A model generated the notes under the pieces. That model ran no database searches, was not told the origin of the DNA, and saw nothing but the letters and a program-made list of their open reading frames with translations. DNA of 64,000 bases, from NCBI GenBank assembly GCA_020444275.1, contig JAHLLG010000002.1:62001-126000 (forward strand), read 5' to 3'. The position numbers were made by a program, and so were the translations under genes. Positions 1-64,000 of this stretch are shown here, one piece after another. Each line of letters begins with the position of its first letter. Position 1 is the first letter of the stretch. This stretch comes from Bacteroidota bacterium. GTDB taxonomy: Bacteria; Bacteroidota; Bacteroidia; Bacteroidales; UBA12077.

Positions 1-1
1 G

Positions 2-2035
2 GAGATATCAGAGCTAAACGCACAAGCCGATTGGGAAATGCTGTTGTCCGATCGTATTCCGTTAAATGAAGTGGTATTTGAAGAAAAATCAGAATATAAG
101 CGATATATTGTTGGTATACCAATTCGAAATTACGAATTTAAGCTACCCTCGGGAGTGATTGAAGGACAGCAGCTCGAACGATTCTTTGCCGGTTTAATGT
201 GGCCTTTGCCTGAGCAGGAAAGTTATGATAGCTTGCCCATTCCGTTTCATTGTATGGGAGTAGATCTTATTAGTGGTAAAACGATTGAGTTTCAGTCAGG
301 TAATATGGCAGAAAGCATTAGAGCCAGCATGTCTATTCCAAGTATTTTTGCTCCTGAGAGTATAGATACCATGCTTTTTGTAGATGGTGGTGTGTTTCGT
401 AATTTTCCGGTCGATGAGGTTAAAAACATGGGAGCCGATTATGTAATTGGAGTTTATGTTGGTTTTGACGAAAAGGTAACCAAAGAAGATTTATTCTCCT
501 TATCTGATGTGCTTTCCAGAGCTACAGTGTTTTATGGTATTTTTGATTCTAAGAGGCAAATGCAAAAGACAGATCTCCTTATTCAACCCAATTTACATGG
601 GTTAGGAGCTACTGATTTTACCAAAAATAAACGTATCGAAGTTCTTGGTGAGGTATCTGCTCTCGAAATTCAGGATGAGTTATATCGATTAGCCGATAGC
701 TTGAACCTGAAAAAAAGGACGATAAGGAAAATTGATCAGCCTGAAAAAATATTTATCAAAGAGATAAAAGTAATTAATGATCGTCCGTTTGTTGCTGATC
801 GTTTTATCATTAAGCGTTCAAAAATAAAAGAAGGTAGTTATGTTTCAAAGAATGATTTGTTGCAAGCTATGGATAATATTTATGGTACGCAGTACTTTAG
901 AAAAGTAACATATTCATTAGAAAAACTGGAAGATGATACTTTTAGGCTTTATTTCAAAGTAAAAGAGAGTACACGAGCGTTTTTAAATTTTGCAGCACAC
1001 TACGATAATCAATACGGACCTGGTATTATTACTAATCTTACCTTACGAAATTATTTAACCACAGAATCGAGGGCAACGGTTACGTTAAATATAGCAGAAA
1101 ACCCGGGAGCAAGAGTCGATATCAATAAATACTGGGGAAAAAACCAGCGTATCATGGATAATATTTTTCTTAATTGGAATCAAAATGAGAATGGATTATT
1201 CGAAAATGCTATGGAGATGGGAACTTATCGTTTTTCTTACCTGAATATGGGTATTGGAACTAAATATTCAATTAGCTATAATCAACAAATTGGTGTATTA
1301 GGATTTTATGAGATAAATAAATTATACCCTCAGGATAACCTGAGAAATTATTTTAATGTTCCATCATTTGAAAATTATGGATATGATGGATTTGCATATG
1401 AGTTATTTTATAAAGTGAATACAACCGATGATAATTTCTTTCCTACCAGAGGGATCAACTTGAATGCTGCATACAAATATAATTTTGAACCTTCAGTTAA
1501 GATAAAAGTCGATAATACAGATAAAGTAACTCTATTGCAAAATGGATTATTTACCGAATCGGTAACTGACTATTATTCAGCAAATTTTGACTTCGATGTG
1601 TACGCAAATATTTATAAAAAGGTTATTTTCAATATTGGTATTTCGGCAGGAATAACATCAGATGCTTCTCCTGAGTTAAGTAATTATGTTTTAGGTGGAT
1701 ATGATGACAAGAGTCGACGCATAAGTTTTGTGCCATTCGCAGGATTAAATATAGCGGAAGCTATTGTACCTAATTATGGACTTGTACAAGCTTCATTTGA
1801 TTTTCAAATAGTCCCGCGTGTGTATATCTCATCACGAGCAAATATAGGATTTTATACAGAGTCTGTTGATGATTACCTGGATTACATAAAATACAGTCCG
1901 CTAGATGCTTATATCAAAGGATTTTGTTTGGGAATAAGAGTCAATACGGTTGCAGGGCCAATTAATATTATGTATGGCGATAATGATGTGGATGGCCAAA
2001 TACGTTGGTATGTAAGTATAGGATATCCATTTTAA
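2..2035 (+). CDS. Patatin-like phospholipase fused to an Omp85-type outer membrane barrel, 5' end missing
   Basis: The reading frame is already open at base 2, so the gene begins left of the window; the first ATG visible (38) is internal. The visible part starts late in the patatin domain: the catalytic Asp motif DGG lies in LFVDGGVFRNFPVDE, about 125 residues in, while the GxSxG serine motif must lie upstream. A POTRA-like segment (FIKEIKVINDRPF onward, about residue 250) follows, then a long beta-rich barrel that ends with an aromatic residue (WYVSIGYPF), the usual signal for outer membrane assembly. Patatin-Omp85 fusions are common in Bacteroidota and are thought to be lipases tethered to or exported by their own barrel. 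The substrate is unknown. Confidence 0.85.
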   Translation, partial: EISELNAQADWEMLLSDRIPLNEVVFEEKSEYKRYIVGIPIRNYEFKLPSGVIEGQQLERFFAGLMWPLPEQESYDSLPIPFHCMGVDLISGKTIEFQSGNMAESIRASMSIPSIFAPESIDTMLFVDGGVFRNFPVDEVKNMGADYVIGVYVGFDEKVTKEDLFSLSDVLSRATVFYGIFDSKRQMQKTDLLIQPNLHGLGATDFTKNKRIEVLGEVSALEIQDELYRLADSLNLKKRTIRKIDQPEKIFIKEIKVINDRPFVADRFIIKRSKIKEGSYVSKNDLLQAMDNIYGTQYFRKVTYSLEKLEDDTFRLYFKVKESTRAFLNFAAHYDNQYGPGIITNLTLRNYLTTESRATVTLNIAENPGARVDINKYWGKNQRIMDNIFLNWNQNENGLFENAMEMGTYRFSYLNMGIGTKYSISYNQQIGVLGFYEINKLYPQDNLRNYFNVPSFENYGYDGFAYELFYKVNTTDDNFFPTRGINLNAAYKYNFEPSVKIKVDNTDKVTLLQNGLFTESVTDYYSANFDFDVYANIYKKVIFNIGISAGITSDASPELSNYVLGGYDDKSRRISFVPFAGLNIAEAIVPNYGLVQASFDFQIVPRVYISSRANIGFYTESVDDYLDYIKYSPLDAYIKGFCLGIRVNTVAGPINIMYGDNDVDGQIRWYVSIGYPF

Positions 2036-2111
2036 ATAGTGTCTAATATCGTACGTAGTTGTTTCAAATTCGAACAAAATTATCTACTTACGTGGTGAGG
2101 TGTTTTTTGCT

Positions 2112-2135
2112 TATTCGTTAGTTTCTAAACGAATA
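2112..2135 (+). other. Imperfect hairpin after the patatin gene
   Basis: TATTCGTTAG and CTAAACGAATA form a 10-bp stem with one bulged A and a three-base loop. There is no T tract after it, so it is at best a weak transcription terminator or an mRNA 3' end structure for the gene before it. Confidence 0.3.
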
Positions 2136-2210
2136 GAATTGCTGGAATAATTATTGCTATGTGGATTGTATTATAATGAATACTAATAAACTATTAAACC
2201 CTTAATAATC

Positions 2211-3932
2211 ATGTTTAAACAAAAAACAAAATTATTTGCTGTTCTGTTAGGTGTATTAGTAATTAGCACTGCAGCTATAGCTCAATCTGAAATAAGTATT
2301 GGTAGAATTGCACCGGGAGAAATTGATTTTGCTGGATTTGAATTAGCTAAAGATGGAAAGATTCATATAGAAGGAACAGGAGCTTCGTTCGAAAAGTGGG
2401 GAAATAACCTGGTGTTTTATGGATGGATTGTAAATAGCAAATCAAGAGAAGTGGTATGGAACCTTTTAGACGAATATGATCGAGAATACTTTCATGGCGA
2501 AGGATCATTTGATTTTTCAGCCGACCTGAATCTTAAAAAAGGTTCGTATGAAATATATTATACAGCCATGTTTGATCGATCAGGATATACTTATTATAAA
2601 AATGATTTTGCCGACCTGGTGCAAGAGGTGATTAGAGCTATTGTCGAAGAAGATGATTATCCCTATTATAAAAGAGAAAAATATTTTCTTACCATGAGTT
2701 CGGATGATTCGGACTTTAAAGTTAATGATGGAAAAGAGCATGTCAATAAGTTGGCAGAGCAGGCTATTGCTTCGTTTGTGCGAACCGGCGATCATGAAAC
2801 GAAAAGTAAATCATTTGTTTTGAAAGAAGAAACTACAATTAATATTTACAGTTTGGGAGAAAGAGATGGAAGAGAATTTTATGATTTTGCCCGAATTTAC
2901 AATTTAAAAACCCGCGAAAAAGTTTGGCCTAATAATTCAACCGATTTTGATTTAGCAGGTGGAGGAAGAAAAAACTTTACTGTATTTCAGGAAATAACGC
3001 TCCCTGCCGGAGATTATGAAGTAAAATATATAACCGACGGTTCGCATTCGTTTGATCGATGGAATGTAATGCCACCGAATGATCCTCAGTTTTGGGGTAT
3101 TACCGTTTGGTGCGATAGAAAAGATATGAAGAATGTCTCGGAAAACGTTTCGGTATATGAACCTGTAGTTGATTTAACTAAAATTCGTGATCGTGAATAT
3201 GTTTCAAAAGGGTTTGAATTGATTAAACCAATGGATATTCGGGTGATTTGCCTCGGTGAAATTGCTGGAGGCGATCCTGACGATTATGGTTGGATTATGG
3301 ATGCGAAAACTCGTGAAACAGTTTGGAAATTTTCGAAAACAAAATCGGAATATGCTGGTGGCGACGAAAAAAACAGAATGGTTAATGAAGTAATTTCCTT
3401 ACCAAAGGGTAAATATATAGCCTATTACACATCAGACGGTTCACATTCTTATCGCGACTGGAATGCTGCACCTCCATACGATCAGGATTTATGGGGATTA
3501 AGCTTGTGGACTATACATGATAATGATCAATCCAACATAAAAATATTTGATGAAGAAGAGCTTAGCAATGAAAATGTTATTGTTCAGATAACCCGTGTAC
3601 GAGATAATGAAAAGGAGTATAAAAACTTTGCAATAGATAAGGAAATGAAAGTACGGGTGTATGCTATTGGCGAAGGAGACGACGGATACATGTACGATAC
3701 GGGTTGGATAAAGAATATGGATACCGGTAAAATTGTTTGGGAAATGACCTATCGAACTTCTGAGCATGCTGGTGGAGCGCATAAAAACCGAATGTTTAAT
3801 AATTTTATACTGTTGGAAAAAGGAAATTACAGAGTGTATTATGAAAGTGATGGCTCTCACTCATACAGAGATTGGAACGATGATCCACCGATTGATCAAG
3901 CGAATTACGGTATTAAGATTATAAAGGAATAA
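2211..3932 (+). CDS. Secreted protein built of repeated DGSHS-W domains, function unknown
   Basis: I do not recognise a characterised family. Residues 1-25 are a clear signal peptide ending in AIAQ. The rest is beta-rich and made of about four copies of a roughly 115-residue unit. Three copies carry the signature GxYxxxYxxDGSHSxxxWNxxPPxDxxxxG (near residues 265-300, 400-435 and 530-565); the first unit (about 30-125) has kept the GSYEIYYT part but lost DGSHS. Each unit also has a WxxxxxSEYAGG-like strand. The repeats suggest a chain of carbohydrate- or surface-binding beta-sandwiches, which is inference. The gene stands alone and is followed by a strong terminator. Confidence 0.8.
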   Translation: MFKQKTKLFAVLLGVLVISTAAIAQSEISIGRIAPGEIDFAGFELAKDGKIHIEGTGASFEKWGNNLVFYGWIVNSKSREVVWNLLDEYDREYFHGEGSFDFSADLNLKKGSYEIYYTAMFDRSGYTYYKNDFADLVQEVIRAIVEEDDYPYYKREKYFLTMSSDDSDFKVNDGKEHVNKLAEQAIASFVRTGDHETKSKSFVLKEETTINIYSLGERDGREFYDFARIYNLKTREKVWPNNSTDFDLAGGGRKNFTVFQEITLPAGDYEVKYITDGSHSFDRWNVMPPNDPQFWGITVWCDRKDMKNVSENVSVYEPVVDLTKIRDREYVSKGFELIKPMDIRVICLGEIAGGDPDDYGWIMDAKTRETVWKFSKTKSEYAGGDEKNRMVNEVISLPKGKYIAYYTSDGSHSYRDWNAAPPYDQDLWGLSLWTIHDNDQSNIKIFDEEELSNENVIVQITRVRDNEKEYKNFAIDKEMKVRVYAIGEGDDGYMYDTGWIKNMDTGKIVWEMTYRTSEHAGGAHKNRMFNNFILLEKGNYRVYYESDGSHSYRDWNDDPPIDQANYGIKIIKE

Positions 3933-3952
3933 CTAAACACTTAGGTTAATTT

Positions 3953-3985
3953 AAAAGCTGTTCAATTTTTGAGCAGCTTTTTTAT
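3953..3985 (+). terminator. Intrinsic terminator of the repeat-protein gene
   Basis: A 13-bp stem (AAAAGCTGTTCAA paired with TTGAGCAGCTTTT, one G-U pair) is followed by a run of T. It lies 20 bases after the stop of the preceding gene. Confidence 0.9.
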
Positions 3986-4008
3986 TTTTAGACTAAAATG
4001 TAAAAATG

Positions 4009-4038
4009 TTTGAATTTAATTAAATCGTGCTATTTTTG
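4009..4038 (+). promoter_or_regulatory. Bacteroidota-type promoter for the deacetylase-family gene
   Basis: TTTG at 4009-4012 and TATTTTTG at 4031-4038 are separated by 18 bases. This fits the known Bacteroidota sigma-ABfr consensus (TTTG, about 19 bases, TAnnTTTG). The ATG follows 31 bases after the second element. Confidence 0.7.
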
Positions 4039-4069
4039 TTCCATACCGAATCGAATGAGAGATTGATTT

Positions 4070-4972
4070 ATGATTTACATTGCATTTTCACCTTATTACC
4101 ACCATCCTTTACCTGAAGGGCATAGGTTTCCAATGGATAAATACACAAAAATACGACAACAGTTAATAAGGGAAGGAACATTTAGTAAACAAAACTTTTT
4201 TGAGCCCAAACTTACCGGAGATGATTTTATATCTCTTGTACATTCCAACGAATATATTCAAAAACTGAACTCAAAAAAATTAACAAAGAAAGAGGAGCGA
4301 AGAATAGGATTTCCTTTAAGTGAAGGTTTGGTAAAACGCGAAAAATTAATCTGTATCGGAAATACACAGGCTGCCTTGTTGGCTTTGGAAAATGGCGTTT
4401 CGTTCAATGTTGCAGGTGGCACACATCATGCACATCGCGATTTTGGTGAAGGATACTGTTTATTTAACGATATTGCTGTTGCAGCGCAATATTTATTAAA
4501 TCATCAAGAAGCAAAAAAAATATTGGTTGTCGATTTAGATGTTCACCAGGGAAATGGAACAGCTAGTATTTTTGCCAATGAAGACAAGGTGTTTACGTTT
4601 AGCATGCATTGCGAAAATAATTTTCCGTTACGTAAATCAAAATCCGATCTGGATATTCCTTTGGATCACATGACCAACGATGAAGAATATCTCACACATT
4701 TAACCAATGAATTACCAAAGTTAATTGAAACGGTTAAACCAGATTTTATTTTTTATCAGTCGGGTGTAGATATCTTAACCAATGATAAACTGGGATTACT
4801 CAATGTAACCAAAGATGGATGTGCCAAACGAGATCGATTTGTTTTAGAAACAGCAATAAAACATGGTATTCCGTTAACAGCCTCAATGGGTGGTGGGTAT
4901 GCCGATAATATTGACGATATTGTTGATGCGCATTGCAATACCTATCGTATAGCCAAGGAGTTGTATTCATAA
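4070..4972 (+). CDS. Histone deacetylase family (AcuC-like) zinc hydrolase
   Basis: The 300-residue protein has the arginase/deacetylase fold signatures: GGTHHAHRDFGEGYCLFND, containing the tandem catalytic histidines and the glycine-rich loop, then VVDLDVHQGNGTA with the Asp and His zinc ligands, QSGVDILTNDKLG with the third acidic ligand, and SMGGGYADN near the C-terminus. Bacterial members deacetylate acetylated proteins or small amines such as acetylpolyamines; AcuC removes acetyl groups from acetyl-CoA synthetase. The substrate here cannot be told from sequence. It has its own promoter just upstream and the next gene starts 16 bases after its stop, so the two are probably co-transcribed. 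Confidence 0.85.
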   Translation: MIYIAFSPYYHHPLPEGHRFPMDKYTKIRQQLIREGTFSKQNFFEPKLTGDDFISLVHSNEYIQKLNSKKLTKKEERRIGFPLSEGLVKREKLICIGNTQAALLALENGVSFNVAGGTHHAHRDFGEGYCLFNDIAVAAQYLLNHQEAKKILVVDLDVHQGNGTASIFANEDKVFTFSMHCENNFPLRKSKSDLDIPLDHMTNDEEYLTHLTNELPKLIETVKPDFIFYQSGVDILTNDKLGLLNVTKDGCAKRDRFVLETAIKHGIPLTASMGGGYADNIDDIVDAHCNTYRIAKELYS

Positions 4973-4988
4973 ATAATTATCTGAAATC

Positions 4989-5348
4989 ATGAAAGTCGAG
5001 AAACAGCAAACCGGAGGAATCATATTTTTTCAAACGAAAAAAATAGATGAGTTAGCAGATTTTTATATTAATCAGGTTGGTTGTAAACTGTGGCTGGATC
5101 AGGGAGGGTGTCAGATATTTCAGTTTGAAAATATGTTGTTTGGATTTTGCCAGCGAGATCAAGTTGATGATAAGGGAATGATTACCTTCTACTATTCATC
5201 GCGTGATGCGGTGGATATAATGTATCAAAAGTTTAAAACTATTGCTGTTGATAAACCCAAAGATAATCCTGATTATAGGATCTATCATTTCTTTGCTAAA
5301 GATCCTGACGGAAGAAATATTGAGTTTCAATACTTTTGGGATAATTAG
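4989..5348 (+). CDS. VOC (glyoxalase/bleomycin-resistance fold) family protein
   Basis: A 119-residue single-module protein. The strand GGIIFFQTKKIDELADFY opens a beta-alpha-beta-beta-beta unit and the C-terminal FAKDPDGRNIEFQYF is the classic last strand of VOC domains with its metal-ligand glutamate. Such proteins are small metal-dependent isomerases, dioxygenases or binding proteins and usually dimerise. Nothing in the sequence tells the substrate. It follows the deacetylase-family gene by 16 bases and converges with the leftward membrane-protein gene, the two stops being only 13 bases apart. Confidence 0.75.
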   Translation: MKVEKQQTGGIIFFQTKKIDELADFYINQVGCKLWLDQGGCQIFQFENMLFGFCQRDQVDDKGMITFYYSSRDAVDIMYQKFKTIAVDKPKDNPDYRIYHFFAKDPDGRNIEFQYFWDN

Positions 5349-5361
5349 GTTGTAACTGCAC

Positions 5362-6153
5362 TTATATGAGCTTCTTTACCAATGGATATAAAAATGTGAT
5401 CCACATTGCTGAAAGTGAATAAGAAATTAGAGTTCCCCAAAGTATACCAAGACTAGGGTAAGTTATATAAACTGCAATAATATAAACTACTGTATTGGAT
5501 AGTGAGAGTGCCAGAATTTTTCCTGTCCCTTGAGCAAATTTTTTTCCTTGATTTACAGTAAGTATAACCATAGTTGATAAAAGCATGGCTGGAAAGGTAG
5601 CAAATATTCCCACAAAATACGGAGTGCTGAATCTGGAGATAACAACAACTCCGGCAACGATGCTACCTGAAAACAAGATGCGACTAACAAATTGAGAGAA
5701 ATTCAGTCTTCGTTTGTTGTTTTTAACGCTGGGAGTTTTTAATATTTTCTCCAGAAATAATGCTGACAAAAATATGGTAACCAATGAAATTATAATGTTG
5801 ATGTAAAAATTATCCAGGTTGAGTCTTGATGATAAAAAAGCAGATAAGAGCCAGAATAGCAGAGAAAAAATTATGGCAATTAACAAACTGAATTTCAGAA
5901 ACAGAATAAATACAACTAAAAATAAGGTGCAGATAGAAATTCCTAAAGGTATTGATATTGCCGCATTAGAAACGTAAGAAACATCATTAACAAGGGCAAT
6001 AAAAATTAAACTAACCAAGATGTTGGAAGGTAAGTTTGAAATTAAACCTCCAATTTTACTTCCCATTCTTTCTGCAATCATTGTAGATAATGCTATCCAG
6101 GATCCTGCAATTACAAATGAAGAAACAACTTTTAGAAGAAAAATAGAATCCAT
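5362..6153 (-). CDS. Integral membrane protein with two similar halves, last gene of the sensory-hydrogenase operon
   Basis: 263 residues, nearly all hydrophobic, with about eight predicted membrane segments. The protein appears to be an internal duplication: GGLISNLPSNILVSLIFI (about residue 36-53) matches VGIFATFPAMLLSTMVIL (about 178-195), both with a glycine before and a proline inside the segment. I do not recognise a characterised family. Its ATG lies 9 bases after the end of the phosphatase gene, so it is probably translated from the same leftward transcript as the ferredoxin, sensory hydrogenase and phosphatase. A transport role is possible but unproven. Confidence 0.7.
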   Translation of the reverse strand: MDSIFLLKVVSSFVIAGSWIALSTMIAERMGSKIGGLISNLPSNILVSLIFIALVNDVSYVSNAAISIPLGISICTLFLVVFILFLKFSLLIAIIFSLLFWLLSAFLSSRLNLDNFYINIIISLVTIFLSALFLEKILKTPSVKNNKRRLNFSQFVSRILFSGSIVAGVVVISRFSTPYFVGIFATFPAMLLSTMVILTVNQGKKFAQGTGKILALSLSNTVVYIIAVYITYPSLGILWGTLISYSLSAMWITFLYPLVKKLI

Positions 6154-6162
6154 CTATTTGGT

Positions 6163-7347
6163 TTAAATAAACTTCATACTTACCTCTTTCAAGAACTTAT
6201 CTTCCAAAGTCTCCGCAATACGCCGAACAACAGTGCGTCTTATTTCAAGTTCTACAGGTAAGTTAGGATCTTGATGGGCTATATTAACTCGTGTCCCAAT
6301 TACAAACTGAATTTCATCGCTCTCTTTTAGCAGTTTTACGATCTGGTCGGCAGGACCTTTTCCAAGAATGTAATTGTTATTATACACTTTTAATATTTTT
6401 GCAACTTTGCTTAATGTAAGAATCCCTTCTGTTACAAGGTCAATACCTTCCATGTAAGCAACAGGAGGCAGATCCGGATCGTGGAATTCAAAGCTATCTT
6501 CAATTTCCAGTTTTAGTTCTCGAGAGATAATATCGGCAGTTGTGGCGCCGGAAAGTATCTTTTTCCCGTTAAAATTTTTAACAACATCGGCTAATTTTTT
6601 ATCGTTTTCTTCTTCGTAAGGAGGGCCTGTGCAAATCAATAATTTTCGGGGTTCTCTGAAATAAATTGCCGCACAGCTGGTGTCATCTTTAGCAATATAA
6701 CCATCGTTCTGAAAAGCCATATTTACAACTTTAACAGCCAGTTTGTTTGCCGACATATCCGGATTGTTTGTAATTAACCGTTGTACAAAACTTTCCAGGT
6801 TATCATGTCCCCAGCCAAAAGGGTATTTATCACTTCCCATTCCCGATTGGGTAATTCCATCGCTGCAGAAAATAATACGATCTTCTTTTTGTGCTTGAAA
6901 TGTACAGTTCTTTAGTACTTTGCCCGCATTTTTTTCACTTTCAAGCATTATACATTGCCACCCGGGATTAAATGGTTTACTATCTCGAACTATTATAGTT
7001 TCAGGATTATCGTATTCTAAAATTGTTGTTTTACCATCTTCTTCAATATCAATAATGGTAAATGTTGAATAGCTTATCTGACGTTTACTACAAACAGGCA
7101 GGGTGTTCATAATTATTTCGGCAATCCGGTTAACATCTTTATGCTCTTTTGTAAAATTAAGGGCCATGGTAGATGTTAAGGTGGCCAGCATGTTTGCTTT
7201 TACACCGTGCCCCATACCGTCGGACAGAACAATAATAGTTCGTTCTTCAGTTTTAATGCGCTCTGTTAGAAAAACATCACCACAAATTCGTTCACCATCC
7301 TGGTTTTTCTGAATACAATCAACTTCTATATAAAATTTGTTGTCCAC
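6163..7347 (-). CDS. SpoIIE/PP2C-type serine phosphatase of the sensory-hydrogenase operon
   Basis: The first 215 residues are a SpoIIE-like PP2C phosphatase: ICGDVF and VLSDGMGHG give the first metal-binding Asp motifs, IIFCSDGITQSG the second, and DDTSCAAI the last. The C-terminal 170 residues form a separate domain (LLICTGPPY, then ILSGATTADIISREL), seen in phosphatases next to sensory hydrogenases. The start is GTG, because no ATG fits and the preceding gene ends 10 bases upstream. In anaerobes, PAS-type group C [FeFe]-hydrogenases are often paired with such a phosphatase, so it is likely the output of the neighbouring sensor, acting on an unknown Ser/Thr phosphoprotein in the cytoplasm. 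Confidence 0.85.
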   Translation of the reverse strand: MDNKFYIEVDCIQKNQDGERICGDVFLTERIKTEERTIIVLSDGMGHGVKANMLATLTSTMALNFTKEHKDVNRIAEIIMNTLPVCSKRQISYSTFTIIDIEEDGKTTILEYDNPETIIVRDSKPFNPGWQCIMLESEKNAGKVLKNCTFQAQKEDRIIFCSDGITQSGMGSDKYPFGWGHDNLESFVQRLITNNPDMSANKLAVKVVNMAFQNDGYIAKDDTSCAAIYFREPRKLLICTGPPYEEENDKKLADVVKNFNGKKILSGATTADIISRELKLEIEDSFEFHDPDLPPVAYMEGIDLVTEGILTLSKVAKILKVYNNNYILGKGPADQIVKLLKESDEIQFVIGTRVNIAHQDPNLPVELEIRRTVVRRIAETLEDKFLKEVSMKFI

Positions 7348-7357
7348 TTAATTTAAT

Positions 7358-9220
7358 CTATTTTTCTTTTTTACTCATTTTGTAAAGTTCCATGATGGAA
7401 TTCAGCATCTGTTCTGTTTCTGAAGCACCCTCGCCCAATAAGAAACCGATTTTTTGTACCATGGATAAATTTTTATCAATTACTTCGGTTACTCGCTTAA
7501 TTACCTCTTCTTTACGTACTTCTGGCGAATACATATCTCTAAATACCGCTCCAACAATTTTATTCTTACGAATGGTAAATACCGATAAGTTGAATAAATT
7601 ATTTTCGATATGGATATCTCTGTTTAAAATACTTTCTCCTGTTGAGAAGACATGTGAGAACATGTTATAAATATTGAATGGCAGCAACGTTTTCAGATCT
7701 GCACCAATTAAACCCGGAATAACTTCATCAATTGATTTTGCTTCTTCACCAAGCATTTCGATAAAGCTGTTATTCGAATGCACAATTTTCAGGTCCTGAT
7801 TAATAATAACTACACCCGAAGGTAGCTTTTGTAACATCCTGCCAATAGTTTCTGACGCTTCTTTTGCAGATTGTTTTTCTTTTTGTGCAATCTTTTCTGA
7901 TTCTTGCAATGCTTGTTGTGTTTGAGCCAGTTTTTCGTTGGTAGATTTTAATGCTTTAATATAATCATGTCGGTTTCTTAACGAAAATGTTAAACACATA
8001 TCCACTTTAGCTAACCCTTTAGCCACCGCAATGGCAAAATCTCTACAGGTATTGTAGCCACAGGCATTACATCCTAAATCAGGATTTTTACCCTCTTTTC
8101 CGATAGCTTTTAAAATCTCATTAATTCGCTCTTCAGAAGGCATTTCAATGCGCTGATTATCACTTTTAAAGGTTCTGGTATAGTCAAGGTTCCAATATTT
8201 CTCAACCTCTTTTTCCCATTTTTTCTTATCAAAATTTTTTAGACGCTTGTTGGCGTAATTTGTAACTCTGGTTCTTCGGATAAATTTTTCACCTCCTGAT
8301 GTTGTTCCAGGCCCCATTAAACAACCTTCACAGTAATAAAGATTGAAGTGTTTCTTAATGGTATCAATATCTTTTGTAAACTGTCGGGTTGCATTGAGCA
8401 TATTCATTTTACCCTCGGCACTAATTACATTGCCGGTAAGTAAATCTTCATTTATATCAGCAGCTTGTAATAAACCATTTACAATTGGAAATAATGAACC
8501 TTTGTAACCTATAGGGGCATCAAATTCGGCAAATTCCAGCTTGCTCTCTTTAATTTTAAATTCATCAAATAACTTTCTTAATTCATGAAATGTTAACACG
8601 GAATCAATTCTTCCATCACCATCAAATAGGTTAGCCTCATCTTTACTGTCAATGCAAGGTCCTATGTAAACGACTTTAATATCATCGCCATAAAGCTTTC
8701 GCACTATCTTTGCTGTTGCTACCATGGGTGAAACAAGAGGAGCAAGATTGTCAATTATTTCCGGTTGAAATTTTTCAATATGAGAAACAACTACCGGGCA
8801 TGCACTGGTTATATAATACTTGCCCTTAAAATTTTTGAATAGTTCGGCATATTTTAATGCAATAATATCTGCACCAAATGATACTTCGTTCACATAATCG
8901 AAACCCAGTTGTTTGATCATCTGAACGAATTTTCGATAATCTGTAATATCGTGAAATTCACCCGAAATACTTGGTGCTACTATGGCTATCTTTTTTTCTT
9001 TTGCTTTAAGAAGCTCTTTAGTTTGGGGTGTCGAATCACGGTACACAATTGCATTTTCCGGACATACCGAGGTACAACTGCCGCAACCAATACATCGATC
9101 AGGGATTATACGTGCATAGTCCCGGTTGGCTTTTACCTCTATAGCATTAACGGGACAAACCCTAACGCATGAATAACTTAAATTACATTTATCTTCTAAA
9201 ATTTCAACAATCGGTTTCAT
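7358..9220 (-). CDS. hydS: Sensory (group C-like) [FeFe]-hydrogenase with C-terminal PAS domain
   Basis: Domains in order from ATG 9220: two [4Fe-4S] motifs (Cys12-Cys54), hydrogenase H-cluster domain (about 75-310), a four-Cys Fe-S domain CNACGYNTC...C (384-409), a coiled linker, and a PAS domain (about 455-590). The H-cluster loops are of the non-catalytic type: TSACP (Cys141) in place of TSCCPGW, IGPC (Cys189) and YYCEGCLMGPG (Cys297, Cys300). The proton-transfer Cys next to the first ligand is Ala140. This fits published HydS sensors, which are thought to sense H2 or redox state. A TTG at 9235 is possible but ATG is preferred. It lies between a [2Fe-2S] ferredoxin and a phosphatase gene. 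Confidence 0.88.
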   Translation of the reverse strand: MKPIVEILEDKCNLSYSCVRVCPVNAIEVKANRDYARIIPDRCIGCGSCTSVCPENAIVYRDSTPQTKELLKAKEKKIAIVAPSISGEFHDITDYRKFVQMIKQLGFDYVNEVSFGADIIALKYAELFKNFKGKYYITSACPVVVSHIEKFQPEIIDNLAPLVSPMVATAKIVRKLYGDDIKVVYIGPCIDSKDEANLFDGDGRIDSVLTFHELRKLFDEFKIKESKLEFAEFDAPIGYKGSLFPIVNGLLQAADINEDLLTGNVISAEGKMNMLNATRQFTKDIDTIKKHFNLYYCEGCLMGPGTTSGGEKFIRRTRVTNYANKRLKNFDKKKWEKEVEKYWNLDYTRTFKSDNQRIEMPSEERINEILKAIGKEGKNPDLGCNACGYNTCRDFAIAVAKGLAKVDMCLTFSLRNRHDYIKALKSTNEKLAQTQQALQESEKIAQKEKQSAKEASETIGRMLQKLPSGVVIINQDLKIVHSNNSFIEMLGEEAKSIDEVIPGLIGADLKTLLPFNIYNMFSHVFSTGESILNRDIHIENNLFNLSVFTIRKNKIVGAVFRDMYSPEVRKEEVIKRVTEVIDKNLSMVQKIGFLLGEGASETEQMLNSIMELYKMSKKEK

Positions 9221-9251
9221 AAATCTAGATTTCAAATCAAATTCCTGGCTT

Positions 9252-9497
9252 TTAATCCGTGTTAAATAGCTTGTCTAATAAATAACGAATATTATCTGGC
9301 GATATATTTTGATACTCTTTTCCATCAATCGTAAGAATAGGTCCGTTTTCACAGTTTCCATAACAATGATTTCCGTGAAAATATACCTGATCTTCTAACT
9401 GATTTGTTTTTAAATATTCTTTTATGATCTGAACAGTTTGTTTATTACCTCTTGAAAAACATGAGCTTCCTAAACAAATTACTATTTCTTTTTTCAT
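9252..9497 (-). CDS. Stand-alone thioredoxin-fold [2Fe-2S] ferredoxin
   Basis: 81 residues from the ATG at 9497, chosen over an upstream TTG (9521) because AGG lies 9 bases before it. The ligands are CLGSSC and CYGNC, the spacing of NuoE-type thioredoxin-like [2Fe-2S] domains, with the usual ENGPILTIDGKEY strand after them. It would carry electrons to or from a neighbour. It is first in the leftward operon, 31 bases before the sensory hydrogenase, so its likely partner is that sensor. It also happens to be the domain whose cysteines have been lost from the neighbouring HydB. Confidence 0.85.
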   Translation of the reverse strand: MKKEIVICLGSSCFSRGNKQTVQIIKEYLKTNQLEDQVYFHGNHCYGNCENGPILTIDGKEYQNISPDNIRYLLDKLFNTD

Positions 9498-9691
9498 GAA
9501 TAATAACCTGGTTTTAATCAAAAGATTTTAATCATAATGCATAAAAATTAGTGCAAGATAGCCATTTTTATTGATATGATTGCATTTAATAATGGATATA
9601 TAAATTGTTGATGTTGATTGGTTTATGGTATGAACTGTATAACGTGCATTGAATCAGAAATATATTAATTGTGTGTAAGCATTAAGTAGTA

Positions 9692-9709
9692 CTGTTAATT
9701 AAATAACAA
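9692..9709 (+). promoter_or_regulatory. Rex-like operator in the hyd divergent promoter
   Basis: CTGTTAATTAAATAACAA matches the Rex palindrome (TTGTTAA, 4 bases, TTAACAA) in 12 of 14 arm positions. It sits in the 280-base region between the ferredoxin/sensor operon and hydCBA, 27 bases upstream of a TAnnTTTG element. A rex gene lies in the same island. Confidence 0.65.
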
Positions 9710-9735
9710 TGTTTAGAAAATAACAATAAAATTCG

Positions 9736-9743
9736 TATATTTG
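9736..9743 (+). promoter_or_regulatory. Minus-7 element for hydCBA
   Basis: TATATTTG fits the Bacteroidota TAnnTTTG element, 35 bases before the hydC start. The upstream TTTG partner is poor (TTAG region at 9713), which suits a promoter that depends on regulation. The rest of 9498-9777 shows no gene. Confidence 0.5.
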
Positions 9744-9777
9744 TGAAATAACTTAATTTGATATTAAAAAAGTATTT

Positions 9778-10239
9778 ATGGCTGATTTGGAAAAGATATT
9801 AGAACAGTATCCGTTTGTTCAACGCGATAATCTGATACCAATTCTACAGGAAATTCAGGATAATTATGGATACCTGTCGGAAGAAGCTATTGTGAAGGTT
9901 GGGAGGTATCTTAAGATGCCAACAGCAAAAATATATGGATTAGCTAGTTTTTATCATCATTTTAGGTTTAATACAAAAGGAAAATATCATATAAAAGTTT
10001 GTAATGGAACTTCTTGCCATGCCAGACTAAATACATTAATTATACAGAAGATTGAAAAACTAGTAGGAATAAAAAACGAAGAGGTGACCAAAGATGGCTT
10101 ATTTAGTATTGAAGAGACATCTTGTATGGCTGCTTGTGGAAACGGCCCGGTAATGAGTATTAATGATGAATTCTACCCTGATCTGACAATAGAAAAAGTT
10201 AAGGAAATTATAGATTCGTATAAACGGTTAGAAGAATAG
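9778..10239 (+). CDS. hydC: HydC / NuoE-like [2Fe-2S] subunit of the multimeric [FeFe]-hydrogenase
   Basis: 153 residues, the normal length of NuoE/HydC/HndA proteins. An N-terminal helical bundle (VQRDNLIPILQEIQDNYGYLS; IYGLASFYHHF) is followed by the thioredoxin-like ferredoxin domain with CNGTSC and CMAAC as the four ligands of one [2Fe-2S] cluster. In HydABC enzymes this subunit passes electrons between the flavin subunit and the hydrogenase subunit. Its stop is four bases before the hydB start, and a Rex-like operator with a promoter element precedes it, so it leads the operon. Confidence 0.9.
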   Translation: MADLEKILEQYPFVQRDNLIPILQEIQDNYGYLSEEAIVKVGRYLKMPTAKIYGLASFYHHFRFNTKGKYHIKVCNGTSCHARLNTLIIQKIEKLVGIKNEEVTKDGLFSIEETSCMAACGNGPVMSINDEFYPDLTIEKVKEIIDSYKRLEE

Positions 10240-10243
10240 GATT

Positions 10244-12193
10244 ATGCCTGAAAATAAAAAATATGCATATCAAGAGTTTTTAATTGATAAGGTTCTCAAA
10301 AAACAGGAGATCATCAGTGATCCTAAAGATTTAGCAGTTATAAACCATATTAAGCAAAAAAGTATTGAGAAACCGGTTATTACGGTTAGTATAAACTCTT
10401 CATCGGTTGTTGTTGGAGCACATAAGGTAAAAGAAAAAATTAACGAATATCTGGTTGAACGAAATATTGATGCCAAAATAATTACTGTGGGGAGCTTAGG
10501 TATAACTTCACTGGAAACAATTATATCGGTACAATTACCAGGTAAATGCAGATTGTTTTATCAGAAAGTTACGCTTAAGAATATCATCTCTATATTAGAT
10601 GGTACCTTTAATAATTTTATTCAGGAAGAAAATGTCTTGGGTCAGTTAAAAGATGACCTTCACGATCCCTGGGAAAAAGTACCGTATCTGCAGGAATTAG
10701 CATATTTTAAAAATCAGCAACGACTAATTTTAAAAAACTGCGGATTTATAAATCCCGAATCGGTTGAAGAGTACGTTGCCTTTGGTGGTTATAAATCATT
10801 CTATAAAGCAATTAATTTTCATACACCTGAGGAAGTTTGCAACATTATTACAGAAAGTAAATTACGAGGAAGAGGAGGAGAGGGCTTTCCCACAGGTAAA
10901 AAATGGCAGATTGCACGGGAAACACCAAGCGATCAAAAATATTTAATTTGTAACGCTGGAGAAAGTGATCCGGGAGGTTTTATGGAGCGATTGCTCATGG
11001 AAAGTGATCCTCATAAAGTAGTTGAAGGTGTTGCTATTTCAGCTTATGCCATTGGTGCTCAGAAAGCATATATTTATATTGAATCCGAATACGAAATTGC
11101 TGTGCAAAGAATAAAGAAAGCCATTCAGCAAGCAAAAGATTTTGGCTTTCTAGGACATGATATCCTGGAAACAGGATATAATCTGGATATTATTGTAAAG
11201 CGTGGAGCAGGTGCCTACGTGTGTGGCGAAGAAACAGCTTTAATAAGCAGTTTAGAGGGAAAGCGAGGTAAACCAAATTCAAAGCCACCATATCCTGCCA
11301 CAAAAGGGTTGAATAGGCAACCAACAGTAGTTAATAACGTAGAAACTTTGGTAAATGTTCCAGTTATTTTGGAAAAAGGAATTGATTGGTATAAGTCAAT
11401 TGGTACTGAAGATAGCAAAGGGACAAAGGTTTTCTCAGTATCGGGGAAAGTTGATTTTACCTGTTTAGCGGAAGTAGAGATGGGCACAAAATTACGCGAC
11501 GTAATTTATCGAGTAGCTGGCGGTATTAAAAATGGAAAGCGTTTTAAAGCTGTACATATAGGAGGTCCTTCTGGTGGCAGCTTAACGGAAAAACATCTCG
11601 ATACGGTAATTGATTACGAATCAGTTATGCTTACAGGTGTTTCATTAGGTTCGGCAGGAATGGTTGTGCTCGACGAAGATAACTGTATAATCGATATGGT
11701 TAAATATTTTATGAGTTTTATGCAAAAAGAGAGCTGTGGAATATGTATTCCATGTCGTGAAGGAACCCGACGGATGCATGAAATTTTGGAAAACATCACG
11801 AAGAAACCTAAAGATGAAAATGGACATACAACCTTGCAACGATTTAAAGGTGTTACTCAACTGGAAAGTTTAGCTGAAGTTTTAAAAGACACTTCAATGT
11901 GTGGATTGGGAAAAAAAGCTTCTAATCCGGTGTTAAGTACCTTAAAATGGTTTCGCGATGAGTATGAAGATCATATTTTTGAGCGAAAATGTAGCGCCGG
12001 CATTTGTCAGGAATTACGTTCATTCGAAATCGATGTGGATGCTTGTACCGGATGCACACTGTGTGCTAAAAAATGTCCGACCGGTGCTATTGTCGGAACA
12101 GCAAAAAATGCACATTTTATTGTGCAGGATAAATGTATTGGTTGCGGAATTTGTTTTGATACTTGCAAATTTTCAGCCGTCATAAGCAAATAA
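10244..12193 (+). CDS. hydB: HydB / NuoF-like NAD(H)- and FMN-binding hydrogenase subunit with a cysteine-less N-terminal ferredoxin domain
   Basis: 649 residues. RGRGGEGFPTGKKW and GAGAYVCGEETALI form the FMN/NADH site; SCGICIPCREG plus CGLG hold a [4Fe-4S] cluster; the C-terminal CTGCTLCAKKCP and CIGCGICFDTCK add two more. The protein exchanges electrons with NAD(H), and in bifurcating HydABC with ferredoxin as well. The N-terminal thioredoxin-like domain (about 45-112) normally binds [2Fe-2S] through C-x4-C and C-x3-C; here the same spacings are S49-x4-S54 and S84-x3-T88, so all four ligands are gone. The fold seems kept. Second gene of hydCBA, 8 bases before hydA. Confidence 0.9.
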   Translation: MPENKKYAYQEFLIDKVLKKQEIISDPKDLAVINHIKQKSIEKPVITVSINSSSVVVGAHKVKEKINEYLVERNIDAKIITVGSLGITSLETIISVQLPGKCRLFYQKVTLKNIISILDGTFNNFIQEENVLGQLKDDLHDPWEKVPYLQELAYFKNQQRLILKNCGFINPESVEEYVAFGGYKSFYKAINFHTPEEVCNIITESKLRGRGGEGFPTGKKWQIARETPSDQKYLICNAGESDPGGFMERLLMESDPHKVVEGVAISAYAIGAQKAYIYIESEYEIAVQRIKKAIQQAKDFGFLGHDILETGYNLDIIVKRGAGAYVCGEETALISSLEGKRGKPNSKPPYPATKGLNRQPTVVNNVETLVNVPVILEKGIDWYKSIGTEDSKGTKVFSVSGKVDFTCLAEVEMGTKLRDVIYRVAGGIKNGKRFKAVHIGGPSGGSLTEKHLDTVIDYESVMLTGVSLGSAGMVVLDEDNCIIDMVKYFMSFMQKESCGICIPCREGTRRMHEILENITKKPKDENGHTTLQRFKGVTQLESLAEVLKDTSMCGLGKKASNPVLSTLKWFRDEYEDHIFERKCSAGICQELRSFEIDVDACTGCTLCAKKCPTGAIVGTAKNAHFIVQDKCIGCGICFDTCKFSAVISK

Positions 12194-12201
12194 AAGTTAT
12201 T

Positions 12202-13926
12202 ATGCTGATTGATATTCAAGTAAATAATAAAAAGATACAAGCCAAAAAGGGTGAAACGATTTTAGAAACTCTAAGTCGTAATGGAATAAAAGTTCCTACC
12301 TTATGCCGAATGGAAAATTTTACACCCACAGGAGCTTGCCGGATGTGTGTTGTTGAGGTAGAAGGAAAATCCGGATTAATACCTTCATGCTCTTATCCTG
12401 TGGAGGAATCTCTTAAGATAAAAACGCATTCACCGCGGGTTTTGAAAGCACGAAAAATGCTTGTGGAACTTTTACTTTCTAACCATCCTGATGACTGCTT
12501 ATATTGTGCCAGCAATGGAAATTGTGAATTGCAGGATATGGCTGTTGAGCTGAACATTCGCGAACGCAGAATTTCCGGCGAAAAAACAAAAGCCAACATA
12601 GATCAGTCGAGTCCGGGAATTGTTAGAGATCCGGCAAAATGTATTTTATGTGGCCGTTGTGTAAGAGTATGCGAAGAGATACTGGGAGTTTCAACTTTCG
12701 ACTTTTATAAGCGTGGAAACAAAACGGCAATTACCACCAGCATGAATAAGGATTTGAACTTTTCAAATTGTATTCATTGCGGTCAGTGTTTGTTGGTATG
12801 CCCGACAGGTTCATTACACGAAAAAACGAGTATCGATATTGTGAATCAAATGCTTAGTCATGATGATACAAAAGTAGTGGTTCAGTATTCTCCAACAATT
12901 GCAGCTTCAATTGCTGAAGAGTTAGGATATCGATCAAATAAAGATGTGAACCAGGTGTTAAATGCTATATTACGAAAAATAGGCTTTGATAAAGTTTTTG
13001 ATTCATCCTTTGCGGCAGATGTTGCTTTGTATGAGCAATCTGCAGAACTGGCAGACAGAATTAAGCATGAAGAAAATTTACCCATGTTAAGTAGCTGCTG
13101 TCCTGGGTGGATAAAACACATGGAACAATCACATCCCGATATGATCGATTTTGTTTCTACTACAAAATCGCCTCAGCAAATCATGGGTACATTAATAAAG
13201 AGTTATTTAACAGAAAAAGAAGAGTTTGCTCCTGAAAATATCTTTTCTGTATCCGTAATGCCGTGCACTGCCAAGAAATTTGAAGCCCAACGCGAAGAGA
13301 TGACACATAAAGGAGTATCTGATATTGATGCAGTGATAACAACACGTGAATTGTTAAATCTGATAAAATTATATGGTATAGATATTCATTCAGTGGCCGA
13401 AGAGCTAACGGATGCTCCTTTTAATACCAGAAGTTCTGCAGCGAAGCTTGTTTCGGTAACTGGTGGGTTATCGGAAGGAATTGTTCGTACCTTAAGCTAT
13501 CATTTAACGGGAAAAGAGTTAGGTAACTTAAAAATAACTAAACTTCGAGGATTAAAGGATAGAAAAGAGGTATATGTTAAAGTTGGCGGACAGGAAATAG
13601 GAATTGCAGTGGTTAGTGGATTAAAAAATGCGAATAAGCTGATTGAAGAAATCCGCGACGGGAAAAGCAAAGTACATTTTATTGAAGTTATGGCTTGTCC
13701 GGGTGGTTGCATTAATGGAGGAGGGCAGCCATTTTGTAATGATGAAAAAGTATTGAGGAATAAGTCCAAAACAATTTATGATTTGGATCAAAAAGAAGCA
13801 ATAAAAGTAGCCCATAAAAATTCAGGACTGGTTAACTTATATAAAGATTTTATAGGAGATCCACTGGGTGAGAAAGCTACCAAATTGCTTCATACAAAAT
13901 ATAGTAAACGGGACGTATTACTTTAA
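12202..13926 (+). CDS. hydA: HydA catalytic [FeFe]-hydrogenase subunit
   Basis: From ATG 12202 (a TTG at 12163 would overlap hydB) the protein is 574 residues, the length of clostridial CpI, and the key residues fall at the same numbers. N-terminal [2Fe-2S] uses Cys35, 46, 49 and 63; HPDDCLYCASNGNC is the His-Cys [4Fe-4S] site; CILCGRCVRVCE and CIHCGQCLLVCP hold two more clusters. H-cluster loops are intact: SSCCPGW (Cys299 proton-transfer, Cys300 ligand), MPCTAKK (Cys355) and EVMACPGGCINGGGQP (Cys499, Cys503). It makes or oxidises H2 in the cytoplasm with HydB and HydC, needing HydE, HydF and HydG for its di-iron site. Confidence 0.95.
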   Translation: MLIDIQVNNKKIQAKKGETILETLSRNGIKVPTLCRMENFTPTGACRMCVVEVEGKSGLIPSCSYPVEESLKIKTHSPRVLKARKMLVELLLSNHPDDCLYCASNGNCELQDMAVELNIRERRISGEKTKANIDQSSPGIVRDPAKCILCGRCVRVCEEILGVSTFDFYKRGNKTAITTSMNKDLNFSNCIHCGQCLLVCPTGSLHEKTSIDIVNQMLSHDDTKVVVQYSPTIAASIAEELGYRSNKDVNQVLNAILRKIGFDKVFDSSFAADVALYEQSAELADRIKHEENLPMLSSCCPGWIKHMEQSHPDMIDFVSTTKSPQQIMGTLIKSYLTEKEEFAPENIFSVSVMPCTAKKFEAQREEMTHKGVSDIDAVITTRELLNLIKLYGIDIHSVAEELTDAPFNTRSSAAKLVSVTGGLSEGIVRTLSYHLTGKELGNLKITKLRGLKDRKEVYVKVGGQEIGIAVVSGLKNANKLIEEIRDGKSKVHFIEVMACPGGCINGGGQPFCNDEKVLRNKSKTIYDLDQKEAIKVAHKNSGLVNLYKDFIGDPLGEKATKLLHTKYSKRDVLL

Positions 13927-13938
13927 TTCGATGGATTT

Positions 13939-15921
13939 ATGTCAAATAGAGGAAGAGATCTGGTTTATACAGTAAAGAACAGGTGTAGAGTTTGTTACAC
14001 CTGCGTAAGGGAGTGTCCGGCGAAAGCTATTAAAATTATTAACGGACAAGCTGAGGTACTTAATGAACGCTGTATTGTTTGCGGAAACTGCACGAAAGTT
14101 TGTAGTCAGGGTGCTAAGGTGTATCTTAATACAGTCGATCGGGTATATTCTTTATTAAAAAACGGACGAAAAAATGTGGCTATCGTAGCACCCAGTTTTC
14201 CAGCAGAATTTAAAGAAATATCAAATTATAAAATCTTTGTTTCCATGGTCAGATCTATTGGCTTCGACGTAGTTTCTGAGGTCGCTTTTGGTGCTGATCT
14301 GGTTGCAAAAAAGTACAGAGAACTTATTGATAATGAAGCAGGAAAACTTTATATCTCTTCAGATTGTCCGGCAGTAGTTTCCTATATTGAACATTACCAT
14401 TCGGCTTTAGTAAAAGATTTAGCACCAATTGCATCGCCTATGGTAGCCATGTCGAGAGTAATGAAAAGAAAATATGGCGATGATATAAATATCATTTTTA
14501 TAGGTCCTTGTGTGGCAAAAAAAGCAGAAACCAACGAGGTTGACGAAATGATAACTTTTACTGAATTACGCGATGTGTTTGAGGAAAAAGCTATAACACA
14601 AAAAACGGTTCAGCCTACCGAATTTGATCCTCCATTGGGAGGTAAAGGAGCAATATTTCCTGTGAGCAGAGGTTTATTGCAGACAGCAGGAATCACAGAC
14701 GATGTTTTTGATGGTAATATAATTGTGGCCGAAGGCAGAAATAACTTCCAGGAAGCTATTAAAGAATTTGAAGATGGATTATTACGTTCTCAGCATCTCG
14801 AATTACTAAGTTGCGATGGGTGTATTATGGGGCCTGGAATGTCGAGCAAAGGAAAGCATTATACACGTCGGATTTTGGTTAATAATTATGTGCAAAAGAA
14901 AATAAATAGCCTCAATCAAAAAGACTGGGAAAAGGAGATTGATAAATACATTGATATAAATCTGGAGGCTAAGTTTAAACCTAAACACAAATCGCTTAAA
15001 TTTCCCGATTGGAAAGAAGTTGAGAAGGTATTAGAGTCAATGGGAAAAACCGATCCAAAAGATCATTTGAATTGTGGTGCCTGTGGTTATGAGTCGTGCG
15101 AAGAGCATGCTATGGCCATAGTACAGGGGCTGGCCGAAAACGAAATGTGTTTGCCGTATACCATTGAGAAACTCCACAATTCGGTTAACGAACTGGCAGT
15201 AACCAACGAGAAATTAAGTTCCATAAAGCAAGCACTGAAACAGTCAGAGAAGATGGCAAGTATGGGCCAATTGTCAGCAGGTATTGCTCACGAACTAAAT
15301 AACCCACTGGGGGTAGTGGTAATGTACGCAAATATTTTATTAGATGAGGCACCTAAAGATTCACCAATTCATAAAGATTTAAAACTTATTGTTGATCAAA
15401 CCAACCGATGCAAAAAAATTGTAGGCGGATTACTTAACTTTGCACGTAAAAATCAGGTTAACTCTGAAAAAATAAATGTGGTAAATCTTGCTGAGCAAAG
15501 TTTACAGGCAGTTGTTATTCCAAAGGAAATTAACGTTAAGGTCGATTCGGAGCAGATAACTGATGCATATGCGATGATCGATCATGAGCAAATGACCCAG
15601 GTTCTTACTAATCTTATAAAAAATGCTATAGATGCTATGCCGGATGGTGGAAATATTGATGTTAAACTTGAAGAGGAAAACGATCATGTAATTTTTAAGG
15701 TAAAGGATACGGGTGTTGGAATAGAGAAAGAGGCACTGGATAAAATCTTTGAACCATTTTATACAACCAAAGGAATTGGCGAAGGAACAGGATTAGGACT
15801 TGCAACTGCATATGGAATTGTAAAAATGCATAAAGGGAAAATAACGGTATTTTCTAATACAGATGAGAAAGAGGGTCAAACAGGAACAGAATTTAGAATC
15901 TCAATACCACGTTATCAATAA
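13939..15921 (+). CDS. Sensory hydrogenase-like module fused to a histidine kinase
   Basis: Paralogue of the PAS-type sensor at 7358. Order: two [4Fe-4S] motifs (CRVCYTCVRECP, CIVCGNCTKVC), an H-cluster-like domain (about 80-310), a CGACGYESCEEH Fe-S domain (about 375-400), a coiled coil, then HisKA (phospho-His in AGIAHELNNP) and HATPase with NLIKNAIDAM, DTGVGI and GTGLGLA. H-cluster loops are SSDCP (Cys143, with Asp142 where catalytic enzymes have Cys), IGPC (Cys191) and SCDGCIMGPG (Cys292, Cys295). It should turn H2 or redox state into phosphorylation. It lies 12 bases after hydA and 12 before a receiver protein, its likely partner. Confidence 0.88.
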   Translation: MSNRGRDLVYTVKNRCRVCYTCVRECPAKAIKIINGQAEVLNERCIVCGNCTKVCSQGAKVYLNTVDRVYSLLKNGRKNVAIVAPSFPAEFKEISNYKIFVSMVRSIGFDVVSEVAFGADLVAKKYRELIDNEAGKLYISSDCPAVVSYIEHYHSALVKDLAPIASPMVAMSRVMKRKYGDDINIIFIGPCVAKKAETNEVDEMITFTELRDVFEEKAITQKTVQPTEFDPPLGGKGAIFPVSRGLLQTAGITDDVFDGNIIVAEGRNNFQEAIKEFEDGLLRSQHLELLSCDGCIMGPGMSSKGKHYTRRILVNNYVQKKINSLNQKDWEKEIDKYIDINLEAKFKPKHKSLKFPDWKEVEKVLESMGKTDPKDHLNCGACGYESCEEHAMAIVQGLAENEMCLPYTIEKLHNSVNELAVTNEKLSSIKQALKQSEKMASMGQLSAGIAHELNNPLGVVVMYANILLDEAPKDSPIHKDLKLIVDQTNRCKKIVGGLLNFARKNQVNSEKINVVNLAEQSLQAVVIPKEINVKVDSEQITDAYAMIDHEQMTQVLTNLIKNAIDAMPDGGNIDVKLEEENDHVIFKVKDTGVGIEKEALDKIFEPFYTTKGIGEGTGLGLATAYGIVKMHKGKITVFSNTDEKEGQTGTEFRISIPRYQ

Positions 15922-15933
15922 AAACCGAAAGTT

Positions 15934-16323
15934 ATGACAAACAACAAAGTGATTTTAATTGCTGATGATGATGAGGATTATCTATTTCAGATGGAACATT
16001 ACATCAAGAGTTTCGGGTTTGAAGTTTTAAAAGCTCAAAGTCAGAAAGAAGCAGAGGTGCTTATTGAGAATACCAAACCTGATTTGGCTATCTTTGATTT
16101 AATGATGGAAAATGATGACAGCGGTTTTATTTTGTGTTACAAAATGAAACGCAAACATCCTGATGTGCCTATTATCTTGGCAACAGCAGTTGCATCAGAA
16201 ACAGGAATTTCTTTTGGTGTTAACGACGAAACAAAACAATGGATAAAAGCTGATTTGTATCTGGAAAAAGGAATACGAAAAGATCAGTTACATCGCGAAA
16301 TCAATAAATTATTAAAGATATAG
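15934..16323 (+). CDS. Single-domain response regulator
   Basis: 129 residues, one receiver domain and nothing else. IADDDED supplies the acidic pocket, IFDLMMEND the phospho-acceptor Asp, and LEKG takes the place of the conserved KP loop, so that part is unusual. There is no DNA-binding domain, so it must pass its signal by protein contact, for example in a phosphorelay to the hybrid kinase that follows. It starts 12 bases after the hydrogenase-kinase gene. Confidence 0.85.
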   Translation: MTNNKVILIADDDEDYLFQMEHYIKSFGFEVLKAQSQKEAEVLIENTKPDLAIFDLMMENDDSGFILCYKMKRKHPDVPIILATAVASETGISFGVNDETKQWIKADLYLEKGIRKDQLHREINKLLKI

Positions 16324-16377
16324 TAATTTGACCTGTTAACGTTTTATTTACGCTAGAGGTCTTAAGACTAACTGAGC

Positions 16378-17496
16378 ATGAAGAATTTAAAAATAATGGT
16401 AGTGGATGACGAACCTGGAATACGTTCAGGTGTAAGCCGTATTTTAAGTAATTATTCGGTTAGTTATCCATTTATGGATGACGACATCGGGTTTGATATT
16501 CTGGAGGTGGGAAGCGGTGAAGAGGCCATTGAAAAGGTAAAATCGGAACCTATCGACATTGTTCTGCTAGATAATAAATTACCGGGAATTCAGGGAACCG
16601 AAGTTCTTGAATTTATTAACAAAAATAAACCTGAAATTCTGGTTATGATGATTACTTCGTATGCTTCGCTTGAGCTGGCGGTTAAAGCAACAAATAACGG
16701 GGCGCATGATTTTATACCCAAACCGTTTACTCCACAGGAACTGAAATCTTCCATAGAAAATGTATCGAAGCATATTTTCTTGCGGGGAATGACCAAAAAA
16801 CTGAATAAAGAAGGAAAAGAAATCAGGTATCAGTTTTTATCTGTATTGTCGCATGAGCTTAAATCTCCGTTAAATGCTATTGAAGGATATTTAAGAATGA
16901 TGCAAGATAAAGAAGCGGGCGAAAACATTGCCGATTATGAGCAAATGATTGATAGATCATTGCATCGTATTAAAGGTATGCGTAACCTGATTATGGATTT
17001 GTTAGATTTGACCAAAATCAAGTTGGAGAAGAAAGAAGATAAAATTACACAGGTAAAGTTAAGTGATATTGCACAAAACGCTATCGAAGCTATCAACCCA
17101 TATGCGATACAAAAAGATGTGCAAATTGAACTGGATGATGAACAGCAAGTTGAAATGAATGCCGATCCCGGAGATATGGAGATATTATTTAATAACCTGA
17201 TTTCAAATGCCGTGAAATATAACAACGATGGTGGAAAAGTTACCGTTCGTTTAAAGAAAGAAGATCGCAATCTTTCAATTGCTGTAACTGATACAGGAAT
17301 TGGTATGGCTGCTGATGAAATTGAGAGTTTGTTTAACGAGTTTTACAGAGTTAAAAAGGAGCAAACTAAGAATATATCAGGAAGTGGATTAGGATTACCT
17401 ATTGTAAAAAATATTGTAGATCTTTATAACGGCAAAATTCAAGTTGATAGTGAAGTTGGTAAAGGTTCAACTTTTTCTGTAATATTGCCGATGTAA
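16378..17496 (+). CDS. Receiver domain fused to a histidine kinase
   Basis: 372 residues. An N-terminal receiver domain (VVDDEPGIRSG, phospho-Asp in VLLDNKLPG, Lys in PKPFTPQEL) is joined to HisKA (LSVLSHELKSPLNA) and HATPase (LFNNLISNAVKYN, DTGIGM, GSGLGLP). Such REC-HK proteins have no membrane sensor and take their input as phosphate on the receiver, so this is a plausible second step after the sensory hydrogenase-kinase two genes upstream. Its own output regulator is not obvious in the window; the receiver protein at 21410 is one candidate. The 54-base gap before it holds no clear promoter. Confidence 0.85.
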   Translation: MKNLKIMVVDDEPGIRSGVSRILSNYSVSYPFMDDDIGFDILEVGSGEEAIEKVKSEPIDIVLLDNKLPGIQGTEVLEFINKNKPEILVMMITSYASLELAVKATNNGAHDFIPKPFTPQELKSSIENVSKHIFLRGMTKKLNKEGKEIRYQFLSVLSHELKSPLNAIEGYLRMMQDKEAGENIADYEQMIDRSLHRIKGMRNLIMDLLDLTKIKLEKKEDKITQVKLSDIAQNAIEAINPYAIQKDVQIELDDEQQVEMNADPGDMEILFNNLISNAVKYNNDGGKVTVRLKKEDRNLSIAVTDTGIGMAADEIESLFNEFYRVKKEQTKNISGSGLGLPIVKNIVDLYNGKIQVDSEVGKGSTFSVILPM

Positions 17497-17537
17497 ATAT
17501 TTTTTGTAAATTGAAAAGTTAATTTAATCTCGAACAT

Positions 17538-18164
17538 ATGAATAAACTTCCGGAAAAAACCATAGGAAGATTAAGTGAATATCGAAGAACGCTACTCAAT
17601 TGTTTGGCCGATGGCAAAACACATATATATTCACATGAATTAGCTAACTTACATAATATAACTGCAGTTCAGGTGCGTCGTGATATTATGTTAATAGGAT
17701 ACTCTACAACGTTAAAAAAAGGATACGATGTAAAAGCACTAATTGATGTGATTGGTGATATTATTGATACCGAACAGGGATTAAATGCAGCGGTAATTGG
17801 TATTGGTAATCTTGGACGAGCAATTACAACGTATTTTAATGGAAAAAGAACAAAACTGCGAATTGCAGCTACCTTTGATACCGATCCGGATAAAACAAAC
17901 CGCGTAATTTCAGGCGTGAAATGTTATCCGATGAGCGAGTTGGAAAAAATCATAAAAGATCAGGACATCTCTATTGGTATTTTAACCGTTCCACCGGAAA
18001 ATGCTGCTGATGTTGCGGAAACATTAATCATGGCAGGAATTAAAGGAATACTAAATTATACATCAACACCTTTAAATGTTTCTCCAAATGTTTACCTCGA
18101 AGAATATGATATGATAACCTCCATTGAAAAGGTTGCATATTTTGTAAAAGAGAAAAATATTTAG
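17538..18164 (+). CDS. rex: Redox-sensing transcriptional repressor Rex
   Basis: 208 residues, typical for Rex. An N-terminal winged helix (RLSEYRRTLLNCL; AVQVRRDIMLIG) is followed by a Rossmann domain with GIGNLGRAI that binds NADH or NAD+, and a C-terminal swap helix (SIEKVAYFVKEK). Rex leaves its TTGTKAAnnnnTTMACAA operators when NADH rises, releasing fermentation and hydrogenase genes. Four such palindromes are in this window, upstream of hydC, the TM1266-TonB-hydG operon, the small ACT-like pair, and hydE, so the local regulon is visible. It sits 41 bases after the hybrid kinase gene. Confidence 0.93.
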   Translation: MNKLPEKTIGRLSEYRRTLLNCLADGKTHIYSHELANLHNITAVQVRRDIMLIGYSTTLKKGYDVKALIDVIGDIIDTEQGLNAAVIGIGNLGRAITTYFNGKRTKLRIAATFDTDPDKTNRVISGVKCYPMSELEKIIKDQDISIGILTVPPENAADVAETLIMAGIKGILNYTSTPLNVSPNVYLEEYDMITSIEKVAYFVKEKNI

Positions 18165-18197
18165 TTTATAAATAACCGGATTAAGTGTTTTTAATTT

Positions 18198-19130
18198 ATG
18201 CAGGTTCACAGAAGTTTTGATACGCTCAGCACCATAAATAACCCTGTAGTAACCACAGGTACATTCGATGGTGTGCATTTAGGTCATAAGGTAATTATTG
18301 ACAGGTTAAATGCATTGGCTACGAGTATTCAAGGCGAATCGGTTTTAATTACATTCCATCCGCATCCAAGAAGAGTGTTATATCCCGAAACGGCAGGGAA
18401 GGGATTAAAGTTAATTAACTCGCAACAAGAAAAAATACATTTGCTGGATAAGGCAGGACTGGATCATCTGGTTATCATAAATTTCACCAAGGAATTTGCT
18501 GAAACTACTTCACAGGAGTTTGTTCAGGATATTTTATTAGGAAAACTGCATGCCAAAATAATTATTGTAGGCTTTAATCATCACTTTGGTCATAACAGGG
18601 AAGGAGACTATTCATACCTATATGAACTGACAAAAACCAGGGATTTTAAAGTAGAGGAAATCCCTGAGCAGGATTTGGAAAACGAAACAGTAAGTTCAAC
18701 AATTATCCGAAAAGCACTATTAGAAGGAAGAATACAACGTGCTAACGCATATTTAGATCATTTCTTTATTATAACCGGTAAACTGAAGGATGGTCATCTA
18801 AAATGTATGGAAGTTGGGTTCCCAACATTAGAAATGATTATCGAAGAGGATGTAAAACTGGTGCCTCCGGAAGGGGTGTATGCGGTTAGTTTAACCGTCG
18901 ATGGTAAAAGATACCGGGGAATGTTAAACATTAAAGCATTTAAAGAGTCGCAAGTACCAAGTGTTCAGGTTCATTTATTCGATTATGATTCTAATTTTAA
19001 TTTAAGGGGAAAGGAAGCTACCATAACATTCCACAAGAGAATGCGCGACGAACTTCGGTTAGGAAGTACGCTAGGTCTTAAATTGCAACTGGAAAAAGAT
19101 AAAGAAGAAATTGAAGAATTAATTTACTAG
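18198..19130 (+). CDS. ribF: Bifunctional riboflavin kinase / FAD synthetase
   Basis: 310 residues, normal for RibF. The N-terminal nucleotidyltransferase half has TTGTFDGVHLGHK and GFNHHFGHNREGD, and ETVSSTIIRKAL before the linker; the C-terminal riboflavin kinase half has VGFPTLEM, PPEGVYAV, RGMLNIKAF (Asn in the flavin-kinase site) and FHKRMRDELR. It makes FMN and FAD from riboflavin. Its place after rex may be chance, but HydB needs FMN and Qmo and APS reductase need FAD, so demand for flavin in this region is high. It starts 33 bases after rex. Confidence 0.93.
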   Translation: MQVHRSFDTLSTINNPVVTTGTFDGVHLGHKVIIDRLNALATSIQGESVLITFHPHPRRVLYPETAGKGLKLINSQQEKIHLLDKAGLDHLVIINFTKEFAETTSQEFVQDILLGKLHAKIIIVGFNHHFGHNREGDYSYLYELTKTRDFKVEEIPEQDLENETVSSTIIRKALLEGRIQRANAYLDHFFIITGKLKDGHLKCMEVGFPTLEMIIEEDVKLVPPEGVYAVSLTVDGKRYRGMLNIKAFKESQVPSVQVHLFDYDSNFNLRGKEATITFHKRMRDELRLGSTLGLKLQLEKDKEEIEELIY

Positions 19131-19167
19131 AAAGATTCATTTTTTCCAATTTGTAAAGAACCCTTAC

Positions 19168-19806
19168 TTGCCTGAAAAATATGAAAGAATAGTTCCAAAA
19201 ACATTTTTAAAATTATTAGGGATTTTATACTTAGTTGCCCTAATACCAAATGTAATTACAAAACTTTTAATTTTTAACAAGGTTATTCCTTCCAATAATA
19301 TTGAGCTTTTACTAAAGGAATATAGTCCATTGAAGTTGTTTTTATTTGGAGCAATTGTGGCACCTATTGCAGAAGAAACAATTTTTAGGCTTAATTTAAA
19401 AACGAGTAAATTAAATTTAGTAATTAGTTTGACGGTTACATTAATGTATAGTTTGTTTGCTATGTTTAAAAATAGCTGGCACTATAGTTCAGCAATAATT
19501 CTAATTATAACTTATGTTGTTGTTACATTAATTTATTATTCAGAAGAAATTTTTAAAATCGATTCACAAAAGCATTTTAAGTTTACATTTTATTTTTCAG
19601 CTATAGCTTTTGGGTTTTTGCATATTTTTAATTTTAATGATCCCAATTACTTAACATTTATTTTATTTCCTGTAATAACAATGCCTCAAATAGCTATGGG
19701 ATTAATTACCGGTTATTTGCGTTTAAAGAACGGATTTGTTCATGGAGTAATTTTTCACATTTTAGTAAACGCTATAACTATATTACTTGTGCTGATTTTA
19801 AGATAA
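19168..19806 (+). CDS. CPBP-family intramembrane metalloprotease
   Basis: About 212 residues and six to eight membrane segments. The family motifs are present: EETIFR (two Glu and Arg), then FGFLHIF and the final HILVNA with the His/Asn pair that bind the metal. These membrane proteases (Rce1/Abi-like) cleave within or next to the membrane; targets are unknown. No ATG lies near the N-terminus, so the start is a TTG (19168) or another rare codon a little upstream; the exact start is uncertain. It converges with the ABC transporter operon. Confidence 0.75.
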   Translation: MPEKYERIVPKTFLKLLGILYLVALIPNVITKLLIFNKVIPSNNIELLLKEYSPLKLFLFGAIVAPIAEETIFRLNLKTSKLNLVISLTVTLMYSLFAMFKNSWHYSSAIILIITYVVVTLIYYSEEIFKIDSQKHFKFTFYFSAIAFGFLHIFNFNDPNYLTFILFPVITMPQIAMGLITGYLRLKNGFVHGVIFHILVNAITILLVLILR

Positions 19807-19879
19807 TTAAGTGAACGCCATATTGAAAGTCTGTTAAATAGAACCTGAAACTAGAAACCTTTATCCTGCAACCCAAAAA

Positions 19880-20581
19880 TTAATCCATCACCTCCCAAAT
19901 CTTATTTTTATATTCAATAATTTCAGGATCGGTTAAGGAACGTTCTTTTTTCTGGATTGAAAATTCTTGCTTAATGTTAACCGGAGCTTTGCTAAAAACC
20001 ACAATCCTGTTACCCAAAAGCAATGCTTCATCAATATCATGCGTAACAAACAAAACAGTTCGTTTATCGGTTTGCCATAATCTCCTGAACGCTCTCATTA
20101 AATTTAATTTCAACTTCAGATCAAGAGCTTTTAAGGGTTCGTCCATAAGAATCAAGTCGGAAGGATAAGAGAAAGCCCGGGCAATGGCTACACGTTGCTT
20201 CATTCCGCCACTTAATTTAGAAGGAAAGTAATCTTCAAAACCATTTAACTCAACCAATTGAATATATTTTTCTGCAATCTTCAATCTTTCTTCTTTGGGT
20301 ATATCCGAATTCAAAACAAAAGCAATATTTTCTTTAACTGTTTTCCAGGGAAGCAGTCGAGGCTCCTGAAAAATGTAGGAAATAATTTTATCTTCAAAAT
20401 TAATGAATGACCCTTCATTGGCTTGGGCAGTATCCGATATCATATTCAGGAGCGTTGTTTTTCCACATCCCGATGGACCTAAAATACAGGTGATTGTATT
20501 TTCCTGGATCTCGATATTGAAATTATCGAAAAGTTTAATGTTATCATACGATTTATTTAGTCCTTCTATCTTAAACGACAT
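19880..20581 (-). CDS. ABC transporter ATPase, NitT/TauT (nitrate-sulfonate-thiamine precursor) class
   Basis: 233 residues with every ABC motif: Walker A GPSGCGKTT, Q-loop YIFQEPRLLPW, signature LSGGMKQRVAIARA, Walker B LILMDEPLKALD and H-loop VTHDIDEAL. PRLLPW and the short length place it with SsuB/TauB/ThiZ-like ATPases. It powers import with the permease gene whose stop is one base upstream of its start. The solute-binding lipoprotein of the set lies 1.3 kb upstream in the same direction. The substrate cannot be read from sequence. Confidence 0.9.
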   Translation of the reverse strand: MSFKIEGLNKSYDNIKLFDNFNIEIQENTITCILGPSGCGKTTLLNMISDTAQANEGSFINFEDKIISYIFQEPRLLPWKTVKENIAFVLNSDIPKEERLKIAEKYIQLVELNGFEDYFPSKLSGGMKQRVAIARAFSYPSDLILMDEPLKALDLKLKLNLMRAFRRLWQTDKRTVLFVTHDIDEALLLGNRIVVFSKAPVNIKQEFSIQKKERSLTDPEIIEYKNKIWEVMD

Positions 20582-20582
20582 A

Positions 20583-21335
20583 TTATTTCCAGATTATGAC
20601 AGCTTTTTCTATTTTCCTGATGATTAATTCAAAAACCGAACTTATTAAAATAGCAATTATGGTCCAGGCAATTACTTCTTTAACCAATAAGTAGGTTTGC
20701 GCCGACTGCATTAAGGTTCCTATTCCAAACTGAGGCTGACTCAATACTTCACCAATAATTATAGCTCTCCAGCCAAAACCCATGGCACTCGATGCTCCCG
20801 AGAATATGAAGGGTGTAATCGCTGGTAGATATACCTCTTTAATTATTTTGGTATGATTTACCTTATATACCTTAGCCATTTCGATTAAATCCCGGTCAGC
20901 ATTTTTTATTCCATCAATTACATTGGTGCAGATAAATGGAAACATGGTTAAAAAAGCAATGAAAATAGCTACAAAATCAACCTTAAACCAAATCAAGGCT
21001 AGCAATATAAGCGAAATAACCGGGGTTGACCGAATGGTAACTAATATGGGATTTAAAAATGCTTCAAATGATCTGTTTGTTCCTGCAAGTATACCAAGCA
21101 GTATACCCAATATAAACGATATTACAAAACCAAGAATGCCTCGTAACATGGTAGCACCAACTACAAGTAAAAAATTCTTCGAGAATAGTAATTTCAGTGT
21201 AGTAAGAATAGTTGATTCTGGTGATGGTAATATCAAGTCGGAATTGTATATTAAAGAAGCAACTTTCCACAAACACAAAAGGAGTAGAACAGAAATAGCA
21301 GAGATAATTTTTGTTTTGGATAAAAGTCTTTTCAT
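20583..21335 (-). CDS. ABC transporter permease, NitT/TauT class
   Basis: 250 residues, about six membrane segments, with the cytoplasmic coupling loop after EVYLPAITPFIFSG (the EAA motif, here ending in SAMGFGWRAIIIGEVL), as in SsuC/TauC/ThiX permeases. It forms the inner membrane channel for the ATPase that follows and receives substrate from the lipoprotein at 21890. The order binding protein, response regulator, permease, ATPase on one strand suggests one transcription unit interrupted by the regulator gene. Confidence 0.9.
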   Translation of the reverse strand: MKRLLSKTKIISAISVLLLLCLWKVASLIYNSDLILPSPESTILTTLKLLFSKNFLLVVGATMLRGILGFVISFILGILLGILAGTNRSFEAFLNPILVTIRSTPVISLILLALIWFKVDFVAIFIAFLTMFPFICTNVIDGIKNADRDLIEMAKVYKVNHTKIIKEVYLPAITPFIFSGASSAMGFGWRAIIIGEVLSQPQFGIGTLMQSAQTYLLVKEVIAWTIIAILISSVFELIIRKIEKAVIIWK

Positions 21336-21409
21336 TAGATCATCCGATTAGTTGATCGAAAATTACGAATTAATTACGATTAATAAAATAAGGTGTTTTG
21401 GTGTTGAGT

Positions 21410-21802
21410 TTACTTTGTTAGGTGTTCGTTTATTTTCTTCAGAAGGAAATCGGGCCTAACGGGTTTTGAGATATAATCGTCACAGCCAAACTCTAGTGCA
21501 ATGGCTTCATCATCTGAAAGAGCAAAGGCTGTAAAGGCAATAATCGGTATATTTCTGTTTACACTGCGGATATATTTTGTTGCTTCCAGTCCGCCCATTT
21601 CGGGCATCCTGATATCCATTAGAATAACATCTATATGTGGATTCTCCTTAAATATCTTAACGGCTTCTTCACCATTCTCGGCATGAAATATATTAATATT
21701 GGTTTTTTTCATTGCTTTTTCTAAAATGATGAAGTTGTGTAATTCATCATCGGCAATTAAAATACTTTTATTACTCCAGTCGTAGTTTCTAGAAGAATCC
21801 AT
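21410..21802 (-). CDS. Single-domain response regulator inside the ABC importer cluster
   Basis: 130 residues: a short N-terminal tail and one receiver domain. IADDE gives the acidic pocket, VILMDIRMPEMGG the phospho-Asp, AFTA the Thr and SKPV the Lys, all standard. There is no output domain. It resembles receiver domains usually found at the end of hybrid kinases, so it may take phosphate from the REC-kinase or hydrogenase-kinase of this island. It splits the importer genes, 74 bases upstream of the permease and 87 bases after the binding-protein gene. Confidence 0.85.
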   Translation of the reverse strand: MDSSRNYDWSNKSILIADDELHNFIILEKAMKKTNINIFHAENGEEAVKIFKENPHIDVILMDIRMPEMGGLEATKYIRSVNRNIPIIAFTAFALSDDEAIALEFGCDDYISKPVRPDFLLKKINEHLTK

Positions 21803-21889
21803 GTAATGTTTTTTTATTTATGTATATACGGTAAATCTGATAAAATGTTAAATTAAAATTAAATTTAATAAAATATTTCTTATTGAACA

Positions 21890-22843
21890 CTACTTCAAAT
21901 AGAAATTATCATCGGGAATCGTGCCCCCAATAATGTCAGCATTTAGTTCATAGAAAACCTGAAGATATGCATTGATCTGAGGGATAATGTCTTTCGCTTC
22001 TTTAAAATCGAGATTTGACCGTGGAATAGATTGAAAAGCAACCTCTTTATTAGGTAAAATATCATATTGAACAATCAGATTAGCTGCTTCTTTTTGGTTA
22101 TTATTCACCCAATCCGATGAATGCCTGTAACTATTCAGAATTTTTTGTAGCTCTTTTGCATGATTGAGTGCAAAATCCGAATTTACCATCAGGGCAGTTT
22201 GTGCTATCGGGGTTTCTTCATGTACTTTTTGCCACTCTTTGTTCAAATCAAATAAAGGATGAACAGCACTGTTTTTCTGCATGACAAGACTAACTAACGG
22301 TTCCGATATTACACCAAGTTTAGCTTGCCCGGCTGCAACAGCATTGGCTAAATCAATGTGAGTAGGGAATGAATAATCTAGTGTAATGTCTTTATCAGGA
22401 TTTATTCCGTTTTTTAGTAATAGATGTTTAAACAATACATCGGGTGTCATTCCTTTAGCCATTACATGAACTCTTTTCCCGCGCAAATCGTCCCACGATT
22501 GTATGGTTGTGTCTTGTCCAAAAAGGTACAACGTTCCCCAAACAGGCACTGCCGCTATTTTATATGGAAGTTCTTTATTGTATAGTATTGCTCCCATAGT
22601 AGTAGGAACAACTGCTAAATCCACTTCGTTTTCGAGCATAAATTTTCTAACCTGGATAGGTTCATTATGAACCTTAATTTCAATACCAGGATTGGTTAAC
22701 AGATTTAAACTATCGATCATTTTTACCATTCCCATGGCCGAAGGCCCTTTAAGGGTTGCTATTTTTATGGTATCTTTTTTCGTATTTTGTTGACAACTAG
22801 TGAATACAAAAAATAGAGATAAAACAATTACGATTTTTTTCAT
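21890..22843 (-). CDS. ABC importer solute-binding lipoprotein (NMT1/SsuA-like)
   Basis: The ATG at 22843 gives a 317-residue protein whose signal ends in VFTSCQQN, a lipobox with Cys as lipid anchor; a TTG at 22864 is less likely. The mature part is a two-lobed binding protein of the NMT1/SsuA/ThiY class: PSAMGMVKM, DLAVVPTTMGA, LRGKRVHVMAKGMTPD and GVISEPLVSLVM are the characteristic hinge and ligand loops. It would deliver a small solute to the permease and ATPase downstream. It diverges from the TM1266-TonB-hydG operon, which suggests a common function in hydrogenase assembly, but that is inference. Confidence 0.87.
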   Translation of the reverse strand: MKKIVIVLSLFFVFTSCQQNTKKDTIKIATLKGPSAMGMVKMIDSLNLLTNPGIEIKVHNEPIQVRKFMLENEVDLAVVPTTMGAILYNKELPYKIAAVPVWGTLYLFGQDTTIQSWDDLRGKRVHVMAKGMTPDVLFKHLLLKNGINPDKDITLDYSFPTHIDLANAVAAGQAKLGVISEPLVSLVMQKNSAVHPLFDLNKEWQKVHEETPIAQTALMVNSDFALNHAKELQKILNSYRHSSDWVNNNQKEAANLIVQYDILPNKEVAFQSIPRSNLDFKEAKDIIPQINAYLQVFYELNADIIGGTIPDDNFYLK

Positions 22844-22861
22844 GATCTGGAATGTTTTCAA

Positions 22862-22869
22862 CAAAGCTA
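22862..22869 (-). promoter_or_regulatory. Possible minus-7 element for the binding-protein gene
   Basis: On the minus strand this reads TAGCTTTG, fitting TAnnTTTG, 19 bases before the ATG. No good TTTG partner is seen upstream, so the call is weak. Confidence 0.3.
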
Positions 22870-22953
22870 AGGAACTTTTTTTGTTCGAGTTTTATTTTTC
22901 TGATTTTATCTCGGATATGTTAAATATCATTTTTTTGTTAAACAAATACTTTG

Positions 22954-22961
22954 TACTTTTG
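22954..22961 (+). promoter_or_regulatory. Minus-7 element of the TM1266-TonB-hydG operon
   Basis: TACTTTTG fits TAnnTTTG, with a TTTG 16 bases upstream (22934-22937). Its last bases overlap the Rex-like operator, so a bound repressor would cover the promoter. Confidence 0.5.
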
Positions 22962-22976
22962 TTAAATAATTAACAG
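22959..22976 (+). promoter_or_regulatory. Rex-like operator before the TM1266-TonB-hydG operon
   Basis: TTGTTAAATAATTAACAG matches the Rex palindrome in 13 of 14 arm positions, the best site in the window, and overlaps the promoter element. Confidence 0.75.
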
Positions 22977-22998
22977 TAAAAACTATTTACTCTTACTG

Positions 22999-23016
22999 AG
23001 AAACGGATACGTTTCT
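22999..23016 (+). other. Hairpin in the 5' leader of the TM1266 operon
   Basis: AGAAACG and CGTTTCT form a perfect 7-bp stem around GATA, between the promoter and the start at 23058. It leaves the GGAGG ribosome site free. It may stabilise the leader; no known riboswitch fits. Confidence 0.4.
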
Positions 23017-23057
23017 GTTTCAAGGTTAAAGAATAAATCTAATCCGGAGGAAATCTG

Positions 23058-23318
23058 ATGGAAAAGAGAATTGGAACCGCACTTATTCTAATCGAAAACA
23101 CCGATGTAGTTCAGCAAATGAACGAAATCGCGTTCAAACATTCCAACATTATTATTGGTCGTCAAGGTTTGCCACGAAGCAATGGCCAAAATATTATTTC
23201 TCTTGTTCTCGAAGGTACTACTGATGAGATTGGTTCTTTAACCGGTCAGCTGGGGCGCTTAAATGGCATCCAGATAAAATCAGTATTATTAAAGAACAGG
23301 ACTAATGAAAACAATTAA
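23058..23318 (+). CDS. TM1266-type iron-only hydrogenase system regulator
   Basis: 86 residues, one ferredoxin-like (ACT/NikR C-terminal) fold. RIGTALILIEN, SNIIIGRQGLP and NIISLVLEGTTDEIGSLTGQLGRLNGI are the family strands. TM1266 proteins occur next to hydEFG genes and are proposed to regulate the hydrogenase system, though no mechanism is established. The start has an unusually strong ribosome site for this phylum, GGAGG at 23046-23050. Its last 14 bases overlap the TonB receptor gene, so the two are translationally coupled. Confidence 0.87.
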   Translation: MEKRIGTALILIENTDVVQQMNEIAFKHSNIIIGRQGLPRSNGQNIISLVLEGTTDEIGSLTGQLGRLNGIQIKSVLLKNRTNENN

Positions 23319-25698
23319 ACTCGTATTTTTCTTATTGATCTCAATGAATGCATTCTCTCAACAGTTTGAATTGAATGGAACTATTAAAGATTCTGAATCA
23401 GAGGAAGAACTTGGAGGGGTTCACATCCAGTTAATTAATCAAAATCAGGGAATTAATTACAACACTATTTCTAATTTGAATGGAGAATACTCTTTGAAGG
23501 TAGAAAAGGGTTCATACCAAGTCATAACTTCATATGTTGGCTATAAAGACTACAATCAAATCCAAGAGATAAATGCGGATAAGCGTTTAGATGTACTATT
23601 AGAAAAAGAGTTGATCAATTTGGGTGAGGTAATGGTGAGCAGCATGAAACAGCAACAAAAAATTAAAGCGGTTTCTGCTCCTTTGGAAATTGTAACTAAA
23701 GAACAGATAGAATTAGCGTCATCGTTTACCGCTTCTGATATTTTGGCAGGAGAACCAGGTATTTCATTAGCACGTGATGGTGTTTGGGCTACAGGAATTA
23801 ATATTCGCGGGTTAAGCCAGCAGCGCATCGTAATGTTGGTTGACGGAAACAGAATTGAAACAGCAACTGATTTGATGGCATCTATGTCATTTTTCGATAT
23901 GGATGATATTGAACGTATTGAAGTGATTAAAGGAGCTTCATCATCGCTTTATGGAACAGGAGCCATGGGTGGTATTGTCAATGTAATTACCAGTCATCCA
24001 ACATTTAACTCTTCAACCTATTTTAATGGAAGTTTAAATGGTGGTTATAGCACAGTAAACGAATTGTTTACCAATAAACTTACATTCAACTCTGGTTCAG
24101 AAAAGTGGTATGCTTCTGTAAGTGGTTCAACCCGAGATGCCAACAATATAAATACACCGGAAGGTGAAATTCCAAACAGTCAGTTTAGCGATATCAGCAT
24201 TTCTGCTAATGTTGGATACAAAGTAAAAGAAAATCAGGTTTTTGAATTAAAATACCAATATTTCGATGCCGATGATGTAGGAATTCCCGGAGGTGATGCT
24301 TTTCCAGGTCCGGCAACAGCAACTTATTCAGATGCGAAACGGTGGATGATATCTGCCAATTATGAAATCACGAATATTTCGGATCAATTGAAGAAATTTA
24401 ATTTGAGATATTATCATCAATATATTATTCGTAATGTTAACCTAAGTCCAAATGTTGTAAGTTATAATGCGGATAGTACCCAAAGAACAACACCACAATT
24501 ATTTACACCAAGTGGAGCGCATACCACAGATGGAGGGCAACTGCAAACTGATTGGAGTTTTGGGCAAAACAACAGTTTTATTCTCGGATTAGATGTTTGG
24601 AGACGAAAGGTAGAAACCAGTCGCGAAAAATACATTCAAATGGAAGTTTTAGATCCAACTGGAAATGTATTAGTTACAAATAATATTGTACGTGGAGAAA
24701 CACCAATTCCTGAATCATGTTTTGGAAGTGCTGGAGTCTATTTCCAAAATGAACAGAAGCTATTAAATGATGATCTCAAATTTATTTTAGGTGGTCGTTT
24801 AGACGGAATTAGAATTGCCAATGAGCAGGCTTTGGATTATGACTATTTGATTGTAAATGGCATACGAAACGATACGCCACCAAACCAGCGAATTACTTTT
24901 GAAGAAAACGAAGAGTATAAACTATCCTGGAGTGCTAATCTTGGATTACTTTATGCTGTAGTGGAAGATCTTGACATCAGCTTTAATGCTGGCAGATCAT
25001 TCAGAGCACCTTCTCTTGAGGAGAGTTTTAAGTATATCGATTTAGGTAATATGGTTCGTATAGGTGATCCGAACCTCGATCCCGAACAAGGCTATTCCAT
25101 GGATTTAGGATTACGAATCTGGAAACCGAAGTTTCATTTAAAAATTGATGGATTTGTAAACTGGCTTTCAGATATGATTGTTGAGGAATCGGGAGAGTTC
25201 ATTTATTCATATACGACTGGTGTTGCAGATACTATTCCGGCTTTAATTAACCGTAATGTAGATAAAGCAAGATTATACGGAGTTGATTTCAACTTCCAGT
25301 ATAATTTTTATAGAAATTTTGTTTTGCATGGCACAGGATCATACGTGCGTGGAGAAGATACGCAGAATGATACCAATTTACCGTTAATACCTCCAATGAA
25401 TGGTAGTTTAGGGTTACGATACAATATCCAAAAATATGGTGGTGTTGATTTACAAGCAATTGGTTTTGCCGATCAGGATAAAGTGGCAGAAGGAGAGTTG
25501 GAAACAAAAGGATATGCAAGATTTGATTTACGAATTTATTCATCATTTATTAATATTGATTTTGCCCAAGTTAAATTTTTTGGAGGTATCGAGAATATAG
25601 GAGATAGAGCATACAGTAATCACCTGGCAACCAACAGAGGTTCTATAACTATTGAACCTGGAAGGAATTTTTATATAAAAATGAGAGTGTTGTTTTAA
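23305..25698 (+). CDS. TonB-dependent outer membrane receptor linked to hydG
   Basis: 797 residues. Signal peptide (1-18, ending MNAFSQ), a CarboxypepD-regulatory-like domain (about 22-100), a plug (about 125-230: VDGNRIETATD and ERIEVIKGASSSLYGTGAMGGIVNVIT), then a 22-strand barrel ending GRNFYIKMRVLF with the terminal Phe. Such receptors import metal chelates, vitamins or oligomers too big for porins. The plug looks most like those of siderophore and cobalamin receptors rather than SusC, and no SusD follows. Overlap with the TM1266 gene and the hydG gene 39 bases later put it in the hydrogenase maturation operon. Confidence 0.88.
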   Translation: MKTIKLVFFLLISMNAFSQQFELNGTIKDSESEEELGGVHIQLINQNQGINYNTISNLNGEYSLKVEKGSYQVITSYVGYKDYNQIQEINADKRLDVLLEKELINLGEVMVSSMKQQQKIKAVSAPLEIVTKEQIELASSFTASDILAGEPGISLARDGVWATGINIRGLSQQRIVMLVDGNRIETATDLMASMSFFDMDDIERIEVIKGASSSLYGTGAMGGIVNVITSHPTFNSSTYFNGSLNGGYSTVNELFTNKLTFNSGSEKWYASVSGSTRDANNINTPEGEIPNSQFSDISISANVGYKVKENQVFELKYQYFDADDVGIPGGDAFPGPATATYSDAKRWMISANYEITNISDQLKKFNLRYYHQYIIRNVNLSPNVVSYNADSTQRTTPQLFTPSGAHTTDGGQLQTDWSFGQNNSFILGLDVWRRKVETSREKYIQMEVLDPTGNVLVTNNIVRGETPIPESCFGSAGVYFQNEQKLLNDDLKFILGGRLDGIRIANEQALDYDYLIVNGIRNDTPPNQRITFEENEEYKLSWSANLGLLYAVVEDLDISFNAGRSFRAPSLEESFKYIDLGNMVRIGDPNLDPEQGYSMDLGLRIWKPKFHLKIDGFVNWLSDMIVEESGEFIYSYTTGVADTIPALINRNVDKARLYGVDFNFQYNFYRNFVLHGTGSYVRGEDTQNDTNLPLIPPMNGSLGLRYNIQKYGGVDLQAIGFADQDKVAEGELETKGYARFDLRIYSSFINIDFAQVKFFGGIENIGDRAYSNHLATNRGSITIEPGRNFYIKMRVLF

Positions 25699-25737
25699 AC
25701 GAATTGAATCAATTAAAAAATATAAAAAGCAAGATAT

Positions 25738-27165
25738 ATGAAATTTAAACCAGAGCAATACAGGATAAAGGATCAACGAATGAAACCTTTTATCGATCCG
25801 GAAGAAATTTGGGATTACATCAATAAAACAGAATCGACACCGGAACGAGTTCGCGAGGTTATTGCAAAATCGTTAAATAAAGAGCGATTAAACCTTGAAG
25901 AAACAGCCGTATTAATTAATGCTAAAGATCCTGAATTAATTGAAGAAATAAAGCAGGGAGCAAAAACATTGAAAGAAAAGGTATATGGTAATCGTATCGT
26001 GCTTTTTGCACCACTTTATGTTGGTAACCGATGCATGAATAATTGTAAGTATTGTGGATTTCGTTCAACAAATAAAGAGGCAGAAAGAAAAACTTTATCC
26101 GATCAGGAACTTGTTCATGAAGTAGAAGCATTGGAAGATAATGGGCAAAAACGATTAATTCTGGTGTATGGTGAGCACCGCGATTATTCACCGGAATTTA
26201 TTGCCGATAATGTGCGTACAGTTTACAATGTTAAAAAGGGTAATGGCGAAATTCGTCGTGTTAATATTAATGCGGCACCTCTGGATATAGATGGTTTCAG
26301 GACAGTAAAAGAGGCAGGAATAGGAACTTACCAGGTATTCCAGGAAACGTATCATCCCGAAGAGTATAAGAAATATCACTTAGGTGGTAAAAAGAAAGAT
26401 TTTGACTATAGATTAACTTCTTTAGACAGAGCGCAAGAGGCTGGTTTAGATGATGTTGGAATTGGTGCATTGTTTGGGTTGTACGATTGGAGATACGAAG
26501 TGCTGGCAATGGTTCGTCATACCAATCATTTTGAAGCCTGCTACAATGTTGGTCCACATACGTTATCATTCCCAAGAATACAGGATGCATCAGCAATTGA
26601 TGTTGATCCTAAATATATGGTTAATGATGAAGAGTTTGTAAAACTTATTGCTATTCTTCGTTTAGCTGTTCCGTATACCGGAATGATTTTAACTGCTCGT
26701 GAATCAGCTAAGGTTCGCAGTGAAGTAATGGAATTTGGTGTTTCACAGATCGACGGAGGAACCAAATTAGAGCTTGGAGCATACCATGCGAGTCGCAACG
26801 AAGAGCAAAACCTAAATCGTGAACAATTTGCTATAAACGATAATAGATCGTTGGGTGAAATTATTGATGAGTTAGTTGAGAACGAGTATCTACCATCATT
26901 TTGCACAGCATGTTATAGATTAGGTCGCACAGGTGAGCATTTTATGGAATTTTCAGTTCCCGGATTTATTAAACGATTTTGCACACCGAATGCCATTCTT
27001 ACCTTATCAGAGTATCTGGTTGATTATGCTAAGCCGGAAACAGCAGAAAAGGCATGGAAGGTAATCGATAAAGAGATCAATGGATTGGATGATGATAAAG
27101 TAGCAAGTCAGGTTCGAGAACGTGTAGAGAAAATAAAAGAGGGAGAGCGCGACTTATATTTTTAA
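25738..27165 (+). CDS. hydG: [FeFe]-hydrogenase maturase HydG (radical SAM tyrosine lyase)
   Basis: 475 residues, the family length. The radical SAM motif is CMNNCKYCGF (C-x3-C-x2-C). The C-terminal auxiliary-cluster motif is C-x2-C-x22-C: CTACYR, then Cys after VPGFIKRF, exactly the HydG spacing. HydG splits tyrosine into p-cresol, CO and cyanide and builds an Fe(CO)2(CN) synthon for the H-cluster, which HydE and HydF finish. It is the third gene of the operon after the TM1266 regulator and the TonB receptor, and hydE lies 20 kb away. Confidence 0.96.
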   Translation: MKFKPEQYRIKDQRMKPFIDPEEIWDYINKTESTPERVREVIAKSLNKERLNLEETAVLINAKDPELIEEIKQGAKTLKEKVYGNRIVLFAPLYVGNRCMNNCKYCGFRSTNKEAERKTLSDQELVHEVEALEDNGQKRLILVYGEHRDYSPEFIADNVRTVYNVKKGNGEIRRVNINAAPLDIDGFRTVKEAGIGTYQVFQETYHPEEYKKYHLGGKKKDFDYRLTSLDRAQEAGLDDVGIGALFGLYDWRYEVLAMVRHTNHFEACYNVGPHTLSFPRIQDASAIDVDPKYMVNDEEFVKLIAILRLAVPYTGMILTARESAKVRSEVMEFGVSQIDGGTKLELGAYHASRNEEQNLNREQFAINDNRSLGEIIDELVENEYLPSFCTACYRLGRTGEHFMEFSVPGFIKRFCTPNAILTLSEYLVDYAKPETAEKAWKVIDKEINGLDDDKVASQVRERVEKIKEGERDLYF

Positions 27166-27226
27166 ATATAAAGAAGTAAAATCGTAAATTAGTAAAAAAG
27201 TAAAACGATAATTGGATAATTAAGAA

Positions 27227-27244
27227 TAGTTAACCAATTAACTA
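27227..27244 (+). promoter_or_regulatory. Rex-like palindrome before the small ACT-like pair
   Basis: TAGTTAACCAATTAACTA has perfect 7-bp arms around CCAA and matches 12 of 14 Rex arm positions. It lies 12 bases before the start at 27257, where bound Rex would block initiation or elongation. Confidence 0.55.
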
Positions 27245-27256
27245 ATTCACTTAAAT

Positions 27257-27520
27257 ATGAATGAAAAAAGAATTATAGGCATAAATGTGCTGGACCGAAT
27301 AAAAGAGGCAGGAAGAACACAACATGTTTTAAGCAAATACGCTACATCTGTAAAAACTCGTTTGGGTTTTCACGAACTCTCGGAAGATGTGTGTAGTAGA
27401 AATGGTTTTATTATTTTAGAACTTACCGGAAAAAAATCTGAATGGGATAGCCTTGAGAATGAGTTAAATAAAATCGGAGGCATAAATATTCAGAAAATGT
27501 CCTTTGACTTGAGTAAATAA
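27257..27520 (+). CDS. Small ACT-like hydrogenase-associated protein, copy 1
   Basis: 87 residues of one ferredoxin-like fold: IIGINVLDR, an amphipathic helix, then TSVKTRLGFHELS and IILELTG strands. It is close to the protein encoded 36 bases downstream (shared KEAG, KTRLG and HE patterns over the whole length) and more distantly like the TM1266 protein at 23058. Relatives sit beside [FeFe]-hydrogenase maturation genes in other anaerobes; their function is not established. It has a Rex-like palindrome just upstream. A Cys (VCSRNG) is conserved between the two copies. Confidence 0.75.
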   Translation: MNEKRIIGINVLDRIKEAGRTQHVLSKYATSVKTRLGFHELSEDVCSRNGFIILELTGKKSEWDSLENELNKIGGINIQKMSFDLSK

Positions 27521-27556
27521 TTTTTGTAACTTGTTAAGCTAAAATTTAATTTGATT

Positions 27557-27817
27557 ATGGGAAAAGAAACCCGAATTTTAGGAGTATTAATTACCGACAG
27601 AAAAAAAGAAGCAGGAAAAGTACAACAAGTACTGACCAAATACGGATGCTCAATTAAAACCCGTTTGGGTTTGCACGAAGCAACAGATGATGTTTGCAAT
27701 ACAAGCGGATTATTGTTGCTTGAATTAACCGGTGATATTTCCGAGATGGAAAAACTGGAAAAAGAATTGATTGCTATTGAAGGCACTCAAACACAGAAGA
27801 TGATTTTTGTGGATTAA
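27557..27817 (+). CDS. Small ACT-like hydrogenase-associated protein, copy 2
   Basis: 86 residues from the ATG at 27557; a TTG six bases upstream is less likely. RILGVLITDRKKEAGKVQQV, CSIKTRLGLHEATDDVC and LLLLELTGDISEMEKLEKEL show the same fold as copy 1, from which it plainly arose by tandem duplication. Two cysteines (YGCS, DVCN) are kept here; copy 1 has only the second. A possible metal or Fe-S contact is inference. A half Rex-like site TTGTTAA lies upstream. A strong terminator ends the unit. Confidence 0.75.
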   Translation: MGKETRILGVLITDRKKEAGKVQQVLTKYGCSIKTRLGLHEATDDVCNTSGLLLLELTGDISEMEKLEKELIAIEGTQTQKMIFVD

Positions 27818-27838
27818 ATTTTAGGGGTATTGAAAGAG

Positions 27839-27873
27839 AAAAGCGCGGATTCTAGTAATTCGCGCTTTTTTTA
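27839..27873 (+). terminator. Intrinsic terminator after the ACT-like pair
   Basis: AAAGCGCGGATT pairs with AATTCGCGCTTT (one G-U pair), followed by seven T. It closes the TM1266-TonB-hydG-ACT stretch. Confidence 0.92.
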
Positions 27874-27961
27874 TCAAAAATAATCAAAGCATTTTTGATA
27901 AACCACTTATAATAATTAACTTGTCTTTAATCTAAGTGAGAATTAAACCTTCATGGTATTT

Positions 27962-27980
27962 CTTTGTTTAATAAACAAAG
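27962..27980 (+). promoter_or_regulatory. Perfect palindrome just before the SiaC-like gene
   Basis: CTTTGTTTA, one A, TAAACAAAG: 9-bp perfect arms ending 8 bases before the ATG. It covers the ribosome site and could be an operator or an mRNA hairpin that hides it. Confidence 0.45.
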
Positions 27981-27988
27981 TTTAAGTT

Positions 27989-28372
27989 ATGTATAATATG
28001 GATGATCTATATATTGATAATACTCCCTCAACTCCTGAAATAAAATTTGAGAAATCAGGTAATTTGAGTATTCGTGGGAAATCATTACCTGAAGACCCTA
28101 AAAGGTTTTACAATCCATTATTTAAGTGGGTAGAGGAACTTAATACCGACAATGTTGATATTCAGGTTCAACTGGAATATGTGAATACTTCGTCATCGAA
28201 AAGAATAATTGAATTATTAAAGAAGATTGATAACAATTCAAAAATTAAGCATGTTAAAATGAACTGGTATTACGAAATTGATGATCCGGACATGCTAGAA
28301 TTCGGCGAAGTTATTCAACACAACTTAAGACGTACGAAAACAAATTATGTGGAATATGACGATGAGGAGTAA
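27989..28372 (+). CDS. SiaC-type (DUF1987) regulatory phosphoprotein
   Basis: 127 residues with the SiaC/DUF1987 pattern: PEIKFEKSGNLSIRGKSLPED near the start, FYNPLFKWVEEL, then LEYVNTSSSKRIIELLKKI. In Pseudomonas, SiaC is phosphorylated on Thr by a kinase (SiaB) and dephosphorylated by a PP2C phosphatase (SiaA), switching a diguanylate cyclase. The Thr/Ser run TSSSK here is the expected phosphorylation region. The only PP2C phosphatase in the window belongs to the sensory-hydrogenase operon at 6163, which makes a link possible but unproven. A perfect palindrome lies just upstream. Confidence 0.8.
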   Translation: MYNMDDLYIDNTPSTPEIKFEKSGNLSIRGKSLPEDPKRFYNPLFKWVEELNTDNVDIQVQLEYVNTSSSKRIIELLKKIDNNSKIKHVKMNWYYEIDDPDMLEFGEVIQHNLRRTKTNYVEYDDEE

Positions 28373-28377
28373 GTAAG

Positions 28378-29493
28378 TTAATCCTCATTTTTTTTGCTAT
28401 AATCTCGATTCACAGATTTATCAAAAGTCATAGCCACTGCACGGTATAATAAGTGACCAAATTTTGTGTAGGGTAAATAGATAATAATAAACCAAACACA
28501 AATTAAGTGGAAAAAGTAAAGGTGATATGCAATACTCCAGTTTAAGAATCTGGCAGTCTCAACAATTACACCAGAAATGGTTAACAGAAACATAGATATC
28601 AAAAATAACCAATCGGCATATGAACTATTACCATAGTTTTCCTTATCTGTTACTCTTTTAATAATCATAACAGTTAGTCCTATAAATAGCATTACTGCTG
28701 CTACATTACCTAAAACTTTAAATGGATTGAATAAGCCTAAAGGATATTGATGTGTAACTGCTGCATAAATGGCAAATGCTGTAACAATTAGTAATAATAT
28801 GAAACCGTAGAAAACTAATACGTGTGCTATCTTTCTTGATTTTTGATTAGAGCACTTGCTGAAATTTGAATGCTGCATTATTTCCTTAAAATTGGAAAAC
28901 AGATTCTTAAAAAAGCTTCCGGTTATTTTTAATTCAGGATTCTGCTTTTTCATATCATTCCAAAAGTTTCTTAATCCGAGAACACCCAATCCAATGGTTA
29001 GGAACCACAATATTGTAAATGAGCTATTCAACCATGCATGTGGGAAAAACTTAGAGTAGTTAACAGGTCCTTCTGGAATTTGTAAAGTGCCTGCCAAATA
29101 TAAAATGGCCGAAATAATAATAACAGGAATTAGTATGGCTGCAGGTAACCATTTCGGACTGCTTAATATTTTACCTAAGAATTTAGGCTTAGCATAATGT
29201 TGATACGATACTTCACGAACTGCCGAAAGTATATCAGCAGGTTTTACTCCACGCGGACAATATGTTGAGCAATCGCCACACTGGTGACACAACCAAACAT
29301 CTGGGTTTCCAATCAATTTGTCTTTCATTCCCCAGCCGGCCCAAATCATCTCTTTTCTTGGGAAAGGTTTATTTTCTGGTGCAAGCGAACATACCACAGA
29401 ACAGTTACCACATTGCATACATTCATTTAACGAACTTTTGCTTATTTGCTTAAGCTGCTTTTTGAATTTTATATCTGGTTGTATATTGATCAT
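28378..29493 (-). CDS. qmoC: QmoC, membrane-bound heme/iron-sulfur subunit of the Qmo complex
   Basis: 371 residues. The N-terminal HdrC-like part has two [4Fe-4S] motifs, CMQCGNCSVVC and CHQCGDCSTYCPRG (residues about 24-90). The C-terminal part has about six membrane segments with histidines placed for b-type hemes (for example KIAHVLVFYG and YHLYFFHLICVWF). This fusion of HdrC with a cytochrome b is characteristic of QmoC, which links the menaquinone pool to QmoAB and so to APS reductase. It is the last gene of aprBA-qmoABC and its stop lies 5 bases from the end of the convergent SiaC-like gene. Confidence 0.92.
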   Translation of the reverse strand: MINIQPDIKFKKQLKQISKSSLNECMQCGNCSVVCSLAPENKPFPRKEMIWAGWGMKDKLIGNPDVWLCHQCGDCSTYCPRGVKPADILSAVREVSYQHYAKPKFLGKILSSPKWLPAAILIPVIIISAILYLAGTLQIPEGPVNYSKFFPHAWLNSSFTILWFLTIGLGVLGLRNFWNDMKKQNPELKITGSFFKNLFSNFKEIMQHSNFSKCSNQKSRKIAHVLVFYGFILLLIVTAFAIYAAVTHQYPLGLFNPFKVLGNVAAVMLFIGLTVMIIKRVTDKENYGNSSYADWLFLISMFLLTISGVIVETARFLNWSIAYHLYFFHLICVWFIIIYLPYTKFGHLLYRAVAMTFDKSVNRDYSKKNED

Positions 29494-29575
29494 ATCTTTG
29501 GTTTCTAGTTTCTTGTTACTGGTTTTTCAAATAGTCATAACTTGGAACTTTGAACTATAAACTTGAGCTAACTTT

Positions 29576-31690
29576 TTACATATCCTTAAACGGATTTGGC
29601 CCTATCAATTCTATTTCTTCCACATAATCGTTAATAATCTGTGGGATTTTATCATAATCTGTTATTTCAATGAATTCAGTTCTGATTCTTTCTGGTTCTA
29701 ACATCATGGTTTCTAATGTTTCCTGGATATTCTCTCCGCGTGTTTGGGTTAGTTCACTTCCGTGAATAAAATGGCATTGATAATCATCACCCGGTTTACA
29801 GCCAATTTGCAGAATTCCGTCGTAACCTTTCGAAAGCGCATCCGAAATCCAGACTTTGTTTACAGATCCTATACAACGCACAGGAATAATCCGGACATAA
29901 GGACTATATTTTAAACCTTTTTGTCCGGCCATATCCAATGCAGGGTATGCATCATTCTCACATACAAAAGCAAGTATTCTTGGTTTTTCTTCAAATTCAT
30001 CTGGAATATCTATGGATTTGATCATCGACGAGATACTATTAATGGAATAATCTGCAAAACCGATTACTCGTTCTGGGCAGGAGCCTAAACAAATACCGCA
30101 ACGCCGACAGCGATTAAGATTTGGAATAGGTGTTCCTTTTTCATTCTCGTCGTATGCTCCAAATGGGCATTCCTCAGTACATCTCTTGCAATCGGTACAA
30201 CGATCAAAATAGAGATCAACATAGGATTTATCTCCTGATCGGGGATGAACTGCTTCACCTCGTTTAGTTGCTTCAATGGTTTGAATTGCTTTAAGCATAG
30301 CACCTGCAGCATCATCTTTACTCGAAGCAATATCCATTGGAGCTCTTAAACTTCCTGCAGCATAAATTCCTGTTCGCCTTGTTTCGTATGGAAAACAGAT
30401 AAAATGCGAATCAGAAAAGTTATATTTTAATTCTGGTAAACCTTTTCCTAATCGGTATTTCAGATTTAGATCTTCCGTACCGTTTGGAACCATTCCGGTT
30501 GCTAAAACAATCATGTCAACCTGCAGAGAAATATCATCTCCAATCAAAGTATCTTTAACACCAACTTTTAGATTGGAACCTTCTTCTGTTATTTCCTGAA
30601 TTTCGCCTTTCGTAAAAAAGATTTGATCATCCTTCTGCACTTCTTTATAAAATTCTTCGTAAAGCCCTAAAGTTCTGATGTCTTTGTAAACAATAAATAC
30701 ATTTGATTCGGGACTCAACTCACGAATATAGGTGGCTTGTTTTAGACTGGTTCCACAACAGAATCCTGAGCAATAGGGTAGATGATCCTTATCACGAGAA
30801 CCTGCACATTGTATAAATAGAATATTTTTTGGTAATTCAGCTTTTGGATTGTTTTTTACAAATTCTTCAAACTCAACATTGGTTAAAACATTTGGTTTTC
30901 CATAACCTAAATGTGGTAACTTGTTCGCATCGTAAGGTTGCCAACCCGTTGCTGTAACAATAGAACCAACTGTTATTGTTTCAGCAGAACCGTTTAATAA
31001 ACTTACCTGAAACTGGCCGGGTTGACCTGAGATCTCTTTTATGATAGTTGATGTATGTACTTCTATTAATTCATTCGATTCTATTTCAGCTATTTTTTCC
31101 TTTATCTCAATTTCTTTTAATTGATTGTAAGGCGCCGAAGAAGGAATTTGTTTATAAAGCTTGTTTAACCAGCCACCCAGCTTTTCTTCTTTTTCAATCA
31201 AATGAACCTTATAGCCGGTTCTTGCCCCGTTTAACGCAGCCGTTATTCCTGTTATTCCACCACCAACAACCAAGATATCTGAACTAATTTTATCTGCAAT
31301 AAACGGGGTTGGAACATTGATATTATTGACTTTTGTAATAGCCATGCGAAGGTAATCTTCTGCAGCCATTTGGGTATCTTCCTCGCCGGGTTCCATGCAC
31401 CACGCTACTTGTTCGCGAATATTTGTGCGTTCAAGTAAAATGTTTTCAGGAAAATCAAATACTTCAGTTTTTGCGCGCGGTGAGCATGCTGCAATCACTA
31501 CTTTTTCAATTTCTTCATTTTGAATATCATTATTAATGATATCAAAACCTTCAATCGAGCAAAGTGATTTGTGTGATTTGCAAACTGCTACATTTTGTTC
31601 TGAAGATGCTAACTGGCAAAGTTTTTCGGTATCTAAAGCTTTACCGATCTCACATCCTGAACAGATATATACTCCTACTTTTTTATTCAT
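29576..31690 (-). CDS. qmoB: QmoB, HdrA/MvhD-like flavoprotein of the Qmo complex
   Basis: 704 residues. The N-terminal HdrA-type region starts VGVYICSGCEIG and has a second Cys group VAWCMEPGEED; an FAD Rossmann site (DILVVGGGITGITAA) follows near residue 138; VQCAGSRDKDHLPYCSGFCC carries the HdrA Cys cluster; CTDCKRCTEECP and CRRCGICLGSCP bind two [4Fe-4S] clusters (about 500-550). The last 170 residues are the MvhD-like domain (CENDAYP, VRCIGSVN, IGCKPGDDYQCHF) ending in GPNPFKDM. QmoB takes part in electron transfer, perhaps with confurcation, between QmoC and APS reductase. Confidence 0.92.
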   Translation of the reverse strand: MNKKVGVYICSGCEIGKALDTEKLCQLASSEQNVAVCKSHKSLCSIEGFDIINNDIQNEEIEKVVIAACSPRAKTEVFDFPENILLERTNIREQVAWCMEPGEEDTQMAAEDYLRMAITKVNNINVPTPFIADKISSDILVVGGGITGITAALNGARTGYKVHLIEKEEKLGGWLNKLYKQIPSSAPYNQLKEIEIKEKIAEIESNELIEVHTSTIIKEISGQPGQFQVSLLNGSAETITVGSIVTATGWQPYDANKLPHLGYGKPNVLTNVEFEEFVKNNPKAELPKNILFIQCAGSRDKDHLPYCSGFCCGTSLKQATYIRELSPESNVFIVYKDIRTLGLYEEFYKEVQKDDQIFFTKGEIQEITEEGSNLKVGVKDTLIGDDISLQVDMIVLATGMVPNGTEDLNLKYRLGKGLPELKYNFSDSHFICFPYETRRTGIYAAGSLRAPMDIASSKDDAAGAMLKAIQTIEATKRGEAVHPRSGDKSYVDLYFDRCTDCKRCTEECPFGAYDENEKGTPIPNLNRCRRCGICLGSCPERVIGFADYSINSISSMIKSIDIPDEFEEKPRILAFVCENDAYPALDMAGQKGLKYSPYVRIIPVRCIGSVNKVWISDALSKGYDGILQIGCKPGDDYQCHFIHGSELTQTRGENIQETLETMMLEPERIRTEFIEITDYDKIPQIINDYVEEIELIGPNPFKDM

Positions 31691-31810
31691 ATTTAATATA
31701 TGTTTTTACCACAAAGTTCTCAAAGTAGGCACAAAGATCACAAAGTACTAATCTTAGAGTGCTTTGTGTAAATCATTGTGTTCATTGTGGTTAATTTTTA
31801 TCTCTTAATT
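31691..31810. repeat. Repeat-filled spacer between qmoA and qmoB
   Basis: Three copies of CACAAAG and the inverse forms CTTTGTG and CATTGTG (two copies) fill these 120 bases. The ends ACCACAAAG and CATTGTGGT are imperfect inverted repeats. No ORF is present. Confidence 0.6.
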
Positions 31811-33037
31811 TTATTGTATCGCTTTTAGAGCTGCTCCTGTTGCATCTTTCAATGATGTTGAAACATCCATTGGTTTTCGACTACACGCAACCGGAATAAT
31901 TCCTTCTGTTTGTGCATCAGTCATAAATTGATTAGAATCTTTATTCAGCTTTATATTGATATTTGATGGAACAATACCTGTCGCCAAAACAGCCAGTTCA
32001 GCTTCGTATTTTATCTTCTTGCCAGATAAAATATCTTCAGCTTCAAGAATTAAATTGTTATTTTCAGTTTCAGTAATCTTACCAACTTTACCTTTAACCA
32101 ACTCAATATTTTTATTTGTCTGAACTTTTGCTAAGAAATCTTCATTGCGTCCTGAAACTCTTAAGTCGATATAGAAAATCTTGATTTCTGATTTTGGATA
32201 AAGTTCCTGAATGGTTAAAGCATGCTTTAATGATGCAGAGCAGCAAACTGCCGAACAGTAGGGAAGGTGATTTTCGTCACGAGAGCCGGCACATTGTACA
32301 AATGCTATTTTCTTAGGTTCTGTATTATCAGATAGTCTTAATAATTTGTTTTCACCAACACCATTCGATGCAATAAAACGCTCAAATTCAACATTGGTAA
32401 TGATATTCTTTGATGACGAATAATTCAGATTATCAATTTTTGAAGCATCGTAGTTTTTCCATCCTGTTGCTACCACAACTGAACTTACTTCAAGTTCTTT
32501 GATCTCTTCTTTTGCAGATAAATTAATGGCATCATACTCACAAACTTCTGCACATTTGTTGCAAGCTTCTTTTTTACAAAACTCATCATCGATAACATAT
32601 TTGTAAGGAAAAGCCATTTCGTGTGGCAGGTATGCTGCTTTTGTTTTGGTAAATCCATAATTAAAATCATTAGGGCGTTCTTCAGGACATACTTTAGCAC
32701 ATTTTCCGCAAGCTGTACAATTGTTTTTAATGTATTGTGGAGCCGTTTTAAGTTTAGCTTTGAAGTTTCCTTTTTCTCCTGCTATTTCCAATACTTCAGT
32801 CGAAGTAAAATAATTGATTCTCGGATTTTGTTTGATTCTACGAAAGTTGATTTCTAATCCGCAAGTGGGTGGGCATAGTTTTGGGAAGTAGTTATTGAAT
32901 TTAACCACATTTCCACCTAAATAAGGTTCTTTCTCAATCAAAATAACTTCTTTACCAACTTCAGCAATTTCAACAGCAGTTGTTACACCGCTTATACCAC
33001 CTCCGATAACCAGAACAGGTTTTTGTGTTTTATTCAT
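31811..33037 (-). CDS. qmoA: QmoA, HdrA-like FAD subunit of the Qmo complex
   Basis: 408 residues, the usual QmoA length. VLVIGGGISGVTTAVEIAE is the FAD-binding start; YFPKLCPPTCGLEINFRRIK is a QmoA/HdrA signature; FVQCAGSRDENHLPYCSAVCC the HdrA Cys region; VLATGIVPS the second dinucleotide motif. Between residues about 108 and 170 it also has two ferredoxin-like motifs, CTACGKCAKVCP and CKKEACNKCAEVC. It carries FAD in the cytoplasmic part of Qmo and hands electrons to APS reductase. The spacers on both sides are low-complexity repeats rather than tight overlaps. Confidence 0.9.
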   Translation of the reverse strand: MNKTQKPVLVIGGGISGVTTAVEIAEVGKEVILIEKEPYLGGNVVKFNNYFPKLCPPTCGLEINFRRIKQNPRINYFTSTEVLEIAGEKGNFKAKLKTAPQYIKNNCTACGKCAKVCPEERPNDFNYGFTKTKAAYLPHEMAFPYKYVIDDEFCKKEACNKCAEVCEYDAINLSAKEEIKELEVSSVVVATGWKNYDASKIDNLNYSSSKNIITNVEFERFIASNGVGENKLLRLSDNTEPKKIAFVQCAGSRDENHLPYCSAVCCSASLKHALTIQELYPKSEIKIFYIDLRVSGRNEDFLAKVQTNKNIELVKGKVGKITETENNNLILEAEDILSGKKIKYEAELAVLATGIVPSNINIKLNKDSNQFMTDAQTEGIIPVACSRKPMDVSTSLKDATGAALKAIQ

Positions 33038-33120
33038 TTAAATCAAGTTTCTGGTTACGTGTTACTAGTTACTTGTTTTAACCGGCTACAAGCAACCAGT
33101 AACCAGTAACGAATTATAAT
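33038..33120. repeat. Repeat-filled spacer between aprA and qmoA
   Basis: Read on the minus strand the 83 bases contain several degenerate copies of GTTACTGGTT and GTAAC (GTTACTGGTTACTGGTTG; AAGTAACTAGTAACACGTAAC). No ORF and no terminator. Confidence 0.6.
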
Positions 33121-35010
33121 TTAAGTAAGTTCTTTAATATCTCTCTTAATCATTTCCCACTCATTGGTTTCCGGATTCCATTTACAGTTTGCAAATGCTT
33201 TCCAGTCTTCTTTCATGGTAGGATAATCTGTTCTGAAATAATATCCCGGCCAACGAGTTTCTTCTCTGAATAGCATGGTTCTAATATGCGACTCGGCTTG
33301 CCATAATCTATGAACATTTTCCCATGCACGCATTAATTCATTTAAATCTGATGCGGCTAGTTTTTCAGCATCTTCTTTCATGAATTCAAGGAATTCGAGT
33401 CCCTTTTCCAATAATGCTTTCGATGTTTTAAACCCTACAGAAGCACCACCAGCGTATTCATCCATTATTTTTTGTAAACGGAACATGAATATCTTAGGCT
33501 TAATGAAATTAGGATTTACATCTTCATCGTTTGCATAATCTTTATGCTCTTCGAATACAGCCATTGGCTGCAGAACTCTTTCTTTCAGTTCATTTATTTT
33601 TTCTTCATCAATATTAACTGCAGATTCATTATCAACAATAAATGCTAATGCAGCTTTTGCTGCAATACGACCTTCAGTAAACGAACCTGAAGAGAATTTA
33701 TGCGATGAAGCACCTGAAGCATCACCAGCTGCGAACAAACCTTTAACGGTTGTCATGTTATCGTATCCCCAATGGTACTCATCTGAAGGCGATAAGTCTT
33801 TTGGTCCACTAATCCAGGCACCAGAAGCACCGGAGTGTGAGCTAATGAAATAGGGTTCGCAAGCAGAAATCTCAGAAGGACTTTCTTCTGGTGATATATT
33901 GTGTGCTGCCCAGTTTAATGCCTGACTAACAGTCATATCCAAGAAATCTTCCCAGGCTTCTGATTCCAATTCTTTCATTTTGCGTTTTGCCTCTTTTTCG
34001 TCAACGATATCTGCCATTAATTGTTTAATAGCTTCATCCGTACGCATATAGATTGGTCCGTTTCCTTCTTCTAATTCTTGAAGCATCAAATAGTTTCTAA
34101 GGTTTGCTGGCGTTGGTTGTGAAGTTCCGTAAGGAGCCCATTTTTCCAGCTCATCTTTTCGGGTTTCCATATAATCTTCACCTTTGGCATTGGTTGCTTT
34201 CGATTTGAATAACAGGAACCATGCACCAACAGGTCCGTATGAATCTTTAAAACGCACCGGAACAAAACGAACTTCCTGACAGGTCATCTCTGCACCGGCT
34301 TTTAGCGTGAAATAAGTACTTGCACCAGAGTTAAATGGCGGATACCACGAGCGGCCTAATCCTTCACCAACAGAACGTGGACGGAAAATATGAACTGCAC
34401 CACCCATCACATCAAGAACTGCCTGAGCTTTAAAAATGTAAAATTTATTCTCGCGAACACTAAAACCAGCAGCACCCACACATCGATCACCATCCATAAT
34501 AGGCTCAGTAATAAAAATACGTTCGTAGTATTCTCCATTCTCACCTAGTTCTTTCAATGCATTTTTAGCTGCTTCCGAAACTATGTTTTTGTATGATTCA
34601 CCATGAATCATAATTTGCCAGCGACCTTCGTTGATGTAATTTCCTTCTTCATCTTTCCAAATAGGTAATCCCCATTTTTCGAATAAATGAACCGATGAAT
34701 CCACGTGACGAGCAATGTTTGCAACCAAGTCGTCACGAGTAATTCCCATTAAGTCGTTCTTAACATAGTTAATATAATCTTCAACGGTGTTTTTGCCGTT
34801 TTTTAAACCCAGGTAAAGATTTATTGCTGAAAGTCCCATGGCTACAGCTCCGCTGCGTTCCATAGCGGCTTTATCGACAACGGTAACTTTTTTATTGTGT
34901 TTTTTTGCCCAGTGTGAAGCTTCATAAGCAGCGCCGCAAGCTGCCATACCGCCGCCAAGTATTAGTAAATCAGTTTCAACTATTACGGTTTCAAAGTCGT
35001 TTGTTATCAT
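33121..35010 (-). CDS. aprA: Dissimilatory adenylylsulfate (APS) reductase, alpha subunit
   Basis: 629 residues. The FAD site is LLILGGGMAACGAAYE (15-30). ERSGAVAMGLSAIN, GRWQIMIHGESYKN and RPRSVGEGLGRSWYP are signatures of AprA and not of fumarate reductase. The sulfite/APS pocket residues known from Archaeoglobus are matched by Arg253 (VRFKDSYGPVGAWF) and His392 (SSHSGASGAW). HKFSSGSFTEGR closes the FAD domain. The enzyme interconverts APS with sulfite plus AMP in the cytoplasm, in sulfate reduction or in sulfite oxidation. Partners are AprB upstream and QmoABC downstream. Confidence 0.95.
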   Translation of the reverse strand: MITNDFETVIVETDLLILGGGMAACGAAYEASHWAKKHNKKVTVVDKAAMERSGAVAMGLSAINLYLGLKNGKNTVEDYINYVKNDLMGITRDDLVANIARHVDSSVHLFEKWGLPIWKDEEGNYINEGRWQIMIHGESYKNIVSEAAKNALKELGENGEYYERIFITEPIMDGDRCVGAAGFSVRENKFYIFKAQAVLDVMGGAVHIFRPRSVGEGLGRSWYPPFNSGASTYFTLKAGAEMTCQEVRFVPVRFKDSYGPVGAWFLLFKSKATNAKGEDYMETRKDELEKWAPYGTSQPTPANLRNYLMLQELEEGNGPIYMRTDEAIKQLMADIVDEKEAKRKMKELESEAWEDFLDMTVSQALNWAAHNISPEESPSEISACEPYFISSHSGASGAWISGPKDLSPSDEYHWGYDNMTTVKGLFAAGDASGASSHKFSSGSFTEGRIAAKAALAFIVDNESAVNIDEEKINELKERVLQPMAVFEEHKDYANDEDVNPNFIKPKIFMFRLQKIMDEYAGGASVGFKTSKALLEKGLEFLEFMKEDAEKLAASDLNELMRAWENVHRLWQAESHIRTMLFREETRWPGYYFRTDYPTMKEDWKAFANCKWNPETNEWEMIKRDIKELT

Positions 35011-35083
35011 GTTTTTTAAGTTTCAGGTTGCAAGTTTCAAGATTCAAGTTTATATCTTGCATCTTGTTTCTTGATACTAGGTT
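35011..35083. repeat. Repeat-filled spacer between aprB and aprA
   Basis: On the minus strand, degenerate CAAGAAACAAGATGCAAG faces CTTGAATCTTGAAACTTG, so the 73 bases can fold as a long imperfect hairpin in the mRNA. No ORF. Confidence 0.6.
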
Positions 35084-35518
35084 CTATTTCTCGTATAAAT
35101 CGGTCCCAAGTGATTCCGGTTCTGTTCTTAGCAGTGGACTTTTTAAATCATCAGTTCCTGTCTCCATTCCTGCATCAGGTTCCGCCGTTCCTTCAGGGAT
35201 TGTTCTGATCGGAAATTTAAATCGTTTTATTTTTTTATTTCTGAACCGAACCGACCACATAATTGAATCTGTACTTCGAAGTGGTTGAACTACAGCGCCC
35301 AATGGCATAAAATCTGCATATCCGCGAATTTCTATAGCTTGTGTTGGACATATTTTTACACAACTGTAACATTCCCAGCACATATCAACAGCACGGTTAT
35401 ATGCTTTGTTTTTTTCTTTATCCAATACCATTAAATCGTTCGGACATATAAACTGGCAGGCAGTTTTGTCAAGGGCTTTACAACCATCACACTTTTCGTT
35501 TATTACGAAGCTTGGCAT
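35084..35518 (-). CDS. aprB: Dissimilatory adenylylsulfate (APS) reductase, beta subunit
   Basis: 144 residues, normal for AprB. Eight Cys in two groups bind two [4Fe-4S] clusters: Cys10, 13, 21, 25 (CDGCKALDKTACQFICP) and Cys47, 50, 53, 57 (CWECYSCVKICP). Trp48 in the second group matches the Trp described as lying on the electron path in Archaeoglobus AprB. The C-terminal tail (SIMWSVRFRNKKIKRFKFPIR) wraps AprA in known structures. It is the first gene of the leftward aprBA-qmoABC operon; no sat gene precedes it. Confidence 0.95.
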   Translation of the reverse strand: MPSFVINEKCDGCKALDKTACQFICPNDLMVLDKEKNKAYNRAVDMCWECYSCVKICPTQAIEIRGYADFMPLGAVVQPLRSTDSIMWSVRFRNKKIKRFKFPIRTIPEGTAEPDAGMETGTDDLKSPLLRTEPESLGTDLYEK

Positions 35519-35546
35519 AATTTAGGTTATTTTTAAGGTTAATTCA

Positions 35547-35554
35547 CAAACATA
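35547..35554 (-). promoter_or_regulatory. Possible minus-7 element of the apr-qmo operon
   Basis: On the minus strand this reads TATGTTTG, fitting TAnnTTTG, 29 bases before the aprB start. The upstream partner is not clear. A TTGTGAA half-site of Rex type lies between the element and the gene (reverse strand, about 35540-35548). Nothing else is seen in 35555-35758. Confidence 0.4.
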
Positions 35555-35758
35555 CTAAAATTATTCAAGTAACATAGGGGGTTGAGAGTGACGTAAACGG
35601 AGGTTAAATAAGGGATGGTTTAATATATTGAAAATCTGATTATTATTGCGAGTTTTGTTTATTTCCTGTCGAAAACTATTTGTTATTTAAAATCAATTTA
35701 AAATATCTATTTAACTTATTTTATATTATGAATTTATATCTTAGTACAGTGAGGTATG

Positions 35759-35784
35759 AAAAAAGCTGCCTTTTAAGACAGCTT
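35759..35784 (-). terminator. Intrinsic terminator of the C1 peptidase gene
   Basis: On the minus strand AAGCTGTCTT pairs with AAGGCAGCTT (one mismatch) and six T follow. It lies 11 bases past the stop of the peptidase gene. Confidence 0.85.
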
Positions 35785-35794
35785 AGGTATTTTA

Positions 35795-37189
35795 TTATTG
35801 ATCTTCGCTAAACATCGGATCCCAAGGGGGTAATAATGTTGGCTTTTGATCTAACAGTTTGATTGTTGCATCATCCAAGAATTCTTTTTTTACAACAACT
35901 CTGAACATATATTCGTTGAACCATTCATCAGTAAAGGTAAGATATCCATTATGTCCTGCATCATTTCCCCAACTGTTTTCAAATTGCCATTTTACTGGAT
36001 TTTCATTTTGGTCTACATCAACAGCAATTAATGCCATTCCATGAGTAGATCCACTTTCGAAGGTTTTAATTCGTTCTGCTTTATTCATGCCAAATTTCAC
36101 GCCATACAATGATTCGAAATCAAAATTGTCAACATCTGCATACCCGATGTCGTTATTTAATTGTTTTCCTACATCACAAGAAGCATACATTGCCTGATTA
36201 TTTTTGATGCTTTTAATTGCAAACTTCTTAATTTCATCATTAGGTAAATTTAGATAGATCCAGTTGCGACCTTCCATAACATTACGGTCATATTCAATTT
36301 CATACATTTTGTAGTACTCCCTGTTAGGATCGTTCATTAACATAACGTATAGATTGAAATCAATATCTCCTAAAACTTCTTTCATGAAACTGGCAGGAGT
36401 ATAATTTTTCATTTCCGCAATTTCTTCATCCTTATTTACGAATCGATAAGAGAATTCTGCTGGTGGTTCGCCTAAATTCATTGCTAAAATGCGGTAAACA
36501 TCACCTAAAATTTCTATTTTCTTTTGTTCTAATTCCTTATAATCCGCTTTCTGATCAGCCATTTTTCTCAATTCAAGACCGCCTTCTCTTAATTTACGTC
36601 GAACCATTGTAATCATCCAACGAGTATTTTCACTTGAATTGGTTTCCGGCATAATTTCTTTGGGCACTAATCCATATTTTTCGGCCAGGTTGGTAAAAGA
36701 GTTCCAAACGCCACCATCGCCAACCGGACTTTTAAAAAGATACTCAACATATTTATTATCCATGGGTTTATCTGCATACTTGATGTGTGCTTCAAGATTA
36801 AGGTTTGCTTTTTCAAAAATATCCCAGAAGTACAAATAGTTTTGCGAAAACTGAAAATCGGAAAGTTTGTATTTATCAATAACCATTGGTCGAAGAACGT
36901 TCATGCTGGTAAACATCCAACACCTTCCGGAACTTTTTTGGTCTGTGATTCCGGTTACATCTACTTTGTAAGTAAAGTGATGCTCTACTTCACCTAAATT
37001 TTTACGATTTAAGGTAATCTCCTTAACATCATTATTGGTTAGTGCATTGGTTAATGCAATGGTTGAAGGATCGTTGCTGTTGTAGGATTTTTTAATAATT
37101 TGTAGTTGATCATTCGTTATGCTTCCTTTCTGAGCATAGCAGCTAAGACTTAAAATTGCAACAGAGAAAAATAGCAGTAGTCTTTTCAT
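35795..37189 (-). CDS. Exported C1B-family cysteine peptidase (bleomycin hydrolase / aminopeptidase C-like)
   Basis: 464 residues from the ATG at 37189, chosen because the signal peptide MKRLLLFFSVAILSLSCYAQ then starts cleanly. Catalytic residues are visible: Cys in QKSSGRCWMFTSMN (about 85), His in GSTHGMALIAVD and Asn in FENSWGNDAGHNG. PepC/bleomycin hydrolase enzymes are usually cytoplasmic hexamers; this one has a signal peptide, so it should act in the periplasm or outside, probably trimming peptides. Exported versions are known in Bacteroidota. It stands alone with its own terminator. Confidence 0.88.
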   Translation of the reverse strand: MKRLLLFFSVAILSLSCYAQKGSITNDQLQIIKKSYNSNDPSTIALTNALTNNDVKEITLNRKNLGEVEHHFTYKVDVTGITDQKSSGRCWMFTSMNVLRPMVIDKYKLSDFQFSQNYLYFWDIFEKANLNLEAHIKYADKPMDNKYVEYLFKSPVGDGGVWNSFTNLAEKYGLVPKEIMPETNSSENTRWMITMVRRKLREGGLELRKMADQKADYKELEQKKIEILGDVYRILAMNLGEPPAEFSYRFVNKDEEIAEMKNYTPASFMKEVLGDIDFNLYVMLMNDPNREYYKMYEIEYDRNVMEGRNWIYLNLPNDEIKKFAIKSIKNNQAMYASCDVGKQLNNDIGYADVDNFDFESLYGVKFGMNKAERIKTFESGSTHGMALIAVDVDQNENPVKWQFENSWGNDAGHNGYLTFTDEWFNEYMFRVVVKKEFLDDATIKLLDQKPTLLPPWDPMFSEDQ

Positions 37190-37301
37190 GGTTTTTATGT
37201 TTTTGTTATCAATAAATTTAACTATAAACTTAATAAAATTTAGAAAGGATATTATCAAAAAGGTTTAAAGGAATGAAAATTTTGTTTCTACACCAATAAA
37301 T

Positions 37302-37346
37302 AAAAAATCCCCAAGCAACCTGCCTGTCGGCAGACAGGGTTGGGGA
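37302..37346 (-). terminator. Terminator containing a GC-rich palindrome element
   Basis: On the minus strand ATCCCCAAC...GTTGCTTGGGGAT with an inner CCTGTCTGCCGACAGG palindrome and a following TTTTTT tract. It ends the repeat-protein gene at 37385. The same 12-mer CCTGTCTGCCGA recurs at 37728. Confidence 0.8.
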
Positions 37347-37384
37347 TGATAATAAAGAGATTTATTGTACCGTCTCTTACATTT

Positions 37385-37708
37385 TTACTCTTTTTTTTCT
37401 GAATCAGGTTCTAAAGCTTGCTTAAATAGTTTTGGCAAACGCTTTTTATAGGCAATAACAAAAATTCCTACAGAGTAAATGGCAATGTTGAAAAGGCTGA
37501 TTGAAAAAACTCCGACTGAAAAAATTCCAATTGTGAAAATTCCTGCCGAGAACTTACCAGCTGCAAATACACCAAGAGCGAAATCTCCTGCTGCAAAATA
37601 ATTGAATGCAAAATCTCCTGCACTAAACATAGGTTGATAGGTGTAGTTTAAAATAAATCCTGTAATGATTAAAATTGCTGCTAGGATTAAATGCCAATAC
37701 TTTTTCAT
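37385..37708 (-). CDS. Small protein of hydrophobic pentapeptide-like repeats
   Basis: 107 residues, no named family recognised. After one N-terminal membrane segment (LILAAILIITGFIL) comes a run of about eleven five-residue units with Phe or Tyr at every fifth position and mostly Gly at the fourth: FAAGD, FALGV, FAAGK, FSAGI, FTIGI, FSVGV, FSISL, FNIAI, YSVGI. This is the period of pentapeptide-repeat right-handed beta-helices but much more hydrophobic, so it may sit in or on the membrane. The tail is charged (PDSEKKE). Palindromic elements flank the gene on both sides. Confidence 0.7.
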   Translation of the reverse strand: MKKYWHLILAAILIITGFILNYTYQPMFSAGDFAFNYFAAGDFALGVFAAGKFSAGIFTIGIFSVGVFSISLFNIAIYSVGIFVIAYKKRLPKLFKQALEPDSEKKE

Positions 37709-37727
37709 TGTTTTAAATTTTTTAAGA

Positions 37728-37767
37728 CCTGTCTGCCGATTTATCTACCCTCGGCATGACAGGCAGG
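37728..37767. repeat. GC-rich palindromic repeat element
   Basis: CCTGTCTGCCGA and TCGGCATGACAGG form a 12-bp stem with one bulged base, in an otherwise AT-rich region. It shares CCTGTCTGCCGA with the palindrome at 37302-37346, so the two copies bracket one gene. Confidence 0.6.
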
Positions 37768-37788
37768 TTAAACATTTATAATTACTGA

Positions 37789-38589
37789 TTATTTTATTAA
37801 TGTGTTGATTTTCTGTTTAAATTCATCGGTATATTTACTTGCTGATTCAAGGTGTTTCCCTTCATAAATCCATAACCCTTTTGGTTCGGTAGCATTATTA
37901 TATACAGTTTCACCTTGTGTAAATGGAACAGAGGTATCCTCTTTGCTGTGAATAAACAGTTTAGGAAGATTTTTAATTTCTTTAATAACTTCTTTGGCCG
38001 AATAAGGAGAAGTAACGTATTGTTTAATCATCGCTTTTTGTTCTTCAGGAACAGAAAGCAAAGCCATATCGGTAAATGAACTTATGGTTCCGTCAAGAAT
38101 TAATCCTGAAATTTTATCCTGATTATCTTTTGCAATTTTTGTTGCGATTTGAGTTCCCATGGATGCGCCATAAACTATAATTGGTAGATTTTTAAACTCT
38201 TCCTTTTTGATCATCTCATTAAAAATGAATTGAGCATCGTTGGCAATGTTCAGATGTGTTGGTTTTCCGGTTGATCGTCCATATCCTCTGAAATCGACTG
38301 CAAAAACCTGGTAGTTAGCTTTAACCATTGGTTCTATTAAAGAGGTATACATAGAAATGTTTCCACCCGCACCGTGATAAAACAGGATAGTAGCTTTTGG
38401 AGTTTTCTCTGGTTTAAAAAGAACCGTGTTTAATGTATCATCATCAATGGTAAAGTTGTACTCGTTAAATTCTAAGTTTTCTATTGTATTCCATTCTTTG
38501 GAAGGATAATAGAACTTATCATCATATTGTGCCTTAGAAATTAAAATTGTACTTGCGCTGATTAAAATTGTTAAAATAACTTGTTTCAT
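37789..38589 (-). CDS. Exported alpha/beta hydrolase
   Basis: 266 residues. A signal peptide (1-20, ending ISKAQ) is followed by an alpha/beta hydrolase fold: FYHGAGGN oxyanion loop, FRGYGRSTG, nucleophile elbow GASMGT (Ser about 144), Asp in HSKEDTSVPF and His in EGKHLESA. The order and size match the BAAT/Hydrolase_4 group, which includes esterases, lipases and peptidases. The substrate is unknown. It is probably periplasmic. It is the only gene between a palindromic repeat and the LytTR regulator, both in the same direction. Confidence 0.85.
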   Translation of the reverse strand: MKQVILTILISASTILISKAQYDDKFYYPSKEWNTIENLEFNEYNFTIDDDTLNTVLFKPEKTPKATILFYHGAGGNISMYTSLIEPMVKANYQVFAVDFRGYGRSTGKPTHLNIANDAQFIFNEMIKKEEFKNLPIIVYGASMGTQIATKIAKDNQDKISGLILDGTISSFTDMALLSVPEEQKAMIKQYVTSPYSAKEVIKEIKNLPKLFIHSKEDTSVPFTQGETVYNNATEPKGLWIYEGKHLESASKYTDEFKQKINTLIK

Positions 38590-38820
38590 TTTTAATTGAT
38601 TTTAGAATTTGTAATTGCTTGTTCGACGACGCAAGAATATATCGAAAATATGACCTGCCAATAGATCTGGGATATTTGACAAGCTTTTGTGATGTATGAA
38701 TAGGTTGTGGTATGAAATACTAAAAAGGGTGATGAAATACAAAAAAGAATACAGACAATAAATGAACTTTTTTTAGATCATTTGTTCTGATTATTCAAAC
38801 TTAAATAGTGGAGAAAGTAA

Positions 38821-39690
38821 TTATACCAGATTTGAGATTTTGTTTTTTATCGTCTCAACATAACCTCTTGAAACAGGCACTTCAGATTCGCAGTTTTTGA
38901 GCTCTAAACGCAAGCCTTGCGAATTTCCTTTTGCATTTATAACCTTTTCAATGTTAACTATAAATGCTCTGTGGCACTGAAGTACTTCGGGAATATCTTC
39001 AAAAAAATTCAAACTATTTTTTATGGTGTTTCTTAAGGTTTTACGAACATCTTTATCATTCTCCAGATAATGAACTTCAATATAGTTACCAGATGATTCT
39101 ATAAACAGAAAGTCACTGATATCAACCTCAATAAAATCTTTCAAATTATCAGCAAATATTTTAATTTTCTGATTAATATGTGTTTCGGTGCTTTCTTTTG
39201 CTAATTTCTTATTCACATCATTGGCCGAGTGTGAATGTTTTTTTGAAAGATATTTTTGTTTTGAAACAATCAGAACTGTTATTGGAATAATCGCAACAGT
39301 CAAGGTAATAACCTGAAAGCTAATATAAAATTTCAAGCCAACTTCGAAATAAAAACCAAAAACAATAGAAGTATATAAAGCATTTCCTAAACCTATAGTA
39401 AATATTACCCAGGTTAAGGAAACAAATTCTTTCCATATTTTCCAGTTGCGATCATCATAGAAACTCTTAAAAATATTTTCAAGAATAATCATATCAAAAA
39501 CCAAGATGAAAAAAGTTACTAATCCATATCCTGATAGAACTATGAATTTATTACTGCTTTTATAAAGATTTATATCAAATGGTTGGAATATCATTAAGAA
39601 TATAGCCACAAATAGGCTAATGGAAATAATGATTTTCCACTTATTTTCTGCTTTTGGGAATGGTTGGTTAAGATATTTTCTAAGGTTCAT
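38821..39690 (-). CDS. Membrane-bound LytTR-type transcription regulator
   Basis: 289 residues from the ATG at 39690. The first half has four membrane segments (for example IIISISLFVAIFLMIFQPF and GLVTFFILVFDMIILENIF); the C-terminal 100 residues are a LytTR DNA-binding domain (FLFIESSGNYIEVHY, LQCHRAFIVNIEKV, LELKNCESEVPVSRGYV). There is no receiver domain, so the membrane part is probably the sensor. Bacteroidota often place such regulators next to FtsX-like permeases, as here with the gene upstream. Its targets are unknown. Confidence 0.85.
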   Translation of the reverse strand: MNLRKYLNQPFPKAENKWKIIISISLFVAIFLMIFQPFDINLYKSSNKFIVLSGYGLVTFFILVFDMIILENIFKSFYDDRNWKIWKEFVSLTWVIFTIGLGNALYTSIVFGFYFEVGLKFYISFQVITLTVAIIPITVLIVSKQKYLSKKHSHSANDVNKKLAKESTETHINQKIKIFADNLKDFIEVDISDFLFIESSGNYIEVHYLENDKDVRKTLRNTIKNSLNFFEDIPEVLQCHRAFIVNIEKVINAKGNSQGLRLELKNCESEVPVSRGYVETIKNKISNLV

Positions 39691-39743
39691 TTTTATTATT
39701 CTTGTTGGTGTGAAGATACTAATTTGAGTTTTTACAACAAAAA

Positions 39744-39776
39744 GAAAGTCCGCTAACAATGTTAACGGACCTTTTG
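39744..39776 (-). terminator. Intrinsic terminator of the FtsX-type permease gene
   Basis: On the minus strand AAAGGTCCGTTAAC pairs with GTTAGCGGACTTT around ATT, followed by a T-rich tract. It separates the permease from the LytTR gene. Confidence 0.8.
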
Positions 39777-39795
39777 TATTAAATTAAAATAGAAA

Positions 39796-42204
39796 CTATT
39801 CGTAACGCAATGAATTTGCCGGATTATCTCTGGCAGCTTTTGCCGATTGATAAATTACAGTGATGATACTAAAAACTGAAATTACAACGATAGGTATAAT
39901 AAATATCCATGCCGTAAGTTCCATTCGGTTGGCAAAATTATCGAGCCATTTATTTAATGCATAGTAAATTATAGGAATTGCAAGGATAAATGAAAGAGCT
40001 AGTAACAGGATATAGTTTTTGGTTAGTAAAACCAGTATTTTATGAATGCTGGCACCAAGAACTTTTCTAATTCCAATTTCTTTTTTCCGTTGTGCTGCCG
40101 AAAAGGCAGATAAACTTAAAATTCCCAACGATGTTATAAAAAGTGCAACAACAGAAAACACTCCAAAAACTTCACCAAATCGTACTTCTGATTTGTACTG
40201 GTTCTTGTAAAAATCTTCCAGATAAAAATAATCAAATGGATTCCCCGGGAAGAATTTAGTATATTGACTTCTAATAGTTTCTTGAATTTCTTTCAGGTTA
40301 TCTGTATTAGAAAGCTTAACAGAGAAGTATCCATTAAATCGTTGAGCTAATCTAAATATCTGTGGTTCAAAATCTAATCGTGGCGATTCCTGATGGAAAT
40401 TTTCGATTACTCCAACAACAGTATTTTCTCCACGAAGGTATATTTTTTCATTTATGGCATCTTCTGGTTTCTCGAATCCTAATAACTCAGATGCAGCAAG
40501 ATTGATAATAACAGAATTTCCGTCTGCATTATAATCATCTTTAAAATTCCGACCTGCAATAAAGATATTTGAATATACATTGGTAAAGTTGTGGTCAACT
40601 TCCGTTACCCTGTAATTCTTACCTGCAGTTGGTTCGTCACTAACCCTTCGTACTCCTCCACGATTAAACATGTTGTGCATTCCGGGAATAACCGATGAAT
40701 AAGAAACGTTCTTAACAAAAGGATATTTCTGAAGCTCTTCTTTGAACGCTTTACGTTGGTTAATAATATCATGATCGCCTACTCTGGGTGTTTCTATTAC
40801 TAAAATGTCAGATTTGTTTAATCCAACTTCTTTTGATTTTAAAAATTGTAGTTGCTGGAAAACAGCGATAGTTCCTGCAATTAGTATGGTGGCCATAAAA
40901 AACTGAAAAACTACTAGTGCTTTACGAAGAAATACGGCTCGTTTCGATCCTGTAAATCCTGAACGTAAGGTGGCTACAATTTTTTTGGAAAGAATTCCCC
41001 AGATTGGATATGATCCTGCCAGAACAGTACCTACAAAAAATATAATACCTATAGTTTGCCATAGCCAAATTTTACTCCAAACCGGATAATTCATCGGAAC
41101 ATCTGTTAAACGTGAAAACATGGGATAGAGGGCTTCCATAAGACCAAAAGCAATAAGCAAGGCAATCAAATTAATTAACAGCGACTCAAGCAAAAACTGT
41201 TTAATTAATTGTCTGGATGTTCCGCCCAAAACTTTTCGTAAACTTATTTCCGATGATCTTTTAATGGAGCTTATGGTTAAGAGGTTAACAAAATTTATCC
41301 AGGCTATTAAAATGATAAACCAGGAAATGATATTCAAAAAGATTACAGAATTTTTATTTCCGTTTGCTTTAAATTCATGCATATAATGCGATGTGAGGTG
41401 AATATCAGGAACAGGTTGAAGTTTATAACCGATTTTTAGTTTATAGGTTTCCATAAATTCACCCAGTTCTTCTTCAATTAAATTTTCTATTTTTTCGTTT
41501 ACCTTATGATAATCGGCACTTTCATCAAGTCGTGCATAGGTGTAAAAGCCGCTAAACATCCATCCGTAGAGTTTTAATCGTTCACCCAGTTGATTTTCTA
41601 AATTTATATATGAAAGAAGAAAGTCTGCATCATAATGCATATTCGAAGGTTTGTTTTTAAAAATTCCAACGATTTTGAACTCATCTGTTCCATTAAGCCT
41701 TAATGTTTTTCCCAGAGCGTTTTCTTTTCCAAAATACTTTCTAGCTGCTTTTTCCGATAAGAGCATCGTGTTTGGTTCATAAAGTAAACTATCGTCAGAC
41801 TGTTCCAAAATTTCGTAAGATAAAAGTTCCAGAAAGTTGGGTTCTGCCCACAACATTTTATCTTCTCTAAATGAAATATTATTTTTTGATAATACACCTT
41901 CTAATTTATTTGCTCTGGCAAAACTTTTTACCTCCGGAAATTTTTCTGTTATGGCAGGCCCTACATTAGGACTTGCTGATGCAAACTGAACCTTTTCACC
42001 GGTTTCTGATACTCGCTCATAAAGTACACGATAAAGCTGATCAACATGTTCTATATCCTGATCGTATTCCTTTTCATAATTAACATAAATTGTTATAAGC
42101 AAACATGAAGCAATCCCAATGGAAAGGCCAACAATGTTAATAACCGAAAAGAGTTTATTCTTCAATAAGTTTCTGAATGCTGTTATAAAGTAATTTTTTA
42201 TCAT
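39796..42204 (-). CDS. FtsX/MacB-type ABC transporter permease, double-module form
   Basis: 802 residues from ATG 42204 (the longer frame begins with a non-ATG codon). Order: membrane segment (LFSVINIVGLSIGIASCLL), large MacB_PCD periplasmic domain, three membrane segments with SSIKRSSEISLRKVLGGTSRQLI, a second segment (FLRKALVVFQFFMATILIAG), a second periplasmic domain, and a final three-segment unit with RKKEIGIRKVLGASIHKIL. The two RKVLG motifs are cytoplasmic coupling sites for an ATPase, which is not encoded nearby. Such 800-residue permeases are abundant in Bacteroidota; many export lipoproteins or peptides. The last part, ANSLRYE, is typical. Confidence 0.88.
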   Translation of the reverse strand: MIKNYFITAFRNLLKNKLFSVINIVGLSIGIASCLLITIYVNYEKEYDQDIEHVDQLYRVLYERVSETGEKVQFASASPNVGPAITEKFPEVKSFARANKLEGVLSKNNISFREDKMLWAEPNFLELLSYEILEQSDDSLLYEPNTMLLSEKAARKYFGKENALGKTLRLNGTDEFKIVGIFKNKPSNMHYDADFLLSYINLENQLGERLKLYGWMFSGFYTYARLDESADYHKVNEKIENLIEEELGEFMETYKLKIGYKLQPVPDIHLTSHYMHEFKANGNKNSVIFLNIISWFIILIAWINFVNLLTISSIKRSSEISLRKVLGGTSRQLIKQFLLESLLINLIALLIAFGLMEALYPMFSRLTDVPMNYPVWSKIWLWQTIGIIFFVGTVLAGSYPIWGILSKKIVATLRSGFTGSKRAVFLRKALVVFQFFMATILIAGTIAVFQQLQFLKSKEVGLNKSDILVIETPRVGDHDIINQRKAFKEELQKYPFVKNVSYSSVIPGMHNMFNRGGVRRVSDEPTAGKNYRVTEVDHNFTNVYSNIFIAGRNFKDDYNADGNSVIINLAASELLGFEKPEDAINEKIYLRGENTVVGVIENFHQESPRLDFEPQIFRLAQRFNGYFSVKLSNTDNLKEIQETIRSQYTKFFPGNPFDYFYLEDFYKNQYKSEVRFGEVFGVFSVVALFITSLGILSLSAFSAAQRKKEIGIRKVLGASIHKILVLLTKNYILLLALSFILAIPIIYYALNKWLDNFANRMELTAWIFIIPIVVISVFSIITVIYQSAKAARDNPANSLRYE

Positions 42205-42431
42205 AATGTAATTGTATTTAGATTTTTTTAACGCCAATCAAATAATAAGCCAACAACTTTAATTGTTTGTTGTACAGCTTTTTGTTGGGTTTTACAGGTT
42301 AGGTTTTTTGTAACGAAAGTGAACAGTATCGTTCGTTTTTGTGAATTAAATAACAATCGTTATGAGAGGTTAGATGGTATGAAATGAAAGAGGTTTAATT
42401 GTATATTATTTTTTAATCGTCAAATTTTTTC

Positions 42432-42470
42432 AAAAAAATCCCGGGCTTGACTTAAGTCTGGCCTGGGATT
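42432..42470 (-). terminator. Intrinsic terminator of the C69 peptidase gene
   Basis: On the minus strand AATCCCAGGC pairs with GCCCGGGATT around an inner GACTTAAGTC palindrome, followed by seven T. The remainder of 42205-42490 shows no gene. Confidence 0.88.
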
Positions 42471-42490
42471 GAACTAATGTAGAATGCTAT

Positions 42491-44131
42491 TTACTCGTGA
42501 TTATTCGTATAATCCGTAATAATCTGATTTCTTAGATTCAGAAACATTTGGGTAACATCTTGCATTAAACCATTTGAATAATTGGTTAAATACTCCTGCG
42601 CTTTTTCAGGATCTTTTTTGTAAAGTTTTAATGCTTCCTGCTCAATTTTTTCCTGATTCTCAAACATTTTTGCTTCAAATGGAGTCCGCACTTCTCTCAC
42701 ATCCTCAGCTATAGGTTGAAACTTTAAGTTTGCCAAGTTATCCACAAAATCGATTGCCCAGCGAGCTGATTCCTCGCTATATTTGTTTGGATCATAAGTT
42801 TGATAGGATTCATGCGTAGATAAGTTTCCAGCGTAAATAGGAACATATGGACTAAAGTAAGGATTATCCAAATATACCCAATACACTCCGCCAATCTCGT
42901 TAGGTAACCAATCTCTTAACTGTAATACCATTCCATAATGTCCTCTGTGACGCGCTACCGGACGACGATAGGTAATATTTAAGAGCTTTCTTAAATCGCT
43001 GCCTGGGAATGGAGTAGCTAAAGGACTTTTTTCATATCCACCTTTTCCATCAGGAACTAACCAGTTAGGATCATAGGTCATATCATAAATAGTTCCTTCA
43101 TACGTTGAGCGTTGAAAAGCAATTACATCCTGAACGGAGATTTTTTTCTCAGGTTTAACCGAGAAAGGATAAATCGATAATGGCTCAACGTACTGAAAAT
43201 AGGGCTGAATTCCTTTGTAAGGATTTCCTTCGGGAAAACGGTTTGGCCATTCTCTTAAATTGGGAACGAAGGTTTGGTGGAACAACCAAAATCGGCTTGT
43301 AGCATATTCAACCGATACATCAGGCGCATATGTTTTTTGCCAGATAAACGGTTCACCTGAATTTGGATCGTACCAACCGCGGTCAATAGCTTCTTGCATA
43401 TAATTTTCCGAAACCATGAAATTAAGAGTATCATCAGCATCAATCTCTTTTATGATACTCCAGTTGGGAATCATGGTTGCTTCATCTTCTGGTAATCGCT
43501 GCGCTGCCCAAATAGCTCCTGGTTTTCCACTTTCAGGATTCCAGCCTTTTCCTACACCAAAAACTTCAAAAACCCATATTTCTTCAGTATCTGCAATTAC
43601 TAGTGTTTCTGAACCATCGCCACTGGATGGAATAAAACCATAGGTAGTCATTAAATCGCCAATAAACTGAACTGCTTTACGCGCATTTTTATATCGTTGT
43701 AAAGCAAAAATCTGAGCTTGCTCAATTGTCATGATTTGTTTTCCTTCACCTTTCATGCAAATTAACTCTTTGCGTTGAGCAGTAGTGCTTTCTGCAATTC
43801 CTAACTGGTGTTCATTAACATGAGAATATGCCGATTGAAAGTATTTATATGTTTTTTCAACCTGAGGAATATATCCTAAAATTTCTCCATCGTTATTAAG
43901 TGGGAGTGAAGCGTCTTGTATTCCCCAGTAAACCGGTGCTTTTTCTCCGGGCTTAAAGGTTTGCGCCGGAACCACAAATATTCTGGAATCTGGTCCTGTA
44001 TCGGTATGTGAAATAATAATTGAACCGTCGGCCGTAGCTTTTTTACCCACTGCAATTACAGTGCAGGCCATTAAGTTTAACTGATATCCTAATATTAAAA
44101 TAATGAGAATTGATAATGATTTTTTTAACAT
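42491..44131 (-). CDS. C69-family dipeptidase (PepD/U34-like), exported
   Basis: 546 residues. The N-terminal signal ends just before Cys23 (LNLMA then CTVIAVGKKAT), which would become the N-terminal nucleophile of the mature enzyme, as in all C69/Ntn-hydrolase peptidases. DGSIIISHTDTGPDSR, the HVNEHQLGIAEST loop and ETLVIADTEEIWVFEVFG are family signatures. It splits dipeptides, probably in the periplasm. It starts 46 bases after hypD on the same strand and may share its transcript, which would fit collagen- or proline-peptide use, but this is inference. A terminator follows. Confidence 0.9.
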   Translation of the reverse strand: MLKKSLSILIILILGYQLNLMACTVIAVGKKATADGSIIISHTDTGPDSRIFVVPAQTFKPGEKAPVYWGIQDASLPLNNDGEILGYIPQVEKTYKYFQSAYSHVNEHQLGIAESTTAQRKELICMKGEGKQIMTIEQAQIFALQRYKNARKAVQFIGDLMTTYGFIPSSGDGSETLVIADTEEIWVFEVFGVGKGWNPESGKPGAIWAAQRLPEDEATMIPNWSIIKEIDADDTLNFMVSENYMQEAIDRGWYDPNSGEPFIWQKTYAPDVSVEYATSRFWLFHQTFVPNLREWPNRFPEGNPYKGIQPYFQYVEPLSIYPFSVKPEKKISVQDVIAFQRSTYEGTIYDMTYDPNWLVPDGKGGYEKSPLATPFPGSDLRKLLNITYRRPVARHRGHYGMVLQLRDWLPNEIGGVYWVYLDNPYFSPYVPIYAGNLSTHESYQTYDPNKYSEESARWAIDFVDNLANLKFQPIAEDVREVRTPFEAKMFENQEKIEQEALKLYKKDPEKAQEYLTNYSNGLMQDVTQMFLNLRNQIITDYTNNHE

Positions 44132-44177
44132 AATGAATCTATTTATTTAATAATTAATTTCTTTTGCCGGCAAGATA

Positions 44178-46541
44178 CTAAATTTCTTCATGTTCTGTTC
44201 GCCGAATAATTTCATTTTGTAGGTCTTCTCCCAGATCATTGAAGTAATCGCTATATCCTGCAACACGAACAATTAAATCTGTATATTTCTCAGGATGCTT
44301 TTGTGCATCGCGTAAGGTTCTTGCACTAACCACATTAAACTGAATATGATGTCCGTCCATTCGGAAATAGCTTCTTACCAGGTGTCCAAGTTTTTCAATG
44401 CTTTTTTCATCTTTGAAAAATGTTGGAGAGAATTTCTGATTCAACAGGGTGCCGCCAGTTTTAAGGTGATCTATTTTTGCAGCAGATTTAAGAACTGCCG
44501 TTGGTCCTTTTTTATCGGCTCCCTGGAAAGGACTTATGCCTTCTGATAATGGTTCAAAAGCTTTTCTTCCGTCGGGTGTTGCTTTCATTACACTGCCAAA
44601 GTACACATGCGATGTGGTCGGTAACATATTAATTCTGAATTTTCCTACACGATAAGTTGGTTTGTCATTGATAGCATCGTAAAACATTTCAAAAACTTTT
44701 ACTGCATATTGATCCGCATAATCATCATCGTTGCCGTATTTTGGAGTTTCATAAATTAAATCATGACGCAATTGATCGTACCCTTCAAAATTAGCTTCCA
44801 TTGCTTTTAAGAGTTCATCCATTGTAATGTTTTCTTTCTCGAAAACATTGTATTGTATAGATGTTAAATTGTCTGTAACACTTCCTAGTCCAACTCCCTG
44901 AACATAACTGGTATTATAACGAGCTCCACCTGCATTGTAATCTACACCATTCGAAATGCAATCTTCAATAATTAGCGACAAAAATGGAACTGGCAACTCC
45001 TCAGCATATAGTTTTTCAATGATATTATTTCCATTGAGTTTGATATCCGCGAAATAGTTTAGTTGCTTGTTATAGGCTTGTCGCAAATCCTCCATGGATT
45101 TAAACTCTCTTGGATCGCCAGTTTTAATTCCAATTTGTTTTCCTGATTTTGGATCAATACCATTATGGAGCGTCACTTCCAGTATCTTATTTAAATTAAA
45201 ATAACCGGTTAAGATGTAGCTTTCAGTACCAAATGCTCCTGTTTCAACACATCCACTTGCACCACCATTTCGGGCATCAACAATATCCTTCCCCTGGTTA
45301 ATTAATTCCTTAACAATTGCGTCTGTATTAAAAATGGAAGGCTGTCCAAATCCGGTTTTGGTAATTTTAATTGCTCGTTGAATAAAGTCATCCGGGTTCT
45401 TTTTACTCAGTTGTACCATTGAACTAGGTTGAAGAATTCGCATTTCTTCAATAACATCTAAAATAATGTAGGTTAGTTCGTTTACTGCATCTGTTCCGTC
45501 TTCTTTTACGCCACCTAAGTTAATTAATGAGAAGTCAGTGTAGGTATTACTTTCCAACGCGGTTACTCCCATTTTGGGTGGGGCAGGGTGATTGTTGAAT
45601 TTAATCCAGAATGCTTGTAATAGTTCAGTGGTAGATTCTTTGGTTAATGTGCCATTTTCAACCTCTTTTTTATAGAGCGGATATAAGTGTTGATCTAGTC
45701 TGCCTGGGTTGAACGAATCCCAAGGATTTACTTCTGTTATAACACCCAAATGAATAAACCAGTAGTGCTGAAGCATTTCATGAAAAGTTTCTGGTGCATT
45801 GGCCGGTACTTTACGACAAATTCTTGCCATTTCAAGTAGTTCAGCTTTTCGGTTTGAGTCGTTTTCAATAGTTGCGAGTTTATCCAATTCTTCAGCGTGG
45901 CGATGAGCAAAAAGTATTATTGCATCTGCAGCGATATTCATTGCTTTTAATTCTTCAATTTTATCTTGAGCTTTTGGATCATCTGAATTCTGATACTTTT
46001 CTATTGATTCCTGAATCTCTTTTTTCAGGTTTAGCATGCCATTCTGGAATATTTTTTTTCCGGCAACTGTGTGCCCCGGAGCGCGTTGTTCCTGAAATTC
46101 GGTAAAAATACCTGCTTCGTAGGCAGCTTTCCAGTCATCTGGAAGTAACACAAACATTTTATCGCGTTGTGAGTTTGCTTTCCAAAAAGGTATGATCTCT
46201 TCTTTATATGTCTTTTTTGTTTCATCATCAACACGGAACCAAACTTTAGGTCGGTTATTTAATACTTCTAAATCATGTAAAGAGTGCAAGCTAACTTCAG
46301 GATAGGTAGGAGTAGCTTTGGGTGCTGGTCCGCGTTCACCAACAATCAGTTCATTTTCGTTAATACAAATCTTTTTGTTTTCCAGAATGTTTTTAAATGT
46401 CAATGCTCTTTTTACAGGTATTGAAACCTGATTTGCTATATCGCTTTTATAAAATTCAGTAACCAGCATTGCGCGCTCTGCTGATAATCTATTTACAGCT
46501 GTTAAGCTTTCGTTTCTGAGTTTTTTTATTCGGCTATTCAT
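44178..46541 (-). CDS. hypD: Glycyl radical enzyme, probably trans-4-hydroxy-L-proline dehydratase
   Basis: 787 residues against 789 for Clostridioides HypD. The active-site loop is SGCVETGAFG with thiyl Cys431 and base Glu433; the glycyl radical Gly762 is in RVAGYSDYF. These, together with His157 (GHTVAG) and Asp275 (NPWDSF), lie exactly three residues before the residues I recall for HypD (434, 436, 765, 160, 278). PFL has ACCVSP instead and is excluded; choline lyase is longer. HypD turns hydroxyproline to pyrroline-5-carboxylate by radical dehydration. The activase is 89 bases upstream. No proC is near. Confidence 0.82.
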   Translation of the reverse strand: MNSRIKKLRNESLTAVNRLSAERAMLVTEFYKSDIANQVSIPVKRALTFKNILENKKICINENELIVGERGPAPKATPTYPEVSLHSLHDLEVLNNRPKVWFRVDDETKKTYKEEIIPFWKANSQRDKMFVLLPDDWKAAYEAGIFTEFQEQRAPGHTVAGKKIFQNGMLNLKKEIQESIEKYQNSDDPKAQDKIEELKAMNIAADAIILFAHRHAEELDKLATIENDSNRKAELLEMARICRKVPANAPETFHEMLQHYWFIHLGVITEVNPWDSFNPGRLDQHLYPLYKKEVENGTLTKESTTELLQAFWIKFNNHPAPPKMGVTALESNTYTDFSLINLGGVKEDGTDAVNELTYIILDVIEEMRILQPSSMVQLSKKNPDDFIQRAIKITKTGFGQPSIFNTDAIVKELINQGKDIVDARNGGASGCVETGAFGTESYILTGYFNLNKILEVTLHNGIDPKSGKQIGIKTGDPREFKSMEDLRQAYNKQLNYFADIKLNGNNIIEKLYAEELPVPFLSLIIEDCISNGVDYNAGGARYNTSYVQGVGLGSVTDNLTSIQYNVFEKENITMDELLKAMEANFEGYDQLRHDLIYETPKYGNDDDYADQYAVKVFEMFYDAINDKPTYRVGKFRINMLPTTSHVYFGSVMKATPDGRKAFEPLSEGISPFQGADKKGPTAVLKSAAKIDHLKTGGTLLNQKFSPTFFKDEKSIEKLGHLVRSYFRMDGHHIQFNVVSARTLRDAQKHPEKYTDLIVRVAGYSDYFNDLGEDLQNEIIRRTEHEEI

Positions 46542-46553
46542 TTTTCTTTTCTT

Positions 46554-46626
46554 TTGTCATTCCGGCGAAGACCCGGAATCTCTTTTACTTAACTAATAGA
46601 TTCTTGCATGTGTGTGTGAATGACAA
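46554..46626. mobile_element. 73-bp MITE/REP-like element between activase and glycyl radical enzyme
   Basis: Perfect 9-bp terminal inverted repeats TTGTCATTC and GAATGACAA enclose an inner 7-bp palindrome ATTCCGG/CCGGAAT. The core resembles the GTCATTCCGGCGAAGACCCGGAATC type of dispersed repeat. No ORF is inside and no target duplication is obvious. Confidence 0.6.
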
Positions 46627-46630
46627 TTGT

Positions 46631-47425
46631 TTATCCACCAATTCCAACTTTAAATCCAACAGATTCAAATTCTGTTTTTATCTTAAGCATCTCTTCATCA
46701 GATAATGGTTTGGTATCTTTCATTTTATTTTCGATCTTAAATCGATTATACTTTCCATTGGAAATGTTATGATAGGGCAACAAATCAATCTGGTTAATAT
46801 TTTTTAATGATTGAAGAAGTAGCTTAATCTTAGTGATGTTTTTTTTAGTATACGTTATTCCGGGTATAACTGGAAATCTTAAAATGACATTTTTATTGTT
46901 TTGATCGAGCCATTTCAAATTCTCAATGATTCCATGCACCGGAACTCCGGTAAATTTTTCATGTAAATTATTGTCTGTTATTTTAATATCGTATAAAAAA
47001 CAATCTGTTAATTCTGCTATCCTTTGTATTGTTCTAAGTGATGCAAATCCGGTTGTATCAACACATGAATGAATACCATCGTTTTTACAGAGACCAAGAA
47101 TTTTATACAAAAAATCTGCTTGCAGTAATGGTTCACCTCCAGAGAATGTTACACCACCGCCAGATTCTTCAAAAAAGATTTTATCACCCTGAATGGTTTG
47201 AAAAAGCTCTTCGATTGTTACTCTATAACCGATCTCCGTTTCTTTTTTAAATTCCTTGCCATCCAGCTTGTTGGTGCGAATATACTTCTCAGGTTTTGGA
47301 TTTTGACTCTCAGGATTGTGACACCACCAACATCTTAACGGGCATCCCTTAAAAAATATAGTTTGTCGTATGCCCGGGCCATCGTGCACAGCAAAATGTT
47401 TTATATCGAAAATTGTTCCTTCCAT
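46631..47425 (-). CDS. Glycyl radical enzyme activase (radical SAM), short form without ferredoxin insert
   Basis: 264 residues. The radical SAM cluster motif is CPLRCWWC (Cys28, 32, 35), then VTFSGGEPLLQ for SAM binding. Most activases of dehydratase-type glycyl radical enzymes carry a ferredoxin-like insert with eight Cys after CHNPES; here that stretch (PEKYIRTNKLDGKEFKKE) has none, so the length is that of PflA. It should put the radical on Gly762 of the enzyme encoded next. Its separation from that gene by a 73-bp palindromic element is unusual. Confidence 0.85.
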   Translation of the reverse strand: MEGTIFDIKHFAVHDGPGIRQTIFFKGCPLRCWWCHNPESQNPKPEKYIRTNKLDGKEFKKETEIGYRVTIEELFQTIQGDKIFFEESGGGVTFSGGEPLLQADFLYKILGLCKNDGIHSCVDTTGFASLRTIQRIAELTDCFLYDIKITDNNLHEKFTGVPVHGIIENLKWLDQNNKNVILRFPVIPGITYTKKNITKIKLLLQSLKNINQIDLLPYHNISNGKYNRFKIENKMKDTKPLSDEEMLKIKTEFESVGFKVGIGG

Positions 47426-47653
47426 TTTAAGAAATCATTAAAGCAATAGATAAATGAAAACAGGATTTGGTTCTCTTATAGAATGATTGGAATAATAAAA
47501 TGAAAGGAATTAGCAAATCCAGCACTCGAAAAGGCCTTTGCCAAAATTGTGGTATAAGTTATTTGAACAGAATGGATTCATATCAACCCTATTTGATACA
47601 AATATAAAGTTTTCTGAATCTAAATGCTAAAGTTAAATAGCAGATTTTAAATA

Positions 47654-48751
47654 TTAATTACCAGAGAGATTTCTTCTTTTATAATAATGTTTGGAGTCAC
47701 CCCACTCACCATAGCCGATGTCATCACCCGTTATTCCAATACGCATTTCCAAACAGTTGGTGCAATCTTCTGCTTCTTCATCCGTGCAAGGCTTGTTTTC
47801 GTATAACTTGTAATTATCACGATACATTCCTGGAGTTACGTTTGGCATAATGATATTTGCACCAACTTTAATGGCTTTTTCTCTTCCGATCGGGTCAATA
47901 GCCTGCAATGCAGTAGCTGCGGCAATATTGATATCTTTCATGATAATTCTTAAAAGTGAGATCATCTTAAGTGTTAAAACAAACCGATCTTCTACAGGCA
48001 TTAACAAATCTTTATGTTTGTAAAGCGGTGTGTCCACATGTTCAATATAAGGTCCCATTCCGCACATATCAATATCAAAATTTTTCATAAAGAAAAGATC
48101 ATTTGCCAAATCTTCATAGGTTTGAAAAGGCAATCCGATCATAACTCCGGTACCTGTTTGGTAACCTACTTTTTGCAATGACTTTAAGCAAGCTAAACGT
48201 GTTTCAAAGTCGTGTTTTTCGTTATTAGGATGGATTTTATAATACAAATCGGGGTTTGAAGATTCTATACGAAGCAGATATCTGTGTGCTCCGGCATCAA
48301 ACCATTCCTGATATACTTCTTCAGGTTGTTCGCCTAAAGAAATGGTAATACCCAGTTCGTTATTTGAAAGTTCTTTAATTTGTTTTAAGAGGTTTGTTAT
48401 TCGTTTTGTAAATTTTGGCGAAGATATTTCTCCGGCTTGTAATACAACAGAGCCATAATTGCTTTCATAAGCAAAGCGCACAGCATCCAGAATATCCTTA
48501 TCAGAAATATCGTACCGTTCAGCATTTTTATTATCCATTCGAATACCACAGTAGTAGCAATTCTTACTACATATGTTCGACATTTCAATTAATCCACGGT
48601 AATATACTTTCTTACCAACGTACTCTTCTTTAATTTGTGCAGCATGTTTAAAAAGTATATTTCTTTCTTCTTTATTGGTTTGTAAAAGCTGAACTATATC
48701 TTCTTTTGAAAGTGCTGGTTGCTTTAAAATATCCTCCACAAAATTGCTCAT
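47654..48751 (-). CDS. hydE: [FeFe]-hydrogenase maturase HydE
   Basis: 365 residues from ATG 48751; a GTG at 48775 would lie inside the Rex-like operator and is less likely. The radical SAM motif is CSKNCYYCGIR (C-x3-C-x2-C). Near the C-terminus CTDEEAEDCTNC gives the second, dispensable cluster of HydE (C-x7-C-x2-C). VVLQAGE, TGTGVMIGLPFQT and GMGPYIEHVDTP are HydE signatures. It acts on the HydG-made Fe synthon to build the bridging part of the H-cluster. It is divergent from the acyl-CoA synthetase operon. Confidence 0.93.
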   Translation of the reverse strand: MSNFVEDILKQPALSKEDIVQLLQTNKEERNILFKHAAQIKEEYVGKKVYYRGLIEMSNICSKNCYYCGIRMDNKNAERYDISDKDILDAVRFAYESNYGSVVLQAGEISSPKFTKRITNLLKQIKELSNNELGITISLGEQPEEVYQEWFDAGAHRYLLRIESSNPDLYYKIHPNNEKHDFETRLACLKSLQKVGYQTGTGVMIGLPFQTYEDLANDLFFMKNFDIDMCGMGPYIEHVDTPLYKHKDLLMPVEDRFVLTLKMISLLRIIMKDINIAAATALQAIDPIGREKAIKVGANIIMPNVTPGMYRDNYKLYENKPCTDEEAEDCTNCLEMRIGITGDDIGYGEWGDSKHYYKRRNLSGN

Positions 48752-48759
48752 AAACGGAA

Positions 48760-48777
48760 TTGTTAATTTGATCACAA
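48760..48777 (-). promoter_or_regulatory. Rex-like operator at the hydE start
   Basis: On the plus strand TTGTTAATTTGATCACAA; arms TTGTTAA and ATCACAA match known Rex half sites with one mismatch. It ends 9 bases before the hydE ATG. Confidence 0.65.
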
Positions 48778-48810
48778 AAGTAATAACATCATTTGAATAA
48801 TAAATGTTTA

Positions 48811-48834
48811 ATAAAAGACTTTTTTGTCTTTTAT
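48811..48834. other. Perfect inverted repeat in the hydE/synthetase divergent region
   Basis: ATAAAAGAC and GTCTTTTAT (9 bp, perfect) around TTTTTT. It could be an operator or a leader hairpin. The rest of 48778-49028 holds a decamer TGTTAAACAA (48872-48881) also found at 22936-22945, and TAAATTTG (48987-48994), a likely minus-7 element for the rightward gene. Confidence 0.4.
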
Positions 48835-49028
48835 TTTCTAAAACATTTTGATGTTAATATGTTGCAGAATATGTTAAACAATGTAAGTTTTGCAAAGAAC
48901 TGTACGTCTTATGGCTTAGTTTCATATTCGAACATTTTCAACAAATATGCTTACAAATTATAACTTAATACCTGATTTCTTTTTACTAAATTTGTGCAAC
49001 AATCAAAAATTAGTAAAAAATTATAATT

Positions 49029-51086
49029 ATGATAACGAAACAGCTTCTAGATCCCAAAAGTATTGTAGTAGTAGGCGGTTCGGATAATATTCAAAAACCG
49101 GGAGGTAAAGTTTTAAAGAACCTGATTGACGGTAATTTTAAAGGCGATTTATATGTTGCAAATCCTAAGGAAGATGAGGTGCAAGGTATAAAAAGCTACA
49201 AAAATCCCAATGATCTGCCACAGGTTGATATGGCAATTTTAGCCATTGCAGCTAAATTTTGTCCTGATACAGTTCGTTTATTAGCAGAGCAAAAAAATAC
49301 CAAAGCCTTTATTATTCTTTCTGCTGGATTTAGTGAAGAAAACGAGGAGGGAGCCAAGTTAGAGCAGGAAGTGGTTGATATTGTAAATGCCAACGATGCA
49401 TGTTTAATTGGTCCAAATTGTGTAGGAGTTTTAAATCAAAATCATAATGGTGTTTTTACTACACCGATACCAACCTTAGACCCACAGGGAGTTGATTTTA
49501 TTTCTGGTTCGGGTGCAACAGCAGTATTTATTATGGAATCGGCCATGCCAAAAGGATTGAAATTCTCAAGTGTTTATTCTGTTGGTAATAGTGCCCAGGT
49601 TGGTGTTGAAGAGATTGTAAAATATATGGATGAAACCTTTGATCCTGAAACCAGCTCAAAGGTAAAACTACTGTATGTAGAAAGTATTGATAAGCCCGAT
49701 ATGCTGCTTAAACATGCATCATCGTTAATTCGAAAGGGATGTAAAATAGCGGCAATCAAATCGGGTGGTTCAGAAGCGGGTAGTCGTGCAGCATCATCAC
49801 ATACAGGAGCGTTAGCAAGTTCTGATGTTGCGGTTAATGCTTTGTTCCAAAAAGCAGGTATCGTTCGTTGTGCTGGTCGTGATGAATTAGCAACTGTTGC
49901 ATCAATTTTTATGCATCCGGAATTGCAAGGAAAGAATATTGCAATCATTACACATGCTGGAGGACCAGCCGTGATGTTAACAGATGCTTTATCGAACAAT
50001 AAATTAGAAATACCACATATTGAAGGACCTAAAGCAGATGCCTTATTAGAGAAATTGTATCCGGGTTCATCTGTAGCAAACCCAATTGATTTTCTTGCTA
50101 CAGGAACAGCCGAACAGCTAGGTCATATTATTGATGCTTGCGAGAATGATTTCGACAATATTGATGCCATGGCAGTGATTTTTGGTAGCCCTGGACTTTT
50201 CCCTGTTTACGATGTTTACGATTTGTTGGATGAAAAGATGAAAACGTGTAAAAAACCTATTTATCCAATTTTACCATCAGTTATTAATGTAAAAGATGAA
50301 ATCGACGCGTTTATTAAAAAAGGTAGAATAAACTTTCCGGATGAAGTAATTTTTGGTAATGCACTTGCAAAAGTATATCATACAGAAAAACCGGTTCCTG
50401 AAAAGATTGATGTACCGGAAGTTGATCATTCAGCTATTCGCAACATTATTGAAAATTCAGAGGATGGTTATATTTCACCTGAAAAAGTGCAGGCATTATT
50501 GGATGCAGCTGGAATATCAAGGGCTGGTGAAGCTGTCGTTACATCTAAAGAAGATGCAGTAAAAGCTGCACAAGAACTAGGTTTGCCTGTTGTAATGAAG
50601 GTTGTTGGTCCGGTTCATAAATCGGATGTTGGTGGTGTAGTACTGAATGTTAAGGAGACAGAAACGGTTGCCAAAGAATTTGAGCGTATGATTCAAATTA
50701 AAGATACTACAGCAATTCTTTTACAGCCTATGCTTTCTGGTACAGAGTTGTTTGTAGGAGCAAAAGCTGAACCTAAATTTGGACACATGGTATTGTGCGG
50801 TTTAGGTGGAATCTTTATCGAAGTATTAAAAGATGTGAGTGCAAGTTTGGCACCACTTTCAAAAGAAGAAGCAGCTAAGATGATCAAAAATCTTCGCAGT
50901 TATAAAATTATTGAGGGTGTAAGAGGACAAGAAGGAGTGAACGAAGAGATGTTTGCAGAAATTATTGCACGCGTTGGAGCATTAGTAACTGCAGCACCTG
51001 AAATTGCTGAAATGGACCTAAATCCTTTATTAGGAAAAGCAGATAAGGTTGTTGCTGTAGATGCAAGAATTCGAATAGAAAAATAA
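49029..51086 (+). CDS. acd: Fused alpha-beta ADP-forming acyl-CoA (acetate-CoA) synthetase
   Basis: 685 residues, the alpha and beta parts of the enzyme in one chain. The N-terminal CoA-binding domain begins LLDPKSIVVVGGSDN; the succinyl-CoA-ligase-like domain has the phospho-His loop SHTGALASSD (His258, where archaeal ACD has His257); the C-terminal ATP-grasp half has PVVMKVVGPVHKSDVGGV. It turns acyl-CoA, ADP and phosphate into acid, ATP and CoA, the energy step of amino acid and pyruvate fermentation. The oxidoreductases 4 to 9 kb downstream would supply its acyl-CoA. Confidence 0.92.
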   Translation: MITKQLLDPKSIVVVGGSDNIQKPGGKVLKNLIDGNFKGDLYVANPKEDEVQGIKSYKNPNDLPQVDMAILAIAAKFCPDTVRLLAEQKNTKAFIILSAGFSEENEEGAKLEQEVVDIVNANDACLIGPNCVGVLNQNHNGVFTTPIPTLDPQGVDFISGSGATAVFIMESAMPKGLKFSSVYSVGNSAQVGVEEIVKYMDETFDPETSSKVKLLYVESIDKPDMLLKHASSLIRKGCKIAAIKSGGSEAGSRAASSHTGALASSDVAVNALFQKAGIVRCAGRDELATVASIFMHPELQGKNIAIITHAGGPAVMLTDALSNNKLEIPHIEGPKADALLEKLYPGSSVANPIDFLATGTAEQLGHIIDACENDFDNIDAMAVIFGSPGLFPVYDVYDLLDEKMKTCKKPIYPILPSVINVKDEIDAFIKKGRINFPDEVIFGNALAKVYHTEKPVPEKIDVPEVDHSAIRNIIENSEDGYISPEKVQALLDAAGISRAGEAVVTSKEDAVKAAQELGLPVVMKVVGPVHKSDVGGVVLNVKETETVAKEFERMIQIKDTTAILLQPMLSGTELFVGAKAEPKFGHMVLCGLGGIFIEVLKDVSASLAPLSKEEAAKMIKNLRSYKIIEGVRGQEGVNEEMFAEIIARVGALVTAAPEIAEMDLNPLLGKADKVVAVDARIRIEK

Positions 51087-51088
51087 AG

Positions 51089-51250
51089 ATGAGAAAATTT
51101 AGGGATCTAAAATTTAACGAAAAATTATTACTGGCATTAGCTATTATGTTAATTGCAGGGATAATCCTTAAATGGCCTCAGGTAAAAGAAGGTTTTGTGA
51201 AAGGTTTTGAGCGTTTTGGATTTATAAAATCAGAGAAAGTAGAAGAATAA
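51089..51250 (+). CDS. 53-residue single-span membrane protein
   Basis: A short ORF two bases after the synthetase stop and four bases before the porin start, so almost surely translated. The N-terminus is basic (RKFRDLKFNEK), then one membrane segment LLLALAIMLIAGIILKW, then a charged tail (KGFERFGFIKSEKVEE). No family is recognised. The position suggests a helper of the porin or of the membrane protein that follows, which is inference only. Confidence 0.6.
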   Translation: MRKFRDLKFNEKLLLALAIMLIAGIILKWPQVKEGFVKGFERFGFIKSEKVEE

Positions 51251-51254
51251 GAGC

Positions 51255-52532
51255 ATGAGAGCAAAATACTGGGTACTGTTGTTTGTGTTGCTTGCAAATA
51301 ATTTGTTTGGGCAGGAAAGTGAAGAAAAATCTACTATATCGGATGACAGGAAGATTAACCTGGAACTTTACGGATTTATTAAAAGTGATGTTTTTTATGA
51401 TTCTCGGCAAAATGTAGAAGCGCTGGAAGGTTTATTATTAATTTTCCCGAAAGATATAGCATACGATGAGAATGGAAATGATATGAATGCAAAGAGTTCT
51501 CTTGGTATTGTTGATATTTCTACCAGGTTAACAGGGAAGATAACCGGTCCTGATATTTTAGGTGCAAAGCTAGCGGGGCATTTTGAAATCGACTGGACAG
51601 GAATTACAGGAACCTATTTTACAAGCCGGGTTAGGTTGCGTCATGCATATTCGAAATTAAACTGGGAAAAAACTGAACTTTTATTTGGACGCACATGGCA
51701 TCCGATGTTTGTTACAGATTGTTACCCTTCGGTAATGTCACTGAATACGGGAATTCCATTTCAACCCTTTAATCGTAGTCCAATGTTGAAGTTGTCGCAT
51801 GAAATGGGGAAATTCAAGATTATTGGTGCTGCAATTTCACAAAGTGATTATGTTAGTTCCGGACCCGATGGAAAATCGGCAAAATATATTAAGAATGCTG
51901 ATATCCCAAATTTACATCTGCAATTACAATATAGGCCTGGAAGTTTTCTTTTAGGTGCAGCAGTTGATTATAAGTCAATAATGCCAAGGTTAACAACAGA
52001 ATCATTAATTAATAAGGATTCAGATTATGATTCTTTATTTGTAACAGATGAAAAAGTTAATTCCATTTCATATATGGGATATCTCAAATACAAGAAATCT
52101 AAATTAGAGATTAAAGCCAAAGCTGTTTATGGTCAAAACTTATCGGAAAGTATTATGCCGGGAGGATACGCAGTGAGCTCTTTGGACAGTATAACGGGAC
52201 ATGAAAAATACTCTCCATACAATCATTTTTATACCTGGGGAAATATCATCTATGGCGATCAAACAAAATTGGGTTTGTTTGGCGGCTATACAAAAAATCT
52301 GGGTGCAAATGAACCCATTGTCGGAGATACTTATGGTATGGCATTGAATGTAGATTACATTTACAGAGTAGCTTCAACGGTATCACATAAAATTAAAAAT
52401 GTCATGATGGCTTTGGAGGTTGAATATACTGTTGCAGCCTACGGTGATGTTGATAATCAGTATGGAGAATTTACCCAATCGCATGAGGTTGCAAACACGA
52501 GAATTATGTTTTCATTCTTTCACTTTTTTTAA
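51255..52532 (+). CDS. DcaP-like outer membrane porin
   Basis: 425 residues. The signal peptide ends LFGQ (about 20); the first strand INLELYGFIKSDVFYDSRQN is typical of DcaP-like and other trimeric porins, and the last strand ends in MFSFFHFF with terminal Phe. LGIVDISTRLTGKITGP and LLFGRTWHPMF are barrel strands of this family. These porins take up dicarboxylates and other small anions. Its place after the acyl-CoA synthetase suggests passage of an organic acid substrate or product, which is unproven. Confidence 0.82.
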   Translation: MRAKYWVLLFVLLANNLFGQESEEKSTISDDRKINLELYGFIKSDVFYDSRQNVEALEGLLLIFPKDIAYDENGNDMNAKSSLGIVDISTRLTGKITGPDILGAKLAGHFEIDWTGITGTYFTSRVRLRHAYSKLNWEKTELLFGRTWHPMFVTDCYPSVMSLNTGIPFQPFNRSPMLKLSHEMGKFKIIGAAISQSDYVSSGPDGKSAKYIKNADIPNLHLQLQYRPGSFLLGAAVDYKSIMPRLTTESLINKDSDYDSLFVTDEKVNSISYMGYLKYKKSKLEIKAKAVYGQNLSESIMPGGYAVSSLDSITGHEKYSPYNHFYTWGNIIYGDQTKLGLFGGYTKNLGANEPIVGDTYGMALNVDYIYRVASTVSHKIKNVMMALEVEYTVAAYGDVDNQYGEFTQSHEVANTRIMFSFFHFF

Positions 52533-52544
52533 TGAAATAATAAC

Positions 52545-53237
52545 ATGAAAAAGCAAGATATTATTTTTATAATTTGTTTTATACTTTTTTTCCTGCCATT
52601 CTTTGTTTCAGATACTGTTTTTGAGATTTACAAACAGTTTAATCTGGAACATGGAATGATCATGAGTTTTATCAAATTTGCTATTCTGGCTACTCTGGGA
52701 GAATCAATTGGTTTAAGAATTCGAAATGGAGTATACAATCAGAAAGGTTTTGGATTAATTCCCAGGGCAATTGTTTGGGGGGTGTTAGGTTTGACTATTA
52801 AACTTGCATTTGTAATATTCGCAACGGGCACACCTAAATTTTTAGCTTATCTAGGATTTACTGATGCTGTAGAAGCTATGAAAGGTTCATTTTCAGGAAT
52901 TAAATTGTTAGTTGCATTTTCAATCAGTGCAACAATGAACTTAATTTATGCACCGGTAATGATGACACTGCACAAAATCACTGATACACACATTATAAAT
53001 AATGGAGGAACTGTTTCGGGATTTTTTACAAAGATTAAATTTGGAGAGATCATGGTTAACATGGATTGGTCAGTGCAATGGAATTTTGTGTTTAAAAAAA
53101 CAATTCCGTTTTTCTGGATCCCTGCTCATACGATTACCTTTTTATTGCCGCCTCAGTATCAGGTTTTATTTGCAGCAATATTGGGAATAATATTAGGCGT
53201 TCTACTCGCTATAGCAAGTTTGAGAAGTGCGAAATAA
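52545..53237 (+). CDS. Integral membrane protein of unknown function
   Basis: 230 residues with about five membrane segments. The C-terminal stretch (MDWSVQWNFVFKKTIPFFWIP, then TFLLPPQYQVLFA) weakly resembles the Mpv17/PMP22 pattern but I would not assign that family. It lies 12 bases after the porin gene and just before the flavodoxin gene, whose promoter overlaps its end. It may transport the same solute as the porin. Confidence 0.65.
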   Translation: MKKQDIIFIICFILFFLPFFVSDTVFEIYKQFNLEHGMIMSFIKFAILATLGESIGLRIRNGVYNQKGFGLIPRAIVWGVLGLTIKLAFVIFATGTPKFLAYLGFTDAVEAMKGSFSGIKLLVAFSISATMNLIYAPVMMTLHKITDTHIINNGGTVSGFFTKIKFGEIMVNMDWSVQWNFVFKKTIPFFWIPAHTITFLLPPQYQVLFAAILGIILGVLLAIASLRSAK

Positions 53238-53248
53238 TTGTATATTTG
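53219..53248 (+). promoter_or_regulatory. Strong Bacteroidota promoter for flavodoxin
   Basis: TTTG (53219-53222), 18 bases, TATATTTG (53241-53248): a perfect match to the TTTG / TAnnTTTG consensus, 35 bases before the flavodoxin ATG. It begins inside the last codons of the upstream gene. Confidence 0.8.
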
Positions 53249-53282
53249 TAAGAATCGAAAAAAAATATTAAAAAAAGATACA

Positions 53283-53804
53283 ATGAAAAAAATAGGTTTA
53301 TTTTATGGCCCTTTGGGTGGTTCAACAGAAAGAGTTGCAAAAAAAGTTGCAGCTGCTTTAGGTAACGAAAATGTCGATTTGATTCCAATTAAAGAATCAA
53401 AAGCTTCTGATGTTGAAAAATACGAAAATGTAATTTTCGGAATGTCAACTATTGGTAAAGAAACGTGGGATGCTGATAAACCAGCAAACGATTGGGATCT
53501 GTTTTTACCTGAGTTAGAAAAAATAGATTATTCGAATAAAGTAATTGCAATGTTTGGATTAGGAGATCAGGTTACTTACGATCTTCATTTTGTGGATGCA
53601 TTGGGACTTGTTGCTGAAGAAATTCTTCCAAAAGGAGCAAAAATAGTTGGAACCGTAAGTACAGATGGTTATGATTTTAGAGAATCGGAAGCACTATATG
53701 ATGGTAAGTTTATTGGTTTACCTGTAAACGAAGATTTTGAGCCAGAACTAACTGATGAGAGAGTGAATAATTGGGTTGAGACACTAAAAAAAGAACTAAA
53801 ATAA
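53283..53804 (+). CDS. Flavodoxin
   Basis: 173 residues from ATG 53283 (a TTG at 53238 lies within the promoter and is rejected). IGLFYGPLGGSTERVAKKV is the FMN-phosphate loop, FGMSTIGKETWDAD the 50s flavin loop and FGLGDQVTYDLHFVDALG the 90s loop. The common TxT in the phosphate loop reads GGST here. Flavodoxin replaces ferredoxin as low-potential carrier under iron limitation; the 2-oxoacid oxidoreductases, hydrogenase and radical SAM activases in the window are possible partners. It has its own perfect promoter. Confidence 0.92.
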   Translation: MKKIGLFYGPLGGSTERVAKKVAAALGNENVDLIPIKESKASDVEKYENVIFGMSTIGKETWDADKPANDWDLFLPELEKIDYSNKVIAMFGLGDQVTYDLHFVDALGLVAEEILPKGAKIVGTVSTDGYDFRESEALYDGKFIGLPVNEDFEPELTDERVNNWVETLKKELK

Positions 53805-53834
53805 ATCAATTATTAATCGCCCTAAAACTTATTA

Positions 53835-55166
53835 ATGATGAGCGATAAACTGATAAAAAATACACCAATTGATGACTCTGTTGTTAAAAATAAAATTGAA
53901 CAGAGCGGACTGGAAAAAGTTGGATTAGCTTCAATAAGGGAGTTGGTTCGATTAGTAAATGAAATTGAAAAAGAGACCGGCGAAAAGTATATCCGAATGG
54001 AAATGGGAGTACCAGGATTACCTCCTGCACAGGTTGGAATTCAAGGTGAAATAGAAGCATTAAAAAGTGGAGTTGCTTCAAAATATCCAATGATTGAAGG
54101 AGTTGATTGTCTCAAAAAGGAGATATCTCGTTTTGTAAAGAATTTTATCAATATCGATGTTGATGAGAAAAACTGTATTCCAACAGTTGGTTCAATGCAG
54201 GGAGGTTTCGCTTCATTCCTGGTTTCTTGCCGCAGAGACATCAAAAAGGATACAACGTTGTTTATTGATCCGGGTTTTCCGGTACAGAAAATGCAACATA
54301 ACGTATTGGGATTAAAGTATGAAACTTTTGATGTATATAACTATCGTGGAGATAAACTAAAAGCGAAACTTGAAGAGTACCTTTCAAAAGGGAATATTTC
54401 TACTATTCTTTATTCAAACCCTAATAATCCTTCATGGATTTGTTTTACTGAGAAAGAATTGCAGATTATAGGTGAGTTAGCTACCAAATACGATGTGGTT
54501 GTAATGGAAGATTTAGCCTATTTTGCTATGGATTTCCGTAAAGATTTATCTAAGCCGGGTGTTCCACCATATCAGCCGTCTGTTGTTCATTATACTGATA
54601 ATTATATCTTACTTATTTCGAGTTCTAAGTCGTTTAGTTACGCTGGTCAGCGAATTGGTATGATGGTAATTTCAGATACATTGGCAAGACGAAGATTTCC
54701 TGATTTAAAAAGGTTTTATAAAACCGATGAATTTGGATATTCAATGATTTATGGAGCCATCTATTCCTTATCTTCAGGAACAAGTCATTCTGCACAATAT
54801 GGTTTAGCTGCTATTCTTAAAGCTGTTAACGATGGTGAATATAATTTTATTGATGATGTTAAGGAGTATGGTGAAAGAGCTAAAATCATGAAAAAGATAT
54901 TTACTGATAATGGTTTTAAAATTGTTTATGATATGGACGAGAATGAACCATTAGCAGATGGATTTTATTTTACTTTCTCATATCCCGGAATGGATGGAGT
55001 AGAGTTACTCGAAAAATTACTGTACTATGGAGTAAGTGCTATAGCATTAGCAACAACAGGTAGTGAAAGGACTGAAGGAATTCGTGCATGCGTATCGCAA
55101 ACAAGCAGAGATCAGTTTGACGATTTGGAATACAGACTAAAAGCATTTAACAAACATCATAGTTAA
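53835..55166 (+). CDS. Class I/II PLP-dependent aminotransferase
   Basis: 443 residues. The PLP-binding Lys is in SSSKSFSYAGQRIGMM; LYSNPNNPSWICF holds the Asn contacting the pyridoxal ring; YLAFAMDFRK-like ED LAYFAMDF gives the Asp/Tyr pair; the substrate carboxylate Arg is near the C-terminus (EGIRACVSQ). The N-terminus is about 40 residues longer than typical AspC-like enzymes. It could make the 2-oxoacids consumed by the oxidoreductases downstream from amino acids. A strong terminator follows, so it closes the transcript begun at the flavodoxin promoter. Confidence 0.88.
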   Translation: MMSDKLIKNTPIDDSVVKNKIEQSGLEKVGLASIRELVRLVNEIEKETGEKYIRMEMGVPGLPPAQVGIQGEIEALKSGVASKYPMIEGVDCLKKEISRFVKNFINIDVDEKNCIPTVGSMQGGFASFLVSCRRDIKKDTTLFIDPGFPVQKMQHNVLGLKYETFDVYNYRGDKLKAKLEEYLSKGNISTILYSNPNNPSWICFTEKELQIIGELATKYDVVVMEDLAYFAMDFRKDLSKPGVPPYQPSVVHYTDNYILLISSSKSFSYAGQRIGMMVISDTLARRRFPDLKRFYKTDEFGYSMIYGAIYSLSSGTSHSAQYGLAAILKAVNDGEYNFIDDVKEYGERAKIMKKIFTDNGFKIVYDMDENEPLADGFYFTFSYPGMDGVELLEKLLYYGVSAIALATTGSERTEGIRACVSQTSRDQFDDLEYRLKAFNKHHS

Positions 55167-55170
55167 ATTA

Positions 55171-55202
55171 AAAAACCGGTATCATTTATTACCGGTTTTT
55201 AT
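55171..55202 (+). terminator. Intrinsic terminator after the aminotransferase
   Basis: AAAAACCGGTA and TACCGGTTTTT form an 11-bp perfect stem around an 8-base loop, with T at the 3' side. Confidence 0.92.
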
Positions 55203-55235
55203 GTAATATAGTGAATAGAGCGCATCACAGCAAAC

Positions 55236-55249
55236 CTGTTGAATAACAG
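55236..55249 (+). promoter_or_regulatory. Short palindrome upstream of the first oxidoreductase operon
   Basis: CTGTTGAATAACAG has perfect 5-bp arms around GAAT. It lies 58 bases before TATCTTTG (55294-55301), a likely minus-7 element, and 94 bases before the first gene. It could be an operator; the arm spacing does not fit Rex. Confidence 0.4.
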
Positions 55250-55342
55250 CCAGCAGAATGGAGGTTTTACCACAAAAAATGGGTAAAAAATGTTATCTTT
55301 GAGTGCATTTTAAAACTACAATAAAAACTAAAAATTAATATA

Positions 55343-55573
55343 ATGGCAAAAGTAAAAGGGTCAATAGTTGTTGACATCGAAAAATGTAAAGGCTGCGAAG
55401 TTTGCGTGCCTGCTTGTCCGACAGATGTTATCCAATTAGCTGAAGAAGTAAATGGTAAAGGTTACCATTATGCCTATATGGCAAATCCTGATGCTTGTAT
55501 CGGGTGTGCTAATTGCGCAATTGTTTGTCCGGATGGTGTTATTACTGTTTACAAGAAAAAAGTAGACAAATAG
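55343..55573 (+). CDS. vorD: 2-oxoacid:ferredoxin oxidoreductase delta subunit (2[4Fe-4S] ferredoxin)
   Basis: 76 residues with eight ligand Cys in two motifs: CKGCEVCVPACP and CIGCANCAIVCP. Small ferredoxins of this type are the delta subunits of four-part 2-oxoacid oxidoreductases and lead electrons from the thiamine enzyme to the main ferredoxin. It starts a D-B-A-C set, the order of many Kor/Vor operons; the exact substrate (branched-chain 2-oxoacids or 2-oxoglutarate) cannot be told. The alpha gene follows after 27 bases. Confidence 0.88.
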   Translation: MAKVKGSIVVDIEKCKGCEVCVPACPTDVIQLAEEVNGKGYHYAYMANPDACIGCANCAIVCPDGVITVYKKKVDK

Positions 55574-55600
55574 TATTAAATTTTTAAAGAACTATAAATA

Positions 55601-56674
55601 ATGAAAGAATTAAGATTAATGAAAGGCAACGAAGCAATAGCAGAAGCTGCTATTCGCGCAGGTGTCGATGGGTATTTTGGTTATCCAATTACTCCGCAAT
55701 CAGAAGTTCTTGAATACCTAATGCTTGAAAAACCTGAAGAGAGAACAGGTATGGTTGTTCTTCAGGCAGAAAGCGAAGTTGCTGCTATAAATATGGTTTA
55801 TGGTGGTGCTGGTGCTGGTAAAATGGTGATGACATCATCTTCAAGCCCTGGTATTTCGCTTAAGCAAGAGGGTATTACCTATATTGCAGGAGCAGAACTT
55901 CCATGTTTAATTTTAAATGTTGTTAGGGGAGGACCAGGTTTAGGTACGATCCAACCTGCTCAATCTGACTATTTTCAATCTGTAAAAGGTGGTGGTCATG
56001 GCGATTATAAATTAATCGTGTTAGCACCTGCTTCAGTACAGGAAATGTATGATTTTGTTGAGTTAAGTTTTGATTTAGCTTTTAAATACAGAAATCCTGC
56101 ACTTATTCTTTCTGATGGTGCAATTGGCCAGATGATGGAAAAAGTGGAAATCGGTGAACAAAAGAAAAGACTAACCGATGCTGAGGTAAAAGAAAGATGT
56201 CCTTGGGCTACAACAGGTAAAGATGCAAATCGTGAAAGAAACATCATTACATCGTTAGATCTTGATCCTAATAAACAAGAACTTTTTAATCATAAGCTTC
56301 AGGATAAATACAAAGAAATTGAAGAGAAAGAAGTTCGTTTCGAAGAAATTCAAACGGAAGATGCAGAATACTTATTTGTAGCATATGGTACAAGTTCACG
56401 TATTTGTCAGAAATCTGTTCAGTTAGCAAGAGCAAAAGGATTAAAAGTTGGATTGTTAAGACCAATCACCCTTTTCCCATTCCCTAGTAAGCGACTTGCT
56501 GAATTAAGTAAACAGGTAAAAGGAATTCTGTCTGTTGAAATGAGTGCAGGACAGATGATTGAGGATATCAAATTAGCTGTTAACTGTAATGTTCCTGTAG
56601 AACACTTCGGAAGAATGGGAGGCATTATTCCATCACCAGGTGAAGTTGTTGAAGCATTAGAACAAAAATTTTAA
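55601..56674 (+). CDS. vorB: 2-oxoacid:ferredoxin oxidoreductase alpha subunit (VorB/KorA type)
   Basis: 357 residues. YFGYPITPQSEVLEYL is the family signature, followed by ESEVAAINMVYGGAGAG and TSSSSPGISLKQEG for the thiamine-binding interface, and a transketolase-C-like part with VGLLRPITLFPFP. It pairs with the next gene. The length and motifs fit the 3-methyl-2-oxobutanoate/2-oxoglutarate class, not the longer pyruvate:ferredoxin class. The next gene has a strong ribosome site (AGGAGGG) right after its stop. Confidence 0.87.
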   Translation: MKELRLMKGNEAIAEAAIRAGVDGYFGYPITPQSEVLEYLMLEKPEERTGMVVLQAESEVAAINMVYGGAGAGKMVMTSSSSPGISLKQEGITYIAGAELPCLILNVVRGGPGLGTIQPAQSDYFQSVKGGGHGDYKLIVLAPASVQEMYDFVELSFDLAFKYRNPALILSDGAIGQMMEKVEIGEQKKRLTDAEVKERCPWATTGKDANRERNIITSLDLDPNKQELFNHKLQDKYKEIEEKEVRFEEIQTEDAEYLFVAYGTSSRICQKSVQLARAKGLKVGLLRPITLFPFPSKRLAELSKQVKGILSVEMSAGQMIEDIKLAVNCNVPVEHFGRMGGIIPSPGEVVEALEQKF

Positions 56675-56686
56675 AGGAGGGTAAAA

Positions 56687-57466
56687 ATGGCTGAAAATAT
56701 TACAAATAAAGATATAGTTAAAGAAGAAAACTTGGTATATAAAAAGACCGATCTTCTTACTGATAAAGCATTGAGTTACTGTCCTGGTTGTGGTCATGGT
56801 ACTGCTCACCGTTTGGTAATGGAAGTTGTTGAAGAACTTGAAGCTCAAGATAAAACTGTAGGTATCGCTCCTGTTGGTTGTTCTGTTTTAGCATACGAAT
56901 TTATGGATATAGATATGCAACAAGCAGCGCACGGTAGAGCTCCGGCATTGGCAACAGCAATTAAGCGTTTATATCCTGAGAAATATGTATTTACATATCA
57001 AGGTGATGGTGATTTAGCTGCTATTGGAACAGCTGAAACGATTCACGCATGTAACCGTGGCGAAAATATCACCATTATTTTCGTAAATAACGGAATTTAT
57101 GGTATGACAGGTGGACAAATGGCACCAACAACACTTCCAGGAATGAGATCATCAACATCTCCTTACGGACGAGAAGTGGCTTCAATGGGTAACCCATTAA
57201 AGATTACAGAATTGGTAGCTCAACTGCCAGGAACATACTATGTAACACGTCAAGCTGTTCATACTCCTGCTGCTGTTCGTAAAGCGAAAAAAGCAATTAA
57301 GAAAGCTTTCGAAAACCAAAAACTAAATAAAGGTCTATCTTTTATTGAAATTGTTTCGAATTGTAATTCAGGTTGGAAAATGACACCTAACCAAGCAAAT
57401 CAATGGATGGTTGACAATATGTTTCCATTCTATGAACTTGGCGATATTAAGGTTCCAGAAGAATAG
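56687..57466 (+). CDS. vorA: 2-oxoacid:ferredoxin oxidoreductase beta subunit (thiamine diphosphate-binding)
   Basis: 259 residues. CPGCGHGTAHRLV opens the domain and YQGDGDLAAIGTAETIHACNRGENITIIFVNN is the GDG-x(n)-NN thiamine diphosphate/Mg motif (GDGD to NNGIYGMTGG). The alpha subunit is 12 bases upstream and the gamma subunit 56 bases downstream. The enzyme decarboxylates a 2-oxoacid to acyl-CoA and CO2 while reducing ferredoxin. The N-terminal 30 residues are longer than usual. Confidence 0.88.
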   Translation: MAENITNKDIVKEENLVYKKTDLLTDKALSYCPGCGHGTAHRLVMEVVEELEAQDKTVGIAPVGCSVLAYEFMDIDMQQAAHGRAPALATAIKRLYPEKYVFTYQGDGDLAAIGTAETIHACNRGENITIIFVNNGIYGMTGGQMAPTTLPGMRSSTSPYGREVASMGNPLKITELVAQLPGTYYVTRQAVHTPAAVRKAKKAIKKAFENQKLNKGLSFIEIVSNCNSGWKMTPNQANQWMVDNMFPFYELGDIKVPEE

Positions 57467-57522
57467 ACCTGATCTCGATAAATAAGGGACAATTCTAATT
57501 TTAAAATTAAAAATTAAGAAAA

Positions 57523-58077
57523 ATGACTGAAGAAATAATTATAGCCGGATTTGGTGGACAGGGAGTGCTTTCTATGGGTAAAATAATGTGTTACTCAGGT
57601 ATTGTTCAAGGACAAGAAGTTACCTGGATGCCATCATACGGACCAGAAATGAGAGGTGGTACTGCTAATGTTACCGTTATTATTAGCGACGAAAGAATTA
57701 GCTCACCAATCATTAATGAGTTTGATACAGCAATTATTCTTAACCAACAATCAATGGATAAATTTGAAAGTATGGTTAAACCAGGTGGTACATTAATTTA
57801 CGATGGTAATGGTATTACTCGTCATCCTGAACGAAAGGATATCAATATTTATCGTGTTGATGCTGCTGCTGAGGCTGCTACTATGGAAACAACCAAAACA
57901 TTCAACATGATTGTTTTAGGTGGATTCCTGAAGATTAAGCCGATCGTGAAAATGGAAAATGTAATTGCTGGTTTGAAAAAATCACTACCTGAACGGTATC
58001 ATCATTTACTACCAGTTAATGAAAAAGCTGTTAAGAGAGGAACAGAAATTGTTCAGGAAATACAGATTTTGAACTGA
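57523..58077 (+). CDS. vorC: 2-oxoacid:ferredoxin oxidoreductase gamma subunit
   Basis: 184 residues, one gamma (PFOR C) domain: IAGFGGQGVLSMGKIM at the start, MPSYGPEMRGGTANVTVII and the QQSMDKFESMVKPGGTLIYD strand. It binds CoA or forms the subunit interface in this family. It is the last gene of the first set; a 15-bp perfect terminator follows. It is clearly diverged from the gamma subunit of the second set (58857), so the two operons are not a recent duplication. Confidence 0.88.
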   Translation: MTEEIIIAGFGGQGVLSMGKIMCYSGIVQGQEVTWMPSYGPEMRGGTANVTVIISDERISSPIINEFDTAIILNQQSMDKFESMVKPGGTLIYDGNGITRHPERKDINIYRVDAAAEAATMETTKTFNMIVLGGFLKIKPIVKMENVIAGLKKSLPERYHHLLPVNEKAVKRGTEIVQEIQILN

Positions 58078-58100
58078 TTACATCATACTATCATTGAATT

Positions 58101-58138
58101 AAACATCCAAAGTTTTAAACTTTGGATGTTTTTTTTAT
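58101..58138 (+). terminator. Intrinsic terminator of the first oxidoreductase operon
   Basis: A perfect 15-bp inverted repeat (AAACATCCAAAGTTT and its complement) with eight T after it. Confidence 0.95.
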
Positions 58139-58201
58139 GCTCTAAATTGTCAATTTGTAACTAAAAATTAGCAAATATGTTATAAAAAACATTTAATGTT
58201 G

Positions 58202-58232
58202 TTTGAATATTACAATTTGTTATTTATAATTG
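58202..58232 (+). promoter_or_regulatory. Likely promoter of the Lrp-type gene
   Basis: TTTG (58202-58205), 19 bases, TATAATTG (58225-58232, one mismatch to TAnnTTTG), 27 bases before the ATG. Confidence 0.5.
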
Positions 58233-58259
58233 CACTATTAATTACAAAATGTTACTATC

Positions 58260-58721
58260 ATGGCACAAAAAGTACAAATTGATGCAACAGATCGAAAGAT
58301 ATTATCTTTCTTAATCAAAAATGCCCGTACACCTTTTCTTGAGATTGCACGGTCATGCGGTATTTCTGGTGCTGCAATTCATCAGCGTATCCGGAAATTG
58401 GAAGATGCCGGAATAATCAGTGGGTCAAAATTTATTGTAAAACCCAAGGCCGTAGGTTTTGATATCTGTGCATTCGTAGGTGTACTTCTTGATAAAGCAC
58501 ATATTTATAAAAATGTTATTCGCGAAATTGAAAAGATTCCGGAAATTGTAGAGTGTCACTTCACAACAGGAACATGGGCATTGTTGTTGAAAATTTATTG
58601 TGTAGATAATCAGCATTTAATGAATGTTTTGGTTAATACCTTACAGAATATCCCAGGTGTGGCAAGAACAGAAACATTTATTTCGTTAGATCAGACCATT
58701 GATCGAGAGTTTAGTATTTAA
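58260..58721 (+). CDS. Lrp/AsnC-family transcription regulator
   Basis: 153 residues, normal length. The N-terminal HTH (DRKILSFLIKNARTPFLEIARSCGISGAAIHQRIRKLEDAGII) is followed by the RAM ligand-binding domain (ICAFVGVLLDKA, VECHFTTGTWALLLKIYC). Lrp-type regulators respond to amino acids. Its position between two 2-oxoacid oxidoreductase operons and directly before the second suggests control of amino acid fermentation. It is 135 bases upstream of the second set. Confidence 0.92.
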   Translation: MAQKVQIDATDRKILSFLIKNARTPFLEIARSCGISGAAIHQRIRKLEDAGIISGSKFIVKPKAVGFDICAFVGVLLDKAHIYKNVIREIEKIPEIVECHFTTGTWALLLKIYCVDNQHLMNVLVNTLQNIPGVARTETFISLDQTIDREFSI

Positions 58722-58856
58722 ATACCAAAATCAAAACGCAAAAACAGATACTAAATAACTTTTAAGTTTCATGTATAAGCATGCTTTAATTCATTGCTGA
58801 TATTATGGAATTTAAGATTTGATAATTGAAAATTATAAAATTGGAGGATAACTAAC

Positions 58857-59405
58857 ATGATTGAAGTACGTTGGCACGGACGAGGAGGACAAGGAAGTTT
58901 TACAGTTGCCCGCTTATTAGGTAAAGCAGCTGCATTATTCGAAAACAGACCTGCTTTAGCTTTTCCCTCGTTTGGACCAGAAAGAAGAGGAGCTCCAGTG
59001 TTGGGCTTCACTAAAATAGACGATAAAAAAATAACAGATCGCAGCGAGGTTGTGGCCTGTGATTATGCAGTTGTATTAGATGAAACCTTAATAAATGAGA
59101 AAATAACAAATGGAATTAAAGAAAATGGAACCATTGTTATTAATACAGCTCATCCTGAGAAATACGATTATTTAAACGGTGTTAATCAAATTTCGATTGA
59201 TGCTACTTCTATTGCACTAGAGATTTTAGGTAGACCTATCACAAATACTGCAATGTTGGGAGCATTAGTAGCAGCTTCGGGAATTGTAAGTTTAGAAGCG
59301 GCCATAAAAGGAATCGAAAATGAATTAAAACCTTCTTTGGTAGAAAAGAATGTTGAGGTGTTAAAAAGAGCTTATAATGAAGTGAAAGGAGAAAATCATG
59401 AATAG
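58857..59405 (+). CDS. porC: Pyruvate-type 2-oxoacid:ferredoxin oxidoreductase gamma subunit
   Basis: 182 residues, gamma domain: RWHGRGGQGSFTVARLLGKAA, FPSFGPERRGAPVLGFTKI and VVLDETLI. This is the archaeal-type PorC/PorG pattern. A strong ribosome site GGAGG lies 10 bases before the ATG. Its end overlaps the delta gene by 8 bases, so the two are coupled. The order C-D-A-B is that of four-subunit pyruvate:ferredoxin oxidoreductases. Confidence 0.9.
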   Translation: MIEVRWHGRGGQGSFTVARLLGKAAALFENRPALAFPSFGPERRGAPVLGFTKIDDKKITDRSEVVACDYAVVLDETLINEKITNGIKENGTIVINTAHPEKYDYLNGVNQISIDATSIALEILGRPITNTAMLGALVAASGIVSLEAAIKGIENELKPSLVEKNVEVLKRAYNEVKGENHE

Positions 59406-59697
59406 ACCTAAAGTAACCGAATTTAAAAAAGCTAAGCATATTAATGATTATCCAACAGGACCTGGTTTCCAGGGAGGACACTTAGTTGATAAGAACGCAG
59501 GTTGGAGAACATTCAGACCTGTAATTGATAAAGATGCATGTGTTAATTGTTTAATTTGCTACATGATCTGCCCTGATGGAACAATTTATAAATCAGACGA
59601 TAAGGTAGATATCGACTACGACTTTTGCAAAGGTTGTGGTGTTTGTGCCAATGGCTGTAATGTGAATGCAATTAAAATGGTAAAGGAGGAATTATAA
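59398..59697 (+). CDS. porD: Pyruvate-type oxidoreductase delta subunit (2[4Fe-4S] ferredoxin)
   Basis: 99 residues: an N-terminal arm with GPGFQGGHLVDKNAGWR and then two cluster motifs, CVNCLICYMICP and CKGCGVCANGCN. This arm plus the ferredoxin is typical of PorD. The ATG lies inside the end of the gamma gene (8-base overlap) and the stop TAA shares its last A with the alpha subunit ATG. Confidence 0.9.
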   Translation: MNRPKVTEFKKAKHINDYPTGPGFQGGHLVDKNAGWRTFRPVIDKDACVNCLICYMICPDGTIYKSDDKVDIDYDFCKGCGVCANGCNVNAIKMVKEEL

Positions 59698-60890
59698 TGA
59701 CCGAAAAGAACAGATATTTTGTTTCAGGAGACGAGGCTGTTGCTTTGGGAACACGATTAGCCAGGCCTCATGTTATTTCAGCTTACCCAATTACTCCTCA
59801 AACTATTGTAGTTGAGCGTTTATCGGAAATGGTAGAAGATGGTTCGTTAAAAGCAGAATTTATGCATGTTGAATCAGAACACTCTGCTATTTCTGCCGCA
59901 ATGGGTGTTAGTTCAGTAGGAGCAAGATCGTTTACTGCAACATCTTCTCAAGGATTATTATACATGGCTGAAGGTTTGCATTATGCCAGTGGTGGACGTT
60001 TTCCTGTCGTTATGATGAATGCCAATAGAGCAACTGCCTTACCATGGTCAATATTTGGTGATTTAAGAGACTCTCTTTCTCAATTAGATTCTGGATGGAT
60101 TCAGGTGTATGTTGAGGATGCACAAGAGGCTTTAGATATGATGATTCAAGCTTATAAAATTGCTGAACACAAGAAAGTACTTACTCCTTTTATGGTAAAT
60201 CTAGACGGATTTGTTTTGACACATACCTACGAGGAGGTTGAGGTTCCAGATCAGGAAATGGTAGATCAATTTTTACCTCCTTTTGAAACTCCAAACAAAA
60301 TGAGTATTGAAAAACCAATGAATATGGGGTTTAGTACAAGTCCGGCTGATAATATGGAGTTCAAGTTTCAGCAACATAAAGCAATGATGGATTCAATAGC
60401 TGTTATAAAAGAAGTAGACCAAGAATATGGTGATATGATTGGCCGATATTATAATGGTATGATAGATACCTACCAATGTGATGATGCAGAAGTTATTTTA
60501 ATGACTTTGGGAAGTGTAACAGGAACAGCGAGAGTTGTAGTGGATGCATTAAGAGCTAAAGGATTAAAAGTTGGTTTATTGAAGATAAGATATATGCGCC
60601 CGTTCCCTGAAAAAGAAATTCAGGAAGTTGTTAAAAATGCAAAAGTGATTGGCGTATTGGATAAAGATATCTCTTTTGGTTTTGAAGGTACCATTTATAC
60701 CAATGTAAATTCAGCATTGGTAAGAATGCAATCGCATCCACAGTCATACAATTTTGTAGCTGGAATGGGAGGAAGAGATGTTTCCAAAGCAGATATCGAA
60801 GAGATGTTTATGGACTTATTACATGCTGCAAAAGGAGAAGAAATCGAACGTGTTAAATTTATAAATATGGGGGTTGAGATCAATGGATAA
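59697..60890 (+). CDS. porA: Pyruvate-type 2-oxoacid:ferredoxin oxidoreductase alpha subunit
   Basis: 397 residues. HVISAYPITPQTIVVERL, then MHVESEHSAISAAMG and TATSSQGLLYMAEGLHYASG, are the PorA signatures, and a C-terminal transketolase-like part has VGLLKIRYMRPFPEKE. The alpha and beta subunits form the thiamine site that turns pyruvate and CoA into acetyl-CoA and CO2, reducing ferredoxin. The start codon overlaps the delta-gene stop by one base (TAATG), and the end overlaps the beta gene by 8 bases, showing tight coupling. Confidence 0.9.
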   Translation: MTEKNRYFVSGDEAVALGTRLARPHVISAYPITPQTIVVERLSEMVEDGSLKAEFMHVESEHSAISAAMGVSSVGARSFTATSSQGLLYMAEGLHYASGGRFPVVMMNANRATALPWSIFGDLRDSLSQLDSGWIQVYVEDAQEALDMMIQAYKIAEHKKVLTPFMVNLDGFVLTHTYEEVEVPDQEMVDQFLPPFETPNKMSIEKPMNMGFSTSPADNMEFKFQQHKAMMDSIAVIKEVDQEYGDMIGRYYNGMIDTYQCDDAEVILMTLGSVTGTARVVVDALRAKGLKVGLLKIRYMRPFPEKEIQEVVKNAKVIGVLDKDISFGFEGTIYTNVNSALVRMQSHPQSYNFVAGMGGRDVSKADIEEMFMDLLHAAKGEEIERVKFINMGVEING

Positions 60891-61788
60891 TACAGCAATA
60901 AAAAAGATAAACGCAAAGAATATTACCGATAAGGAATATTTTTATGGGCACAAGGCTTGCGCTGGTTGTGGTGGAAGTTTAGCTGTTCGTCAGGCACTGA
61001 AAGTTTTAGGAGATAGAAGTTATTCCGTTTTGCCGGCAGGATGTATGGCAGCCGTTGGATTCATATATCCTCAAATGGCATTTAATAGCAATGCAGTAAT
61101 TTCTATGTTTCCGGGATCGGCTTCTATGGCTTCTGGAATAACTGCCGGAAATAAAGCTTTAGGAGTAGAAGATACGCATACCGTTGTTTTTGCCGGTGAC
61201 GGTGGAACAGCAGATATTGGACTGCAAGCACTCTCCGGTGCTATTGATCGCGATGATAAACTGATATATATATGTTACGATAACGAAGCATATATGAATA
61301 CTGGTATTCAGAAGAGCGGTTTAACTCCCTTTGGAACAAAAACAACCACAACTCCTGCAGGTAAAAATCTTCCGGGATCGATAACCGAAAAGAAAAATCT
61401 TTTTGAGATTGTTGCAGCACACGATATTAAATATGCCGCAACAGCAAGCATTGGTTATATCAACGATTTCATCAATAAAGTAAACAAAGCAAAACAGGTT
61501 GACGGAACATCGTTTATTCATGTTTATGCATCTTGCCCAACAGGTTGGGGAACACCAACAGAAACCTCTGTTGAAATAGCTAAAGAGGCTGTTGATTGTG
61601 GATTGTGGTATTTAGCTGAATATGAGAACGGAGAGTTTAAATTAAACCGTAATCCAAAAGAATTCAAATCGATTCCTGAATATATTAAAAAACAGGGGAG
61701 ATTTAAACATCTAACCGACGATCAGATTAAACATATTGAAGCAGCAAGAGATAAAAAGTGGGCGAGGATCAGAAAAAATTGGGGATAG
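60883..61788 (+). CDS. porB: Pyruvate-type 2-oxoacid:ferredoxin oxidoreductase beta subunit
   Basis: 301 residues from ATG 60883, preferred to a TTG at 60874. CAGCGGSLAVRQAL carries two Cys of the beta-subunit cluster; AGDGGTADIGLQALSGAIDR then CYDNEAYMNTGIQKSG is the thiamine diphosphate/Mg motif; ASCPTGWGTPTE is typical of PorB. It binds thiamine and a [4Fe-4S] cluster. It completes the set; an inverted repeat follows and separates it from the convergent permease gene. Confidence 0.9.
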   Translation: MDNTAIKKINAKNITDKEYFYGHKACAGCGGSLAVRQALKVLGDRSYSVLPAGCMAAVGFIYPQMAFNSNAVISMFPGSASMASGITAGNKALGVEDTHTVVFAGDGGTADIGLQALSGAIDRDDKLIYICYDNEAYMNTGIQKSGLTPFGTKTTTTPAGKNLPGSITEKKNLFEIVAAHDIKYAATASIGYINDFINKVNKAKQVDGTSFIHVYASCPTGWGTPTETSVEIAKEAVDCGLWYLAEYENGEFKLNRNPKEFKSIPEYIKKQGRFKHLTDDQIKHIEAARDKKWARIRKNWG

Positions 61789-61809
61789 ATTTTTTATATA
61801 GATGAAAGA

Positions 61810-61848
61810 AATAGCTCTACAAAGGTTTCAAACCCTCGTAGAGCTATT
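61810..61848. terminator. Bidirectional hairpin between porB and the permease
   Basis: AATAGCTCTAC and GTAGAGCTATT form an 11-bp perfect stem; an inner GGTTT/AAACC pair extends it. T tracts are short on both sides, so it may act weakly in both directions. Confidence 0.65.
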
Positions 61849-61865
61849 ACTTTAAAAGGTAAAAA

Positions 61866-64000
61866 TTATTCGTACCGTAATGCATTTACCGGATTGGTTC
61901 TACTTGCTTTAAATGCCTGATAACTTACGGCTCCGATAGCTATAATTAAAGCTGCAATGCCGCTTATTACGAAAGGCCATACGGTTAAATCTATTCTATA
62001 CACAAAATTATGTAACCAGTTCTTCATAAAATACCATGCAACAGGCCAGGCAATAATATTTGAAATTAACACCAGCTTTAAAAATTCTTTATTCACTAAC
62101 TGAATAATACTCGAAACCGAAGCTCCCATTACTTTGCGAATTCCAATCTCCTTGGTCTTCTGTTCTGCAGTAAATGAAGCTAATCCGAAAATTCCTAAAC
62201 AGGCTATAGAAATAGCTAATATTGAAAAGACAATAAATAAAACAAAGAATCTTTTTTCATTACGATAGAGACTATCCAGGCTTTCTTCATAAAAAACCGG
62301 ATTGAAATGACGGTCGGAGTTCATTTTGTTCCAGGTATCTTCAATATAACGTAAAGTTTCTTTCTGGTTATTTTTACCAATTTTAACCGAAACCCAATAT
62401 CTCCAGTAGTTATCAATAAAATAAACAACAGGAACAATTTTATTATGTACCGATTCGAAATGAAAATCTTTCGCAACTCCCACAATTTGACCTTTCCTTG
62501 GAATCCAATTGTCTGTTTCAGGATTAATCGTTTTCGTTTCAAACGTTTTACCAACAGCATTTTCCCACCCAAATTCTTTCATTGCTGCCTCGTTAATAAT
62601 GAATGTTGAGGTTTCATCTTCGCTCATATCTTTCGAAAAACTTCTTCCTTCTACTATTTTATTTCCAAGGGTTTTAAAAAAGTCGTAATCAACCGTAACA
62701 ATTTTTATCGATTTATTCTCACTATCCACGTTTTCAGCTTTATACGATAAATTACTTGTTAATTTATTGGTAGGTCTTTTGTTTGAGGCTGTTACCGAAA
62801 CGATATTGGGGTTTTGTAATAACTCTTGTTTAAAGGTTTTATATTTTTCATTGCTTGGGCTCCTAAATATTACAATATTTGAAGGATTTATTCCCAGAGG
62901 TTTATTTTGCATGTAATGCCACTGAAGAAATACAACTAAGGTTGAAATGATTAATGTTATGGAAATAGCAAACTGAAATACAACTAAAACTTTTCGCATT
63001 AAAGAGTTTGAGCTGGAAAATTTCTTTCTTTCTTTAAGTACTTTTAATGGTTTAAAGGAGCTTAAATAGAAAGCGGGATAGCTTCCGGAAAGAATTCCAA
63101 TAAGCAATGCAACTACAACTGTTAATAGAATAATCCAAGGATTATTTACCCACTCTATATTAATTTCTTTGCCTGCCAGTTGATTAAAAGTAGGTAGAAG
63201 TAAATCTGAAAGAGCGATGGATATCCATATGGCAATAAATGAAATCAGAACAGCTTCGCCTGTAAATTGAAATATTAAATGCTGTCTTTTAGCTCCTAAT
63301 ATTTTACGTATACCAACTTCCATTGACCTTTTGGAAGATCTGGCCGTTGCAAGGTTCATATAATTGATAGTAGCAATTACAAGAATAAATGTGGCAATAA
63401 TCGAGAAGATAATAACATTTCTCATGCTTCCGTTGGGTTCAAATTCATAACGAGTATTCGACTGAAGATGAATATCATATAAAGGCTGAAAAAGTAAATC
63501 TCCATTTTGAACTCTCGGGCTTTCTTCTCCAAACACATGCACAAAATAGTCTTTCGATGCTTGTTGTATTGATTCAATAGAAACATTTGCAGGTAATAAT
63601 ATATAAGAGTATTGCGATGTTTCACCCCAGTTTTCAAGAACCATTTCGTTGTACATATATTTTCCGGTTTCCATTGAGGCCATAATATTCAAATGAAAAT
63701 GTGCATTTTTAGGCATGTCTTTTATAACTCCTGTAATGCGAATTTGAACGCGTCCGGTTTCACTGAAAACTTCAAGTTCTTTATCAATTGGATTTGAATC
63801 GCCAAAGTATTTTTTTGCTGTCGATTGCGTTATTACAGCTGTAAAAGGTTCTTTTAAAGCTGTTTCCTGATCTCCCATTAACCAATCATACGTAAAAACA
63901 TTAAAAAAATCGTTATCAACCAAAGATATACCGTCTTCGTAAAATTTGTTTTCTCCATATTGTAAGTAAAAAGCACTCGATCGGCTAATTCGTACAAACG
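61866..64000 (-). CDS. FtsX/MacB-type ABC transporter permease, 5' part missing
   Basis: The frame stays open to the right edge, so the N-terminus lies beyond base 64000. The visible 711 residues hold part of a MacB_PCD periplasmic domain, three membrane segments with SSKRSMEVGIRKILGAKRQHLI, a second periplasmic domain, and a final segment set with EQKTKEIGIRKVMGASVSSII, ending VNALRYE. The layout is the same as the permease at 39796, and the two are paralogues in the same family. No ATPase is near. The substrate is unknown. Confidence 0.88.
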   Translation of the reverse strand, partial: FVRISRSSAFYLQYGENKFYEDGISLVDNDFFNVFTYDWLMGDQETALKEPFTAVITQSTAKKYFGDSNPIDKELEVFSETGRVQIRITGVIKDMPKNAHFHLNIMASMETGKYMYNEMVLENWGETSQYSYILLPANVSIESIQQASKDYFVHVFGEESPRVQNGDLLFQPLYDIHLQSNTRYEFEPNGSMRNVIIFSIIATFILVIATINYMNLATARSSKRSMEVGIRKILGAKRQHLIFQFTGEAVLISFIAIWISIALSDLLLPTFNQLAGKEINIEWVNNPWIILLTVVVALLIGILSGSYPAFYLSSFKPLKVLKERKKFSSSNSLMRKVLVVFQFAISITLIISTLVVFLQWHYMQNKPLGINPSNIVIFRSPSNEKYKTFKQELLQNPNIVSVTASNKRPTNKLTSNLSYKAENVDSENKSIKIVTVDYDFFKTLGNKIVEGRSFSKDMSEDETSTFIINEAAMKEFGWENAVGKTFETKTINPETDNWIPRKGQIVGVAKDFHFESVHNKIVPVVYFIDNYWRYWVSVKIGKNNQKETLRYIEDTWNKMNSDRHFNPVFYEESLDSLYRNEKRFFVLFIVFSILAISIACLGIFGLASFTAEQKTKEIGIRKVMGASVSSIIQLVNKEFLKLVLISNIIAWPVAWYFMKNWLHNFVYRIDLTVWPFVISGIAALIIAIGAVSYQAFKASRTNPVNALRYE

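Follow-up and report, generated by a model that had tools for sequence, protein, structure and literature searches.

In general practice, detection of aprA is taken to indicate sulfate reduction or sulfur oxidation. Genomes with Apr or Qmo but without Dsr have already been published as a class; a count of (meta)genomes that have AprA/B and/or QmoA/B/C and no Dsr pathway reached 563 (PMC10504309). In SAR11 (Ca. Pelagibacter), AprBA was proposed as sulfite detoxification (PMC5069961). Members of Chlorobia and Kapabacteria with Dsr pathways have been published (PMC6338057, PMC10591310), and the statement of an earlier sequence-only reading of the present DNA, that no sulfur-respiring Bacteroidota are known, holds at best for the class of the genome studied here.

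We analysed a stretch of 64,000 nucleotides (the window; positions 62,001 to 126,000 of contig JAHLLG010000002.1) from the Bacteroidales assembly GCA_020444275.1, together with the whole genome and its relatives.

The apr-qmo operon and its setting

Five consecutive minus-strand ORFs in the order aprB-aprA-qmoA-qmoB-qmoC occupy positions 35518-28378 of the window, with gaps of 73, 83, 120 and 82 bases between them. All are intact, and no stop codon or frameshift was found in the five genes. The first, aprB (35084..35518), encodes the APS reductase beta subunit with two [4Fe-4S] clusters; the protein of 144 aa scored 195.5 bits with TIGR02060 (cut-off 135.7), carries PF12139 and aligns with 1jnr_B over 1-141. 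The FAD-binding alpha subunit of 629 aa is encoded by aprA (33121..35010), which scored 873 bits with TIGR02061 (cut-off 642) and matched 1jnr_A with an E-value of 3e-235. Both subunits are above curated cut-offs, and the matches of AprA rule out a fumarate reductase-like protein, in agreement with the sequence-only reading, which had named a true AprA.

The product of qmoC (28378..29493; 371 aa) is a fusion of an HdrC-like Fe-S domain with a membrane cytochrome b-like domain. It scored 404 bits with NF038018 (cut-off 300) and 22.3 bits with PF02665, slightly below the cut-off of 22.9, and it is the quinone-facing subunit of Qmo. QmoA (31811..33037; 408 aa), a flavoprotein with Fer4 and FAD domains, and QmoB (29576..31690; 704 aa), a flavoprotein with a C-terminal FlpD/MvhD domain (PF02662, 139 bits), were both scored as HdrA-like in the profile search. 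Among the best 25 profile matches listed there was no QmoA- or QmoB-specific model; the names are based on gene order, the FlpD domain and the adjoining QmoC. QmoB was also placed in a tree, and qmoA is likewise present in the apr-qmo operons of relatives. The complete operon in canonical order that had been reported from the letters alone is thus real.

The scans for promoter-like sites (26 against 28.2 expected) and terminator-like sites (7 against 4.6 expected) were uninformative. A stem of nine pairs with a T-tail lies at 35784-35763, between a peptidase gene and aprB.

AprB has exactly eight cysteines (10, 13, 21, 25, 47, 50, 53 and 57), aligned with those of 1jnr_B. Ten positions of AprA, which we take to be pocket-lining residues, were compared with Archaeoglobus fulgidus; nine (N74, Y95, E141, W234, R265, L278, H398, F448 and S449) are invariant in the clade rows having letters there, while seven of the 28 clade rows have Q in place of K281. 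This bears out the earlier claim that cluster cysteines and pocket residues are kept. Judged from the sequence, the apr-qmo genes are under purifying selection, with dN/dS of 0.035-0.075 for all five against the nearest relative (L033), although these ratios are rough because dS is already 1.1-1.8. Against L034, dS was saturated in two of the five genes, and against L037 and L048 in all five. From the intact genes and active site, AprBA is predicted to interconvert APS and sulfite.

The contig around the operon measures 1.28 Mb, with the operon in its interior, and belongs to a genome that is 98.9% complete. Its GC content is 36.5%, that of the 15 kb on either side 34.8% and 34.1%; there is no step at the operon edges, only a mild rise inside that peaks over aprA, where 33001-35000 has 39.5%, more than any other 2 kb of the window. 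The convergent neighbour, a SiaC-like protein (27989..28372, plus strand; PF09345), is a flank marker common to L033, L034 and L045, and hydG for the [FeFe]-hydrogenase maturase (25738..27165, plus strand; TIGR03955 over cut-off) is common to L033. Because of the contig-interior position, the similar GC and the flanks common to close relatives, we judged contamination of the contig unlikely; the operon is at home in the chromosome.

Distribution of apr-qmo and other sulfur genes

The AprA scan gave at least 584 stretches, 572 of them confirmed, and 80 loci were kept. In the AprA tree, the proteins of 25 distinct genomes form one branch (SH-aLRT 98), counted from 29 rows in which genomes with identical AprA were doubled (L046/L147, L043/L146, L048/L150, L039/L149). 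L035, titled Chlorobiota, was placed inside this clade, while L100, L105 and L109, titled Bacteroidetes, group with Kryptoniota, have NIR_SIR and were counted outside. The tree does not include L154 or eight aprA loci (L004, L005, L007-L011, L015) of group f19, which is taken for Chlorobia. In the QmoB tree, a branch with SH-aLRT 100 sets 15 Bacteroidales rows apart. The AprA clade covers eight family-level groups in the order sample and may be larger than 25 genomes. It falls within the AprA of sulfate reducers, which include cultured Bacillota, and apart from the f19 copies. Most simply, the cassette would have entered the order by one lateral transfer and then been inherited and patchily lost.

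Sat (PF01747) was found neither in the window genome nor in 19 relatives (0/20 tested clade genomes). Siroheme sulfite/nitrite reductase, NIR_SIR (PF01077), was absent from the window genome, the 19 relatives and the five remaining clade genomes in the order sample (0/25); having no NIR_SIR protein, they have no DsrAB. These searches covered 28 of the 80 AprA loci (19 from the clade by AprA identity and 9 others) plus L003 and L013. The suggestion that a full pathway is encoded elsewhere in the genome fails, since both families are absent genome-wide. AprBA-QmoABC without Sat and Dsr is a clade trait; the oddity first noted in one genome stands there, but not as a one-off, for it recurs in at least 25. 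Siroheme reductases are rare across the whole order (10/149 genomes; 0/10 AprA-positive against 10/139 AprA-negative), and for that reason their absence is no mark of AprA-positive genomes.

Instead, the window genome carries CysC, CysD (TIGR02039), CysN (TIGR02034; sought in this genome only) and CysH, a thioredoxin-dependent APS reductase (TIGR02055), with CysD, CysN and CysH over cut-off. It thus has the assimilatory CysDN and CysH, but not the siroheme sulfite reductase. CysH occurs in 24 of the 25 clade genomes and CysD in 17, including the window genome; among the other 24, CysD was clear in 16, partial in three and missing in five. Here CysH and CysD were separated by match length rather than by separate models. 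In the order sample, CysH was over cut-off in 80 of 149 genomes, namely in 10/10 AprA-positive and 70/139 AprA-negative ones (Fisher p 0.0015, uncorrected for kinship).

CysH is also linked to aprA in position, lying less than 10 kb away in 10 of the 25 clade genomes, and in L043 and L044 no likely gene separates it from aprB, upstream of which it lies; in the window genome, cysH is on contig C1 and aprA on contig C9. The binomial probability of such proximity is 9.9e-17 for 10 of 25, 1.2e-5 for four and 0.009 for two, values which are rough because there may be only two to four independent contexts. Among the annotated recurrent neighbour clusters, CysH was the sole sulfur gene and its context varied; a constant companion of the five-gene cassette was thus not found in these clusters. 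AprA-negative L187 and L188 have the rho-Mur ligase-cysH block without apr-qmo, so in this context cysH probably came first.

Possible roles of the module

The window genome encodes MqnE of menaquinone synthesis (over cut-off) and NrfHA as a possible acceptor; in the clade, NrfA scored above 500 bits in 14 genomes, matched weakly in three and was not found in eight. None of the three PF00384 proteins of the window genome could be assigned as SoeA or PhsA: one is formate dehydrogenase (TIGR01591, 820 over 666), one a DmsA-like protein of 678 aa that stays under all cut-offs shown, and one an FdhA-like fusion below its cut-offs. The genome also has a DmsA/DmsB-C-like complex in which no Tat signal is obvious. 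The glycyl radical enzyme at 44178-46541, considered as a sulfite-releasing isethionate lyase, is a trans-4-hydroxyproline dehydratase. Through the genome-wide PF00384 search and this enzyme of the window, no sulfite source beyond CysH was identified. With its [FeFe] hydrogenase, the genome looks fermentative.

The module probably handles sulfite otherwise than via Sat and Dsr. Our best explanation, held tentatively, is a laterally acquired, reversible sulfite/APS:menaquinone oxidoreductase that works on the assimilatory APS/sulfite pool and mainly oxidizes sulfite. CysDN would convert sulfate to APS, CysC would draw APS to PAPS and CysH would reduce APS to sulfite; AprBA would turn sulfite and AMP into APS and two electrons, which QmoABC could pass to menaquinone and a terminal reductase, NrfHA being one candidate. 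The APS might be turned back into sulfate by reverse CysDN, drawn to PAPS or used by CysH. The cell would thereby be rid of a toxic product and, if CysDN runs backwards in vivo as is assumed here, would gain some ATP.

The direction of the reaction is not readable from the genes, and sulfite oxidation is most likely because no siroheme sulfite reductase consumes sulfite. APS reduction that halts at sulfite spends the activation energy for little gain, given the potentials, and this also counts for oxidation, as does the SAR11 precedent. Against this explanation stand the patchy CysD in the clade, the nesting of AprA among sulfate reducers and not with the f19 copies, the order-wide rarity of siroheme reductases, the failure of the searches above to yield a sulfite source beyond CysH, and the separate contigs of cysH and aprA in the window genome; CysH beside aprBA could also mean the same reaction direction rather than the opposite.

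It is unlikely that the same chemistry serves as the main energy pathway instead of a valve, feeding menaquinone respiration with external sulfite or with sulfite derived from sulfonates or thiosulfate/polysulfide, and with nitrite (by NrfHA) or the unknown substrate of the DmsABC-like complex as acceptor. The complete membrane-anchored Qmo, the strong NrfA matches and the DmsABC-like complex agree with this, but no sulfite-releasing enzyme was found in the searches above, NrfA is weak or missing in 11 of the 25 clade genomes, and the genome looks fermentative.

Also improbable is a second biosynthetic APS reductase, in which menaquinol would reduce CysDN-made APS, parallel to CysH, and supply sulfite for sulfonates such as sulfonolipids. 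The CysH neighbourhood fits, assimilatory AprAB in Dsr-less organisms was already proposed (PMC10504309), and a methanogen AprAB relative (8a8o) was deposited as PAPS reductase. Since CysH is common and siroheme reductases are rare in the order, sulfite there probably has a fate other than sulfide. However, CysH already does this step, and a five-gene quinone-linked module is costly for trace biosynthesis.

The CysH of 70 AprA-negative genomes, with NIR_SIR missing in 139 of 149, makes some other sulfite user in the order likely, and an unusual reductase outside NIR_SIR might complete an assimilatory or dissimilatory pathway. We consider this quite unlikely as the explanation of the module, since no candidate was found and the pattern is not specific to AprA-positive genomes.

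Dsr-free sulfate respiration, by CysDN activation, reduction to sulfite by AprBA-Qmo and further to sulfide by a non-siroheme enzyme such as NrfHA, seems very unlikely. NrfA is periplasmic, so sulfite would have to be exported, CysDN is dearer than Sat, and only 14 clade genomes have strong NrfA. On the other side, all parts are present in the window genome, AprA is nested among those of sulfate reducers, and in vitro NrfA forms sulfide from sulfite (PMC8840924).

A highly improbable reading is an electron shuttle from thioredoxin reductant to the membrane quinone pool of a fermenting cell: CysH would reduce APS with thioredoxin, AprBA would re-oxidize the sulfite and Qmo would feed menaquinone, with APS/sulfite as catalytic redox carrier, needing neither Sat nor Dsr and causing no net turnover of sulfur. 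That the DNA is contaminated or mis-binned, or that Sat/Dsr were lost in assembly, can be dismissed as a very remote explanation: though the relatives' records are MAGs and the completeness value leaves about 1% of the window genome unaccounted for, the contig interior, GC and flanks common to L033 and L034 speak against it, and NIR_SIR is equally absent in 25/25 clade genomes.

Surveys by aprA would miscount at least 25 Bacteroidales-like genomes, because these have aprA and qmo without NIR_SIR or, where tested, Sat. If sulfite oxidation is true, an unrecognised sulfite sink is added; if APS reduction is true, there is a sulfate user needing no Dsr. The recurrent CysH link makes the question testable.

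Comparison with known systems

With the sulfate reducers that use Sat-AprBA-QmoABC-Dsr (for example Archaeoglobus, Desulfobacterota and Ca. Thermonerobacter in Kapabacteria), the clade shares AprBA and QmoABC, and its AprA is nested there; it differs from them in lacking Sat (0/20) and DsrAB (0/25) and in having CysH and, in the window genome, CysDN instead. The sat-aprBA-qmoABC of Chlorobia is alike in its QmoABC with QmoC and belongs to the same broad GTDB phylum, but the f19 AprA is on a separate long branch, and an f19 genome (G106) has Sat and NIR_SIR, unlike the clade.

SAR11 is similar in having AprBA without Sat or Dsr, and presumably has no Qmo. A SAR11-type system would be AprBA without Sat/Dsr that is lowered under sulfur limitation; the gene absence fits, but here the genes come with Qmo and CysH. 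For SAR11, cysDNCHIJ and sat are reported absent in the text, though a table lists a cysC (PMC5069961), whereas the window genome has CysDN and CysH. In the main text of the survey of Dsr-less genomes, "Bacteroid" has no match, and Sat loss with a CysH link does not appear to be described there (PMC10504309). The Methanothermococcus PAPS reductase (8a8o) shares an AprA-family alpha subunit, but the window AprA is much closer to that of A. fulgidus (786 bits) than to 8a8o (330 bits).

The apr-qmo operon and its relatives

The window carries aprB, aprA, qmoA, qmoB and qmoC in that order on the minus strand (28378-35518), with intergenic gaps of 73-120 bases. AprA, AprB and QmoC passed their NCBIfam equivalog cut-offs in the profile search, which confirmed the complete APS reductase/Qmo operon claimed by the sequence-only reading. 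By domain search QmoA and QmoB are HdrA-like, with an FlpD domain on QmoB. AprA aligned at near full length with A. fulgidus AprA (1jnr_A, E 3e-235), and its match was 786 bits to this protein versus 330 bits to 8a8o, the AprA-like PAPS reductase of Methanothermococcus. Cluster cysteines and pocket residues had also been described as kept; this holds for all eight cysteines of AprB and for nine of ten compared positions of AprA, but position 281 varies (K or Q).

On the left a SiaC gene is convergent with the operon, and on the right a C1-like peptidase gene lies on the same strand. Synteny showed the operon flanked by HydG and SiaC also in the relative L033, and SiaC also in L034 and L045. 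A GC shift at the operon edges, named earlier as a refuting sign, was not found: GC content was 36.5% against about 34.5% in the surroundings, a mild internal rise with a peak of 39.5% over aprA. Compared with L033, dN/dS was 0.035 (AprA) to 0.075 (QmoC), with dS above 1.

From at least 572 confirmed AprA loci of named genomes, 80 were retained. The best 19 of these (L033-L051) were MAGs with 76-94% AprA identity, 18 with Bacteroid- titles and one Chlorobiota; next among the matches listed was a deltaproteobacterial MAG (73%). Of 149 genomes sampled from this order, 10 genomes in 8 family codes had AprA at E <= 1e-100 (nine over the cut-off, one with AprA split across two contigs), and the same search found none in a same-genus genome that is 98% complete. 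In the phylum sample, AprA was over the cut-off in 13 of 395 genomes: this genome, 11 of the family-level group f19, taken for Chlorobia, and one of the group f34.

The AprA tree (94 rows) was a quick search without bootstrap, and its rows included neither proteobacterial sulfur oxidisers nor archaeal copies. All 29 rows from 25 AprA-bearing Bacteroidales-like genomes (hereafter the clade) fell on one side of a branch (SH-aLRT 98), among rows including the cultured sulfate reducers Desulfosporosinus, Desulforamulus, Desulfotruncus and Desulfofundulus and MAGs of Myxococcota, Zixibacteria, Kryptoniota and Acidobacteria; the f19 rows were distant. In the QmoB tree, 15 of 63 rows formed a single branch (SH-aLRT 100). 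Arrival of the cassette by one transfer is the simplest reading, though not the only one.

Sulfur and redox genes of the genome and the clade

The genome (4.22 Mb, 10 contigs, 98.87% complete; window at G000:C9:62001-126000) was thought possibly to hold a full pathway elsewhere. This did not stand, since genome-wide family searches found no match for ATP sulfurylase (Sat, PF01747) or siroheme sulfite/nitrite reductase (NIR_SIR, PF01077, spanning DsrAB and assimilatory sulfite reductases); control searches were positive in 5 and 11 of 14 known genomes, respectively. PAPS_reduct (PF01507) gave two matches, the thioredoxin-dependent APS reductase CysH on contig C1 and CysD, within a CysC-CysD-CysN set, on C7. 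CysH scored 272 against the TIGR02055 cut-off of 235, and has the pattern CC ... CxxC ... CGLH, which we take to be the cysteines of [4Fe-4S] APS reductases.

In parallel family searches, NIR_SIR was found in 0 of 19 relatives, MAGs of unstated completeness, versus 11 of 11 other AprA-bearing genomes, and Sat in 0 of 19 versus 10 of 11; NIR_SIR was also not found in five further clade genomes from the order sample. CysH was present by match length in 23 of 24 other clade genomes, one of them partial (none in G413), and CysD was clear in 16 of 24, partial in 3 and without match in 5. NrfA exceeded 500 bits in 14 of the 25 clade genomes, was weak in 3 and gave no match in 8. Siroheme reductases occurred in 0 of 10 AprA-bearing genomes of the order sample versus 10 of 139 without AprA; because they are rare order-wide, their absence is no special mark of AprA-bearing genomes. 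CysH is special to these to a degree: it was over the TIGR02055 cut-off in 10 of 10, versus 70 of 139 genomes without AprA (p 0.0015, kinship ignored). Order-wide, 80 of 149 genomes had CysH over the cut-off versus 10 of 149 with siroheme sulfite/nitrite reductase, and many bacteria of the order seem to produce sulfite without a known route to reduce it.

In 10 of the 25 clade genomes, cysH and aprA were no more than 10 kb apart (G398, G401, G403, G405, G406, G410, G411, G496, G504, G545). The nearest likely gene upstream of aprB, on its strand, is cysH in loci L043 (gap about 275 bases) and L044 (about 229 bases). In L048 and L049 cysH is divergent and separated from apr-qmo by four genes, and in the family-level group f63 it lies on the far side of qmoC. 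The genes between (L048:5284-8878, and L049) include an NhaA antiporter, a MurU-like nucleotidyltransferase and an AmgK-like kinase/RapZ C-terminal domain fusion; the latter two kinds recur close to cysH or apr-qmo elsewhere in the clade. Because the contexts are varied, and the same rho-Mur ligase-cysH block occurs without apr-qmo in two AprA-lacking genomes (L187, L188), we read this as repeated settling of the cassette near cysH or its retention there. In the present genome cysH and aprA are on separate contigs, and no closeness was seen in the other 14 clade genomes, several of which are fragmented MAGs. A divergent AMP-binding (acyl-CoA synthetase-like) gene adjoins cysH here (L189:6202-7926); sequence clustering showed this pairing also in a same-genus relative and two close relatives (L185, L209, L210).

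NrfHA is encoded in the genome, and menaquinone synthesis is likely because MqnE was over its cut-off. Among three molybdopterin enzymes, one is formate dehydrogenase. On contig C8 (L195:9232-12557), a DmsA-like catalytic protein of 678 aa with no obvious Tat signal adjoins a DmsB-DmsC-like fusion, and the pair is perhaps a cytoplasm-facing quinone-linked oxidoreductase. The window also encodes a three-gene [FeFe] hydrogenase and trans-4-hydroxyproline dehydratase, so we read the organism as a fermenting anaerobe. The hydrogenase comprises thioredoxin-like 2Fe-2S, NuoF-like and HydA proteins, and a Rex-like redox regulator lies a few genes further on (together 9778-13926 and 17538-18164). Two proteins (7358-9235 and 13939-15921) combine an [FeFe]-hydrogenase-like domain with another Fe-S motif; the latter protein is fused to a histidine kinase, stands in a single run with hydrogenase and response regulator genes, and appears to be a hydrogen sensor. 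The dehydratase scored 1254 bits against a cut-off of 1100, and its activase (264 aa), shorter than its model, 289 against its own cut-off of 425 (together 44178-47425).

Predicted direction of AprBA-Qmo

CysDN and CysH would produce APS and sulfite, and this sulfite would need another fate because there is no siroheme reductase. AprBA-Qmo could convert sulfite and AMP to APS while reducing menaquinone. Run in reverse, with menaquinol reducing APS to sulfite, the system would pay the cost of activation for only two electrons and leave a toxic end product, unless a further enzyme consumes the sulfite, as NrfA can in vitro (PMC8840924). Since sulfite lacks a siroheme reductase and this opposite direction is costly with a toxic product, our preferred prediction is that AprBA-Qmo oxidises sulfite and serves the assimilatory pool as a valve; it falls a little short of probable and stands ahead of the four alternatives. 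Oxidation of sulfite as an energy source would have the same direction, and we consider it unlikely. Biosynthetic APS reduction is unlikely to the same extent, and a sulfite reductase of unknown type is less likely again. Dsr-free sulfate respiration is the least likely of these.

Comparison with known systems

A search of full-text literature, with preprints and most subscription journals outside its scope and judged by titles, opening lines of abstracts and consulted passages, gave no description of AprBA-QmoABC without Sat/Dsr in Bacteroidales. "Bacteroid" is absent from the main text of PMC10504309, which counts 563 (meta)genomes that have AprA/B and/or QmoA/B/C yet lack a Dsr pathway. In the portions consulted of each source, AprBA is described in SAR11 (PMC5069961), sat, aprBA, qmo and dsr genes are described in Kapabacteria (PMC6338057), and the Bacteroidota named in a dsrAB-anchored survey include Chlorobia and Kapabacteria (PMC10591310). 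SM23_62 (L049) seems to derive from the White Oak River bins, for which the part consulted mentions apr solely in Gammaproteobacteria and Gemmatimonadetes (PMC4411801). Bacteroidota are among the sulfate reducers listed for Zodletone spring in the part consulted of PMC9040765; the Bacteroidales MAG titled Zod_Metabat (L042), which has apr-qmo and gave no match for NIR_SIR or Sat, may or may not be one of those counted there.
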